64,000 bases of DNA. It comes from Onthophagus taurus. Lineage: Eukaryota; Arthropoda; Insecta; Coleoptera; Scarabaeidae. A program made the translations under genes and the position numbers. The first letter of the stretch is position 1; each line of letters opens with the position of its first letter. Shown piece after piece: positions 1 to 64,000 of this stretch. The notes beneath the pieces are model-generated. The model was not told the origin of the DNA. It did not search any database and was given only the letters and a program-made list of their open reading frames with translations. The stretch spans positions 25,489,501 to 25,553,500 of the forward strand of contig NC_091966.1 of NCBI RefSeq assembly GCF_036711975.1. The letters run 5' to 3'.

Positions 1-308
1 AAAGGGATATGAACTATTTTTTTATATTCTTAATTTATAGTTGCAAATGTTCGACTACTACTTAATAATTAATTGTATGTGTGTTATGTATGCACAAGAA
101 ACAGCGTTAATCGGGGTTGTTATTGCAGTGATTTATATCATAGAATTGCAAAGAAACCACTAATTGTTATTCTTTTAAAATAAAAGTATGTAATGATTGT
201 AAGGGCATATTGCTTCGCCCCAAAAGCATATGCTTATAACACAACATACCATCTTTAACTCCACATATAGCTTTGTTGTTCCATAATGCCGCAACTTTTC
301 TAAATATT

Positions 309-384
309 CTTTGTCCACGACTACCTTATAAAATTTATTTAAAAAATAAATTTATGAAATCAATTTCAATAGTCGTGGACAAAG
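309..384. repeat. Hairpin, 14-bp perfect stem
   Basis: Arms CTTTGTCCACGACT (309-322) and its exact reverse complement (371-384) enclose a second AT-rich inverted repeat (AAATTTATT / AATAAATTT). No coding potential is seen. It is probably part of a small inverted-repeat element. The rest of 1-2400 holds no recognisable gene. Confidence 0.6.
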
Positions 385-399
385 TATAGTATTCTACTC

Positions 400-496
400 G
401 CATATAATGAGCTATTATTCACTCAGGTTAATTATGCCACTCGCTACGCTCGTGACATAAACTTAACCTTCGTGAATAATAGCCCTTATTATATGC
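400..496. repeat. Imperfect palindrome, MITE-like
   Basis: GCATATAAT, GCTATTATTCAC and AGGTTAA on the left are mirrored by TTAACCTT, GTGAATAATAGC and ATTATATGC on the right. The centre is CACTCGCTACGCTCGTG, itself nearly palindromic. A similar centre occurs in the palindrome near 63.2 kb. This is inferred to be a non-autonomous DNA element. Confidence 0.5.
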
Positions 497-3251
497 TCAT
501 ATAATAATATACTATTAAAAACCTATAGAATTGTATACTATCGCTTACACCTTCAGCTCGATTGTAAATTCTAGTAGATTGGTATTTTTACCAGAATGAG
601 AAAGTACAAAACTTTTAATTTTCCTTTTTTAATCTTCACCATTAATCATAATAATTTAATTGTTTATATGTATAAACGATGTAGATAGTAACGCTTAAAA
701 TTTGTATTCATTTTTTGGTTTATTGGTTCTATTTGGTGATATCAAAGAAAAAGGTTTTGACAGGGTTACGCGAACAAGCTTATTATTGCAAGTTACTTGA
801 TTGCGTTTAAGTTTATAAAGGAGGTTAAGTTTATTAAACATTTCAATACCACAAAATGTTATGTAAAATTTGAAACATTCCTGATAATGACCTCCATTAT
901 CCATTTATTACTTATTAATCACTCACATATATCATTTGAAATCGTCGAAAATTATCTGCAAATCTATAAATACTATCTGCAATCGTATAAAATGGGTTTT
1001 AAAATAATTAAAAATCATTTGAAAATCTAACCAAGATTATAATCCCAGGTCATTTAAAATTACATTATATAACACTACATTTTAGTTTAACTTCCTGTGT
1101 TTTTTTATTAATTGACGAAATTGAAGATTTTATTCGTTTAAATAACAAGCATCCAATTGAACAAATACGTTATCAATAATATTACTACCATCTTTTTTTT
1201 GTTTATCCATTATCATTCGCTGATGAGTGTGCCATCGAAATATGCGATTATTATCGCAAATAGTATCCGGAACTTAAACAACAAAAAAATTGTGTGCTCG
1301 CTAGCGGAAAATTGCACCTACTTTAATAGTTCTACTACTTTATAAACGCGTGTATACAGGAGTAATAGTTTGTATGTAGGCCCCCGGTTTCGGATTGGGA
1401 ATACAGTTGATGCATTGAATGGACAAGGCACAATGGTCTTTTGTTACGATCAGTGATTTAGGAGGAAAATAACTGTATAGGATTTTTTGCTGTTAAATTA
1501 TTGAGGAGAAACGTATGTTGTTATTTTATAACAGTTTATATATTTTTTTATACATTTCTTTTTTTCGCTCCCATATGTATTTCTGATAATGTACTTTTTT
1601 TTGTGATTTATTTTTAAAACGGAAAACGTTATCTTTTTATTTTCGATTGATTACGCAGGAAACGCTATTGACAAATTATCAAAAAGCTGTTGCGATAAAT
1701 GGAGATGTTTTTGCATGGAATGAATTAGAAATGAGAATTGTACAATAAAACACTAACAAAAAATAGAAGTTCAGCACGATTTCCTTATCAAATATTGGTT
1801 TACATTTCGTGGTTTTATAATCAATTTTATACATAAAATTTTATGTATTCCCATAATTTTTTATAGCGTCTAAATTTAAATATTGTGTTAGTAATGTTTC
1901 TTTTTCTTACTTTTTTTCGTGTTTGTACTCAATTCATTTATTGTAATTTCCTTGAACTATTATATTTATTAACTACTATATTTCCCCGAATATTTTTAAA
2001 AATAGTTTTTTGTGGGTATTATTATTAATCAATACTAAGAATTTTTTCTTTTATTATTGAGAATAGTTTCTACGACTTTTATTTTTGTTTTTGGTAATCA
2101 TTTGGACAATAACGAAAATGGAGATAAATCATCAGAATCAAACATTGATGAACCACTTGGAACTATCTAATACTTTTATCGGGTTATTTGTTTTATTAAA
2201 CAGTTATATGTTTCGATTTTTTTCTGCCACAGCCAGACAGCACTACACTCAGACATAACTTTGAAACACTGATAACGGTATCGGATAAACGCAATTATTT
2301 GACATATTTTGGTCAAATCCGCGATGAAATCCACCCAGCCGGTTTCTAAACTATATGAAATATCGAAAAAATAAAATATGCTCCTCATTAAGAACAATTC
2401 CTCATTCAAAATTGAAATTTGTTCCGATAGTTTTTGAGAAAAAAAATCTAATACTTTTGTTATTTAACTAGGGATAAAAAGAAAACCGCGAATCCAAAAA
2501 TGTTTAAATTAACATATGTTACGTAGAAATGTTCAGTAATTACAACAAACTTTACTGCATTTTTTTTATCGAGCGGTAGATCGATCTTTAAAATGAAGGA
2601 TCTTGACTTTTGGCAAGGATAGTCGACAAAATGTAATAAATGCGAAGCATCTCCAAGTTGGTGTGGAAGATTGATGAATCATAATAATTTAGAGCTTCGA
2701 GAAAAACTCAAAATTTCACAAAAGCAACCATAGAATTTGCACGAAAAGATAAGAAAATTAAAAAAGTGTGTGATCCAGAAAAGATAAAAAGAAAATTATT
2801 GTTTTGTCCAAAATTAGCAACATGTATGAAACATGAAAGGAACTAAAAGAGTAAATGTTACAACTACAAGCAATGAAAAAATGAGTTTACTGTTATATTT
2901 TCTTGTCTAGCAGATGATACAAAATTGGATCCAATGGTAATTCTCGAGAAAAAAAAAAGGAGAATATTCTCGATTTTGAGGATTTTCTGAGAACAAGCTT
3001 TTAAATACAAATGCAGCTTCGCAAAGTCAACCTGACGGCTGTAACGTAGCATACTTCATATTTATGAGATTAATTACTATGGAGGACTTATTTCTGATGT
3101 TTAGAATATATTTGGCGTAAAAAAATAAATAATTCTTTAAAATAAATAACAAAAAAAAAAACAATAAAAACGAGTATTATTCTAAGAAAAATTAAACAAG
3201 GAGTAGTTCGAATCTAATGAATTATCAGACAGCTGTGGCATAGTTTCCAAA

Positions 3252-4285
3252 TCACTTCAAAATCAGAAAGGGTTCATTTCCATCATTAACCTCCACATTG
3301 GTAGCAAAATCTAATAATTTCAAATTAATAGCGGTGAAAGTTATTTTACCAGCTCGTTCAGGCGAAAGCCGAATTCTTTTCGCAGTATGAATAAAGCTGT
3401 AGGTGCTGCAGTTTCTTTCTGTTGATGCACTCGACGCAGGCATACTTAGTATCTTGACCGCTACTTTACTTAATGTCAACCCAAAACAAGTCCCCTTCCA
3501 CCATACAACGGAACATTAGTTTTCCAAATACCTTTCTTTTGTTCAATGAAGGGCCAATTCTGCCATTACCACCTCTGCAGACTCATCTGGGCTTGTTACA
3601 GAGCCATATTGTCTATAAACTCTGTTCCTTGCATTTGTTCTTTTCTATTAAGATGAATTCCATTAAAATTTGGATCTAGAAATATTTGCAGCAAGGCGAA
3701 TTGGATTTATTGCCATTTGCTTTCTCCTACCTAAAAAGTTTTTTACTTCCCTTTCCTCTTGATTAAGCAAAGGGCTGTTTCAAAATTACTTTCCAACTCA
3801 TAAAAGCATTCAGCTACTTGGCTTAACCTTGGTTTATCTCCTTCCAGTTGCGTTATGTATTTAACAATAGGGTTTGTACTTTTCATGAAGTATCTTTCAC
3901 TGGCATTGTCGGTTACTATAGCAAAAAAATTTTGAGTACCAACTTCTCTCAAAATTTCATCGATTTTTTCACCAATCTATTCTGTGGTATGTCGACAAAT
4001 ATTTGTTGGCAATGTTTTATAAAACACAAGGTTTGGTGTAGTAATAATGAAGTTAAGTATGGATTTGTTCCTTTGGTTGCTCCAACCATAACACTGTAAG
4101 CTAAGAGCATTCGCTTCTCCAAGTTTCATTTTAATGTCTGCATCAACTTTTTCATACTCGGAGTCCAGTTTTTTCTCTTTTGGTTTCGGACATGTTCTGA
4201 TCATCCCATTTAACGAAAAAAATAAAATAAAATTAAGGCAGTATAACATTGATATAGTGATTATTTCTGATGAATTAACTACCAT
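3252..4285 (-). pseudogene. hAT transposase remnant (DUF659 / hAT dimerisation type)
   Basis: Translated pieces on the minus strand line up in order as a hAT transposase. Around 4200-3980 there is a DUF659-like stretch (KLGEANALSLQC.GWSNQRN). Around 3950-3750 comes FAIVTDNAS, the usual catalytic-region motif. At 3479-3252 is the C-terminal dimerisation motif (KILSMPASSASTERNCS, then RLSPERAGKI). Stops and frame changes separate the pieces, so it is dead. Terminal inverted repeats and target duplications were not identified. The family assignment rests on these motifs alone. Confidence 0.7.
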
Positions 4286-5445
4286 GCTACAACTTTATGA
4301 TCTACATAAGATAATTTCGAATAAATTTAACGGAACAAAAGATGACTGCTTGTGGTTAGATGAAGAAATATTCAATGATAGTGGCGTTAGATCCTCTTTG
4401 GCAGCGGCATAGATGAACAATGTTCATGTTCGCTTGACATAATATATTTATAATTAGGAGAAATAATAAATAAAGCTTTTTTGTACTTTCAAAGCTAATC
4501 TTTAATTAAATAATAAACATGAGTCTTATTTGTTTCGGCTAATAGACATCTTTAGAGAGACTCTACAATTAATTAACAATCATAATAATATTGTAAATTA
4601 AAAATAATTATTAGAATTTTAAATTTATCAAAATAGAAAATGAAGTTACAGTTTTTAGGACGCAATAATAGATTAAAATATCAAATATCAAGTTTACATT
4701 ATTAAAATTCTTTAAAGTTTTAAGATAAAATGTACATGATTAAAGTATAATTTACGACCACGTTAACATTTTAAAAACGTTCTAAGTTTTGACTCAAAGA
4801 TTGAAATACACGTTGTATTATAAAACAAGTTTTTATATTAATATGACGTTTTGGTGCGCATTTCGAGAACGATGAAAAATAAGTAAAAGAAAATGGGTTT
4901 ATAAATTTGAAATTAAATGACATTAATAAATTAATTACGTTGAAATTGTTGTAATTATTAACAAATGGATAAAATGGACTGGTAAAATGGATTTCGATTA
5001 TAATTCTCTATAATATATTTAGTCGAATCATCATTATCACCGTTCATAATTTTATCAGCCTGTTGTTACAATTCTTGCCATGATAATTTTTGTGAACATA
5101 TGTTTAGAAAACTTGGAACTGCCGCATGCCGTAGTAAATAAACACCGTACTACACGTGCGCAATAATAGTAAGAAATTACACGATGGCATTGGTCATCAG
5201 CACCGTTCCACTGCCATCCCGAAGGGGTTAAGTCTACCCTCTTAAAAAATAGCTTCATAGACTATAGTCCTTCAAGTGGTCAACTAAAAATTTCAGTTGC
5301 CCTCTAAAATAAAAAATTCCTTCTACAGTTAGATCTCCACATTTAGGCAATGCGTTCAAAGTTAGACTCCAGTGTGGGGGTGTTCTTTATGCAGAAATGG
5401 AGCTCGGGGAACTTACGATCAATAATTTTCAAAAACTTAACGGTA

Positions 5446-6041
5446 TTAAGTATTGACAGACATATATAATGTTAAAGTATTTTCCAGATTCATCGTTTGA
5501 ATGCAATATGAAAGTGAAATTTTTAGATTTCTTCCCGTTTGACCCACGTATCTACACTCGCCATCCCCACATTGTATGAGATAAACACCACTTTTTTCCA
5601 AGTCATTAAATCTGTGTTTATTATTGGAAATGATTTTACCTATGCTAGTATTTGACAAAAACGCTGGAACGACGTTGAATTTGCTTAAATTTTTATTAAG
5701 TATGTGTAGGTTATGATTATATGTTAAAGTAATGTATTGTTTGTGAGATTGGTAGTTAGGGTAAATCAATTTTTTAATATTGTTGTTGTGAATGTTGTTT
5801 ATGATATTTTGTAAGTAAGTTATTTTATATCCATTTTTTACACCTATTTTAACAATATTGTTAAGTTCTTTATTAAAATTAATTTGATCCAGTGGACTGT
5901 TGTATAGTCTATTAAAAAGAAAATTGCAAGCAGCTTTTTTGTGTGATTCGCAATTGTATGAGTTATATGGAATAATGCAATCTGTAGCTGTGGGTTAACC
6001 ATGAAATTGGTTACTTTTATTGAGGATATCTTCTGTCCCAT
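5446..6041 (-). pseudogene. Penelope-like retroelement fragment with GIY-YIG domain
   Basis: The minus-strand reading near 5530-5620 contains GVYLIQC followed by CRYVGQTGRNLKI, the two halves of a GIY-YIG endonuclease core as found at the C-terminus of Penelope-like elements. The preceding segment (VPAFLSNTSIGKIISNNKHRFND and upstream) matches the usual RT-to-endonuclease linker. The reading frame shifts around 5770-5850 and no RT catalytic block is present. It is a 5'-truncated, inactive copy. Confidence 0.75.
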
Positions 6042-6462
6042 GACATAAAAAACTACAAGTTGAGGTCTGGATTACCTAGAAAGATTTAGAAGAATTTGTT
6101 TATACATATATCTATTTCTTGGGAATTAAAAGCATATTCCCCACTTTTTCGATATTCATCCGATTTGTCTCCAGGATTAGGAATGTTATAAGTGGCGCTT
6201 TTTGGATTACTAGAAGATAAATCGAATTTGGTTTGAAAAGTATGCCTATAAAAGGAAACTTTGACCTTGTATTCATCTTCCAAATTTCTCTTTCTGCAAT
6301 ATTGATATTTCCAGTGCACTGGGTGAATTTCGGCATATAAAACTGTTTGTCTACCTGCATCGTTAAACTTATCTTATTCCGTTATTGTCTTCTTTTCCAC
6401 AACCTTTCCAAGTTATATTACAACATTATTTCTGAAACATTATATCACATTATTATGTTATA

Positions 6463-7512
6463 CAGGGTGATTCACATAAGAACCGACACAGAACAGGGAC
6501 ATGTAGAGGACAATAAATTAAGATGATTTAACGTAACTTACCTCTATACTAAGTTGTACACTTGAGGAGTTATAGGCCTTTAAAGTTGGCTCTTAAATTT
6601 TTAAAAAGTTCAATATCTTCGTAATACATTAAGCTAGAAAAACCAAATTTGGTATACGTTATGAGTGTACCAAGGGTATAAATTGGTAGCAAATTGAACT
6701 CAATTGAAGCATTTCAAAGGGTTGATTAAAGGTGATGGTACCCTTTAATAAGACAGATTTTTTTAATCTTTTGGCGGATTTAATACATTACTACTTCATT
6801 TCATGTGGAATTTAATTCTAAAACTTTTCTTACTCTTATTATTTTTTAAAAAACTTTGTCGTTTTCATAGAAAACTTAAATAACTGAACCCACGTATTTC
6901 GTAATGTTGCTTAAAATAAGCGAAAATTCAGTAGTCGGCTATGAAATTGTACGTCAAACTTGGCAAATAGGTTATAAAGTTATTTGATGATAAGATTTTA
7001 TAACCTATTTGTCAAGTTTGACGTACAATTTCACAGCCAACTACTGAATTTTCGATGATTTTAAGTAGCATTAACGAAATTCGTGTCTTTAGTTATTTGA
7101 GTTTTTATGAAAACGACAATGTTTTTAAAAAAATAATAAGAGTAGAAAAAGTTTTAGAACTAAATTCCACATGAAATCAGGTAATAATGTGTTAAATCCA
7201 CCAAAAGGTTAAAAAAGTCTGTCAAAATTTAGGGGACTATCACCCGTAATCAACCCTTTCAAATGCCTCAATTGGTCTCAACTTGCTACCAATTAATACC
7301 CTCGGTACACTCATAACGTATACCATATTTGGTTTTTCTAACTTAATGTATTACGAAGATATTCAATGTTTTAAAAATTTAAGACCCAACTTTAAAGGCC
7401 TATAACTCCTCAGGAGTACAACTTAGTATAGAGATAAGTTGTGTTAAATCGTCTTAATTTATCGTTCTCTACATGTCCCTGTTCTGTGTCGGTTCTTATG
7501 TGAATCACACTG
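6463..7512. mobile_element. Palindromic TA-flanked element, 1.05 kb
   Basis: Two arms of about 500 bp are near-perfect reverse complements around a short centre at about 6975-7000. The ends read CAGGGTGATTCACATAAGAA at 6463 and its near complement ending CACACTG at 7512. A TA dinucleotide flanks each side (6461-6462, 7513-7514), as expected for Tc1/mariner-type insertion. No transposase is encoded. It behaves as a large foldback MITE. Arms differ by scattered substitutions only. Confidence 0.85.
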
Positions 7513-7744
7513 TATAATATTATGTTAAAAAAAAACAAATATTTCAACTGCAGTTTAGAATTTCTATGAAAAGAAACGGAAGAATAGAGAAACAACATCA
7601 ATACTTACCTTGTTGCTGCTAATAGATGAGACCGACAGAGAATATATTCACTTCCTGATTTAATCTCTTCTTTGCCAATATTTTTTCCAAAACATTTACT
7701 TTCATTATTATGAATTGTGATTTTCGAAACATTACTAGTAATAG

Positions 7745-8150
7745 AACACGATATTTAAACTAGAACTAGAAACTTTCGGGTTAAGCAGTGCGTTTTTTGA
7801 AAAAATGTTTGACATTTCGGATGCCATGTTGCAACCTTCTTCAGAAACGAATTTGGTTAAAATTTGACAATAAATACATGAAAAGGTAATTAATAACTAA
7901 TTTAGTGTCTAATTGTCAACTAAGTTGTTTTTGTCAAATACGGGAGGAGAAGGCTTCGTTGAGTTCACTAGTATCTTCCATGTGCGGCTGAGTTCCCAAC
8001 CATCTTCTCTATTCATGTTTTTCCCATGTCGATAAATCTCCATTGCCTCTCTCGTCAATCTTTGGAAGTAATGTTCGTTTCTTGCTAGCACTTTGGTTTT
8101 GGCGAACTCTATGCTGTGTTCTCCTTTGTGGCAATGCTCTAGAACACGAT
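7745..8150 (-). pseudogene. Penelope-like element 3' remnant
   Basis: Minus-strand translation of 8150-7910 gives EFAKTKVLARNEHYFQRL, then EIYRHGKNMNREDGWELS, the conserved tail after the GIY-YIG domain of Penelope-like elements. It is followed by a noncoding tail containing CTGAAGA (7844-7838), a potential stem and GAAA (7818-7815), and an AACTAGAACTAGAAAC tract. The segment lies on the wrong side of 5446-6041 to be its continuation, so it is a second, separate insertion. Confidence 0.7.
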
Positions 8151-8159
8151 ATATTTGTG

Positions 8160-10480
8160 AAATGTGAAATCACCATTATCAACTTTAATTACATGTAATA
8201 ATTATAATTTTGTAAGCATGATTTTTTGTACAACTCTTATTTGATGGCAGACGAAATATTTTAATGACAATAATAAAATCAGTAAAAGTGTTGAGTAATT
8301 TTCTATTTTATATTAATTTTGGTGAAACATGGATCAAAACTTATTCTTCTATTAAATATAATAATTAGCAACATTACAAATAATAGAAATATTGTTTTGC
8401 TAATGAAATATTACGACTGCTAACAGCTGTAGATTAATTTCATGATACAAGGTGTTTATCTTTGGGGAAAAGTTCAGGGGTTGATTTATGTGTCATTTTA
8501 ACATTTGCATTGGTACAAAAATACTAAGCAATTACAGTGTGAATATATTGTAAAAATGCGAATGTAGGTTATGTAAAGTTTTCAGGTACTGTAATGGGCC
8601 TGTTAAATACAAAGATATCTTAGACATGAATATGTTTGAAATATGTTGTTATCTTGTTGATCCTCTAAAAAGTGTTAAAGTTCATTGCGTTACGTAGTTT
8701 CGTTTGATGATTCAAATTTCGTTAATATATTCATAAAATAAATGTAAATATACATATGATTATGTATATGCATTTTATATTTGGATTTCGTCAGTTTTAG
8801 GTTTATTATATCGATCTATTTCCCAACATTCTTGTTTCCGAGGAACTTTTGATATTTACATATTTTTTTAAATACAATACAACGCCAATCAATATTTTTT
8901 TAACAATAAAATCAAAAACGTACGTTATTGAAAGGGGCAACGTAATAATCCAAAATCGCAATAAACACTAAGCCTGCTATATTGATTTTAAGGATATTGC
9001 AGAGTTTATGCAAATTAAAAAATATTGATATCGTTAGTGGTCGTGATTTCTTTATTGCATATCCGAATGCGTATTGTATCGTGAGCCATTGAGGGACAAC
9101 GAAAACTTATCTGATTGAAATACCGTTTAGATAAGATAAATATGTTGTTTTTTCCGCTCGTTATGACGTGAGAGTGCGAGACAATTTTACAACATGTTAT
9201 TGAACCTATAGGTATAGAGTGATAATCAAGATCTTTGATTATCTGGAAATAATAGTTGTGCTATACAATTAAAAGTGTTTAATCTATTGGGCAACTCAAT
9301 ACTAGTAGCCCAAAGTGGTTTATGTTCTACATGATAATTCAAAGATAATTCAAGATAACCCAATTTTATTTATAAGAGTATTTTTAAAATATCGTTCGTT
9401 ATTTAATTTACCATCGATAAACAGTTTGCATTCTTATTAAGAAGTAAATGATAGTCATGTTAAGCAAAGGAGTTTTTGCTTGTATTTTCCTTCAATAAGC
9501 GCCTCTTATGGTTGTAGTATTCATATTATTCATAGTATTCATTATTAAACAAAGTGAGAGTTCGTCTTTTACCCGAATTAACCAGATTTGCTGGTGAAAC
9601 GTCGTTTATTGGTGTACAAACTTTATGGTGATTAAAATGATGTTCCGATAAAATAACGTTTGCCTCCACCAATATAAAAACAAATTACAGAATATAGAAT
9701 ACCCTTTCTTCATACATCATACGCAGCGATCGTCAAATTATATGAATTGATGAACTCCACCAGCTCCACTATACCACTAAGGTTCTAATAACCCTGTTGA
9801 TATCAGTTCCCATCGCTGATATCCATTACTGAAGAAATAAACTCACGAAAAGATAACGTAATATCTAAAAACGTGGATTATATTGTTTTTGTTCATTGTG
9901 AAGTTGATGTTAAGAGGGAATGTGATTAGAAATCAGTGTAAATTGGCAATTGTGTTATTTTTGATATATTAAAAGAGAAGTTCGCACAAGTGATTCATTG
10001 GAACAGTTATTATTACATGTTAATGTTTTGAAAGTTTTGCATAATTACAAAGGTTCATACATTACTCGTTTATATCTATTTAAAGTACGGATATTAAGAA
10101 GATTAGATATGGGAGACCAATCTGGTTCAGTTCATCCTAATTTTCCGGTTTAGTTTAATAGCGCCATATACTAAATTTTATCAGTTTTAAAAAGTTTTAA
10201 AATTAGTACTAAATAATTGTCTTGTCGATTAAAGCACGTAATGTGGTTTCAAATCGTTGCTATTTGACTAAATTCGACTTATGGTTAACACTCGCCACTT
10301 AAAATTATGATATATCTATAAGGTAAGGTTTTTTAGTTTTTGAATATCTATCTCCGTCTTACGCATGTACATGTATAATATGATTGTTCTTCGTCACTAA
10401 CTTCTTTAATGTCGTGCCATGATACGTTTTATAATGGTCTGGCATGGCACGAATCGTATGAGTTTATATAGCAACCCTTC
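8160..10480. other. AT-rich sequence with no recognisable gene
   Basis: No reading frame in this stretch gives a recognisable protein and no tandem array or clear inverted repeat was found. It may contain upstream noncoding exons or enhancers of Src64B, but nothing in the sequence shows this. Confidence 0.4.
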
Positions 10481-10499
10481 TTTCCACAGTGTAGGTATC

Positions 10500-11100
10500 A
10501 TACGCAGCTGTCAGGTCCACAAAGGCCACGGATGATTTGAGGCATCTTTAAAAGCCTGCTTCGTTGTTTGTGGTAAGGCTAAGCATCTAGTCTGTGCAGC
10601 TTCGTTGTTTTTATTAATTGCAAATTCTTTTGAAAACTGGGAGCTGGTAAATGAATTTTGCCGCGAGGAACTCTGGATAATATTCTTCTATTTGCGATTT
10701 GGTTTGGATTTGGTTGGGCTTTACGTGTAACAAGGTTACTCTCCCCCAGCATCCTCAAAAGACCCCAAGCTTCTCAGCTTGAATTAATAAAATACAGTGG
10801 TTGGGTGGGTTCCATCCATTTTTAAGACTTTCTCAATATTTTGAAGTAACTCATGGGATATTGTTGAGTCTCCAGAGTCCATGTAGGTTTGATATAGCTG
10901 TACACATTCATTATTCCATCCGGAAATGTCTTCTTTCCGGTATCCTCTAGGAATTTTCTTCTTGGCTGTTATCATAACTGCTTTCACGGACCTATTGTAC
11001 TCTTCGCTTATAGACGGTATCTATCTTATTATCTTGTGAAACTCCTCAGAAAAATCCTGTCAATTCACTTTCCTGACATTCGATCTAGGTTGTGGGATGG
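10500..11100 (-). pseudogene. Non-LTR retrotransposon remnant (jockey-like)
   Basis: Minus-strand translation near 10980-10790 gives AKKKIPRGYRKEDISGW.NEC, the typical segment between endonuclease and reverse transcriptase in jockey-group elements. Further downstream on that strand (about 10545-10503) SSVAFVDLTAAYD is the RT motif with the first catalytic Asp. The frame is broken between them. This is a short dead fragment. Confidence 0.65.
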
Positions 11101-11696
11101 ACAGTATTATTGATATAGACACATATGCACCAGTGTAGTAGCTTTGGATAAACCAATTAATTATTGTGGTTTTCATTTCATTTAGCTATTCACTATTATT
11201 GTAAAAAAAACAATTATAAAATTAGTACAAAATGGGTTAAGCGTTTAAATTATCCACATATTTTTCTTGTTCATTAAGGCCGCGTATCATATTAAGAATG
11301 GGGCTAAACATTATCCTTCATTTACAAATATTTATGAATTAATAAGGATTTGCATCACATTCATCATTCCACTTCATTTTATTTCCATCTTAATTTCCAG
11401 CAACATCGATTATTTTGCGTCTGTTTATCGAAATGTTTTAAAGTAATTTTAAAATACCTTGTTGTGTACCATGTACTGATGTCATTTATTTTTATAAGTT
11501 CTACTTTATATACACTTAAGATAAGATACACTATTACAAATCAGTGACTAACATATACTACTATTTTCTTGTTGAACAGTAGCATTAACCTAAGAAACAT
11601 CACCAAAATCGTATTTCTAGAACTTAAACTACTCGTTTTTTATAGATGTTACCATATTTAAAACATCACAAATAATTCGAAAGCCAAACGATCACA

Positions 11697-14600
11697 ATGG
11701 GCAACATAACGTGTTGTAATGACTTGAAGCGTTCAAACAAATCCTTCCCACCTAAATCAGATCCGTCAAGTAATGGTGAGTTGATTTTATCTCTAATATG
11801 TTACAAAGAAAGTGTAATAACTTATATTTATAGGTGATGTACCTCGATATATTCCTGATTTATCCGCTCGGAGACCGGATTTTATCCGTCCGAGACCGTA
11901 TCAACACGACGTCCCCGGCCCCGGACCCAGAAGAATTGTGGTTGCATTGTACAATTATACAGCCAGAGATGCCACGGATGTTTCATTTCGAAAAGGCGAT
12001 CGTATGGAAATTTTAAATGCCACAGAAGGCGATTGGTTTACCGTTAGACACATTGATACAAGAAGGGAAGGTTTAATTCCTGGTAATTTTGTTGCCGATG
12101 AAGAAACTATACAAAGTGAAGAGTAAGTAAAATTGTTTTTTGAAACAATTAAAATTTCATTCTGTTGAAATAATTAAAAGTATCAGATTATATTTAAATG
12201 TACCTGTAAAAAATAATAGTGTTTCTCATAAAGTGTTTTTCATAAAGTGTTTTGTCGTAAACAAAAACACGTATTTAAAGTTTTTTTTTTATTATAAATT
12301 GTGATCACAAAACAATCGAAGTGATTCAATAATTAAAGATCTAAAAAAAAGTCTCCAAAAAAATCTCTTTTTTTCAATTTGCACTTCAGTATTGAGCATA
12401 TTATTATTAATTAAGTGCCATTTCATTAGTCATTATTTTGGAATGAGTTTTATACCGTTAGCTTTAATGATATACCTCTGTGTGGTTTATTAAAGAATTT
12501 CTACCAGTTAATTTCGAGACACAAAGTGGCTAAATCCAAGTACTAGTTTGACTGCTTCGCCTGTCGCATGAGATCTTCATTTGGTACAAAATCAAACCAT
12601 TTTATTCGTAATATCTTTGTAAACCATTGGTTTATGAATACTTGTATCTTATTTTGGGTCATAAGATAGATTTTATGTTGGTGTTTAATATGCTAAACTT
12701 GGTTTTCCTGGTTAGTTGGAAGGAGTTCCATATGTTCTTAAACATTTCTTGGCTTTCTTTATTCTTTCCGCCACTCTCACCTCTGTTCTTCCGTCTTTTT
12801 TTACCATACTGCCCAGGTAGCAGAACTCTGCGACAGTCTTTATGTTCTCGCTGTATATTGTAAGTGGTTGTGCGTTGTCTGTGTTGATGCGCATTGCTGA
12901 TGTTTTCTTTGTTCTATGCTTTACTCTTGTTTTTGGTACTAAACTTACTCCTATGCAGTACCTTGCTTTTTGCGTCATGATACAGTGACATTATAATGTT
13001 GTTGATCTTCATGAGGTTCCTATCTTTTTCAAAATTATCCATACTGCAGTATGGTTCAGTGATTGCAAGGATCTTCATTACTGTGATTTTCCGATTATGA
13101 TTCGGAGTGTATTCATGTGATCAACATACGACTTGTTGGGGCGAAAACCTACTTGTTCTCTTCGTAGCTTTGGCTCTCTGACTTCCTCCAACCTACTTCT
13201 TGTTATTTCGGTGGTCTAGTCCTAGCTTGATATCGTAACCAAGGTAGACGTAGTGTCTACAACTTCTATTATATTATTTGCGATCGAAAATTGAGGAGCA
13301 TCTGAACTCAAGAAATTTGTCTTTTGAAGGTTCATCCTTAGACCCATCCTAGTCCAGTATATCCTTCAATCCTCTGGATCGCTGCTTATCAGTACGATGT
13401 CGTCTGCGAATCTCAGATGATTTAGGTAGGAGCCGTCGATATTGCTACCCTTCTTCTCGAAAGGTAGTTTCTTTTTTGTTCTTCATCCTCTTTAAAACAG
13501 CTCCCAGTTTATCACTCTTAATCTCTGGTATCTCCTCTGAGGCCACCTGTTCTGTCTCTTATCGTTTACTATATTGTCCGGCTTTGGAACCACTGAGCTA
13601 TATAATTTCCGGTAAAAGTTCTCAACGATTTTCACTATATCCGCTTTTTGTGACGATTTCTCTCTACTCGTTGTCATCTTGGGGATTTGTGTTTTTCCTA
13701 TTGTGCCTTAATTTGGTACGGGTGCATACTCTTCATTGCATTTTAAAGATTATTGGTGATTTTCGCAGATGGTTCGTCGAGGTCCATGCGACGCAGGGCT
13801 TCCGGTGATGGATGATGACATCATCATCTAGATGGAGTCGTGATATTCGCATTGCCTTTTCTCTAGTTTTGCCAAAGTTATCAAATCGATTGAGAACATT
13901 AATATCCGTGCAAATTTCATTTTCTGGCATTTTATGGTTTTTGAGAAAAAAAATTTAAACCAAAATTTTCTGCCATTTTTGGAGGGGTGTAGCTCCTTAG
14001 GGGAACCGAAGTCGCCCATGGTTCATATATTAAAGTACCCTTAAAATTCACAAAAGAATCACCCCTTGAAGTTTGTTGCAGTCCTTCAGATACAGGGCTT
14101 CAAGAGCAGCCGTCGGACAAGATCTCATTACACCCGTTATATTAAGACTTGCTACGTAGGCTCAATGACCCGTTCGTGGTTTGAGACCCCAGTTTTTTCC
14201 GAGGAACCTGCGACGGATCTGGTGCTTTCTGCATTAGTTGAGTTAAGATTCTGTCATATTTACCTCGGATTGTGATTACCAGGTCATCAGCGTAGCCCTG
14301 AATCATGAATCCATTTTTTGTTAAGATGTTCATCGAGTCATCAACTACCAGCCACCATAGGAGAGGTGAGAGTACTCCCCCTTGGGGACATCCTCTTAGC
14401 GGCTTAATAGTCAACGACTCGCCTCCCAGAGTGGCTGTGATCTGCCGACTTTTCAACATGGCTAAGCTCCACTCGATTATCGACGGATATATATCTTTTA
14501 CGTTTAGAACATTCTCTATGGATTCGTAGGAAGTGTTATCAAAAGCACCCTCTATGCTATGAAAGCACATAGGGCTATCTCTTTGGTTGCAATTGTCTCC

Positions 14601-17600
14601 TCTACAGTGCTAGTCATAGCACTGGAGAGCAAAGCATGGAGAGCAGTAATTGTTGATTTTGCTTTCTGGTAAGCATGTTGACTCGGATGGAGTGGATTAG
14701 TGGCAAGCACTCCATTCCTAAGGTATTGATTAATTATCTTTTCCATCCCTTTGAGGAGAAATGAAGTTAGGCTAATTGGTCTGTATGCCTTGGGATCGGC
14801 GTTTGAACGCCTACCACCTTTAGGTATGAAGACCATCTTTATTTTCCTCCATAGTGTACGTATATAGCTAAAGCTGCAGCTCCCTATATACAGGGTGAGT
14901 TTTCTTCCATGTTAAGTATAGAGATCTTGAAAACTAGTGGAGACGATTAAATAGGGAAAGAATTCCAGTTTCATGACCTCAATTTAATGAGCTTTTTGTT
15001 TTTTGAATAAAATGCATGACTAACTAAATATCTCGAAAAAACCTTTTTCTTGTTATATCGTTAGATACCTATGGCTCCGCTATTATTGATTTTAGGAAAA
15101 ATGTGTAAAGAAAAAATTTGTAGGGTATTACAGGTTTAATAAAGCAGTCTAACTGATTTTTTTATTTAAGCAATAATTTTTAAGTTATGACACAAACTTG
15201 TAATTTTTCTAATGGAAACCATAGTTGGCCATGACTTAAAAAAAAAGGCCTTTTCTCAACGATTCTAATGATATAACACTTGACATATTTTTATTATATG
15301 CATATATAATATATCATATTTTCACTGTAATAATAGTGAAAACCGCATCTCGATATCTCCATCCAGTCTCGAACTATAGAAGAAAATGTTAAAAATTCGT
15401 ATATCTTAATCGGATCAAGTTACCTTAGGAAACAAATAAGAGAGCACAAAAATTTTATTATCTAGACCCTTCCTTCACACTTTATCCAAGCTTAGAACTG
15501 CTTCAAAACTACTTTTGAGGTGTGTTTAAAAGCTAACGGATCAATGAAACATCAATAATGATAATAAAACAAAATAAACCAAAACACTTAGAATAACTTA
15601 AATTTTTGGCAAAAATAGCTCACTAATGTGCGGAATGCCTTCCATAAACCTCGATGCATTTATTTAATCTAGTTTCGACGAAAAAAAGCTTAAAAGCTTA
15701 AGTCTCGGCCCTGGACACGTTTCTACTGGTATTTAGAGTTTTGTCATATTTTCCCTGGTTATTGGTTTTTCTTGAAAAGTCAGGTCGTTTAGTCTACGCA
15801 ATAGATAAAGGGGTGAAAGCAATGTGGGTTTTGCTCGAACCAAGAATGCATATTATGCAAGTTTACACCAGCTTGTGGACAGATGCTTCATGCATCCATA
15901 ACATTTGTGATAAAAGGCTTGGATTTGTCCAAATCATATTTAAAAGTCAATGATAATAGTTCAGTCTGTTATCATACTCGGTATCTGTTAAGGCCTGATG
16001 TAAAACAACGTGGTGGAGATATTATTCTCTTGAGGAATCTTGTGGACAATTGTTTTCGGAGTTCCCAGATTATGTGTGAACTCCATACATTGCGCACCAA
16101 TGTGATTTACGAATTCATAGAGATGTCTGAATGGGCTACACGTTGCCAGTTTTCCGTAATCGCTAAATCAATCTTAAAAACACTTCTAGAGAAAAATGTC
16201 TTTCTTTGTCGTAATTGCATTGCACATTTTTACCAGTTGCATCGTATTCAAAACATTGCAAATAAATCATCATACGCTTCTGCGTTGGTAAATGAAATGT
16301 TTACAGTTACCATGGTTATGTGATTTGTTTTTCTCGATGAGGTAACTGGATCCGATTGATGGCACTCGAGTTTTTAACATTTTCTTCTATAACTCGAGAA
16401 CGGGTGGCGATATCGAGATGCGGTTTTAACTAAAATTTTGCAAATTTTAAGGTGACTAAGAATCTGTGAAGTAAATAGTATCGTTCCATTTAACTTTTCT
16501 TCAAAAATCACAAAAATATGTAATCGCTGCAGATAACGCCCTCTATCTTATTTGTTTTAAAGCAAACGGTCTTATTGAAAATATCTTTAAAAAAAGCATA
16601 AAATGTTCTTTCAAACAACACCAAAAATATTCAAATCGATTGAATGGTCCAGGAGATATTAAAATGTAAACATATGAAAACGCATTGGCCTCCCCCTCCC
16701 TTATTATGACAGATATGAGAAATATCGCAAAACAAAAGCGATGCGGTATTATCCAAGCTATTAAATGATGTCAAAATTATAGCTCATCGTCTAAGTTTCT
16801 GAGATAGCGGCAATTTTATGTTTCTCAATGGCAGTTACGCCCCCCTAGCGGTCGAATTACGAACTTCAAAATAATTTCCAAGCTATTTCTCTTGGTCACT
16901 TTGCTTATAAAGATTTTTTTCCCAAACCTCTAGGCCTTACCGTTGTCGAGATACAGCCGCTCCGTACGCTTAACGGGATACTCTGTATATGGGTTATTAT
17001 TACTGGGAGCAGGTCTTCTATGCCTTTTTCAGAAAAATAGGCAGAATTCCATTCCCTCCAGGCGATTTTAGCGGCTTAAAATTATAAATAGTAAACCTTA
17101 CTCTGTTGGGTGTAAAGATATTCCCAGCTATGCTGCGAACCCTACCGGATGGACGGGTTATATCCATTACTTCCGGGTCGGCATCCACATGGGGGCAGAC
17201 TTTTGAGGAAGGAAAGTGCGTACTCAGTACACTCCAGCGATTCCTTAGCATCTTCAGTGTTTTTTCCGTCTTGTTTGCATAGGTGGCCTAGATCAGTGTT
17301 ATGGTGTTTCGCGAAGATCTTATGCAGCCGAGCTGTAGGCGTATTGTTTATGCCTTCACAGAAGCTACACCAGTTTTGTCTTTTGATTTTACGGATAGCC
17401 AAGTTATACTCCGTTAGGGCTTTCCTGTAGAGGTCCCATGTTTGGTCGAGTTTGGAATGCTTGATTTTATTACATAATCTTCTAACCATGACTCGCTGTT
17501 GCTCAAGGTCCTTATTCCACCAAGGCATATTGAATTGTGCTTTCTTGTGTTTTATTGGACAGCTTGATTCATATGCATTATGTATAATCTCTTTTATCTA

Positions 17601-20389
17601 TAAGTACGTGGTCTATTTAGTTCTTGATGACTGAGTGTGGTGATATTCATTTGCCTTGTGTATGTTTCTATGCGGGAAAAAGGTTAAGCTTATTATCGTT
17701 CGCAAGGTTAATTCGTATGTTCTTTCTAGTTGTTGGTAGAAATCCTCTTTTGTGCTTACCTCTTTATCTTCAGTGAGGTTATAAACATTTATTATTGATA
17801 CATTGAAAAAACGCGTTTTTACTCTTATTTTACATATTCGTTCATTAACTACTTGAAAGTCGATACTTATCTTTAGATTATACTAGCTCTAAATCTATGT
17901 TATGATTTATCATTTCCAACAAGAAACAATGGCAGCATGTTGCTGCCAACCTTTTTTTATTATTTTAGACTTTGCTCTATTAAGTTAGTGCATAGTATAC
18001 TGGGTGTCTCACGTAACTAGTTCGTTAGAACTTTTTTAGGTTCCAGTATTCATACAGTTTTGAAATTTTGGTAGTATGGGTTGTTCAGTCGGAACTTTCG
18101 ATCTAAAATATTTTCAAGATGGCTGCCACTTCCGGTCTACCGGAAACAGACCATAACTTCGTTATTTTAAAGGGAATGCTATAGTTTTTATTGCACCTTT
18201 TAATTGTACGTAAAAAAATATGTTGACTTTCATAAAAGTTATTGGTACCTAGCGTTTTTCGTTTTCGAGTTATTTTGATTTTAAAGTTTTTTTGGAAAAT
18301 TTCACCATGCTCTTTAAAACCTTATATCCCAGCCAACGTTCATTTAAAAAAGCTCTAAATTGGCACGATTACACTTCAGATGCTCTCAAATAAATTGTCA
18401 TATATTGTATCAGAGTATCTTAAACAGGATGGTCAAAAATTTAATTACCGTTTCTCCATATTCAATGGGGAGAAAGTCGAAAATTTTAAATGGAACGCCC
18501 CATATTTTATTAGCCTACACGAAAGGGAATTTAATTCTCTACAATTTATCTATAAACATTCCTATATTTATTTATTGTAGTTTCTCTCATATTCGTAAAT
18601 TTATCAAAACATGCAGAAAATGCAGGAAACCGTTTGTATTTTTATTAGAAGGCCATGACATTTTGACAGTTTTTTGTTTAATTTATTTCTATTATTATTT
18701 GTACTATTAACTACGATTGATAATCTTTTAGTTTACTAGCTTTTACTTACCAAAAATAACAAACAGAATCAAATAAATGAAACTATTAGAACAAAAAGTT
18801 AATGACAAAAATTAGATTTGAATAAAAACATAAATTTGAAGTGGCGGCCATCTTGAAAATATTTTGGATCGAAAGTTCCGAATGAACAACCCATGCTACC
18901 AAAATTTCAAATCTCTACGAATAGTGGAACCTGAAAAAGTTCTAACGAACCAGTTACGTGAGACACCCTGTATTAAGCTGTATTAATCAAATTAAAAAGT
19001 GTCTGAACTTGTAATAACATTATAGTAGAAAATTGAATTATCTTTTTAAAATACATAATAAATAACTAAGCTTAAATAAACTCGAACAACATCAAAACCA
19101 AGAATGTTATAAATATGTTGTTACATAATTCCTTAAGAATTGATTTCAACCATTATAATAAAATATAGAATATGTTAATCACATGATTTAATGACATAAA
19201 ATTTTTTGTCCACAGCTGGTTTTTTGAAAACGTCTCTAGAAAGGAAGCTGAAAAATTATTGCTTGGTAACAACAATTCAAGAGGAACATTTTTAGTACGT
19301 CCCTCAGAGCACAATCCCGACGGTTACTCTTTATCCGTCAAAGATTGGGAAGAACATCGTGGGTATCATGTAAAACATTACAAAATAAAATCGTTAGATA
19401 ATGGTGGTTATTACATTTCAACAAATAAAACGTTCCGCACTCTAAGCGACTTAGTTGATGCGTATTCTCGTAACGCTTATGGTTTATGCCACGTTTTATC
19501 TAGCGCTTGTCCGAAACCGCAACCACAAATTTGGGACTTTGGTCCATCTTATGTAGACAGTTGGGAAATTCCTCGTGATGAAATTCAATTAATACGTCGT
19601 TTAGGAAGAGGTAATTTTGGAGAAGTTTATTATGGTAAATGGAAGAATACGATTGAAGTTGCTGTAAAAACCTTACGTGAAGGTTCAATGTCAACGCAAG
19701 CGTTTTTAGAAGAAGCGGCAATTATGAAAAAGTTTCGACATAAAAGATTGGTGGCTTTATACGCGGTTTGTAGTAAAGAAGAACCAATTTATATTGTTCA
19801 AGAATACATGTCTAAAGGAAGTTTATTAGATTTTCTACGAAAAGAAACGAAAAAATTAGAATTTGAAGAATTGGTAGATATCGCTTTTCAAGTAGCTTCT
19901 GGAATGGAATACTTAGAATCTCGACAACTTATCCATCGTGATCTTGCCGCTAGAAACGTATTAATCGGTGAAAATAACGTAGCAAAAATCTGCGATTTTG
20001 GTTTAGCTCGTGTTATCGAAGACAATGAATATTGTCCAAAACAAGGATCTAGATTTCCCGTTAAATGGACCGCACCGGAAGCAATCATGTTCGGCAAATT
20101 TTCAATTAAATCGGACGTTTGGTCGTACGGAATTTTATTAATGGAATTATTTACGTATGGACAAATCCCATATCCAGGTATGAATGGAAGGGAGGTTATG
20201 GATCAGGTCCAAAGAGGTTATCGTATGCCGAAACCAACTAATCATTATGTACCTGACGACATTTATAGGATAATGTTGAATTGTTGGGACGGTAATCCTG
20301 AAAATAGACCAACGTTCGAGTTCCTTACCCATTACTTTGAAGGATTTAGTGTTACTTCAGAGATTCCTTATCGAGAAGTTCTTGATTAA
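11697..20389 (+). CDS. Src64B: Src64B-type non-receptor tyrosine kinase
   Basis: Src-family kinase acting in membrane-proximal phosphotyrosine signalling (ring canals, adhesion and cytoskeleton in flies). Coding exons: 11697-11775, 11834-12122, 19216-20389, all with GT..AG borders, giving 513 aa (fly Src64B is about 550). Residues: MGNITCC start with myristoylatable Gly2 and Cys6/7 for palmitoylation; SH3 about 60-118 (ALYNYTA); SH2 about 124-215 with FLVRPS (Arg151); kinase about 245-500 with GRGNFGEV, Lys274, HRDLAARN (Asp365), DFG (383-385), activation-loop Tyr395; tail Tyr508 in IPYREV, matching the inhibitory site. The catalytic part resembles Src64B more than Src42A. A likely 5' UTR splice acceptor (TTTTTTATAG) precedes the start at about 11644; the first noncoding exon was not located. 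Intron 2 (7.1 kb) is packed with transposons. Identity very secure. Confidence 0.96.
12700..13690 (-). pseudogene. RTE-like non-LTR reverse transcriptase remnants
   Basis: Minus-strand pieces in Src64B intron 2. Near 13677-13600 KADIVKIVENFYRKLYSS is a pre-RT segment. Near 13450-13310 come YLNHLRFADDIVLIS (the catalytic xADD box) and MGLRMNLQKT. Near 12900-12800 is FCYLGSMV, the post-RT motif. Several stops and frame changes interrupt the reading. The last piece may come from a second copy. The element runs opposite to the host gene and is inactive. Confidence 0.65.
14142..17528 (-). pseudogene. Jockey-like LINE remnant, split by a DNA element
   Basis: The minus-strand segment 17528-17018 carries the pre-RT region (PWWNKDLEQQR, KIKRQNWCSFCEGIN, FKPLKSPGGNGILP). 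The RT core follows at 14886-14142: KAYRPISLTSFLLKGMEKII, RGCPQGGVLSPLLW and the catalytic YADD box in QGYADDLVITI. The two halves are separated by the TA-flanked insertion at 14891-16985. Stops and frameshifts are present in both halves, so it is inactive. It lies antisense in Src64B intron 2. Confidence 0.75.
14891..16985. mobile_element. TA-flanked DNA element inserted in a LINE, about 2.1 kb
   Basis: CAGGGTGAGTT begins at 14891 after TATA and the right end reads GGGATACTCTG at 16985 followed by TATA, so a TA duplication is plausible. Internal inverted repeats (about 15340-15425 against 16350-16430: AAAACCGCATCTCGATATC, AGAAGAAAATGTTAAAAA) show a symmetrical interior. A 146-codon open frame at 15883-16323 (+) has no recognisable motif and is not called as a gene. 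The terminal repeats are weakly matched, so the exact borders are uncertain. Confidence 0.55.
18000..18970. mobile_element. Inverted-repeat TA-flanked MITE, 971 bp
   Basis: The left end CTGGGTGTCTCACGTAACTA (18000) and the right end ending GTGAGACACCCTG (18970) are inverted repeats extending roughly 150 bp each. TA flanks both sides (17998-17999, 18971-18972). There is no transposase. A second, one-ended copy in the reverse orientation lies at about 59432-60606, so this is a repeated family. It sits in Src64B intron 2. Confidence 0.8.
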
Positions 20390-22240
20390 AAAAAAAAAAG
20401 ATATGGTAAATATTGAAATGGAAAAGGTTTTAAATAATATTCCTAATGCAAGAATACTGCCAAATTTTGAGCATAAATATGTTCAATAAAATAGAACCTC
20501 TAGTTACAGAGATTAGAGCGGGGTCATTAATTTGCTTCTGGCCAGATTTATATTGATACTCATTATAAAACGTGAAATAATGATAATGTTATGAACAAAG
20601 TGTCAAATTTTACAACGCCCAACTTTATAAATTTTGTAGTTTTTTATATATTAGATTTTTATGATCAAATTGCACTAAAATCAGGGATATGTTCTTGAAA
20701 CTAACATATAATGTAGTAGCATGATGTAACAAGTTTAATACTTATTGTCCACTTAACCTTTTCAGCCCTGGATTTTTAAATTTCAAAATATCTTTTTTTT
20801 ATTAATTGATTATTTTATTGATTTTCAAGAACTCCAAAATCAAATTTGAACTGATTTGCTTCATAGGTATATGAATTAATCAGTTGTGATAAATACCACC
20901 AGTTGGTTATTAGTGATAAAAAATTACAAATAATGAAAACTTACATTTATTCAATTAAAACAATAATTTTTTTTATACATAAACATATTAATTTTATTTT
21001 TACTTGGCCCTTTTCGCATTGAACCTGTGAGAGCGCCCATCACATGTCCCAAGCTTAGGGCGTAGGGTTCGCAAAAAACCGGAATATTTCAAAAACCGGT
21101 TTTTCGGTTAATTAATAATGGCTAACCGGTTAACCGCTTAACCAAACAACTTGCATAAAGTACAAAAAAGTGTTTATAGAAGGATGTTAAAGTAATTATC
21201 ATATTAAAACTATACAAGCAGATATTATGTGTATTGAAGATATAAAATATACAAAAGTTAAGGCATATTTTTCAAAAAAAACAATTAAATTATAATTTAT
21301 AAACTTGATGTTTTTATAAAATAATATTTTAAGAAAACTAACGCGTCTATTACGTCAAATTTCATTTTTGACCTTAATTTTGTTCAAAAGTTATTCGCAA
21401 CGGAAAAAAACTCTTTCACTTTCAACAAATGTCGGTTGTACAGAGTGTCCAAATTTCGATGGGTTTGCAGGGTATCTCAGTTATTCGGCTTTCGCGAACC
21501 TGAGCTACTTTTTTTGTAAAACTTCCAATAGCGCAAACCAAATTTTCATAGCCCTCTTCGTTTTTGATATACAGGGAGTGTTTCAAAATTTACGATTTTC
21601 AGACACCTCCTGTATCTCGGCAATCCGAACACTATACAGTGTTCAATGTAAATTATTTCGTGTTCACACCACTGACAGTTCCCCTTACCGAATGTTCGCA
21701 CCATCACAAGTGTACTGTACTATCATTTTCTCATCGTCTGTAACAAATGAATCGTTATTACTACGTCTACTTTTCTTTAGCATATTTTTAGACTTCAGGG
21801 GCATTTTTTAAGTGTTTTGAAGAGAATGGTTCCTGCTACGAAAACACCTTTTTGTAATAGTTTTTGCAGTAATAATAGTGATGTAACATAATAATCACAA
21901 AATGATGTGTCCTTCATGCTCTAGATTTCTACTTGTTAGATGAATTACCAGCCAATTGGTAGCTGAATATACAATCGAAGGATATGTGATAGCAGAAGCA
22001 CCATAAAACATGAACACTTTTACTCCCCACGGATTTGGCTTTCCTTTTAGATACTTCGTACGAATTCAAATCGATTATGTGGTAATCGAACATCATCTAC
22101 AAATTGTATTCTAGTGGTACTCTCTTGAATTATTTGTTTTGATATTTTTTCCGCTTATATGAATTAAATACATGTTTGTTTTTTTTTGCCATGTCAAAAA
22201 AATATTTCGCAAAACACATCACAGAAGTTAGACGTTCAAA
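20390..22240. other. Probable Src64B 3' UTR, then transposon scraps
   Basis: The stop codon is followed by an A tract and AT-rich sequence with an AATAAA at 20486, a candidate proximal polyadenylation signal. At about 21062-21150 TAGGGTTCGCAAAAAACCGG and repeated AACCGG motifs resemble a hAT terminus. At about 21434-21620 lies a one-ended fragment of the element found complete at 35339-35810 (GTGTCCAAATTTCGA, GGGTTTGCAGGGTATCTCAG). No gene is seen. Confidence 0.5.
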
Positions 22241-22811
22241 CATATTTTAATCATTATACTCAGTTGAAGTAAATACAATGTTCGGTGACACAAATTGATT
22301 TCGCTTCCAAGTCATTTTTTCCTCAATTTCGGTTTCTTTAACATTTTCTTGTGCATTTTCAGTTTCATTTTCTACATCCGAATCTGGTAACGCAGATATT
22401 GTAGCATTTATATCTTGTGAGGTTGCTTTTTTTGCCAAAGTCTTTATATTTGCATAAAAGGACATTCTCACCTAAGAAAGTAAAAAAAAAAAACTAAATA
22501 TGTTTATTATCAAATTTTGCGCATACACTTTGTGGTGGCAATGGCGTTAACAACCTTTTTTTGAAAAGTTTTCTTTTCACCAGACCGGGTCAGAAAAAAA
22601 TTATAAAAAGCGAACATCCACCATACCTTCAGATGAAAATTAAAAGGAGAAACCGGGTTTGTTTGTCCTTTTAATCCCCATTACGTGTCTCGTTCTTCTT
22701 ATTTTCTAAAATATGGTTTCGTTCAGTTTATTAATTAATATCGGGTTGTACTCGAAAGGAAGGTTTGACCTGACCTGTTTTGAAAACGAGTCATCAAGGT
22801 TTGTAAACATA

Positions 22812-23620
22812 CAGGAAGTCCCAAAAGTCATCGTACACCAGCAGTTTTTGTATAATTACTAAAAAAATTTTTAAATAGTTATAATTATTCATTTAAACAG
22901 ATTTATAAGTAAAAAACTCTTAACCGCAAGAAAATAGCAAAATAAATGCATAATTCTTCTAAATAGTTCCACTGCAACCTCAATTGTCAAGTTCCAAATG
23001 TTGCAAAGAACGATGAAATCTGCGTAGATTAGTTCTTCGCAGGTTCTCCATTCGCTTTTAGTACAGCTTTCAATCTGCTCAGAATTGATTGCACAAGCTT
23101 TTCAGTATAAGAAATCAGAATTTTTCCCCATTTTCCTTGCAATGCAACTTTTAACGATTCCTTACTACCAATGTTGTGTTTTCTAATTGCTTTTTCTAAA
23201 CAGTCCCACGCGTGTTCTATGGGGTTGATATCTGGTGACTGTGATGGAGAATGTAGCTGCTTATTTACATTATATAAAAACCATTCGCGAACTACATGTG
23301 CTGTATGTTTTGGGTCTTGATCCTGTTGGAAGATCCAATTGTTTCCAAGGCCAAATTGTATAGCATTTTGCTTTAAATTGTTCATGATATCGATCAAAAC
23401 TAAACTCCCGACTCCTGAAGCAGCCATAGATCCCCACACCATAACAGATCCACCCACCGGCTTTCCCCCAAATTTTACCTCTACCATCACATCCAAAAAT
23501 GTTGTATTTTGACTCGTCTGTAAACATCACCCTTTTCCAAAAATCCATATTTTCTTTGTATATTTCTGGTAATTCAATACGTTTCAAGTAAAGCTTAAAA
23601 TATTTTGGAATAAATGCCAC
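22812..23620 (-). pseudogene. Tc1-like transposase remnant (DD34E type)
   Basis: Minus-strand translation gives WKRVMFTDESKYNIFG (first catalytic Asp), then in a shifted frame GGSVMVWGSMAASGVG, WIFQQDQDPKHTA (second Asp) and SPSQSPDINPIEHAWD (Glu). This is the full Tc1 catalytic order, ending with a stop at 23029. A terminal-repeat-like CAGGAAGTCCCAAAAGTCAT follows TA at about 22812. The N-terminal DNA-binding region and the other terminus are missing, and a frameshift falls near 23500. Dead copy. Confidence 0.8.
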
Positions 23621-25125
23621 TGGCAGGGCCGAAAAGGTTGATGGGTAAACAAAAGAATCCGTTTGTTGTTTCTATTTAATGATTTAACACTATTTATCAC
23701 TACGAACAAAAATTATAAATAAATCTGGCAAAAAATGAACAAACATTTTTACTAAAACTTTATTAATTATGTTTAAATAACGCAATCGATTCGAATTAGA
23801 ATATTGACTATCTTGCAGTAATTGTGATTTTCTTATAATTTTAAAATTTTTATATAAACTATTTATAATTATTTAATTTTAAATTATATTGTTAAAACTT
23901 GGCTATTTACCAAACCTAATAAGTGTTCCAAAAAACACTGAAGATTTAACTCCGCGATACAGAACTAACTCGATGAAAACGACACAACACTATTCAGATA
24001 TTAAAGAATTAATTATTATAATAATTAACTTACCGATTAGTTAAATCTAATAAAAGATCAAATTTAAAACCTATTTTTACAAATTTTAAAGATTCAGATA
24101 CATTATAAATAAAAAACTAGAGGTTTTATTTTATTGTACAAAACTTGTTACGAACAATTCCAATTTTTTATTATTACTACTTATAAATTTTTTAAACTTA
24201 ATTGATTAAAAAATAAAAAAAAGGCTCTCTTCTGAAGATAAATTTCGAACAAAAAAAAACTTGAAAGAGAAGACTGTACAATAACAAGGAATAGATGAAT
24301 TTATTAATCTTAATTAGTACTAATTGCCTTAGGGAATAAAAAAAATAACATTTAAAAATTAATAAGAATTTTTATTAAAAAAAATGAGTCATCGTCTCAG
24401 AAGAGGGAAGATAGAAAATACACTTAAAAAAAGAATGCTATTTTTAATAAATAAAAATTTCTAATCGCTTTTATAAAGCCAAAAACGCGCAGTATTTTCT
24501 ATAATAATTGATGAAAAACCCATTTTTTGTGTGTAAATAGTCGCCACGACCTTGGACCAATAGTTATTATGTATGTGTGTATCTTGTAGCCTTTTTCACT
24601 GATTGATCTCTCAAAGCCGTAAAAAAAATGAATACAAAAGAAATAGTATTCGCAAAGTATTCCACTTGTGTGTAAACTTATGATGTCATGTGTGATTTTT
24701 TTATTATCATTATCATTGTGTAGGTCCTAGTTTTAGGCAAACAACCTATTATTATATTACATTAACTTTATATTTGCGTATATATAGATTGAATATTGTG
24801 TATAGCTTTGTATTTTATACTTTTGACTACTATTAAATATTAAAAAAAAATACTGGACAAATACTTAATAATCCATACATGTATACAGCACATTTCTATA
24901 CCAGTGTTTTTTATTATTATGATTATCTTTTTGTTTTGCATTATTATTAGTCGAGTCATCTTATTGTCTCCAGACGACTGAATTTGAATAGTAATTTTAG
25001 TAAAAAAATAACGTATTGTGCATAAAGTGAGTAAAAATTTTAGAACGTAACGATTTTGGCAAAAGGTTTTATATGGTCTATTATGTATGTATTAATTAGT
25101 TTCTTTTTGTACATATTACACAGTA

Positions 25126-25131
25126 AATAAA
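25126..25131 (+). terminator. Candidate distal polyadenylation signal
   Basis: AATAAA in CAGTAAATAAAGTTGTG, followed by T-rich sequence, on the Src64B strand. It could end a long Src64B 3' UTR interrupted by the Tc1 remnant or a separate untranslated transcript. Transcript data are not available here. Confidence 0.25.
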
Positions 25132-25929
25132 GTTGTGCTATATAATATTTATTTTATTTCATTTTCAATTTATAACAAAATAAAATTCCTTATAAATTCT
25201 AATTTTTAATTTGATCCATCACAAATTTGCACAATTTCTGAAACAAAAAAAAACAAAATTAATTAAACTTTGATAAACACGCATTATTATTAAATACAAT
25301 TGAACTAATACACAATTATACATTAATGTTCACCTTAAACATTAAGGGTAAAATTACCAAAAAAAAAATACTAGTATTTTAGTGAGACCATCAATTAAAT
25401 ATCAGTTAAATGCATACTTTACTAAATATGGTGTAAGTGAACTAAATTGACTAAGAATGAATTGAATAAGTTAGCAAATCAGTAACATTTTTAAACTTCC
25501 CTGGATTGTTATAAAGATTGAGGCACTCTGCATTTCTTGCAATAGGTAAATGTTAAGTTGGAAGTATTAACTTGAAAATTTGGAAGAAATGAATAAAAAT
25601 GTGACTCACGATATGTGACTTCGATTCGCAACTACTCCAGGGAGATTATATGATTTATTATATGTCCGGTATCAATGTGATGTAGAAAATACTAGCAAGC
25701 CATACCAGGACTTGTGGAAAGCATGCCAAAGACAACTAATTATCTAGCGTCCCACGTAAGCTGATACTGATACTACATAATAATCACGACTATCAGAAGT
25801 TATTCTTACACTAACTAAATTAAATTTGCTAGTTAGAGGAAAATCTGATGTACTCTTTGAAAAAAATAACGCAATGTTCTTCCGTCTAAAGAGACACATG
25901 TTCATTATCTTAGTAAAGACATACAAAAT

Positions 25930-27515
25930 GAATTACTAGGTTTATTGGCAGAAATGACTAAAAAGAAAATTATAGAAATGGCAAAAAAGCCAATTTTTTT
26001 TCTCATGGAAACAAATCCCGATATCAGCCACAAAGAACAACTTACATTAATAATTCGATTTGTTAACAGCGAATCAAAGAATACGTATTTGGTGGAAGAA
26101 AATGTGCTTCCAATTGAATTTATTGAAGTAGCTGACACTACAGGAGTCGGTCTGGCATCTCTATTTTTAGACACAATAAAAGTACTAGCTTTAGACATTT
26201 ACAACTGTAGAGGGCAAGGCTACGACAATGGAGCCAATATGAAAGGTAAAAATAACAGACTACAAAAACATATTTTAGATATAAATGCGAGAGAGTTATT
26301 TGTTCCTTGCTCCTGTCACTCTATTAACACATTGACTGCCATGAGAAGCGTAACTTGATGTACGGCAAAATTTCCATAACAGCCACGAGAAGTACCAGTT
26401 GATTCTCATGCCTATTTAATTTTAAATTGTTCCGGCCAGAATGGATAGACTTTCAGTGACTATCGCGGCAGTCAACGTGTTAATCTTGTTTTAAATGATG
26501 CTGCAGAATCAAATATAGAAATGGTCAATTTTTTTGGAATAATACAAAGCTTGTTTAATTTTTCTTCTGCATCCACTTTAATCCAATTTAACATTACAAC
26601 CTGTATGTTCTACGAGATCGAAAAATAGGATAAATGCGATCAGGCTCGTTAGATTTTTGTACCGTCACTTTTTGATATTGTATTAGAGAAGTTAAATTAT
26701 CAGTTCATATGCATTACAATAATTTGATATAATGTACTTTTAGATGTTAACAGAGTAAATCTTCTACTACAAAGCCCAAAGTGCACGGTTTATGCAGCAG
26801 TTGAAATAATTGAACAGGTTGCAAATAATCTAAACAAAATAAGAAGTAACGAAGAGTATCAAAAATTGTTAGTTATATGAACTAGCAAATTCAGTAAATG
26901 TACAACCAAACTTTACAGAAATCAGATTAGGACGTCGAAAACGCAATTTCAATAATGAAACTTTTGACCATCCAATACAAGATCTGTCACAAAAATTTAA
27001 AGTTGATGTATATTTTAATTTACTTGACATCTTGCCGACCTAAGAAATTGGGAAAAAGAGGACGTCATAAAACAAAGTATAAATTTGGGGATTACTCTTA
27101 CACATAACAATAAAAAGACATCGACGGCATTCAGCTAGTGGAGAGTTGAGTTTTATTTCAAAACTTTAAACTTTAAACCCAGGTGATACACCTTATGAGG
27201 TTTTGAAATATATTTTAAACAATAACTTAATTGTTATATATCCAAATCTTTAATTATATCGCTTTGAAAATCCTATTAACAATTCCTGTTAGTGTGGCCA
27301 GTGGAGAAAGATGTTTCTCTCGTTTAAAATTAATTAAAACGTGTCTTCAGTCAACAATGACACAAAATCGGTTATCAGGCCTGGCAATTTTATCAATAGA
27401 AAATGATATTGCTAGATCTATAGACATACAAGATACATTGCGACATTTTACAACCAAAAAGGCGAGAATTTTAACAAATTTATATTTGTTAGTTTGCCAT
27501 TTGCAACTTGTTTAA
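25930..27515 (+). pseudogene. hAT transposase remnant (ZMYM1-like)
   Basis: Plus-strand translation of 25945-26358 gives LVEENVLPIEFIEVADTTG, then ALDIYNCRGQGYDNGANMKG and FVPCSCHSIN, hallmark blocks of the ZMYM1-type hAT transposase (RNase-H-like core with catalytic Asp in GYDNGANM). The C-terminal dimerisation block is at about 27270-27460 (PVSVASGERCFSRLKLIKT, RLSGLAILSIEND). The stretch between them carries stops and shifts. The element is inactive; its ends were not resolved. Confidence 0.8.
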
Positions 27516-27519
27516 TAAA

Positions 27520-29900
27520 TAAATAGAAATAAATCAAAGTACATTTCTGAAAGGACACTTTTTTTTTTAATTTTACTTAGCAAGGACGGCCAAATCCATT
27601 TCCGGCTGTAGTTGCCAAATCTTTGGCGGCGTCCCTGAATGGCATTAAGGAGCCAAAATACGCAGTTCTTCATTAGACAAAAGTTGTAGGAAATTTATCA
27701 CATTATAAACAGAAAATATTTGTATACATACAAAATGAATAGAATAAGGGAAAGCTTTAGAAATATTTCTGCTAAAACACTAGATAATGTGTAAGCCGAA
27801 TTCGTAAATCGGCTTCATCTATGCATAAAGCACAAAGGGCAGATATTTGAACACTTAAATAAAGTTTGGTTGAAAATTATTTATCGTCTTATTTCATGGC
27901 ATACTAATGAAAAAATGAACAAGATCTGCCATACTTTGCATGATATTGATTAATTCCACAATATCTCAAAAACTACAACTGGAGGAACATTTACTGAAGA
28001 TTTGTAGAGAATTAAATTCTGTATCTGATTATCTAGTGAAATATGGGATGTTCTATTTAAATGTTTCGACTTTTTTGCAATTGAATATGGTAAAACAGTA
28101 GTGACATTTTTGAACAGCCTGTATAAGATAGACCGGTGTAGCCAATGGCACTCTATTTAAGGATATCTAAGCAGCAACTGTCACAAATTTTAACTATGGA
28201 CAATCATAGGTCTACCAAAGTTGGAATTTTGGTTATTTTTGTGTTCTTTAATCCTCTGTTTCAACGATCTTTCCATATATGTTGCACCGCAGGTGTCACA
28301 CTCTAATCTATATACACAATTCTGCCCAACCGTTTGTAATTTATCTTTTGCATCTTTTGCGTTTTCGAAAATGCACTTTTTTCAAAAACAGCCTGTATCT
28401 CTGAAACCGTAAGAGATATCGATATGCGGTTTTCGCCATTAAGTTTCTTATAAAAATCGAGCCTCAAACACTGATATCATTTTTCCTGTATCTCTTATAG
28501 AAATAGGAGTTTCCCTTTAAAAGTGCCCAATTTGGCCCACCTATACAGGGTGGTATAAATTCGATGTCCGAATAGGACGACACCAAAAAAAAGTTAATTT
28601 TTAACTTTATTCTAAAACAATAAGAAATAGACCTGTGAAGCCCTATATTTTTGTAATCAGAAAAACATAACTAATTAAATAAGCGAATAATCAGTGGTTG
28701 TTTCCATTAAAAAAAAACGAAAATTGTCATGATATCTCAAAATCTAAAACCGAAAATTCTTTTTTGACTACGTCATGAAATTCTCTGTAAAAAGGTGTCC
28801 ATATAATGTCTTAGTTATAATACTCCACCTATAATAATAACCAAGATAATTGCACTTGTTGACTTTACGATATTTTCAATTTTGGTCTCTAGAGCTAGAG
28901 GATAAACAAAAGACGATAGCACTTTGAGGTTTTCGGCATTAGCAGTTTCTCGAAAAACGAGATCATGACATGTAAGCTATTTTTTTTCTAACTCATATAG
29001 TTTCCGAGTTGGGTTGGTATTTCTTTCTTTTCGTTATCGCTTAAGAACAAGTTCATGTTACGTTTTAATTTAATAAATGACAGTGTACATGTTAAAACTA
29101 CAAAAATTTTTCGGAAAAGTTCAATTTTACAACTCGATTTTTAATTGTTTGACTTTTTAAAATGTTTCTGTACAGTAATTTTGACGCAGTAAGTATTTTT
29201 TTGTTGTTTTTCAAATAGAATTGGTTATATTCTTTAATTAACACACATGTTAAAAACCGTTATAATTTATAATTTAATTCTTTGTAGCGTCTCTGAAGAT
29301 GATAACTTGTTATCGAAATATGTAAGACAAAGTAATAAATAAATTTAAAATCAGTAAAAGGTACAGTTTGATTATTTAATTTTTAATTATCAAAAACTAA
29401 AAGCACTAGGTATCAACATGTCTTATCAAAGTCAACTTAGTTTTGTGTGTAGAATCAGAATACGCAATAAAAACCATATTCCATTTAAAATAACATATAT
29501 GTTTATTTCAGTACGTCGTTATGGAACACGTTATGATGAACTGTGTATCTCGGCTCCTTAATGCCATTTATGTACTTTGTTGCTTATATGGGACACCTGT
29601 ATATAGTCTTATTTCTATTATTTCTTTGGTATGATAATCCTCAAAACACTTTCTCATACATAAAGGTATTTCGCAATGTGTTTTACCGTGTTTTTTGCAA
29701 ACTCGTTTTTAAGAAAACTTGTTTTTGTCTGAACTAGCAGTTTTCACATATTTGCAGAATCTCTAATTGACGAATTTTCGCGAGAGGCTCTCATAATTAC
29801 ATTTCTAGAACTTTCTGAATAAACAATTCACAAAAAATAAACATATAATTGCAAAATAAAACTTAACTTGTAAACTCTACGTCCTAATTTTTTTGTTAGA
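27520..29900. other. Transposon-derived noncoding sequence
   Basis: No host gene is visible. At 27950-28130 there is a fragment related to the MITE at 18000-18970 and its copy near 60.1 kb (TAGAGAATTAAATTC, ending AGCCTGTATAAGATA). At 28546 CAGGGTGGTATAAATTCGAT begins after TA; a related terminus in reverse orientation lies at 35187-35214. The rest is AT-rich. Confidence 0.45.
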
Positions 29901-29906
29901 TATTTG

Positions 29907-31367
29907 CTATGACAATGACAATTGAAACAGAAAACTCTTGGACTTACTTCCAGTAACCTCTTTTAATTTTGTAATAGCTGCTGAATCTGGTAATTCAGCA
30001 AAAAAATCTTTTCCTTCATCACAACATCTCGCCAATTTAGGATCTAAAGGAATGCTTCCCAGAAAAACAACATTTAAATCTTCACACATTTGCCTGGCCC
30101 CACCAGTTTTGGGGGGAAATATCTCTGATTTCACCTGAAAGTAAATTACAACTTCATTTTAAAATTTAAATCTATACAAAGTAACTTACATTACAACAAG
30201 GACAGATAAACTCAGACATATTCTCAATAACCCCCAAAATATTAATATTAACTTTCCTACAAAAATCAATTTCTTTGCGAACATCTAACAATGCAACTTC
30301 TTGAGGAGTAGTAATTATAATAGCACCAGTAAGTCCAGCATTTGCTAAATATGTTGATGCAGAAAGGTGTTCATCAGATGTTCCTAAAAAAAGTTAATTA
30401 TTTCTGCTAATATCATTTTTTACTGTTTATGTTTTATTTATACCTGGAGGTGTGTCAATAAGTAAATAATCTAAACTGCCCCAATCCACTTCACTTAAAA
30501 ATTGCCTAATCATCCCATTTTTCTTTGGACCCCTCCAAATGATTGCATCATCAGCTGATCCAAGCAAAAATCCAATAGACATCACACTTAAATTGTCTTC
30601 TACAAACTATAAAACAATTTATATTAAAAAATTATTTTGTTAAATTAATTTTTTAATTTTAACTAACCACCGGAGACCATCCAGATCCAGATTGATGAAC
30701 TTGTTCTCCCAAAACGCCTAAAACTCTGGGTTGAGAGGGCCCACAAATATCAATATCAAGAACAGCAACCTAAAACGAATTTTTGAATTCTTTTTTAATA
30801 TTATTGATTATTCAATGTGCAAAATTCCAAGCTATCTGACATGACCAGGTACCAAGCACCAACAGGTACAATCTTTTATAGGTCAAATTATTCAATAAGC
30901 AAGAATAAAAGTAATGTTAGTCTATGTTGCTTAAATATTAACATTCTTTAACACAGTCAAAATAATTATAAAATAAAAAATGATTTTTGGTGTTGAAAGA
31001 GAAAGAAGAAGCCGATACAACAGGGTAAGATACAACTTACGTTTCTTGCTGCGTCTTCTAAAGCCAAACTTCGGCTAAGTAAAGCAGTCATTGTACTTTT
31101 TCCAACTCCCCCTTTCCCCGAAAGTATTAAAATCTTATTTTTTACATCACCCAAACGCTCTTTGACCAATTCGATACCCGGATCAACTACTTTTGTATCT
31201 CCGGAAGCACAAATCTTTTGGTTAGGACAACCAGCACAAGCGGATGCTTTTCCTGCATCTTCACTTTGTGTACCCGGGCAATCTAAATTAACATTTAATT
31301 ATTATAACGTTATTTTAAAATGTTGTGTTTACTTACGCTCTGGAACGCTTTGTTCTGTATCGGTCAT
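29907..31367 (-). CDS. NUBP1: NUBP1 / Nbp35 cytosolic Fe-S assembly scaffold ATPase
   Basis: P-loop NTPase that, with NUBP2/Cfd1, assembles Fe4S4 clusters for cytosolic and nuclear proteins. Six coding exons in minus order: 31367-31337, 31282-31041, 30769-30668, 30606-30444, 30383-30190, 30134-29907. All have GT..AG borders and compatible phases, giving 319 aa (fly orthologue about 311). The N-terminal cluster motif CX13CX2CX5C is present (Cys12, 26, 29, 35). Walker A is GKGGVGKST (66-74); [12 protein letters not shown] and [15 protein letters not shown] follow; the C-terminal CPCC (240-243) supplies the bridging-cluster cysteines. ATG at 31367 is the first in frame after an upstream noncoding stretch. 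It is head-to-head with tektin 477 bp away. The last residues are more basic and serine-rich than I expect for the family. Confidence 0.96.
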
Positions 31368-31844
31368 GATTTTTTAAGAAAAAAATTTGATTAGAGTTTA
31401 ACCTTAAAAAAGAAAATTAGGTTATGTTTAAATGTCAAAATTATTCCAGTAAAATTAACTATTTTTATGTTGGTAGAAAATTAAATTATTTATTTTATTT
31501 ATAAATAATTAAACATATTCTATTTTATTTATATAAATTTGATTTGAATACATTTTTATAATAGAAATTAAATTTGTTTTTTTAAATAATAATTCAAAAT
31601 AAGTTGCCTATTTTAATCGAATTATAAAGCCCCTTGATTTAAGAACAGAGCCCGTACTTAGGTTGTATTTGATTTTATTTAAATTATTAAAATTAATTAA
31701 AAGAGTGCCATTTATTCTTTATGTTTAACGTCAATGTCACTAATCAATCAAATCGATTGAAATTGAATCCAATGTTTTGATAATAATATTTTTTACCTTT
31801 ATTTGGTGTCTTAAATTGAAAATAAATAAAATAACTTCATCAAA
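31368..31844. promoter_or_regulatory. Shared NUBP1/tektin upstream region
   Basis: This is the 477 bp between two divergent start codons, so both promoters and 5' UTRs must lie here unless distal noncoding exons exist. It is AT-rich with no clear TATA or initiator element. Sharing is inferred from geometry only. Confidence 0.5.
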
Positions 31845-34800
31845 ATGGCTAAAGATACTGTTATGTACTCTGTAAGTTTTGCGTTAATTAATTTTTGCTT
31901 TTTTTAACATGACTACTTTGGCTATTCTGCCAGCAACTCCAACCATGGAGTACAGTTGCCGCAACTCCATGTATGGAACAAACTTCTGGTCCACCAGTTC
32001 CAACTAGAATTGGCCAGTATTATCAAACTCCAAGACCACATCCATGGAGACCCACTTTAGGATACGACAATATCGAAGTAACTCCACTGTAAGCACCATA
32101 AGAATAAAAAGACCATTGGAATAAAAAAAATTATTAATTTATTTTTAAATTTTAAAGGCCAAGTCAACCAATAACAAACGCAATAGTTGATCCATGCTAT
32201 ACACCGTATGGTATGGCAACAGCACCATTAAAATTTCCAAATTTAGTAACAGGATTTGAACGTAATCCTGCACACGCCGCAAGAGCTGCTTTATACACCA
32301 GATACACTCCATTGGAATGGACTCAGAACAATTTAAAGTTATATAATGAAACGGATACAAATAGAAATTATTCAGAACGATTAAGGGGCGAGTTTATAAG
32401 AGTTATGAGGTAAAATGATTATCTTTCAAATAACCTTAAGAAAATTATGTTAATGATGAAATTATTAAATTTTTAGAGAAACTGACGAGAAAACTTCTCA
32501 AGGTCAAAGAGATGCTGGAAGAAGATTAGGCGAGCGAATCACTGATACCACATTTTGGAGAAATGAAGTTCAAACGGAATTAGATAAATTGATCACTGAG
32601 CTTGGTTCAACTACTGGTATTAAACAAGCTTTGGAAAAGGCAGTTTTAGACATTGAAGGGCCTTTGCATATTGCTCAAGAATGTTTATACCAAAGAGAAA
32701 CGAGAGCTGGTATGGATTTAGTACACGATGCGCCCGAACAATGTCTTCTCAAAGAAGTTGAATTATACAGGAATTCTCAAGAAAAGATTAACGATATGTT
32801 AAGTCGACTTAAAGCTCAAATGAAAAATGGAAGAGCCGCTCAACATGAATTGGAGGTTGACGTTAGAAGTAAAGAATCTGCTTTGGGTATTGATAACATG
32901 TGTCATCAATTGAATAACTTTTCAAGAGGGATTAATTATTATGGCGGAATTGAAAATTTTGATCCAACGTAAGTCAATTATTTTAAATTAATTTTCTTTA
33001 AATGATGATTCACATATTAATTGGAGCAGCCTACATTCAATTTCCTTACTTTGTATAGAACACTGATAAAATTTGCAAAACATGGCAAATTTAAAGATAG
33101 CATGTATTTCTTGATGATCAGTACAAAATTTATGATATTTCAACAATTTGTATATATTGCTTTTTTGAAATTTGACACGTACAGCTTGATAAATCTATCT
33201 TGGCTGGTCAGATGTGCAGGAGAAGGAGTGCAATAGTAAATCATTGAAGTAAGATATACCGACCGTATAGGTATAGCGCTCGCCAAAAAGTTAGTACATA
33301 CATTGTAACATTACAGCTTCTTAGAAATACATACCAGATAAAGTTGTAGATGTTTTGAAAACTAGTCATCATATTGTAGCGCCTCGGGAGCAAATGGCCT
33401 TGGCTTGATCAGATAAAGTTGTAGACCTTTTGACTAATTAAGCTAAGGTCGCTTGTGGCCAAAGCTTAATCAAAAGGCACGCTTTAAAAACAAGATGGTT
33501 TAAGTCCAACTTTGTTTATAACGTGTATGAATGAAATAGTGAGGAGGTGTAAAAGGGTGGTGAAGAGGTTTATGGCTTACAAATATGCAAGCGGTGGAGA
33601 TTTTGAAGGGAGTTTTCGCGGATGACGTGGTCATTATAGCTAGGGGTGAAAAAGAACTTAATGAAAGTTTAAATAAACGGAATGAGATTGTCAAATAATT
33701 CGGAATGAAAATGAATAAAACAAAATTAAAAGTGGCGATAGATAGTAATGAAAAAGTAAAATAGTAATTGAAGACACAAATGCTGAATCAGAAAGAAATG
33801 TAAGTAGGAATTGACTGCGGAAATCATAAAAAAGATATGAACACAAAAATAGAAAAGACAATGAAAGTATACCACAAAATGAACTTAGGTGTTTGTCAAC
33901 AAGAAGGAAATAGCGAGAAAGATGAAAATACAAAACAGGTGAAACGTGTATGGCTGGCAAGAAAGCAAGGAAATGGAAGACCGCGACAAATTTGGGGCAA
34001 CAGACTCAACGACATACTACTCATAAAACCTTTTGTTGAACTCTAAAGTTTCCAAAAAAGATAAGCTAAGCATAAAGTTTCTTATTTGAAATCTGAAATT
34101 AAACGTAGCTGGACTGCAGGGCATATGAAAGAATATAATTGAGTAAAGGTCATAAGTGGCTATAGGATGCGTTTAAGATACCTTTGGCAACAATATGGTC
34201 AGGGTGACCATCAAAGGCAAATACCCTGTGTACTGAAGCAAATACACATGCAATAGTGTACTAACCATAGTAAGAGACGTAGGACAAAAGAATTACGTAG
34301 TGCTATAGAATCGAACGAATTAATTTTTGCTGCTCACATTCAGATACGACTTGCGGAAAAATAGCAACTTTCTAAAATATTGAAAGAAAGTACTAACTCT
34401 CCAATACGAATATGCAAATATAAGCAAGCTTATAAAAAATCTTGAAAAATGTTTGTTAAAGCAAGCATCTCCAAAAAACAGTATGATAGGTATTATCAGA
34501 AGTACTTCAATCCGACTGATGTGTGTTTCCGACTGGACGTTGCGCTTTAATTTTACCTACATACAGAAATAAAGGCGCGACATCCAATATGAAACACACA
34601 CCGACACCATCTTTTCCGATTGGACAGAACCCCCTCTCTCCGCAGGGCTTATTTCTGTTTTTTTTAATTTAAACACATCAGGCTACCACTTGTTCAAAAT
34701 TGAAATTTTTTCATCAGATAGTTTTTGAGAAAAAGACATCGCAAAGGGGACAAACTTGCCGATACCCTCAATAATCGAGTACTGTAAAACCTCGACTTAT

Positions 34801-37800
34801 GTGACCCCATCTTACGCTCTTACGTTTTTGACATTAGAATTGATTTAAAAAAAAGGATCGAGACATGTTAGTTACTTTCTTTCTAAAGCCGACGTTACAC
34901 GTCGCAATTGACTGCTATGGCGGCAATTACGGAGGAGCGTGGTTTGACTGTTCCCGTCAAAATTTGCGTGTAACATGTCTATTACCATAGTAATGACTGC
35001 GAGGAAAGCTACTGCGAGGACTAGAAAATTTCCTACTTTCGGTATAGCACGTAAATTTGACGATTTACACGCCAATTTGACGCTAGCAGTCAAACCACAC
35101 CCAACCACGCCCCTCCGTAGTTACCGCCATAGCAGTCGATTGCGACGTGTAACGTCGGCTTTAATCTTATAGTTTCCGAGATAGCCTATTCGGACATCGA
35201 ATTTGAACCAGCCTGTACATACATTTTTTTAACAAAATTAATGTTTATTAATCCTTGATTTTATGATATGTATTTATCGAATTTCGACGATTTTCGATTT
35301 ACGCGGCTACTATCGCGTAACTACGGGGTATTACTGTACAGGTGTCCAAATTTCGACGGGTTTGCAGGGTATCTCAGTTATTATGAAAGATAGAAAGTTG
35401 CGGCTTTCGCGAACCTGAGTTACTTTTTTGTGAAACTTACAATGACGCAAACCAAATTTTCATAGCCCTCTTTGTTTTTGATATACAGGCAGTGTTTTAA
35501 AATTTACGATATTCAGACACCTCCTGTATCTCGGCTATCCGGAAACGTAAAAACGGGTTCTAATAGATTTTTTCACATAGAATTTTTCTAGTCATCACCG
35601 TTTTTGAGTTATAAAAAGTTAAGTATTTTAGAAGTTGAGCATTCACTATTTGAGTTGTGTTTATAACTTAAAAACCGTGATGACTAGAAAAATTCTACGT
35701 GCACCATTGGATTCCACGTGAAAAAATTTATTAGAACCCGTTTTTACTTTCTTACTAAGTTTCATAATAACTGAGATACGATGCAAACCCATCGAAATTT
35801 GGACACCCTGTACATTACGCTAATGTACAGGTGTGTCAAATGACTGGAATAACTTCGCCATTTGTGGTTTTAAAGAAAAATGTTTCAAATACAAGTTTCT
35901 TTATTAATCGTGGTGCATTTTTTCACGATATTTACTTGTTTGTATTGTTTTTTGTTTCGTTGCTATGGCAACAAACATTATTATTTTAAACGGGATGCAT
36001 ATGTTTTTATTGCATACTTTGATAGAGTTGATAAATCCCTCTATACACATTTATAAACATATCAAATTATTATATAGTTGTATAAGAAAAAAATCGACAA
36101 AAGATGCGTTTTCTGAAAATATTAAATCAGCAAATTACAATCAAAGTAGGCGCCGAAATAACGCCGTTGACAGGTTTAAGTGTCAAAAAATGACAACAAA
36201 ATCCATAGCAACGAAACAAAAAACAATGTAAACAAGCAAATATCGCCAAAAAAATGCACAACTGTAATAAAGAATTTTTTATTTGAAACATTTTTCTTTA
36301 AAACCGCAAATGGCGAAGTTATTGGCTAGATTCAAGACATTTGACACATCCTGTATACGGGCGAATATCAACGATGATAACGTTTAACTTTTTTACACTA
36401 CATGTGCGAAAAGAAAAATAAGTGACACGCCGGTTCTGCCGACCACTTTGTTTAGCCATAATAAACTATATAAACTACAACTATATACACAAATTGAGAC
36501 CTCAACGGAAACTTTTTTTGTAGCAGGTAAAGTACCTTTTCTGTTTACAGTACGTGAAAGTGTTACTAAGAAGTTTTGTTCAGAATGAAAAACTATGCCC
36601 ATATGCAAATTTTCGAAATGATCGGCCTACTTTGATAAAAATCCATATCAAACAATTTTATTTCTAAAAAGACTGCCATGGAAAAACAAAATTGCTTTCC
36701 TGTTAATGTTAATCTGCCAAACTGTAATTTAGTAAACTTAAAGTGTTTTTAAAATACAATGTTCACATTAGAGGAAAAAGTTTACGTGATTCAATGTTAT
36801 GAAACCGGGGAAAAACCGAAAAATATGGCTATTACTTTATTTAGTGGAAAATTTTCAAATACTGGAATTAAAAGAAGTACTTGTTGGCGTTTAATCAAAA
36901 GATTTCTTACAGCAGGAAGTATTCACTCTAAAAAAAAATTATGATGAAACTGATTAACTGTTAATTATGATTAACTGTTTTCTTTTGTAGGCGAACACAC
37001 AATTAATTTTTTGTGAACATTTTAACAACGGTTTGTTTATTGCTCCCGAACAATTTGAATCTCAAAACAAAAAATCTTGATAAAGTATCTAATCTTATAA
37101 AGTAGGCCGATGATTCCGAAAATTTGCATATGGCCATAACTTTTTATTCTGAATAAAATTTCTTAGTAACATTTTACCATACTGTAAACAGAAAAGGTAT
37201 TTTACCTGACACACAAGAAGTTTTCGCTTCAGTGTCAACACTCACTTAAACTTTTAAAACTTGAAAATATGTTTAAAATTAGTCTTTAACTAAGCAGGGC
37301 TGAACCGCAAAAGATGACAATTAATATCGAAAAAAATTTACATTTTATAAGAGTCGTTTCACCTATCCGGAGACACACTGTATATTGTCAAGGTTACATG
37401 TTTTTAGACTCATCACTGGCGCCAGTGATTTCAGAAGGGTGCACACTTTTCCAATCCATGCATGCATGATTTCAACTTACATGACAGTTGATGTTTACAC
37501 ATGCAATTTAATTTTACTGGCGCGCCAGTTTTTATTGGCGCCACTAAATCCATGCATGTCTAAACTCACTATAACGTAAATACCTCAATATATTAATTTA
37601 GCGATTTGGGATTCCAGTTTCATCGTAGTGTGGATAATGAAATAAAAGTAAGTTTTACGATGATGATTGTTTATTTTATTTGTTTCGGCACCGAAACACC
37701 CCACTAAAAGTGGAATTATTTTATTATTTCATAGGTTAGCTGCAATTTTTTGGAAAATCGTAAATAACTGTAATGCACTTCTTTACGACACATAAGAGAC

Positions 37801-38926
37801 CACGCATACCAATTATCTAACTTTAGGATCCGACGGGTTTCAACATAAATACACGCATGCATTACAACTGCATTCTATATGTCTTTATAATCCTTTATAA
37901 TAATTAATCCTTACATCAGACCAACATTCTTCATATAATTCTATAGGGGGTTATATTCCTCATACAGTGTTTATCCAAAGAGCTCGTTTCAATAAAAACA
38001 TTTTCAGTTTTCTGCAACTTCCTGTTATACCGGAAATGGACCCCTACTTCGTTATTTTAAATGGAATGTCCCAATTTTTATTAAACTTTCGAGGCCCCCG
38101 CCAAATTTTAATATAACTTGGTATAGCATCATATGTCTATATTTATAGATTTAGTTTTTTCGAAAATTAATTTTTTTTAATGGCAACTTTTAAATTATAA
38201 TTATTATCTTATTCCTCTAATATTTTTATTGTTAGCTAAAAATATAAACAATGTTTTTACACCTTTTCTTTTATTCTAGTGTGAGTACAACAACAACATG
38301 GGCAGAAAAAAGTAATCGTATTGTAAATCGTTCCCAAGCTGAACGTGGCAAAACGGCGCAAATTCGTTCCGAAGGAGAAAATTTACTAAATAATGTTTCC
38401 AGTCAAATTTGGGACCAATGGAGTAACACTAACAACGCTTTGGCGAGAAGAGCTGCCGAACAACTTGAAACTAAGAGTAAAATACAAATGCATCTCCATA
38501 AGGTATCATTATTAAATTATTTACCCTCAAATATTTTCAATAAATTCTTTTTAATTTAAGATTCAACAAGAAATCTTTGATATTGAAAAGAATTTGGAAT
38601 TACTTCGAAAAGCGATTTTGGATAAATCGAATCCTATGAAAGTGGCTATGACTCGATTAGAAGCAAGAACGCATAGAAAAGAAATTGAATTATGTAGGGA
38701 TATGGCTCAAGATAGACTTGTAACAGAAGTTAAAGATATACAAGACAGCATAGAATATTTACATAAGAAATTACAAGAGGCGGAAGCTCAACATCAAGAA
38801 TTATTAAAAACGCGATCCAATTTGGAAACAGAACTTCATAATAAAGTGAGCGCGTTATTTATTGACCGGGAGAAATGTATGGGGATGAGGAGATCTTTCC
38901 CTATAACAGCTACAATTAAATATTAA
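31845..38926 (+). CDS. Tektin (TEKT3/TEKT4-like) axonemal protein
   Basis: Coiled-coil filament protein of ciliary and sperm-flagellar doublet microtubules. Six coding exons: 31845-31871, 31934-32088, 32158-32409, 32477-32968, 38280-38502, 38561-38926, with phases that all join, giving 504 aa. Recognisable blocks are RYTPLEWTQNN and NYSERLRGEFIRVM near the N-terminal core, GIKQALEKAVLDIEGPLHIA, AQECLYQRETRAGMDLVHD, RAAQHELEVDV, and the C-terminal ALFIDREKCMGMRRSFP. The tektin signature, usually RPNVELCRD, reads RKEIELCRD here (residues 422-430), so the first half is diverged. The proline-rich N-terminus (about 1-75) fits tektin-3/4 subfamilies; the exact subfamily is not settled. Intron 4 (5.3 kb) holds several transposons; the other introns are 62-69 bp. 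AATAAA signals at 38994-39005 lie close to the COX11 tail. Confidence 0.93.
33540..34050 (+). pseudogene. Non-LTR RT remnant in tektin intron 4
   Basis: Plus-strand translation gives LKGVFADDVVIIARGEKEL (catalytic ADD box) with FGMKMNKTK following, then near 33955-34020 ARKQGNGRPRQIWGNRLNDI, the usual post-RT block. Stops interrupt. It is a small dead fragment in the sense orientation of tektin. Confidence 0.6.
34886..35161. mobile_element. 276-bp MITE with about 60-bp terminal inverted repeats
   Basis: The left end AAGCCGACGTTACACGTCGC and the right end ending GCGACGTGTAACGTCGGCTT are inverted repeats extending about 60 bp with few mismatches. TA flanks both sides (34884-34885 and 35162-35163). 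No coding capacity. It is more GC-rich than its surroundings and lies in tektin intron 4. Confidence 0.8.
35339..35810. mobile_element. 472-bp palindromic MITE, TA-flanked
   Basis: Ends CAGGTGTCCAAATTTCGACG (35339) and CATCGAAATTTGGACACCCTG (right end 35810) are inverted repeats; TA lies on each side. Inner inverted repeats (ATTTTTTCAC, AATTTTTCTAGTCATCACC and complements) extend the palindrome. A one-ended relative is at about 21434-21620. Confidence 0.8.
35828..36353. mobile_element. 526-bp palindromic MITE, TA-flanked
   Basis: Ends CAGGTGTGTCAAATG (35828) and CATTTGACACATCCTG (36353) with TA on both sides. The arms mirror each other over about 190 bp (AACTTCGCCATTTG / CAAATGGCGAAGTT, GTTGCTATGG / CCATAGCAAC). 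It starts only 17 bp after the preceding MITE ends. Confidence 0.8.
36356..37380 (+). mobile_element. Decayed mariner-like element with HTH (DUF4817-type) N-terminus
   Basis: An inverted repeat pairs about 36525-36640 with 37090-37210 (TCGGCCTACTTTGATAAA and complement; AGAAAAGGTA). Between them an open frame at 36759-36944 reads MFTLEEKVYVIQCYETGEK, with RSTCWRLIKRFLTAGSI later. This resembles the helix-turn-helix start of mariner-like transposases of the DUF4817 class. It ends early, so the catalytic part is lost. The right boundary at 37380 is followed by TA; the left border is not clear. Confidence 0.55.
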
Positions 38927-39041
38927 TAACGGTTATTAGCTCTCTTAAAAAATGTTTAAATAGTATTGATCATTGTATTCATTGTTATGTAGTAATAAAA
39001 ATAAAAATTTTATGTCCTTGCTAAATTGTCTTTTTTATTAA

Positions 39042-39842
39042 CTACTTCATAAAACTAGGTACTGGTAATTTTAAACCATCCCTAGCTTCAAAAAATGTGT
39101 AAGATAAGGTTATTTCATTTACCAATTCCATTTTAGGATCTTCTGTAAACTCTGGGTCAATATAAAAGAAAACAGGCATATCCACCTTAAAAAAAAAATT
39201 AGATTAATGAACTAAAAAAAGTGAGTTTTTACCTGTTCATGTGGATTTAGTTGTTGTTCTTCAAAACAAAAACACTGAATTTTATTAAAATACTGTCCAG
39301 CTTCAAATGGAACAACATTATAAGTACTAATACCGGTAACAGGATTATCTGTTGGATTCAAAGCTGTATAAAAAGCTAAAGCTGTTTCTCCAGGTAACAC
39401 CTACAAAAAAATCTTTTGATGACCCTGCTTTTGATTGTATGTTTATTATTACAGTTATTTCTAATTGTTGTGGTTTAAAATTCCACCTCATACTCGACCC
39501 AACATCTGCGTTAAATCTAATCTTAATAGGTCTTCTTTTATTGACTGTCATCGTCTCAACTTTACTTGCATCATGCCCGGAAGCAGTTGTACCTCCATAA
39601 CTGTATGCTTGACAAAACATTCTATATAAGGGTACGGCAGCATAACTAAGTCCTACAGTTAATACACCCGCAGCTGCTACATAATATAAGGTTGATCTAA
39701 CGCGTAGTTTTTGAGTTTCATGCACAAAATCCGCCTTTTTAAACAATTTTTTATTTATGTTTGTGTGAAAATTTCTTTTTGCAGCTAAAGTTGAACGGGA
39801 AATAAGTCTTTGTACGTGTTTTATCACAGATGATTGAATCAT
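39042..39842 (-). CDS. COX11: COX11 copper chaperone for cytochrome c oxidase
   Basis: Inner-membrane protein that delivers copper to the CuB site of Cox1. Coding exons in minus order: 39842-39453, 39400-39233, 39185-39042, with GT..AG borders and phase-0 joins, giving 233 aa. Features: basic mitochondrial presequence (about 1-45); one membrane helix at about 51-71 (TLYYVAAAGVLTVGLSYAAV) followed by PLYRMFCQ (Cys77); the copper-binding CFCF at 173-176 inside NKIQCFCFEEQQLNP; and FFYIDPEF. All cysteines expected for the family are present. Its AATAAA (39034-39039) is only a few bases past the stop, and the tail is 115 bp from the convergent tektin stop. Start codons of COX11 and mRpL42 are 375 bp apart, head to head. 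Confidence 0.96.
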
Positions 39843-40217
39843 TTTAGCATGTTTAATATATTTTTTGGGTTTTAATTTTATAACCTGTGCAAAGGAATAA
39901 ACATAACCTCAACTGTCATATTGAATACAGTGCTTTTATTTTAAGAGGAGTATAATTCTTTTATAAGAAGCGATTTAATTTCTATTTCGTTTTACAAATT
40001 GGTTAAAACTAAAACAGTTATAATAGATTATCAACTTATATTTTATAAAAATTATGCCAAGTATACCAAATGTCTTTAATACTTATTTAAAATTACGAGT
40101 AAATAATCACGTTTTTCTAGACGTCAGATATATTTTTAGTGAGGTTAATTCTTTGGACAAGTTAGAATTTAATAGACTTTAAATCGTTTATTTTCTAGCA
40201 ATAAAGAAAACTTAAAA
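39843..40217. promoter_or_regulatory. Shared COX11/mRpL42 upstream region
   Basis: The 375 bp between two divergent mitochondrial-protein genes. Both promoters must fit here unless noncoding exons lie elsewhere. No TATA box is evident. The pairing of two nuclear genes for mitochondrial proteins suggests shared regulation, but this is inference. Confidence 0.5.
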
Positions 40218-40565
40218 ATGTCTCTTTTAAGACAATGTGTGTTAAAGTACACCCTCAGTGTTCGATTAGGGTCTAGCTCGAGTAAGTTTGCAAAAACGGA
40301 TGATGGGAGTACCTTCGTTTTTTGGCATCCAAAAAAAGAATTTTCATACGAAAATACAAGACCTTTACCAGAAGTTAAAGCTGAAAGTTCCGGTGTTTTA
40401 AAGACAGAATTATCGCATCAATTAAAAGAGGTTTTTAATAAAAAATCGCCAGATATGGCAAGGGAAGAGCTAATGAGAATTACATATACGACTAAACATA
40501 AATGGTTTCCCAGGTCTCGAGATAGAAAAGCAAAGAAAACTCCAATGGATAGAGAATATTTATAA
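40218..40565 (+). CDS. mRpL42: Mitochondrial ribosomal protein mL42
   Basis: Component of the mitochondrial large ribosomal subunit (mL42, formerly also MRPS32). Single exon, 115 aa. An N-terminal arginine- and serine-containing presequence (about 1-22) is followed by the family blocks: TFVFWHPKKEFSYENTRPLP, a central LKTELSHQLKEV helix, and MRITYTTKHKWFPRSRDRK near the C-terminus. The human protein is 142 aa; the shorter length is usual for insects. An AATAAA at 40657-40662 ends the transcript, converging on HYPK with stop codons 132 bp apart. Confidence 0.93.
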   Translation: MSLLRQCVLKYTLSVRLGSSSSKFAKTDDGSTFVFWHPKKEFSYENTRPLPEVKAESSGVLKTELSHQLKEVFNKKSPDMAREELMRITYTTKHKWFPRSRDRKAKKTPMDREYL

Positions 40566-40697
40566 TGAAATTAAGTTTTGTATTTTACTTTGAAATATAA
40601 TTAATGATTTTTAAATTAATTTGTTTTCAAACTGTCATTTTAGAATTAATGTTAGAAATAAAATGAGAACTTTTAACATAAAGTTTTATTATTTATA

Positions 40698-41051
40698 TTA
40701 ATCAGTTAATGCAATTAAAGCTTTCACAACGTTCCCATGATGTTCCCTTAAAGTTCTTTCGGCTCTTATCCTGGATATTTCCATTTCCCTAACAATTAAG
40801 TCAACATCTTCCTTTTTAATAGAAACTTTTAACAGTTCTTTCTCCCTTGCTTGTTTTTCAAGAGCTTCCTTATTTCTACGATCACCAATAGCTGATATAG
40901 CATCCGCAACGTCTTGCGTGGAAATTTCTTTTTCTTCGGCATAATCCGTAACCTTTTCTAAATCTGCCGCTCCACTGTCATATTTAGCACCTTTCTTTTG
41001 CGACTTTTCGGAATCCTCTGAATTACCATTTACGTTTTCCTCGTCTGCCAT
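40698..41051 (-). CDS. HYPK: HYPK, NatA-associated UBA-like protein
   Basis: Small chaperone-like partner of the NatA N-terminal acetyltransferase, binding Naa15/Naa10 near the ribosome. Single exon, 117 aa. The acidic N-terminus is followed by KYDSGAADLEKVTDYAEEKE (about 23-42), a helical AISAIGDRRNKEALEKQARE segment, and a C-terminal UBA-like domain (about 72-117: KVSIKKEDVDLIVREMEIS ... EHHGNVVKALIALTD). Every block matches the animal HYPK family. The AATAAA on the minus strand lies at 40685-40690, so the 3' UTR is very short. The gene tail faces mRpL42. Confidence 0.95.
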   Translation of the reverse strand: MADEENVNGNSEDSEKSQKKGAKYDSGAADLEKVTDYAEEKEISTQDVADAISAIGDRRNKEALEKQAREKELLKVSIKKEDVDLIVREMEISRIRAERTLREHHGNVVKALIALTD

Positions 41052-41557
41052 TTCAATTTATTAATTAGATAACTTGAATTGTTTTTAAATTTTGTTGGAT
41101 GATTATTTGATTGTGTGCTTTTCCTAACCTAACTTTATTTGGTGAATTTTTTCATTGTTACCAACTACTTTGATACTAAAAAAATATATTACACCGAATC
41201 GAGTTTGGTTTTATTTGAAATTAAGAAAGTAAACTTTCATTATTACTTTGTATACGTTTTACAATTTACTTTAAACATTTTTATTTAAAATATTTTTGCT
41301 AATGAAATTTAAAATCTGAATTTTTATTTTTTCGAAAATACAGCGTGTCCTGTAATAAACTTGGACTGGGAGACATGAAGTTAGTGCCCCATATTATTGG
41401 GAGACAACAACATCGTAACAACCACCCAGCAGCCCTTCGGAATTCTGCGGAGGTTTTTAATAATACCATAATTAGACTCGATTATTAATTCTCTTGAAGT
41501 TCGCTTTTCTGAAGAAACATCCTGTCATTTTCCTTATCTAAATTACACCCAGCTCAA

Positions 41558-41960
41558 ATGTTAGACATGTCCCTTGAAGACCTTGTGGAAGCTGGTGAAG
41601 TATTTTCCCAATTTTACAATTCATCAAATATCAACAACGAAATCGAACTATGGCAAAATAAACCTGACTCAAAAGAACTAAGTGTTGTGGGTGTCAAAAA
41701 AGAGGCCGAAATTTTTTTCCCTGAAACGAGAAAAGCCCTTATAATTTTGGCCACTTTACCCTGCACGACATATACTATTGAACGGTCTTTTAGCAGCTTG
41801 AGGAGCATAAAAACCTGGCTTAGAAACTATGGCAGAATATGGTCTTGCAATGATGATTATGCATAGGAAGCATATTTTTGAGAACTTTGAGGGTTTTATT
41901 AATAATCTGGTTGACCAATTCGCTAAAAACTCACGAAAATGATGTTTTAAATAATTTGAT
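41558..41960 (+). pseudogene. hAT transposase C-terminal fragment
   Basis: Translation gives EAEIFFPETRKALIILATL, then TTYTIERSFSSLRSIKTWLR, the hAT dimerisation region of ZMYM/52-kDa-repressor-like transposases. Upstream YNSSNINNEIELWQNK fits the preceding linker. A stop follows soon after and the catalytic part is absent. It lies between HYPK and the satellite array. Confidence 0.7.
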
Positions 41961-42057
41961 CTGGTTTTTTTCCTTGGGGGGCTATTTTCCCAGCCCCCAT
42001 TTCAGTTTTTTTTGTCCTGCCATCCCCCTGGCCCACTGGCTGGCGACGCCCTTGATT

Positions 42058-42857
42058 AGAAGAATTTGTAGTTTCACAAGTTGTTAATGAAAAAAATAGG
42101 TATTCCAAGCATGACACAGAAAAACTTTTAGACTAAAAGTTATAGCAAATTTTATCCTTAACACATTGCTTGGTAACACTTTTGCTCTCAGAAGCATCAA
42201 TGTCGCAAAATATTCGAAAATATAAAAAATAGAAGAATTCATAGTTTTACAAGTTGCGAATGAAAAAAATCGGTATTCAGAGCATGATACAAAAAAACTT
42301 TTAGGACAAAAGTTGTAGCAAATTTTACCCTTTACACATTGCTGTGTAATACTTTTGCTCTCAGATACATCAATATAGAGAAATATTCGAAAACATGAAA
42401 ATTAGGAGAATTCGGAGTTTCACAAGTGGTTAATGGAAAACATTGGTATTCTAAGCAAGATCCAGAAAAACTTAACAAAAGGTGCACTGCTCTGTAACAC
42501 TTTTGCTCTCAGATGAATCAATGTAGAGAACTATTCGAAAATATGAAAATTAGAAGAATTCGTAGTTTTACAAGTTGCGAATGGAGAAAATCGGTATTCC
42601 GAGCATGATGCAGAAAAACTTTTGGAACAAAAGCTGTAGCAAATTTAGCCCTTAACACATTGCTTTGTTACACTTCTGCTCTCGATGCATCAATATCGGG
42701 AAATATTCGAAAATATGAAAATTAGGAGAATTCGTAGATTCACTAGTGGTTAATGGAAAAAATCGGTATTCCGAGCATGATACAGAAATACTTTTATATC
42801 AAAAGTTGTAGCAAATTTTACCCTAAACACATTGCTTAGTAACACTTTTGCTCTCAC
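42058..42857. repeat. 173-bp tandem satellite, about 4.7 units
   Basis: Unit starts (AGAAGAATTTGTAG, AGAAGAATTCATAG, AGGAGAATTCGGAG and so on) fall at 42058, 42231, 42404, 42552 and 42724; spacing is 173, 173, 148 and 172 bp. Each unit includes ATCGGTATTC, AAAAACTTTT, TAGCAAATTTTACCC and AACACTTTTGCTCTCA. The array ends abruptly where the transposon terminus (GAAGTGTCGGGACTGTCCC) begins. Confidence 0.85.
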
Positions 42858-43202
42858 AAGAGAAGTGTCGGGACTGTCCCTTACCGATTTTGTTGCAATT
42901 TGGTACAGCGATAGTATGGCCAAAAATAAGGTTTTTATATTTTTTTATGCGTGCTAATAAAGCCCCTGGGGCGAGTTATAAGGGTTGGAAATCGGGTCGA
43001 AAGATATATTCTTTTATAGCCTGAAGACGAACATAGCTATCGAAATGTGGTAAATGTAAACTGATATTCATTTTCAAAGAGCTTTCCATTGATATATCAC
43101 ACATATATCTGAGGGCTTCAGGGGGTAAACTACCCCTAGTTTTTTGGAATATTTTAAAAACTACCGTGTCGATTTTGGCGATATTAAGTATCCTTATAGT
43201 AA

Positions 43203-44336
43203 TAATAATAATAATAATAAATGACTTTATTGTCTCCATTACAAAGAAGAAACTACAATACAAATATATACATAATATATGGAGATCAAACGGCGGGATC
43301 CAGAATAGTCTGTTCTATCCAACCGTAAAAAAAAATTCTATGAATTATAACAAATAAAAAGAAAAAAAACAAAGGCAAAATCTTGAAATCATTAATACAG
43401 TATCACCAGCATCATATAAAATTTAAATTTAAACATAATTAAATTAAATGAAAGGGCCCAAAAGACCCAAACGTACATTAAATGAAAGAGAAAAAAAAGA
43501 AAGAAGAGGAGAAAAAAAAACAATAATAATGAAAATTAAAAAAGGACTCGGTGTAATAACTGATGGCGTAACTGTTAACATCGTAACAATGACTTTATAT
43601 CAATAAGAATAAGGTCAAAAAAAATCACAGAGAAACAAAGAAAAACAAACATCAGACAAGACCCGTTGACTGCTGAAAAATCATATTCCTCAATTTTCTT
43701 CGAAATTGACGTGGTCAGTTGACGTAGTCCATGTGGCAAGCTTCCATACGATTTATAAACATGACATGTAAATGACCTTTGAAAAAGTGATGTTCTATGT
43801 TTTGGAGGATAGAAACTAATACCTGACCTTGTCTGACTGCTTTCGCACAGTGGTTTATATTTAATTTTATTATGCAGGTACTCCGGGAGTCCAGAGGTAA
43901 CGATTCTATGATAGAGAGACAAACTATGAAACTCCCGTCGAGAGCTCATGTTCAGCCACCCAGCATCCTTAAGTTTATGAGAAATTCTATCAAATTTGTG
44001 AATCCCATAAATGAATCTGAGGCAACTATTCTGAACCTTTTATATACTTCGTGACGTGACTGCATCTATAGCCCTATGATATACAGCAGACATATAATTA
44101 AATTGTGAAAGAACAAACATATCACAGAGGAGCACTTTTAATTTCAAAGGTAAACATGAACGATGCGGGTACAACCGACATGGATAACTCAACAACAATT
44201 CAGTATGTGGGTCAAATATGGAAAAATGGTGGGGCAACACAGTTTGATCATCTCAATGGAAATTCCATCAGTACCAATAGCAGAAGATGTAATAGATGCA
44301 ATCACGTCAAAAACCAGAGGGATCTCCACAGTTAAT
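43203..44336 (-). mobile_element. 5'-truncated non-LTR retrotransposon insertion
   Basis: Minus-strand translation gives SQFNYMSAVYHRAIDAVTS (about 44140-44080) and, at 43949-43575, MSSRREFHSLSLYHRIVTSG with YLHNKIKYKPLCESSQTRSG and SYGSLPHGLRQLT. These are C-terminal non-LTR RT-protein blocks. The 3' end is a TTA repeat at 43203. The flanks carry TAGTA twice (43198-43202 and 44337-44341), and the uninterrupted site is present at 52078-52082. Only the 3' portion of the element was inserted. Confidence 0.85.
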
Positions 44337-45463
44337 TAGTACGTTTAAAAATATTAATTACGTGGTTTTTCTTATTTGCCTCTGACAATATCACCTGCAA
44401 CGTTATGGGGTATGATAGATAACCTCTTTCCTTAAGAATAATGTGATAAACTGTTACACATTTGAACAATATTTTGAAGAAAACCATAAATTAGTTGCAA
44501 ATTAAGATTTACGCAGTAAAATAAACTCTATAGGACATTTGGGGGTGGCTGGGATTAACTACCCTAACCACCCCAAACATTAATTTTTTTTGAGTAAATT
44601 GTCGATTTTGGTGCAATTTACCACGATGACTTTTTTATACGTTAGGTAGGACTTTTGAAAGAACTTACAAGGGTTAGGAGTTTGGGGTAGAAAATATATT
44701 TTCGCTAATAATTTTCAGAAAAACAGAAAAAGTTTTTTTATCCTTACTCTATTTAAATAACACAAAAGTTAGTGCAATTATATTAATATTTATTAATAAC
44801 GAGTTAAAAAGTAACTGGCAAATGGTTGACTACCAAAAATTGTATTCTACATTATTAATTTAATTTATTTTTTTTATTCAATGTATTGTTGGCAATAATG
44901 AAAATCATGGAAAAAATGTTTTAAACACAACCATTGTTTACACCATGCACAAGTTATAGCAGCTATATCTCCACAGATATACGCACGTACGTTTTTCATT
45001 GGAAAAGCAAACCGCCACGGAATTTTCAAACTGTTCTGGTTTCTCCTCTAAACAGGATGTTTCATAATGTATGCGCAGGACATCAGGATGTGATAGCTTG
45101 TCCAAAAATTTGAAAAATTGTTTCTTTCAACTTACTCTCTAAAATGCACCATTTTCGAGACACAGGGTGTTGAAATTTAATAAAAAAAAAATCGTTTTTT
45201 GCGAATATCTCTGGAACCGTTTATCGTACAGAAAATAGCTTTTGTAAACATTTTCTATTCATAATAAGCTAAGTTTTGTGGAAAAAGTACGGTTTTGAGA
45301 CGCCTATTTGAACCGTCAATGTTTTCTACACAAAAAAGGTACTGAAGGTCATGAGCTCTAAAGTTGACCGTTTTCGAGAAAAATCAACTTTTATGTTGAA
45401 TAACAAGGTCAATTTTTTTAAATAAAAATTTTATTTTACATTTAAAAAAAATTTACCAAAGCA

Positions 45464-46838
45464 GCAGCGTCTGTGAAGTTAGCACCTCATTTTTTTAAAA
45501 CTTCAAATTTCTCTTGAGTTCCCATTGCACCCCATTGAGTTCTATAGTTCTCTACCATTTTTATTAAAAGTTCCGCAAAAATAGGCAAAAACATCGATAT
45601 CGACTTTTTGGGGTGCTAAGTTCACAAAACGAGATCACAAAATTTGCAATAACTATTTAACGAATGCACGTATCGAAAAACTTTATTAAAATATCTTTTA
45701 GAACTCGTGAGGTGCTATTCAGAACTCCTGCCAGAACTCCCGGAACTTTTCAAAATTTTCACCCCTCCGGGACATTTACGAAATCTCAATGTGAACACTT
45801 TAAATTGGCACAGTTTCTTAAATATCAGTTTTACGGCTTCGGGCCTTAATCATTTTCGTTAGAACTCGTGAGGTGCTACCCAGAACTCCTATCAGAACTA
45901 CCGGAACTTTTCAAAATTTTCACCCCTCCGGGACATTTACGAAATCTCAATGTGAACACTTGAAATTGGCACAGTTTCTTAAATATTAGTTTTACGGCTT
46001 CGGGCCTTAATCATTTTCGTTAGAACTCGTGAGGTGCTACCCAGAACTCCTGCCAGAACTCCCGGAACTTTTCAAAATTTTCACCCCTCCGGGACATTTA
46101 CGAAATCTCAATGTGAACACTTGAAATCGCGCACAGTTTCTTAAATATTAGTTTTACGGCTTCGAGCCTTAATCATTTTCGTTAGAGCTCGTGAGGTGCT
46201 ACCTAGAACTCCTATCAGAACTCCCGGAACTTTTCAAAATTTTCACCCCTCCGGGGCATTCACGAAATCTCAATGTGAACACTTGAAATCGCGCACAGTT
46301 TCTTAAATATTAGTTTTACGGCTTCGGGCCTTAATCATTTTCGTTAGAACTCGTGAGGTGCTACCCAGAACTCCTATTTCTTAAATGTTAATCTTTAGAT
46401 TGTCAATGATAGATGAAAATAAACCGAAACATTTAAGAAATTTAAGAAATAGGAGTTCTGGGTAGCACCTCACTAGTTCTAACGAAAATGATTAAGGCCC
46501 GAAGCCGTAAAACTAATATTTAAGAAACTGTGCGCAATTTCAAGTGTTCACATTGAGATTTCGTAAATGTCCCGGAGGGATGAAAATTTTGAAAAGTTCC
46601 GGGAGTTCTGGCAGGAGTTCTGAATAGCACCTCACGAGTTCTAAAAGATATTTTAATAAAGTTTTTAGATACGTGCATTCGTTTAATAGTTATTGCAAAT
46701 TTTGTGATCTCGTTTTGTGAACTTAGCACCCCAAAAAGTCGATATCGATGGTAGAGAACTATAGAACTCAATGGGGTGCAATGGGAACTCAAGAAAAATT
46801 TGAAGTTTTAAAAAAATGAGGTGCTAACTTCACAGACG
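45464..46838. mobile_element. Hairpin (foldback/MULE-like) element, 1.38 kb
   Basis: Terminal CGTCTGTGAAGTTAGCACCT at 45468 is mirrored by AGGTGCTAACTTCACAGACG ending at 46838. Arms extend inward about 0.4 kb to a loop near 46375-46460. The left arm is expanded by 161-162-bp tandem units starting at 45701, 45862, 46023, 46185 and 46347 (GAACTCGTGAGGTGCTA); the right arm has one unit. TACCAAAGCA is duplicated on both sides (45454-45463, 46839-46848), a 9-10-bp duplication that suits MULE-type insertion. The empty site is visible at about 54320-54335. No transposase. Confidence 0.8.
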
Positions 46839-47057
46839 TACCAAAGCAAGCGTTAACTTCATAATTGCAATATAAAAAAAAAGAAAAAATAATACAAAAG
46901 TTGTCTTTTCAAAATTCTCCAAACCGCAAAGGTAACGCATTTCGCACATTTCAGCGTTTGTGTAAAAACTGTATAATTTATTTTTAACAAGTAGGCTTTA
47001 AATTTTATAATAAAAGCTAACTCCTGTCAAAATAACAATTAGTTAGCAAAAAATACT

Positions 47058-48250
47058 TGATGATTTTTGAGATACAACACAAAGTTGTATTTTTTTAAAT
47101 ACAAACTATACTTGATTATGATGTTAATGAAAAGAGCATATTTTTAGCTTTCCAATTATGTATCGCATGTATGGTGTATTTGCGGAAAATAAGCGTTCAT
47201 TTTCAATTCCAAAATAGTAAGCGCTAACGTTCAAAATTTTGATTATAGTAGGCGCGTTCGGACAGTATTGCTATATGTTTTTGCACGAATATGACAGAAA
47301 GTTGGTCTTCTACCATTATGCAGGATAAAGTTGGTTTTGTACCAACGAATAAAAACTTTGAATACTTAATTTCAATTTCTCAGTGTCTTATCCCTGAGTT
47401 TGTTCACCAATAAAAAATGATTTGTAGATAAAGTTTGTTTATTAAAAATACAAGAAACGTATTAATTAATGAATAATTAAATATGAACAACAACTTCAGG
47501 AACTAAACCGTCACAGACTGTCATCTTCTTCTACTAAACTTACTGGTTGTAAGGTTAGAACAGTTTGGTATCAATGAATGAAATCTTCGGTAGTATCTTC
47601 CCAGTTTTCCTCAACCATGAGATTTAGAAGTCTTTTTATATTAGCAACCTTTTCTTTTGAAATTGGGTGAGATAGAGGGAGATTAGGGATCATAAACTGG
47701 GCAGCGGACTTTCCATTGAAACGATGTTTATATGGGATATGGAGCCTTCTCTATCATTTTCAAAGAATCATTTTTTAATTTTATCGCTTTATGTATTTAA
47801 AGATAATGAGGAATTTTTAAGCGGGAATCTCGTTTCGAAAAATTCATGAATGAAATGATCAGTAAACTCACGTTACTATAGTAGCTAAGTGACATTTATC
47901 GTTTTCCTCGCCTACTGTAATTAAAATTTTGAATTTTAATCTTTAACATTTTAAAATTAAAAAATAACGCTCATTTTCCCCAAATATATCATGCGTGCAA
48001 TATCATTGGACAGCTAAAAATATGCTTTTTTCAGTAACACCATAATCTACTATAGTTTGTTAAACTAAAATTAGAACTAAAACTAGAACTACTAAACTCC
48101 TTTCGAACCAGTTTCTGAAGAAGGTTCCAACATGGCATCCCAAACGTCAAACCTTTTATTAAAAGACGCACGGCAAAACCCGAGTTAGTTTGTATTTAAA
48201 AAAATACAACTTTGTGTTGAATCTCAAAAATCATCAAATATTTTTAAAAT
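47058..48250. mobile_element. Inverted-repeat element interrupted by a Penelope-like fragment
   Basis: The sequence TTGATGATTTTTGAGATACA with AAGTTGTATTTTTTTAAATAC (about 47058-47105) is mirrored at 48196-48250. Further inner matches are GCATATTTTTAGCTTTCCAAT against TGGACAGCTAAAAATATGC. The right arm is broken at about 48060-48187 by a Penelope-tail segment containing CTGAAGA, CATGGCATCC and CAAACGTC. No coding capacity is seen. Confidence 0.55.
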
Positions 48251-49301
48251 TTTTCAACGGCAGTATATTCTACTTAAAAAAGTGTCTTAAGAACGTATCA
48301 ACCCCATTTCTCTAATTTCAAAAATAAACGAAATATGAGCATTTTTTGAAATCACGAAAATTTGACTTTTTGGCTATAAGTTAAAAACAAAGGAAGATAG
48401 AGGTTTGGTGTTTGCGGAATTGGGTTAGTCTCGAAAAAAGAGACCGGGACATGACACCTACTTTTTTCGTATCTCTTATAGTTTCTGAGATAGCCTATAA
48501 CGTTAACGACATGCCTAAATCTTTTGACAAATGGCGGCAACTTACATGAGGATTAACATCTACAGCTGCTTAAACAGCTATTTGATTCTGTTCATTCGTA
48601 ACCGATCTTGCACGTGTTCGTTTTTTTTCCTCCACGTTACCACATTCCAGATATTTTGTAACTATTCTATATAAAGTTTTAGGACAAGGCGCTCTTTCTC
48701 AGCGAAATTTTCACGACTTTCACCGTAAGCTAACACCATCTGAATGTTCTGAGGAGTACAGAAGTGCTCTATTTTTGCTTTGATAACAATGGTTTTTTCG
48801 CTTGAAATTTTTATCCTACGTGCAAGTTAGCGCACATCCCAAGAAGGTTTAGAACAGGATTTACTCGATTTATAAACATTAAAAAAAAAAAAATTATAAT
48901 CAATTTTCTAAGACGATTTCAAAAGTTAAGAAGAATTTTAATATTATTTTACGATTAATTAAATCGTTTTTTTTTATTAATTATATTTTCAAACATGTTA
49001 TTTTATGTTTGTTGATATCTTCAGAACGAAGAGTTTAAGAAAAAGTAATCAGTTTGTCAAGTTGTTGACTTTGAAAGAAAAAAGTATACCTATGTGCCAT
49101 TTGAAAAAATAAAAATGACGTCAGAAGGGCCTTTAGGCAACCCTGAACAAAATTCTGTTCATGTGTACAATTGTGCCCCTTCTCACCAAAAAATGTTTAC
49201 TTGAAAATTTTTTCGATTCGAGTTTTTATTTTTGAGATATAGGCATATGTTATTTTAAATGAAACAACCGGTATATCTTTCGGCCCGATTTCCAACCCTT
49301 A

Positions 49302-50095
49302 TAACTCGCCCCAGGGGTTTTATTAGCACGTATAAAAAAATACGTAAACCTTATTTTTGGCCATACTATCGCTGTACCAAATTGCAACAAAATCGGTGAG
49401 GGACAGTTCCGACACTTCCCTTGTGAGTGAAAGTTAAGTTTACGCAGCGAACGTGTTAAGGTTCGAAAGGTATTTCCTCTCTTGACTTACATTTCATAAA
49501 TTATTAACCATTCGCAAATTTTGTAACTACCTGTATGAGTAAAATAAAATAAACAGCAAAATTAAAACTGTCAATTTTAATTAAAATTGAAACCAAAATA
49601 AAATTTTAGGGCGATAAATTTATTTATTAAAATTAAAAGTAACCGCATTTACATAAGTTTATTTAATTAAATGTTCATAAATTAGAACACATAAAAATTG
49701 TAGCTACAGTTAACTAGAGTTGACTGACGAATGGTAAGAGGGTGGTTTGAGACCCAGCTTAGATGTGTCCAGAGAAACTTCCTCCATCAATTTGGTCATC
49801 CCATTTTTCCACCCAAGCATTAGGACAGAGCGCTTCATACATTTTCTTGAAATAGTTGCACGGCGCGTAACCCTGGCCCTTGACTTTCTGGCAACGATGA
49901 AAATCCAAGTAACTTTGATAGCAATACCTCGTTTGGTTTGTATTTGGGAACCGTGGGTCGAATGGGGCCGTCGATACGGTACCTTCAGAAAGCATTGCAG
50001 CTGGCATGTCTGAAACCAATAAAAAATAAACAATGAGAATCAAAGAGTGGGTTTTAAAATAAGTTATTTTTTGTGTTTTTGTGGAGATGACTTTC
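49302..50095. repeat. Direct duplication unit, copy A (with COX6B exon)
   Basis: About 790 bp repeated in the same orientation at 56750-57537. It starts inside the pogo-like element terminus (ACTCGCCCC), includes GGGACAGTTCCGACACTTCC, and runs through the COX6B 3' UTR and last exon to the intron sequence GGAGATGACTTTCT. Identity is high throughout, with a few substitutions and small gaps. It abuts the MULE transposase region. Confidence 0.85.
49759..50009 (-). CDS. COX6B: COX6B last exon, duplicate copy A
   Basis: Encodes residues from MPAAMLSEGTV through the C-terminal FSGHI. It is the entire twin-CX9C-type COX6B domain: TAPFDPRFPNTNQTRYC, YLDFHRC (first pair CX9C), APCNYFKKMYEALC (second pair CX10C), PNAWVEKWDDQ. 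The splice acceptor TTTCAG precedes it at 50010-50011. It differs from copy B at four bases in 251; three are silent and one changes Asn to Ser near the end. No first exon lies between it and copy B, so to be expressed it would have to be spliced from the exon-1 copies 9-11 kb away, or start at its internal ATG. It may be functional, alternative or a fossil. Confidence 0.7.
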
Positions 50096-50164
50096 TTCTG
50101 AGAAAAACGCGTTCAACGTTTTTGGTAAAGAAAAATAGTGTGGAAACTTACGATTAATAAAAGC

Positions 50165-51821
50165 TTAGTCTGCGATGCCAGAGCCGTATAAAAGACCTTC
50201 CTCTTCTGCAAACTCATCCATTCTAACGGATAATTTTTTTTTTCGAGTTGTCCTTGCCTCTTTTGATGTCCTTTGGGTGCGGCGGTCCTGTCTGTCCACG
50301 CGGTGTTTGTCGTACGCGTCAGCGAATTGCAGTTGCATATCATTCATAACTTCTAAAATGAATGTATAGCCATCGTTGAACATACTTCCGGCCAAATAAG
50401 CAGCAATGTGTATAATTTTGAGCCACAGTTTAGATGCTTAGGGGCCAACGCCACAGTGTAGCATTAAAGGATTCATTTACGTTCTGGGTGTAGCCACCCA
50501 AGCATCTCTGAAGTAAGTCATCCCGAGACAAGTCCTCATATATCGGCAATATGTGCTTGGCCACTGCAGGATGTAATGGAGGAGTATGAGTATAAGCCTC
50601 TGCTGCATTCTGGGATTCGGCCCAGAATGCAACGCCCTGAGAACAGAAGTGATGCTGCGATTCCATGTCGGTTGAAATTAAATGGTAATACGTAGCCATA
50701 ATTGCTTTTTTCATTTCATCCACTGAATCGACATTTTTTCGAATAGCCAGGCCATAATAATTTGTCAGCTGTTTTATAAGGCGTCCGTAAGTTTCCCCTT
50801 ACCTCCAAGTTTTGCAGTTTTTTTTAAGTTTCGCAGTCGGCTGCCCATGCGTTTCCCCACATGCCCAATGCATTTTCGCTTTGTCACCTGAAAATCGTCA
50901 CCGTAAGGCATTGTATCTACAATAGCCTTGAAAGTCTTGGCGTCGCCGTCGCTTACGTAATTACTGTATCGCACTCCATATCGTTCCTCAGATTTCTGAA
51001 ATATTTCAAGCATATCATCGACTTCCATCTTGCCAAAAGAGCCATGATGATTTATTGGACAATTTTCTTGGTGCTCTACGTATGCCGAATCGTTCGCGTC
51101 TCGTTGTTTATAATACGTGCATGCTTGGCAGTAGCTGCTTTTAACAACGAGATCTATTACTTTTCCTGTGTGATAAGCTATCAGTGTAATTACACCATAC
51201 AGAGAAGTAAATCCACGCTTTTTCCAAGAAACGTCACCGCTAACGGTTAAAACAGATCTCTTATTTTCTTCATTTAATTTTATTTCACTTTGTATAGCGC
51301 TTTTGCAACATAAATCAAAAACCTTTTTGGTAGACTCATATATATGCTGCACTATGCCTTCGTATGATTTTTTGCTCAGTCCTTGTCTCAAATCCATTAT
51401 GCCACAAAAAATGTTTATTCCTTCTCGAGCTACTCCCAGTAGTCTCATAGCGAAAATAACTCTTCGATTTATTTCAAAACTATTGTGAATAAATGGTCCT
51501 GACTCTATTTACACATATTTTAAATTCTCTCTCCTGATTGTCCGAATGATAATTTTTGCTTACATCTTCTACAAACAGCTATGTCAGAAATAGCAGAAAA
51601 GACGGTCACAAATTCTATAATCCAAAGTAGCAAAAACCGTAATTCACAACGACGTCGGACACCAACGCTTTCAATTTTTTTGCTGAAGCACTTGCTTCGG
51701 AACAACTCGGTACCTCTTCCTTTTCAGGGTTTTGTACGTTTGTATATTGATTGCCACCGTATCGCCGACGACGTGGACGGCTTGAACGATAATTGGGTTC
51801 ACTTTTCCACTCATTTTTCAA
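50165..51821 (-). pseudogene. MULE transposase (insect Mutator-like), frameshifted
   Basis: The minus-strand reading starts near 51821 (GNQYTNVQNPEKEE, SASAKKLKAL). A 224-codon open core spans 51448-50774, with VSGDVSWKKRGFTSLYGV (first Asp), SSYCQACTYYK...ENCPINHHGSFGKMEVD, NYVSDGDAKTF (second Asp) and CIGHVGKRMGSRLRNL. The next block (50723-50430) has LPIYEDLSRDDLLQRCLGG and QNVNESFNATLW (Glu), and the tail ends about 50165. All three catalytic residues are visible but frames shift at about 50750, 50410 and 51540-51620. It matches the Mutator-like transposase family common in insects. Terminal repeats were not identified. Confidence 0.85.
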
Positions 51822-52289
51822 ATATAAAGCGCAACAACGATGTGAATATAAAAATCGACAATGCCTCTCAGTTGAAATGTAAAGCGCGCATAACTCTCGT
51901 ATATATACGTGCGGAGCGCGTTACTGAGCATCAAACAAGTTTTATTACCTTAAAATCATGAATATTATGATGTACAGATGTTAAATGAATTGTCTAACTA
52001 AAAAAAAAGGAAAAAAAATGACCATTTACTTGGCCCCCCTCTTTTAAACGGACTATAAGTATCCTTATAGTACGTTTAAAAATATTAATTATGTGTTTTT
52101 TCTTATTTGCCTCTGACCATCCCCTGAATAATGTGATAAACTATTACACTTTTGAACATTATTCTATAGGACATTTAGGGGTGGCTGGGGTTAACTATCC
52201 TAACCACATCAAAAATTAATCTTTTTTGCGAAAATTGTTTGTCTATTTTGGTGCAATTTACCACGATGATTTTTTTATACATTAGGTAG

Positions 52290-54979
52290 TACAATGTTCA
52301 AAGCAGATAACATATTCGTCTTGGCTTCAAAGTCTGGTTAACTGACTTCTGCTCATATGAAAAATTGGCTACAAAATGTCTATTTCCTAAACACCGGAAC
52401 CAAATCATTACTATTACTGGATTGTTTGAGTGGCCACTGCCCTGAAATTATTAGTGAAGTAACTCCATCCAATGTTAAGTTTAAACATTTGTCTATACCT
52501 GCAGGGACAACAGGTCAAATTCAACCCCTGGATGTATTTGGGTTTAGAATATGGAAAAAATTCATTAGAAGATTTTCTGATCAAGTTATTCTCTACCAGT
52601 ACGATATCAATATGCATCAGCGAGATAATATTTTAAAATTGTAATCCCTAACGCATAACCAGTTGTCTTCCCCACGATTTATTAATGTTTTTAAATACGC
52701 GTGGTTTGCATCTGCATGTACAGGTATTTCATAATATATGCGCAGGACTTCAGGATGTGATGACTTGTCCAAAAATTTGTAAAAAAGTTTCTATCAACTT
52801 ACCCTCTAAAATGCACCATGTTCGAGATACAGGGTGTTGAAATTAAAAAATAAAATCGTTTTTTGCGAATATCTCTGGAACCGTTTATCGTACAGAAAAC
52901 AGCTTTTGTAAGCATCTACTCATAATAAGCAAAGTTTTGTGCGAGAAAAATTTTTTTAAAGTCATAATTGGTGAAGATTTTGAAGGGATAGTGATTGTTT
53001 TTCTCCCCAACTTCTACGCCACTGGAAAAAGTACGGTTTTGAGACACCCATTTGAACCGCCAATGTTTTCTACACAAAAAACGTACTGATGGTCATGAGC
53101 TCTAAAGTTGACCGTTTTCGAGAAAAATCAACTTTTATGTTGAATAACAAGGTCAATTTTTGCGAGTATCTCCGGAACCGTTTATCGTACAGAAAACAGT
53201 GTTTGTAAGCATTTTGTACATGTAATAAACTAAGTTTTGTGCCAGAAAAAATTTATGTAATCGTTAGAACAAGTAACAAAAGCAAGCGTTAACTTCACAA
53301 TTGCAAAATAAAAAAAATGATACAAAAGTTGTCTTTTCAAAATTCTCCAAACCGTAAAGGCAACGCATTTCGCACATTTCAAGTAATTAAAATTAAATTA
53401 AATTTTATAACAAATTTGTACAACACATTTCAGCGGTTGTGCAAAAAAATGAATAATTTATTTTTAACAAGTAGGCTTTAAATATTATAACAAAAGCTAC
53501 CTCTTGTCAAAATAACAATTGGTTTGTACCTGCAAAAAGTAAACTTGTATTACAAAATTAAAAATGAATTACACAAACGCTTAAATGTGCGAAATACATT
53601 ACCTTTACGGAATAGCGTGCGGTAATTCGGCAGAATCAAGGCGGTTGTAGCAAGAAAGATAACCTGATCGCCCAGTACCACACCATAACTTGTTTCTACG
53701 AATTTATCAACGACTATGGGAAAATAGAAGTTTTAAAAGGAATACTGCTGATAATGGGCGGTCTATGGAAATTGCAAATCCCCAAGTAGAAGAGACTGTC
53801 CTCAACTAAATTGATGAAAATCCGACCACATGTACCAGAAAAGTTGCTCACAACTTAAACCTATCTCACTCGACGGTTTGGAGAATTTTGAAAAGGCAAC
53901 TTTTGCGTCCCTACCGTATCCAAAGAGTACAAGCGTAATTGTCAAAAGATTTTTCGAAAGATTTTAGATGCAAGACAAAATAGCTCTGAGTTTGGAGCCG
54001 AAGTTCTGTTTACCGATAAAGCATCTTTCTCGAAAGATGGTATTTTCAATTTTCACAATAACCATATATGGACAGAAGAAAATCCACATGGAATTGCAGA
54101 AGGTCATCATCAGCAACAATTTTCCATAAATGTTTGGCATCGCATTTAACTGTGTATGATTTGTAATTGTTTTTTTTTTAATTATGCAATTATGAAGTTA
54201 ACGTTTGCTTTTGTTACTTGTTCTAACGTTTTAGTACAACAAAATTTTTATTTCAAATAATTGACCATGTATTATTTTTCTTTTTTTTATATTGCAATTA
54301 TGAAGTTAACGCTTGCTTTGGTAAATTTTTTTTAATTGTAAAATAAAATTTTTATTTAAAAAAATTGACCTTGTTATTCAACATAAAAGTTGATTTTTCT
54401 CGAAAACGGTCAACTTTAGAGCTCATGACCATCAGTACGTTTTTTGTGTAGAAAACATTGGCGGTTCGAATGGGTGTCTCAAAACCGTACTTTTTCCAGT
54501 GGCGTAGAAGTTGGGGAGAAAAACAATCACTATCCCTTCAAAATCTTCACCAATTATGACTTTAAAAAAATTTTTCTCGCACAAAACTTTGCTTATTATG
54601 AGTAGATGCTTACAAAAGCTGTTTTCTGTACGATAAACGGTTCCAGAGATATTCGCAAAAAACGATTTTATTTTTTAATTTCAACACCCTGTATCTCGAA
54701 AATGGTGCATTTTAGAGGGTAAGTTGATAGAAACTATTTTTCAAATTTTTGGACATGCTATCACATCCTGAAGTCCTGCGCATATATTATGAAACACACT
54801 GTATAGAGGAGAGACCAGAACAGTTTGAAAATTCCGTGGCGGTTTGCTTTTCCAATGAAAAACCTACGTGCGATATCTGTGGAGATATAGCTGTTATAAC
54901 TTGTGCATGGTGTAAACAATCGTTGTGTTTAAAACAGTTTTTCCATGATTTTCATTATTTCCAGCAATACATTGAATAA
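52290..54979 (+). pseudogene. DDE_1 (pogo-like) transposase, split by a mariner element
   Basis: First part (52290-52720): FKADNIFVLASKSG, an in-frame stop, then LTSAHMKNWLQNVYFL, LLLLDCLSGHCPEI (catalytic Asp), IPAGTTGQIQPLDVFGF (third catalytic position as Asp), and a C-terminal KYAWFASAC. Second part (54804-54979): EERPEQFENSVAVCF, then CDICGDIAVITCAWCKQSLC, a CX2C..CX2C zinc-binding tail, ending at TAA. The reading frame joins exactly across the insertion if one TA is removed. The N-terminal DNA-binding part is missing. Dead copy. Confidence 0.75.
52721..54801 (+). mobile_element. Mariner-like element with long terminal inverted repeats
   Basis: The left terminus CAGGTATTTCATAATATATG (52721) and the right terminus ending TATGAAACACACTG (54801) are inverted repeats continuing for about 450 bp or more with high similarity (GCGCAGGACTTCAGGATGTG; AACCGTTTATCGTACAG). 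TA flanks both sides. Length 2081 bp. Inside on plus, about 53620-54150, are PDRPVPHHNLFLRIYQRLW, NPTTCTRKVAHNLNLSHSTV with WRILKR, and VLFTDKASFSKDGIFNFHNN with FSINVWH: a mariner-like transposase of the HTH/DUF4817 class. It has stops, a frameshift and the Glu of the usual FTDE box changed to Lys. Inactive. Confidence 0.8.
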
Positions 54980-55470
54980 AAAAAGAAATTAAATTAATAA
55001 TGTAGAATACAATTTGTGATAGTCAACCATTCTTTTGTCAGTTACTTTTTAATTCGTTATTAATAAAGATTTATATAATTACACTAACTTTTGTGTTATT
55101 TAAATAGAGTAAGGATAAAAAAACTTTTTCTGTAGGAGTATGAAAATTATTAGTGAAAATATATTTTCTACTCCATACTTCTAACCCTTGTAAGTTCTTT
55201 CAAAAGTATCATCGTGGTAAATTGTAAAAAAAATTAATTTTTGGGGTGGTTAGGGTAGTTAACCCCAGCCGCCCCCAAATGTCCTATAGAGTTTATTTTA
55301 CTGCGTAGATCTTAATTTGTAACTAATTTATGGTTTTCTTCAAAATATTGTTCAAAATTGTAACCGTTTAGCCAGAGGCGGCGCTACCGGGGGGTGCAAG
55401 GGGTGCACTGCACCTAAAAGGGGGCACCGGCGCCTTTTTAATGTTTTCTCCAACAATATCTTATCTTTCT

Positions 55471-56040
55471 TTTGCAGTATCTAGACCTGTCAGCAGTAGC
55501 TAGTCTTCAGAAAGCAGTATTTAGTCTCCACAAAGCAATTTTAGTCTTTAGAAAGCAGTATTTACTGTTCCAGACGCTGTATTTAGACCGGTCGGCAGTA
55601 TCTAGTCTTCAGAAAGCAGTATCTAGTCTTCTGCCAAAGTTATGTTTGTTTTCTCCAAAATATTTCATCTTTCTTTTACAGTATTTAGACCTGTTAGCAC
55701 TATCTAGTCTTCAGAAAGCAGTATTTAGTCTCCACAAAGCAATTTTAGTCTTTAGAAGGCAGTATTTAGTGTTCCAGGCGCTGTATTTAGACCTGTCGGA
55801 AGTATCTAGTTTTCGGAAAGCAGTATTTAGTCTTCTAGAAGCAGTATCTAGTCTTCTGCCAACGTTATGTATGTTTTCTCCAACAATATCTTATCTTTCT
55901 TTTGCAGTACTTAGACCTGTCAGCAGTATCTAGTCTTCAGAAAGCAGTATTTAATCTTCCAGAGCAGTATCTAGTCTTCAGAAAGCAGTATTTAGTTTTT
56001 TAGAAGCAGTATCTAGTCTTCTGCCAACGTTATGTATGTT
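55471..56040. repeat. Nested tandem repeat (about 205-226-bp units of about 20-bp motifs)
   Basis: Motifs such as AGTCTTCAGAAAGCAGTAT and CAGTATTTAGACCTGTC recur many times. Larger units begin with TTTTCTCCA..AT.TC.TCTTTCTTTT.CAGTA near 55471, 55675 and 55901. One frame stays open from 55472 to 55933 and would encode a repetitive peptide (SLQKAVFSLHKAILVF), but the composition is repeat-driven and no promoter or homologue is seen. It lies in the replaced segment of the pogo-like element; the segment begins GCCAGAGGCGGCGCTACCGG, which resembles a hAT terminus. Confidence 0.8.
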
Positions 56041-56749
56041 TTGTTCTTGATACTGACAGCTATTTCTTTCTGGGTGTCTATCATCATCTTTTTGGGAGCC
56101 TCTTATTATCTATACTTTAGCTGTTACTTTGCTTTTGTGCTTATCCTGCATTGGCAAAGTTTCCGTATTGGTGATTTCCTGTTCTGTGCAATAACAAGAC
56201 AAGTCCATTGGTTTCTTGTTCATATTCTTCGCATTCGTTTATGGAACACATAAGTATTGCCATGAAAAATCATGTTTGGTTTATAATCAATTTTTTGTTT
56301 TCTCTGAACAGTAATTTCAGACTTCATGTGGACTTTGAACAATGTAATTCCTGTTTTTTGCTGAAGTCTAGTTTATAACTATTGCAATTTCAGACTTTTT
56401 CTTGCAAATTAACCTTCTGACCAGAGTATTCCCGACTATTCCCTTAAGTTTGGTTTTTCACCAGTATAATTCTTAAATTTTTGCTGAAGTATGGATTATG
56501 AAAGGGGTTATCTATCATAACATTGCAGGGGATGGTCAGAGGCAAATAACATAAACACGTAATTAATATTCGCCAAAATCGACACGGTAGTTTTTAAAAT
56601 ATTCCAAAAAACTAGGGGTAGTTTACCCCCTGAAGCCTTCAGATAAATGTGTGATATATCAATGGAAAGCTCTTTGAAAATGAATATCAGTTTACATTTA
56701 CTATTTCTGTAGCTATTTTCGTCTTGAGGCTATAAGCGAATATATATAT

Positions 56750-57537
56750 ATAACTCGCCCCAAGTGCTATTAGCAGATATAAAAAAATACGTAAACCTTA
56801 TTTTTGGCCATACTATTGCTGTATCAAATTGTAACAAAATCGGTGAGGGACAGTTCCGACACTTCCCTTGTGAGTGAAAGTTAAGTTTACGCAGCAAACG
56901 TGTTACAGTTTGAAATGTATTTCCTCTCTTGATTTACATGTCATAAATTATTAACACATTTTGTAAATACCTGTATGAGTAAAATAAAATAAACAGCAAA
57001 ATTAAAACTGTCAATTTTAATTAAAATTGAAACCAAAATAAAATTTTAGGGCGATAAATTTATTTATTAAAATTAAAAGTAACCGTATTTACATAAGTTT
57101 ATTTAATTAAATGTTCATAAATTAGAACACATAAAAATTGTAGCTACAGTTAACTAGAGTTGACTGACGAATGGTAAGAGGGTGGTTTGAGACCCAGCTT
57201 AGATGTGTCCAGAGAAATTTCCTCCATCAATTTGATCATCCCATTTTTCCACCCAAGCATTAGGGCAGAGCGCTTCATACATTTTCTTGAAATAGTTGCA
57301 CGGCGCGTAACCCTGACCCTTGACTTTCTGGCAACGATGAAAATCCAAGTAACTTTGATAGCAATACCTCGTTTGGTTTGTATTTGGGAACCGTGGGTCG
57401 AATGGGGCCGTCGATACGGTACCTTCAGAAAGCATTGCAGCTGGCATGTCTGAAACCAATTAAAAAATAAACAATGAAAATCAAAGAGTGGGTTTTAAAA
57501 TAAGTTAATTTTTGTGTTTTTGTGGAGATGACTTTCT
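56750..57537. repeat. Direct duplication unit, copy B (with COX6B exon)
   Basis: Partner of 49302-50095 in the same orientation. It ends at the same intron sequence GGAGATGACTTTCT, after which the two copies diverge: a T-rich stretch leading to the TRIR-like gene here, the MULE region there. Confidence 0.85.
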
Positions 57538-59328
57538 AATTTTTTTTTTTTATTTTTTACCTATTTAGTTAACTGAGATAAGTCCAAAAATTATATAAAT
57601 TATTAAAGTTTTTTATTAATTATTTAACTAGCGGTCTTGTTTTCGAATCATCATCACAACAAGCTTCTTTATAGCGTTTAACTTCCTTCAAATAAATCGA
57701 CCAAGGGTCTTGCGGTTCAACTCCAAGTTCATCATCGCCCTGTTTACTTTTAGCAACCATTCCGGTTTTAAGTACTCTCCCGCCTCTTCGTTTACCAAAC
57801 ATTGGTTTTTTCATTTCACCTCCAGTTGCTGGTGTCTCAATCTTAGAAGCTTCAGCCTTTTGTTGTTGCTCTTCTTGCATTTTTTTATATAATTCCAAAA
57901 ATGAACCATCGTTTTTAAATGCATTTTTATTTTCAGCATCGTTATCATCGTCGTCTACATCTTTATTCTCATCTCTATCGGAATAATCATTCTTATTAGA
58001 ATGTGGTGATCTAGAATAAGATTTTCTAGAAGTTTTTGAATAGTGATGTTTCCTTGACCTTGATCTAGATCTGGAATGTTTACGGGATCTTGAATGAGAT
58101 CTCTTTCGCTTTTTCTCTTTATGCTTGTGTCGACTACTCCTATCTCTGGAAATACTTCGACTCACTGATCTACTCTTGTGTCTGTAATGACCCCTTGATC
58201 TACTACGCGATTTTCTATGCTTCTTTCTGCTACGACTGCGACGTCTCCTTGATTTTTCTCTAGATCTCGAATGAGATCTATGTGATCTATCGTACGATCG
58301 GCTCCGAGATCGACGGCGATAACTGTGTCGATCTCTGTATTTTTGTTCAACCATGATTTTATCGCGATCGGAAACCTTGTCAGGTTCGTACTTTGGAACT
58401 TCTTGGATGTCTTCTAAACCAGGCGGTGGTGGATCATTCCAGAATCCCACCGTCGACGCCGACGATGGATTCATCTCACTGTAGTGTAGTAATAATGTGC
58501 GCAACCTACAAGAGAACTTGCAGGTATAATTAACTGAATCAGGAGCTGTGATACATTCTAAGATATCATCTTGAGACTGCAGTTTTAATAAAAGTATTAT
58601 ATTTTTAATTAAAAATAACTGGATCTATGAAGGGGGTCCATGATTATTGGCGTTATTTTAATTGGTGTATGTGTGTGGAACGTGCGTTAGGTAATCAAGA
58701 GGTACTCTTGATTGATAGAATCGACGAAAAAATCGGATGTTTCATATTGGTTAACGTGAAATTAATCGCAATAAAACTTAAATACGACTAGCGATGTGGT
58801 AAACAAGTTTTATGTGAGTACGTAAAGTAATACCTGAGATTTTCCTCTTTTTATCAGATCTACAAGATGGCCACCAATCTATTAACACAACTGGCAGAAC
58901 GTTTTTGCTTCTTGACAACCTAAAAACTCCTCGTGTATCGATCGAGTTTAGTTATTCTTTGGTTACTCACTCACAGATGGCGCAGCAATAATTCAATTAA
59001 TTTTAATCTATAAAGTCATTTGGGTTGTTTAGTTATTTTTTCTAATAAATTCAATAAAGAAATACTGAACAATACCATATAAATGATTGTTTATAATATT
59101 GTAAATCTATGTTTGAATGTTTAATTTAGAAGAGCAAAATGGGTTGTCTAACTTTCAGTTATAAATGTTTAAAATTTGTAAATTTCTTAAAAATTTTGGA
59201 AATATCTTTGGCGTTAATTATGTTTATTATTCTCTCTTACCATTTTGAATTTCTTCAGTTATTTCTATTTCTACTTCGCTAATTACTTCAGGAGGAATTT
59301 CCTCAACGACTTCAACTGACGCAGCCAT
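57199..59328 (-). CDS. COX6B: Cytochrome c oxidase subunit 6B (proposed two-exon gene)
   Basis: Nuclear subunit on the intermembrane-space face of complex IV. Proposed exons: 59328-59241 (88 nt, MAASVEVVEEIPPEVISEV and acidic residues to about 29) and 57449-57199 (251 nt). The donor ATG|GTAAGA and acceptor TTTCAG|AC join in phase 1 to give Asp-Met-Pro-Ala, total 112 aa. The second exon holds the full domain: TAPFDPRFPNTNQTRYC, FHRC, APCNYFKKMYEALC, PNAWVEKWDDQ; CX9C and CX10C pairs are intact. The exon 2 identity is firm. The exon 1 assignment rests on phase, orientation and parallel duplication. If right, the 1.8 kb intron contains the whole TRIR-like gene on the same strand. An alternative is that exon 2 is translated from its own ATG at 57447. 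Confidence 0.75.
57620..58474 (-). CDS. TRIR-like (C19orf43 family) RS-rich nuclear protein
   Basis: Single coding exon, 284 aa, start chosen at the ATG of MNPSSASTVGFWNDPPPPGL; upstream codons in frame lack another ATG and a possible splice acceptor (TTCTCTTGTAG) lies at about 58505. Residues about 45-165 are an arginine/serine-rich domain (RS and SR repeats, several RSRSRS runs) typical of nuclear speckle proteins. After an acidic stretch, FLELYKKMQEEQQQKAEA leads to the conserved tail KRRGGRVLKTGMVAK (228 onward), then DPWSIYLKEVKRYK and DDDSKTRPLVK at the terminus. That tail matches telomerase RNA component interacting RNase (TRIR). The vertebrate protein lacks such a long RS domain, so the function of the insect protein is not assured. 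AATAAA at 57612-57617. Confidence 0.85.
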   Translation of the reverse strand: MNPSSASTVGFWNDPPPPGLEDIQEVPKYEPDKVSDRDKIMVEQKYRDRHSYRRRSRSRSYDRSHRSHSRSREKSRRRRSRSRKKHRKSRSRSRGHYRHKSRSVSRSISRDRSSRHKHKEKKRKRSHSRSRKHSRSRSRSRKHHYSKTSRKSYSRSPHSNKNDYSDRDENKDVDDDDNDAENKNAFKNDGSFLELYKKMQEEQQQKAEASKIETPATGGEMKKPMFGKRRGGRVLKTGMVAKSKQGDDELGVEPQDPWSIYLKEVKRYKEACCDDDSKTRPLVK

Positions 59329-59432
59329 TGTACTAAGCTTAACTTAATTAAGAAATGTATCCAGTTTATGTATTAAAACGCTGGAAGTTCAAATCATTAC
59401 ATTGTTGTAATTTGTAATTTTTAACGTACTAT
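59095..59432. repeat. Exon-1 duplication unit, copy 1
   Basis: About 335 bp repeated in the same orientation at 61217-61545: TATTGTAAATCTATGTTTGA, GAGCAAAATGGGTTGTCTAA, the coding exon and its 5' flank (AAGCTTAACTTAATTAAGAAA, AACGCTGGAAGTTCAAATCA). The copies are separated by a MITE relative and a tandem array. Confidence 0.85.
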
Positions 59433-60606
59433 ATTTTATTAGTCTACCCGAAAGGAAATTTAATTCTCTACAAATTATCTATAAACATTCCGAAAAGCCA
59501 TGCCATTTTGACAGTTTTTCGTTTAATTTATTTCTATTATTTGTACTATTAACTACGATTGATAATCTTTTAATTTACTAGCTTTTGTTTACCAAAAATT
59601 ACAAACAGAAGATTAAATAAATGAAAGAACGAAAACAAAAAACTGATGACAAAAATTAAATTTGGATAAAAAATATGAATTTATAATATAAATTTTTTAT
59701 TAAATATAATTTGGATATGCAATAAAATATGATAAAATATTTATTATATTTATTTTGTTTCTTTTGGTCTCGATATATCTGCAATAAGAAAATCTTTATC
59801 AATTTTTTTGAATTTTTTCTTTGTGATGCCATTAATACAAAATGAATTTTAAATATCGACGTTATAATAATTTACCATGATGTTCAATGACTTACACATG
59901 CCGTCAAATGTAACTAATGACAACAATAATACAAACATGAACCAAAAACTGTCAAAATTCCACGGCTTTCTTAATAAAAAAATCTGCATGCCGTACATGT
60001 TTTGATAAATTTAACAATATGACGGAAACTACAATAAATAGGTATAGGATTGCTTATAGATTACTTGTAGAGAATTAAATTCCCTTTCTGATGTTCTAAA
60101 AAAATAAGGGGCGTTCCATTTAAAATTTTCTATTTTCTCGCCATTGAATGTGGAGAAACAGTAATTCAATTTTTAACCAGCCTGTATAAGATACTTTGAT
60201 AAAACAAATGACAATCTATTTGACAATATCTGAAGAGTAATCGTGCCAATCTAGAACTCTTTTGAATGAACGTTGGCTGACATATAGGGTTTTAAAGAGC
60301 ATGGTGAAATTTGCCAAGAAGAACTAAAAATGAAAATAACTCGAAAACGAAAAACGTTAGGTATCAATAAGTTTTACGAAAGTCAACATATTTTTTGACG
60401 TATTATTAAAAGGTGTAATAAAAACTATAGCATGTCAATTAAATTAGCCAAATTTAAGTCTACTTCTGGTAGACCGGAAGTGACAGCCATCTCGAAAATA
60501 GTTTAGATCGAAAGTTCCAAATAAAGAACCCATGCTACCAACATTTTAAAACTGTACGAATAGTGGAAACTAAAAAAGTTCTAACGAACCAGTTACGTGA
60601 GACACC
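59432..60606 (-). mobile_element. Second copy of the 18.0-kb MITE, one end missing
   Basis: Reverse-orientation relative of 18000-18970. The right end reads CGAACCAGTTACGTGAGACA at about 60580-60604; internal matches include AAGTTCTAACGAACC, GAACGTTGGCTGAC, TAGACCGGAAGTGACAG and TTTATTAGTCTACCCGAAAG. The opposite terminus is missing at the join with the exon-1 duplication. Confidence 0.7.
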
Positions 60607-60619
60607 TATATGTACTACA

Positions 60620-61200
60620 TATATAAAATAAATACTAACCAAAAATGTTACTGTAGTACAAAATTAGTACATAAATAGCACAAAATTATGGCTGATATCT
60701 TAAAAGGGGGTGTAACTGGACATTCTGCTACCACCCACCACTTTCATATACATAAAAAATATACTAAATGATTAGTATGTACAAAATTTTTTAATGTAGT
60801 ACAAAATTAGTACATAAATAGCACTATCAAAATGTTGATATCTTAAAAGGGGTGTGTAATTGAACGGCCAGCTACATCCCCTCCTTTGATATATGTATAT
60901 AAAAACAGGATTAGATGATTAGCACAAAAATTTTTAATGTAGCATACAATTTGCATATGAATAGTACAAAATTATGGCACTATCAAAATGCTGATATCTT
61001 GAAAGGGGGCTTGTATATGGAGGGGGGGGGGTGTAACTAGACGTTCAGCTACACCCCACACTTTGACATATATAAAAAAAAATACTAAATGATTAGTACA
61101 AAAATTTTTAATGTAGTACAAAATTAGTACATAAATAGTACGTAAATATAGTAGCATCAAAATGCTGATATCTTGAAAGGGGGGTGTAGCTGTATGGACC
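60620..61200. repeat. Tandem array, about 145-175-bp units, about 4 copies
   Basis: GCTGATATCTT(A/G)AAAGGGG occurs at 60691, 60834, 60990 and 61164. Each unit includes GTAGTACAAAATTAGTACAT, a GGGGTGTAACT block, CAGCTACA.CCC and CATATATAAAAA. Unit length varies and one unit contains a run of nine G. It lies between the two COX6B exon-1 copies. Confidence 0.75.
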
Positions 61201-61360
61201 TTAATTAAACATATTCATAATATTGTAAATCTATGTTTGAATGTTTAATTTAGAAGAGCAAAATGGGTTGTCTAACTTTCAGTTATAAATGTTTAAAATT
61301 TGTACATTTTTTAAAAATTTTGAAAATATCTTACTCGTTATGTTTATTATTCTCTCTTAC

Positions 61361-61448
61361 TACTTTGAATTTCTTCAATTATTTCTATTCCTACTTCGCT
61401 AATTACTTCAGGAGGAATTTCCTCAACCACTTCAACTGACGCAGCCAT
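61361..61448 (-). pseudogene. Duplicate of proposed COX6B exon 1
   Basis: Same 88-nt length as 59241-59328 with ATG (61448) and a GTAAGA donor retained. Five substitutions; one is silent and the others change Glu to Gly, Thr to Ile, Asn to Ser and the split codon. It could still splice in phase to either exon 2 copy, so it is either an alternative first exon or a decaying duplicate. Confidence 0.55.
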
Positions 61449-61699
61449 TGTACTAAGCTTAACTTAATTAAGAAATTTATCCAGTTTATGTATTAAAACG
61501 CTGGAAGTTCAAATCATTACATTGTTGTAATTTGTAATGTTTTTATTAGCTTCTTATCGTTTGTATTTATTTATTTACAACCGAGTTCACTTGAGTTATG
61601 AATTCTTTATATACAGTGTGTTAATTAATTATCGTACCCATATACAGAGTGTCTCACCGACACCGATCATTAGACGTTTCTGGGGTTCTGGCCAAAATA

Positions 61700-62086
61700 A
61701 AAATTTGAGAAGTCATATTTAAGTATTATCAATTGCGATCTCTTCGACTAAAATATTTTCAGATTTCTAGCACTTCTGGTTATACCGGAAGTCGCCACCA
61801 ACCTTATTTTTTTAAATGGAACACCCTATATATTTTTACATATTTGGATTTGTCTGTTTTCAAGGTTTATGAATAACTTTACTTTTTGCAATTTGCAGTT
61901 TACAATTTTGCAGCAGACATTTGTTCAAAAAATCAGAGATTTTTGGGATATCAATTTAGGATTCAGAACATGCTTAAGCAACATGATGAGAATGTTTGGG
62001 TACCGAGAACGGCTGTCTAGATCGTTTGGCCACTTTACTATGGTACGTTAACTTTTCGAAATTTTGAAGTACCACAACAAAAGCGC
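61700..62086. other. Transposon-like flank, no gene recognised
   Basis: The motif CTTCTGGTTATACCGGAAGT and GGAACACCCTATAT resembles pieces at 18120-18180 and 38000-38090. A 60-codon open frame at 61869-62051 (+) has no recognisable motif. Confidence 0.3.
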
Positions 62087-62090
62087 GAGG

Positions 62091-62912
62091 AAAATGAAAT
62101 TTGGGGAATATGTTTAACTCATAATAGGGCAAGTTTTGACCCTATTTGTACTTTCAACCTACCCTTCTAAACTACTAAACGTAACCACCCACTTTACATT
62201 TTTGCTAAAATTTTTTTTATGCAGATGATAAATACATTAGAAAAATTTTACATAGGTAGATAAAACAAAGTATCCTAAAACTTTATTGTCTCTCTAAAAT
62301 TTTTTCAAAAACGACTAATTTTTGAGAAAAAAAAATAATAAAGCAAACAACGGGGTTGTCGATCAAAAGTTGGAATGAATTTATAATGAAAAAATCTTAG
62401 TAGGCTTGCAATCTTTGTCAGAAATATTTTGGACGTTAAATGTCAGTGTTTTTCTTACTATTATTATTGTCTTTCAAATCAATTTTTGAATAAAGTTCTA
62501 TCGCATTTAAGCTCGATCACTCGACGTTTCAAAATTTTAAATAAAACAATAATAACAGTAAGAAAACCACTGACATTTAAACGTCAAAAATATTTCTGAC
62601 AAAGATTACAAAGCATACTATGATTTTTTTCATAAAAAATTCATTCCAACTTTCGATTAATAACTCTACAGCTTAACAGTTAGTGTTTGCTTAATTATTT
62701 TTTTTCTCAGAAATTATTAAATTTTAGAAGAACATCAAAGAGACAAAAAAGTTTTAGAATAGTTTTATCTATCTAACTGAAATTTTTCCAATGTATTTAT
62801 CATCTTCATAACAAAAATCTAGGCATAAATTGAACGGAGGTTAGGTTGAAAGTACAAATACGGTCAAAACGTGCCCTATTACGACTTAAACATATTCCCC
62901 AAATTTCATTTT
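62091..62912. mobile_element. Palindromic element, 0.8 kb
   Basis: AAAATGAAATTTGGGGAATA (62091) is mirrored by CATATTCCCCAAATTTCATTTT (right end 62912). Arms of about 400 bp (ATAGGGCA, GACGTTAAATGTCAGTG.TTTTCTTACT, AACTTT.GAT) meet near 62490-62520. The sequence after it (TTTTTGAGAAAAAGAATTAA, CGCCATTTTTGGCGGGGTGT) is related to 13940-14000, so the family border may lie farther out. No coding capacity. Confidence 0.7.
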
Positions 62913-63153
62913 ATTAGCGTTTATGGTTTTTGAGAAAAAGAATTAAACTAAAATTTTTCGCCATTTTTGGCGGGGTGTAGCTTAATTGTGATGTTTTTAC
63001 ATTTCAAAACACTTATTCTAGATGAGTAAACATGTTGTTGAAACTGACAATTCAAAATTGTCAACAATCATTTCAAAATATTTTTATAAATGTCAAATAG
63101 ACTTTTTTAAAGAAATTGATTTTTTAGTAATGTTTAGCAGTCGTAGATAAAAT

Positions 63154-63285
63154 GCTGTATATCACACGTGGGCTAGAGCATAATTACAGTACTCGTGTGA
63201 TTACACGACTCGGTCTACGACCTCGTAGACCGAGTCTAGAGTCTAGAGTAAACTAATTATGTTTCTAGCCCACTTGTAATATAAA
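63154..63285. repeat. Palindromic MITE-like sequence
   Basis: CACGTGGGCTAGA.CATAATTA on the left is mirrored by TAATTATG.TTCTAGCCCACTTG on the right. The centre contains the hairpin ACTCGGTCTACGA / CGTAGACCGAGT. No coding capacity. Confidence 0.6.
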
Positions 63286-63657
63286 TAACTATTACATATA
63301 TTTTAATAATTAAAAAAATATTTTAAATATAAAAAAAAGGTCCAACTTTCTGTCCTTTTATTTAAAATAATTTTTAGTGTACCCATAGATTGAAATTAAT
63401 GTTGTAAGTAGTGGTTATTTTCATTTGTTTATTGACTTACGCTTAAAGCAACCGCTAGAAACGATAGTTTTAAAAAGAACAGTTTTGAAAAATATAAAGG
63501 CAGCAAGAAACGGTTAAAGAACAAAGAAAATACAAAAACTCACAAAGCGTACGACAATCACAACAATAACGTACGATCGGCTGTCAACATCTGGTTACTA
63601 ATTTAAAACTATCCAAGCTACCACTACATATTGAGATATTTAACCAATATTACACAG

Positions 63658-63702
63658 GTTAATTAATTATCGTAACCTACGTGGTTACGATAATTAATTA
63701 AC
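63658..63702. repeat. 45-bp palindrome with perfect 20-bp arms
   Basis: GTTAATTAATTATCGTAACC (63658-63677), spacer TACGT, then the exact complement (63683-63702). The same terminal sequence GTTAATTAATTATCGTA follows CAGTGT at about 61617-61637, so this may be a minimal element made of two transposon ends. Confidence 0.85.
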
Positions 63703-63739
63703 ACAGTGAAGTACACAAAAATTATTTATTAAATGATGT

Positions 63740-63790
63740 TGGTGGAACATATATTTCGAGAAAATATCTCGTCATCAGGCACGTCGTCAG
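63740..63790 (-). ncRNA. Hammerhead-like motif of retroelement type
   Basis: On the minus strand CTGATGA (63778-63772) is followed by CGAGATATTTTCTCGAAATA, a self-complementary CGAGA/TCTCG stem with AAA directly after. This resembles the CTGANGA-stem-GAAA core of hammerhead ribozymes found in Penelope-like elements, but the stem register consumes the G of GAAA, so catalytic activity is doubtful. Confidence 0.3.
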
Positions 63791-64000
63791 AAATTTAGTA
63801 AAGAAAGTACATTATCTAATTTTGGATCTCGATAATATCATCGGTTTCGTATGTTAATTAAACATTCAAACAGCAAATAGAAAAAACAATTATTTTTTAA
63901 AAAAGGGGTGAGCTATCCAGAATTGTTTTTTTTTGAAAAAAATTGTTGAGATCAAGATATTAAAAAATTAAAACTACACTATTATAAAATTACGTTGTTC

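Follow-up and report, generated by a model that had tools for sequence, protein, structure and literature searches.

How does a two-exon gene come to hold a second copy of each of its ends without a copy of its middle? In the 64,000-nucleotide stretch of Onthophagus taurus DNA analysed here (the window), two copies of the domain exon of a COX6B gene and two copies of a predicted first exon lie in the order exon 2, exon 2, exon 1, exon 1 (Table 1). The explanation that we favour, and consider fairly probable, is that two local duplications within the gene, in transposon-rich DNA, gave rise to this order, with exons 1a and 1b working mostly with exon 2b while exon 2a is a spare. The coordinates given for the four exons in a preliminary description, all on the minus strand, proved exact to the base; absent from that description were a gene nested between the exon pairs and the mobile elements in both gaps.

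Table 1. Features of the COX6B locus and its surroundings (positions in the window)
Feature	Position	Strand	Remarks
Transposon B copy 1	42853..49428		Broken up by other repeats; shares nested element D junction
Element A	~48503-49281		Among the repeats interrupting transposon B copy 1
Exon 2 duplication unit, copy a	49300..50096		Alignable part; pairs with 56749-57537
COX6B exon 2a	49759..50009	-	Domain exon including stop codon, distal copy; Pfam PF02297 over cut-off
Mutator-like element remnant	50165..52036	-	Between exon 2 copies; PF20700, E 4.1e-49, frame 50774-51508
Transposon B copy 2	52056..56879		End ...CCCTTGTGAG beside exon 2b flank; left outer terminal repeat missing
DDE_1 fragment	52342-52644		Pfam; in transposon B copy 2
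Element D	52715-54798		Nested, with other repeats, in transposon B copy 2
Exon 2 duplication unit, copy b	56749..57537		Alignable part; pairs with 49300-50096
COX6B exon 2b	57199..57449	-	Proximal copy; Pfam PF02297 over cut-off in genome scan
TRIR-like gene	57620..58474	-	RS-rich, 284 aa, coding part one open frame; inside COX6B intron
Exon 1 duplication unit, copy a	59090..59422		Pairs with 61214-61542
Exon 1a	59241..59328	-	Predicted first exon, 88 nt, MAASVEVVEEIPPEVISEVEIEITEEIQN, phase 1 donor; from sequence
Repeat element C	59423..61213		Inverted arms; fills gap between exon 1 copies
Exon 1 duplication unit, copy b	61214..61542		Pairs with 59090-59422
Exon 1b	61361..61448	-	Predicted first exon, 88 nt; from sequence

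The exons and the gene between them

The identity of the domain exon is clear. The protein predicted from exons 1a and 2a matches Pfam PF02297 with 78.3 bits (curated cut-off 26). COX6B proteins have a CX9C-CX10C cysteine pattern, found in both exon 2 copies as CYQSYLDFHRC and CNYFKKMYEALC. The predicted protein also matches 21 distinct solved COX6B or Cox12 chains (best E 2.3e-27, residues 42-111), two of which, 7jro_g (from residue 25) and 9f5x_2H (from residue 4), are the only ones to reach the part encoded by exon 1. A second COX6B in the genome, at C11:14616834, is identical at 37 of 66 residues and can be read as a short coding first exon plus one domain exon, its intron lying 13 residues before DPRFPN as against 17 at the duplicated locus; this two-exon layout counts in favour of our explanation. 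Most probably, the duplicated locus holds the main COX6B gene of this genome.

At the splice sites, each exon 1 copy is followed by GTAAGAGAG, and each exon 2 copy has TTTCAG before ACATG. The four possible joins, 1a-2a, 1a-2b, 1b-2a and 1b-2b, are each 339 nt long and open over 112 residues, which bears out the earlier claim that any exon 1 could join either exon 2. Past the stop codon of both exon 2 copies come the poly(A) signals ATTAAA, AATAAA and ATTAAA, at 92, 131 and 178 nt.

The membership of exon 1 is less secure. An in-frame ATG at the third base of exon 2 is by itself enough to encode a COX6B of the usual length, 82 residues, and exon 1 could alternatively be leader sequence or part of another gene, which counts against our explanation. 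In a coding score, the exon 1 copies exceeded 162 of 162 open, ATG-started stretches of 29 codons drawn from presumed non-coding parts of the window (three training sets). The score is nevertheless a crude and weak guide, because exon 2 scores low (-0.036, -0.036 and 0.057, against 0.28 to 0.35 for exon 1) although it certainly codes for protein. With that caveat, exon 1 is unlikely to be a chance open frame, since it tops every comparison stretch. There are six start-to-donor candidates (ATG, open frame, GTAAG or GTGAG, at least 60 nt) on the minus strand from 57450 to 64000. Both exon 1 copies and two candidates within the nested gene score positive and the remaining two negative, as scored with a training set in which one segment was out of frame.

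The nested gene shares the strand of COX6B and occupies part of the interval from exon 2b to exon 1a. We tentatively take it to be TRIR-like from the resemblance of its C-terminal block, NDGSFLELYKKM...GKRRGGRVLKTG...DPWSIYLKEVKRYK...DDDSKTRPLVK; a Pfam search with the protein gave no family match. Candidate splice sites for its 5' UTR are an acceptor (exon from 58505) and a donor (58833). Exon 1 was rejected as a coding first exon of this gene: when spliced to the single candidate acceptor examined, both exon 1 copies run out of frame and reach a stop after 40 residues. Exon 1 is possibly a 5' leader of the TRIR-like gene. A COX6B transcript, for its part, would have to run past the nested gene's own poly(A) signals, a further point against our explanation.

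Two duplications among broken mobile elements

The preliminary description had argued that the order of the exons does not fit a tandem duplication of the whole gene, and the nested gene strengthens the argument: a genome search with the TRIR-like protein gave two matches, itself and a weak RS-rich match (E 3.4e-4), and the lack of a second copy of this gene argues against a whole-gene tandem duplication. Nor does whole-gene duplication followed by deletions suffice, as deletions alone cannot, by simple reasoning, turn 2-1-2-1 into 2-2-1-1, and the TRIR-like gene is single. The locus thus has homologous exons adjacent in one gene and no whole-gene copy, the membership of exon 1 being predicted. 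Such tandem exon duplication is an already known kind of change, and the locus is one more case.

Copies of the exon 2 unit are 95.7% identical and those of the exon 1 unit 94.6%. In the 290.8-Mb genome the exon 1 unit has two matches among two candidates. The exon 2 unit finds its own two copies and 38 short matches (40 scored of 804 candidates), all 38 covering its first ~130-140 bp alone, a transposon end, and the 140 bp from 49421 onward give two matches of two. Apart from that transposon end of ~130 bp, each unit was therefore found with one genomic partner, and the likeness is not due to chance.

Could the assembly have set unmerged haplotypes side by side? The copies of the exon 1 unit differ by 2-6% according to the part, a level that alleles of some very heterozygous animals reach. 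However, the exon 2 flanks differ by 6-9% and the gene between the exon pairs is not doubled; long reads (a long-read assembly is assumed from its 33 contigs) greatly exceed in length the units, which measure 0.3 and 0.8 kb, and the copies have different flanks on a single 44.2-Mb contig with no N in the window. An artefact of this kind seems very improbable.

The gaps between the copies, 1.8 kb for exon 1 and 6.7 kb for exon 2, are largely mobile DNA. The junction of transposon B with unique flank near 49428 is identical in both exon 2 copies, so that the insertion of transposon B predates the exon 2 duplication. A 321-bp probe over the junction of element D and transposon B matched in full at two of 40 scored places (585 candidates), namely the two local copies; the other 38 showed one side plus at most ~12 bp of the other. 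Judged from these shared junctions, the exon 2 duplication probably took the neighbouring transposon along, and was probably larger than today's alignable 0.8 kb. At eight of eight other transposon B loci examined, the counterpart of 52056-52130 is attached to an outer repeat of ~310-340 bp, which is absent left of 52056 in copy 2.

Two details around the exon 2 copies sit less comfortably with our explanation. Inside transposon B copy 1 the sequence runs opposite to that of copy 2, so that an extra inversion is needed, and the Mutator-like remnant at the exon 2 junction is without a counterpart near copy 1. No intact target-site repeats were seen by eye around copy 1, and no other DNA match to 50097-50300 was found in the genome. 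Element C gives evidence both ways. One of its inverted arms is just 69 bp here and ends exactly where exon 1 unit a ends. At the arm-spacer border in loci L042-L052, the long arm continues past the equivalent of 59423 at three of four places, in favour of our explanation. The fourth, L042, counts against it: there the element terminates exactly as ours does, and 59423 may thus be where such elements naturally or preferentially end and no break left by the duplication.

For the order of events and their mechanism, we infer the following. The ancestral gene would have consisted, 5' to 3' on the minus strand, of exon 1, an intron holding the complete TRIR-like gene, and exon 2. One duplication, of about 0.3 kb, would have taken in exon 1, and another exon 2 with its neighbouring transposon, covering at least the alignable 0.8 kb and probably about 5.5 kb; both would have been much smaller than the gene. 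Since both sit among broken mobile elements, they probably arose through repair or replication errors, after which further insertions would have pushed the copies apart.

Substitutions between copies amount to 14/329 in the exon 1 unit, 17/231 in the exon 2 flank and 48/791 in the longest transposon stretch, the first two not differing (Fisher p 0.13). On this measure the two duplications are too alike to be ordered in time. The earlier claim that each exon was duplicated by its own event consequently stands as the simplest reading, but similar divergence does not set the events apart. A single complex event, such as template switching during replication or a chain of break repairs, might have copied both exons at once: the alike divergence would suit it, as would the position of both pairs within 12 kb and the incomplete state of the mobile elements that separate the copies in each pair. 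We nevertheless think it quite improbable, as no link was found between the two sets of junctions and two independent duplications are simpler.

Constraint and use of the exon copies

The exon 2 copies differ at 4/251 nucleotides and the exon 1 copies at 5/88. Three exon 2 changes are synonymous and one alters an amino acid (p 0.026 for purifying selection, an uncorrected value from four changes only). In exon 1 with the junction codon, one change is synonymous and four are nonsynonymous (p 1.0, no constraint seen). The changed residues of the protein lie in an acidic stretch and at one position near the C-terminus. The last exon thus looks constrained or gene-converted, and the first exon neither.

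Gene conversion rather than selection may be what keeps the last exons alike, a side question compatible with the other readings. Divergence breaks near 49528, with 19 changes in the 228 bp to the left and 8 in the 569 bp to the right, a break that none of 2000 permutations matched (the permutations were scanned at every third position, the data at every position). Furthermore, the 3' UTR and flank are less changed (1/228) than synonymous sites (3/49; p 0.018). Against this, synonymous divergence in exon 2 (3/48.7 sites) is nearer the flank rate than that of a homogenised tract (P 0.02 at 1.2%), and the pattern is also expected from a constrained transcribed last exon. We regard conversion as a serious contender, though somewhat short of an even chance.

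Under the two-duplication explanation, the working transcript would begin with exon 1a or 1b, skip the TRIR-like gene and continue into exon 2b, whose acceptor comes first and which has its own poly(A) signals. For these two reasons exon 2a may be little used; it would serve as a spare last exon, usable only when 2b is skipped.

Alternative first and last exons are possible, being permitted by the splice sites and in keeping with a hint of selection on the exon 2 copies. In the fullest form of this idea, each exon 1 copy would have a promoter of its own and the two last exons would both be used, giving up to four messages and protein variants, for instance by tissue. The intact splice sites and frames, the poly(A) signals in both last exons, the possible constraint on both exon 2 copies and the four residues, as against one silent change, that distinguish the exon 1 copies would all suit such a gene. 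However, that constraint is read from few changes by an uncorrected test, exon 1 shows none, the changed residues fall in the acidic stretch and at the one position near the C-terminus, only 94 bp upstream of its ATG are shared, and splicing should be captured by exon 2b before it reaches 2a. Such a gene is unlikely. The more specific picture of a two-by-two COX6B gene around an untouched nested gene, in which last exons under selection are combined with diverging first exons to give variable acidic N-terminal tails, seems decidedly doubtful. The side of the enzyme on which COX6B has its N-terminal tails is that where cytochrome c docks.

Comparison with known systems

The two ends of a gene copied without its middle, amid broken mobile elements, suggest that the copying of exons is separable from the copying of genes. 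Should the spare exons be in use, a subunit listed as ubiquitous in Drosophila, where its partial knockdown is described as lethal (PMC3959817), would have gained variants without gene duplication. In the literature on COX6B, searches under gene duplication, testis isoforms, alternative first exons or TRIR turned up no such gene among the papers listed.

Ivanov and Pervouchine 2022 describe tandem exon duplication in which initial or terminal exons exclude one another; their examples include the nine initial exons of hydra, the eight terminal exon clusters of pip and the thirteen first exons of UGT1A (PMC9013439). As in these genes, homologous first or last exons of COX6B have been copied inside one gene, each joinable to the rest; unlike them, COX6B is a two-exon gene doubled at both ends with an uncopied gene between, and the joins of its copies are predicted ones. 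The initial exons of Drosophila hydra are reported to be flanked by DINE-1 (PMC9013439), and the COX6B first-exon copies likewise lie beside mobile elements, although these are a DDE_1-coding transposon, a Mutator-like remnant and an inverted-arm repeat, and the last exon is also involved. Break repair in rice is described as leaving insertions of 10-1000 bp with tandem duplications (Vaughn and Bennetzen 2014, as cited in PMC7407515). The COX6B locus has the same arrangement of unit, inserted DNA and unit, but with gaps of 1.8 and 6.7 kb and a transposon B older than the exon 2 duplication.

Exons and the nested gene

The preliminary description placed two COX6B domain exons and two 88-nt first exons on the minus strand, and all four positions were borne out (see table). 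Exon 1 starts with an ATG within GTACAATGG and ends in phase 1, followed by GTAAGAGAG, while exon 2 is preceded by TTTCAG and contains the entire COX6B domain and the stop codon, with an AATAAA 131 nt beyond the latter. The acceptors of exons 2b and 2a are identical except for one extra base. The splice sites and phases had been described as letting either exon 1 join either exon 2, and each of the four combinations indeed encodes an open 112-residue protein. In a Pfam scan the 1a-2a protein has a single match, to COX6B (residues 48-102), and a COX6B family scan of the genome (290.8 Mb, 33 contigs), in which the window occupies C1:25489501-25553500, detected both exon 2a and exon 2b.

Features of the COX6B locus and related matches (window positions unless a contig is named)
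Feature	Position	Strand	Remark
Exon 2a	49759-50009	-	COX6B domain exon
Exon 2b	57199-57449	-	COX6B domain exon
Exon 1a	59241-59328	-	predicted first exon
Exon 1b	61361-61448	-	predicted first exon
Exon 2 unit	49300-50096 / 56749-57537		repeated pair
Exon 1 unit	59090-59422 / 61214-61542		repeated pair
Nested gene	57620-58474	-	284 residues, unbroken complete coding frame
Element C	59423-61213		gap separating exon 1 copies
Mutator-like remnant	to 52036		between exon 2 copies; PF20700
Transposon B copy 1	42853-49428		left of exon 2a
Transposon B copy 2	52056-56879		between exon 2 copies; element D nested inside
D-in-B full-length matches	54640-54960 and 44894-45217		94%
Remaining COX6B-family match	C11:20819358		presumably COA6-like

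The coding nature of exon 1 was assessed in several ways. Its codon score exceeds those of all 162 open ATG-started 29-codon stretches in window parts taken as non-coding (with each of three training sets, which contained 1067, 1351 and 1149 codons), but the score is a weak guide because exon 2 itself reaches only -0.036, -0.036 and 0.057 on the same scale. The frame of exon 1 agrees with exon 2 and disagrees with the nested gene. In a second COX6B-like gene (C11:14616834; 37 of 66 residues identical) we read ATGGCTGATGCCGAG ahead of a GT, then a single predicted domain exon; the predicted intron lies 13 residues ahead of DPRFPN there and 17 in the window gene. As a counterpoint, exon 2 has an in-frame ATG at its third base, from which a protein of normal length could be made with no contribution from exon 1.

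The strongest argument against whole-gene duplication is the nested gene, which sits between exon 2b and exon 1a, on the same strand, without a second copy; it supports the earlier rejection of a simple tandem gene duplication. The protein is RS-rich and finds no match in Pfam, although we take its C-terminal part to be TRIR-like, and a genome scan returned two matches, itself and a weak RS-rich one (E 3.4e-4). Its stop lies 171 nt ahead of exon 2b with AATAAA directly after, repeated further on, so that a COX6B transcript starting at exon 1 must pass these poly(A) signals of the nested gene. The nested gene also has a candidate 5' UTR intron.

Divergence and extent of the duplications

The repetition of the exon 1 and exon 2 units is more than chance. 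Genome-wide, the exon 1 unit gave two matches of two candidates, and for the exon 2 unit, where 40 places were scored among 804 candidates, its own two copies came up together with 38 short matches. These short matches are confined to its initial ~130-140 bp, the end of the dispersed transposon B, finishing ...CCCTTGTGAG near 49428; the 140 bp from 49421 onward are present just twice in the genome (two of two). Nor do the copies look like unmerged haplotypes, since the repeated units are just 0.3-0.8 kb with differing flanks, all lie on one 44.2-Mb contig, the window lacks N and the exon 2 flanks diverge by 6-9%. The exon 1 unit diverges by 2-6%, depending on the part.

Substitutions number 14/329 in the exon 1 unit, 17/231 across 49300-49530 of the exon 2 unit and 48/791 in the longest B/D copy stretch. 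In the tests of selection and divergence, whose p values are uncorrected and each of which has few changes behind it, the exon 1 unit and the left part of the exon 2 unit showed no difference in divergence (p 0.13). The two duplications therefore cannot be ordered in time, and both exon copies may possibly stem from one event: the proposal of a separate event for each exon is favoured by an exon order unlike that of a whole-gene tandem, but not by this lack of a difference in divergence.

Including indels, the exon 2 unit has 8 changes of 569 right of 49528 against 19 of 228 to the left, a break that none of 2000 permutations reached (the permutations were tested at each third position, the data at each position). 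Its coding changes, three synonymous and one amino-acid (3/48.7 vs 1/197.3 sites, p 0.026), follow the pattern expected if purifying selection acts on both copies. In the 3' UTR and flank the difference is 1/228, below the synonymous rate (p 0.018), which fits either gene conversion or constraint on the 3' UTR. The intron part of the unit, 87 bp with two substitutions, shows no clear difference from the left flank (p 0.11), and exon 1 with the junction codon (one synonymous, four amino-acid changes) shows no sign of constraint (p 1.0).

Both exon 2 copies have the same junction of transposon B with unique flank, so the transposon predates the duplication. A probe for the D-in-B junction matched in full at two of 40 scored places (585 candidates), while the remaining 38 matches span one side and reach no more than ~12 bp into the second. 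Since the junction is whole only at these two scored places, both B elements probably go back to a single composite that was copied. Copy 1 has an interior that is inverted relative to copy 2, perhaps through recombination between the terminal repeats. The exon 2 duplication would then probably have spanned ~5.5 kb (52056-57537), beyond the 0.8 kb now aligning simply; a composite moved twice, the rival reading, fails to explain the unique flank common to both exon 2 copies.

Mobile DNA in the gaps

Element C has many copies elsewhere (40 scored of 1405 candidates). Among 11 loci inspected at its arm-spacer border (L042-L052), four places in three loci cross the border, and at three of these the sequence continues into the inverted arm for several hundred bases. 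The arm in the window is 69 bp, ending exactly where exon 1 unit a ends. At the fourth place (L042) the element ends at the identical base, so the element may naturally or preferentially end there.

Between the exon 2 copies, 50097-50300 has no other DNA match in the genome. Of the further copies of the Mutator-like remnant, the best match (81%) lies only ~110 kb off on the same contig (C1:25427387-25428786). An outer repeat of ~310-340 bp, present at 8/8 other transposon B loci inspected, is absent left of 52056, and copy 1 is broken up by other repeats, including element A near its right end. The inverted ends of the nested element D (52724-53161 and 54360-54797) are 438 bp and 98% complementary.

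Working of the gene and known exon duplications

Judged from sequence, the gene most likely works from exon 1a or 1b to exon 2b: transcription would start at either predicted exon, splicing would cross the nested gene and the 3' end would form at exon 2b. Exon 2a lies 7.4 kb downstream of exon 2b, with mobile DNA between, and its use would require skipping of exon 2b. Drosophila COX6B, according to one account (PMC3959817), is listed as ubiquitous, falls outside the two named subunits exempt from single-copy coding and is lethal on partial knockdown. Given this need, and with the only other close COX6B found in the genome (C11:14616834) 56% identical, at least one working message would be expected from this locus.

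The same window holds open frames at 39345-39908 (-), 40176-40565 (+) and 40698-41057 (-), which we take to resemble COX11, a mitochondrial protein and HYPK; perhaps another respiratory gene lies near COX6B. A further frame (19187-20389, +; 400 codons open) is presumably tyrosine-kinase-like, with SH2 and kinase by eye.

A literature search found nothing relevant on such exon copying in COX6B, which is weak evidence as it covered few subscription journals. Genes with tandem copies of their initial or terminal exons are, by contrast, well described (PMC9013439). In the examples from that source, hydra has seven initial exons flanked by DINE-1 and pip has terminal exon duplications, whereas in COX6B both ends are affected; the separate copying of both ends of one small gene around a nested gene seems less usual.
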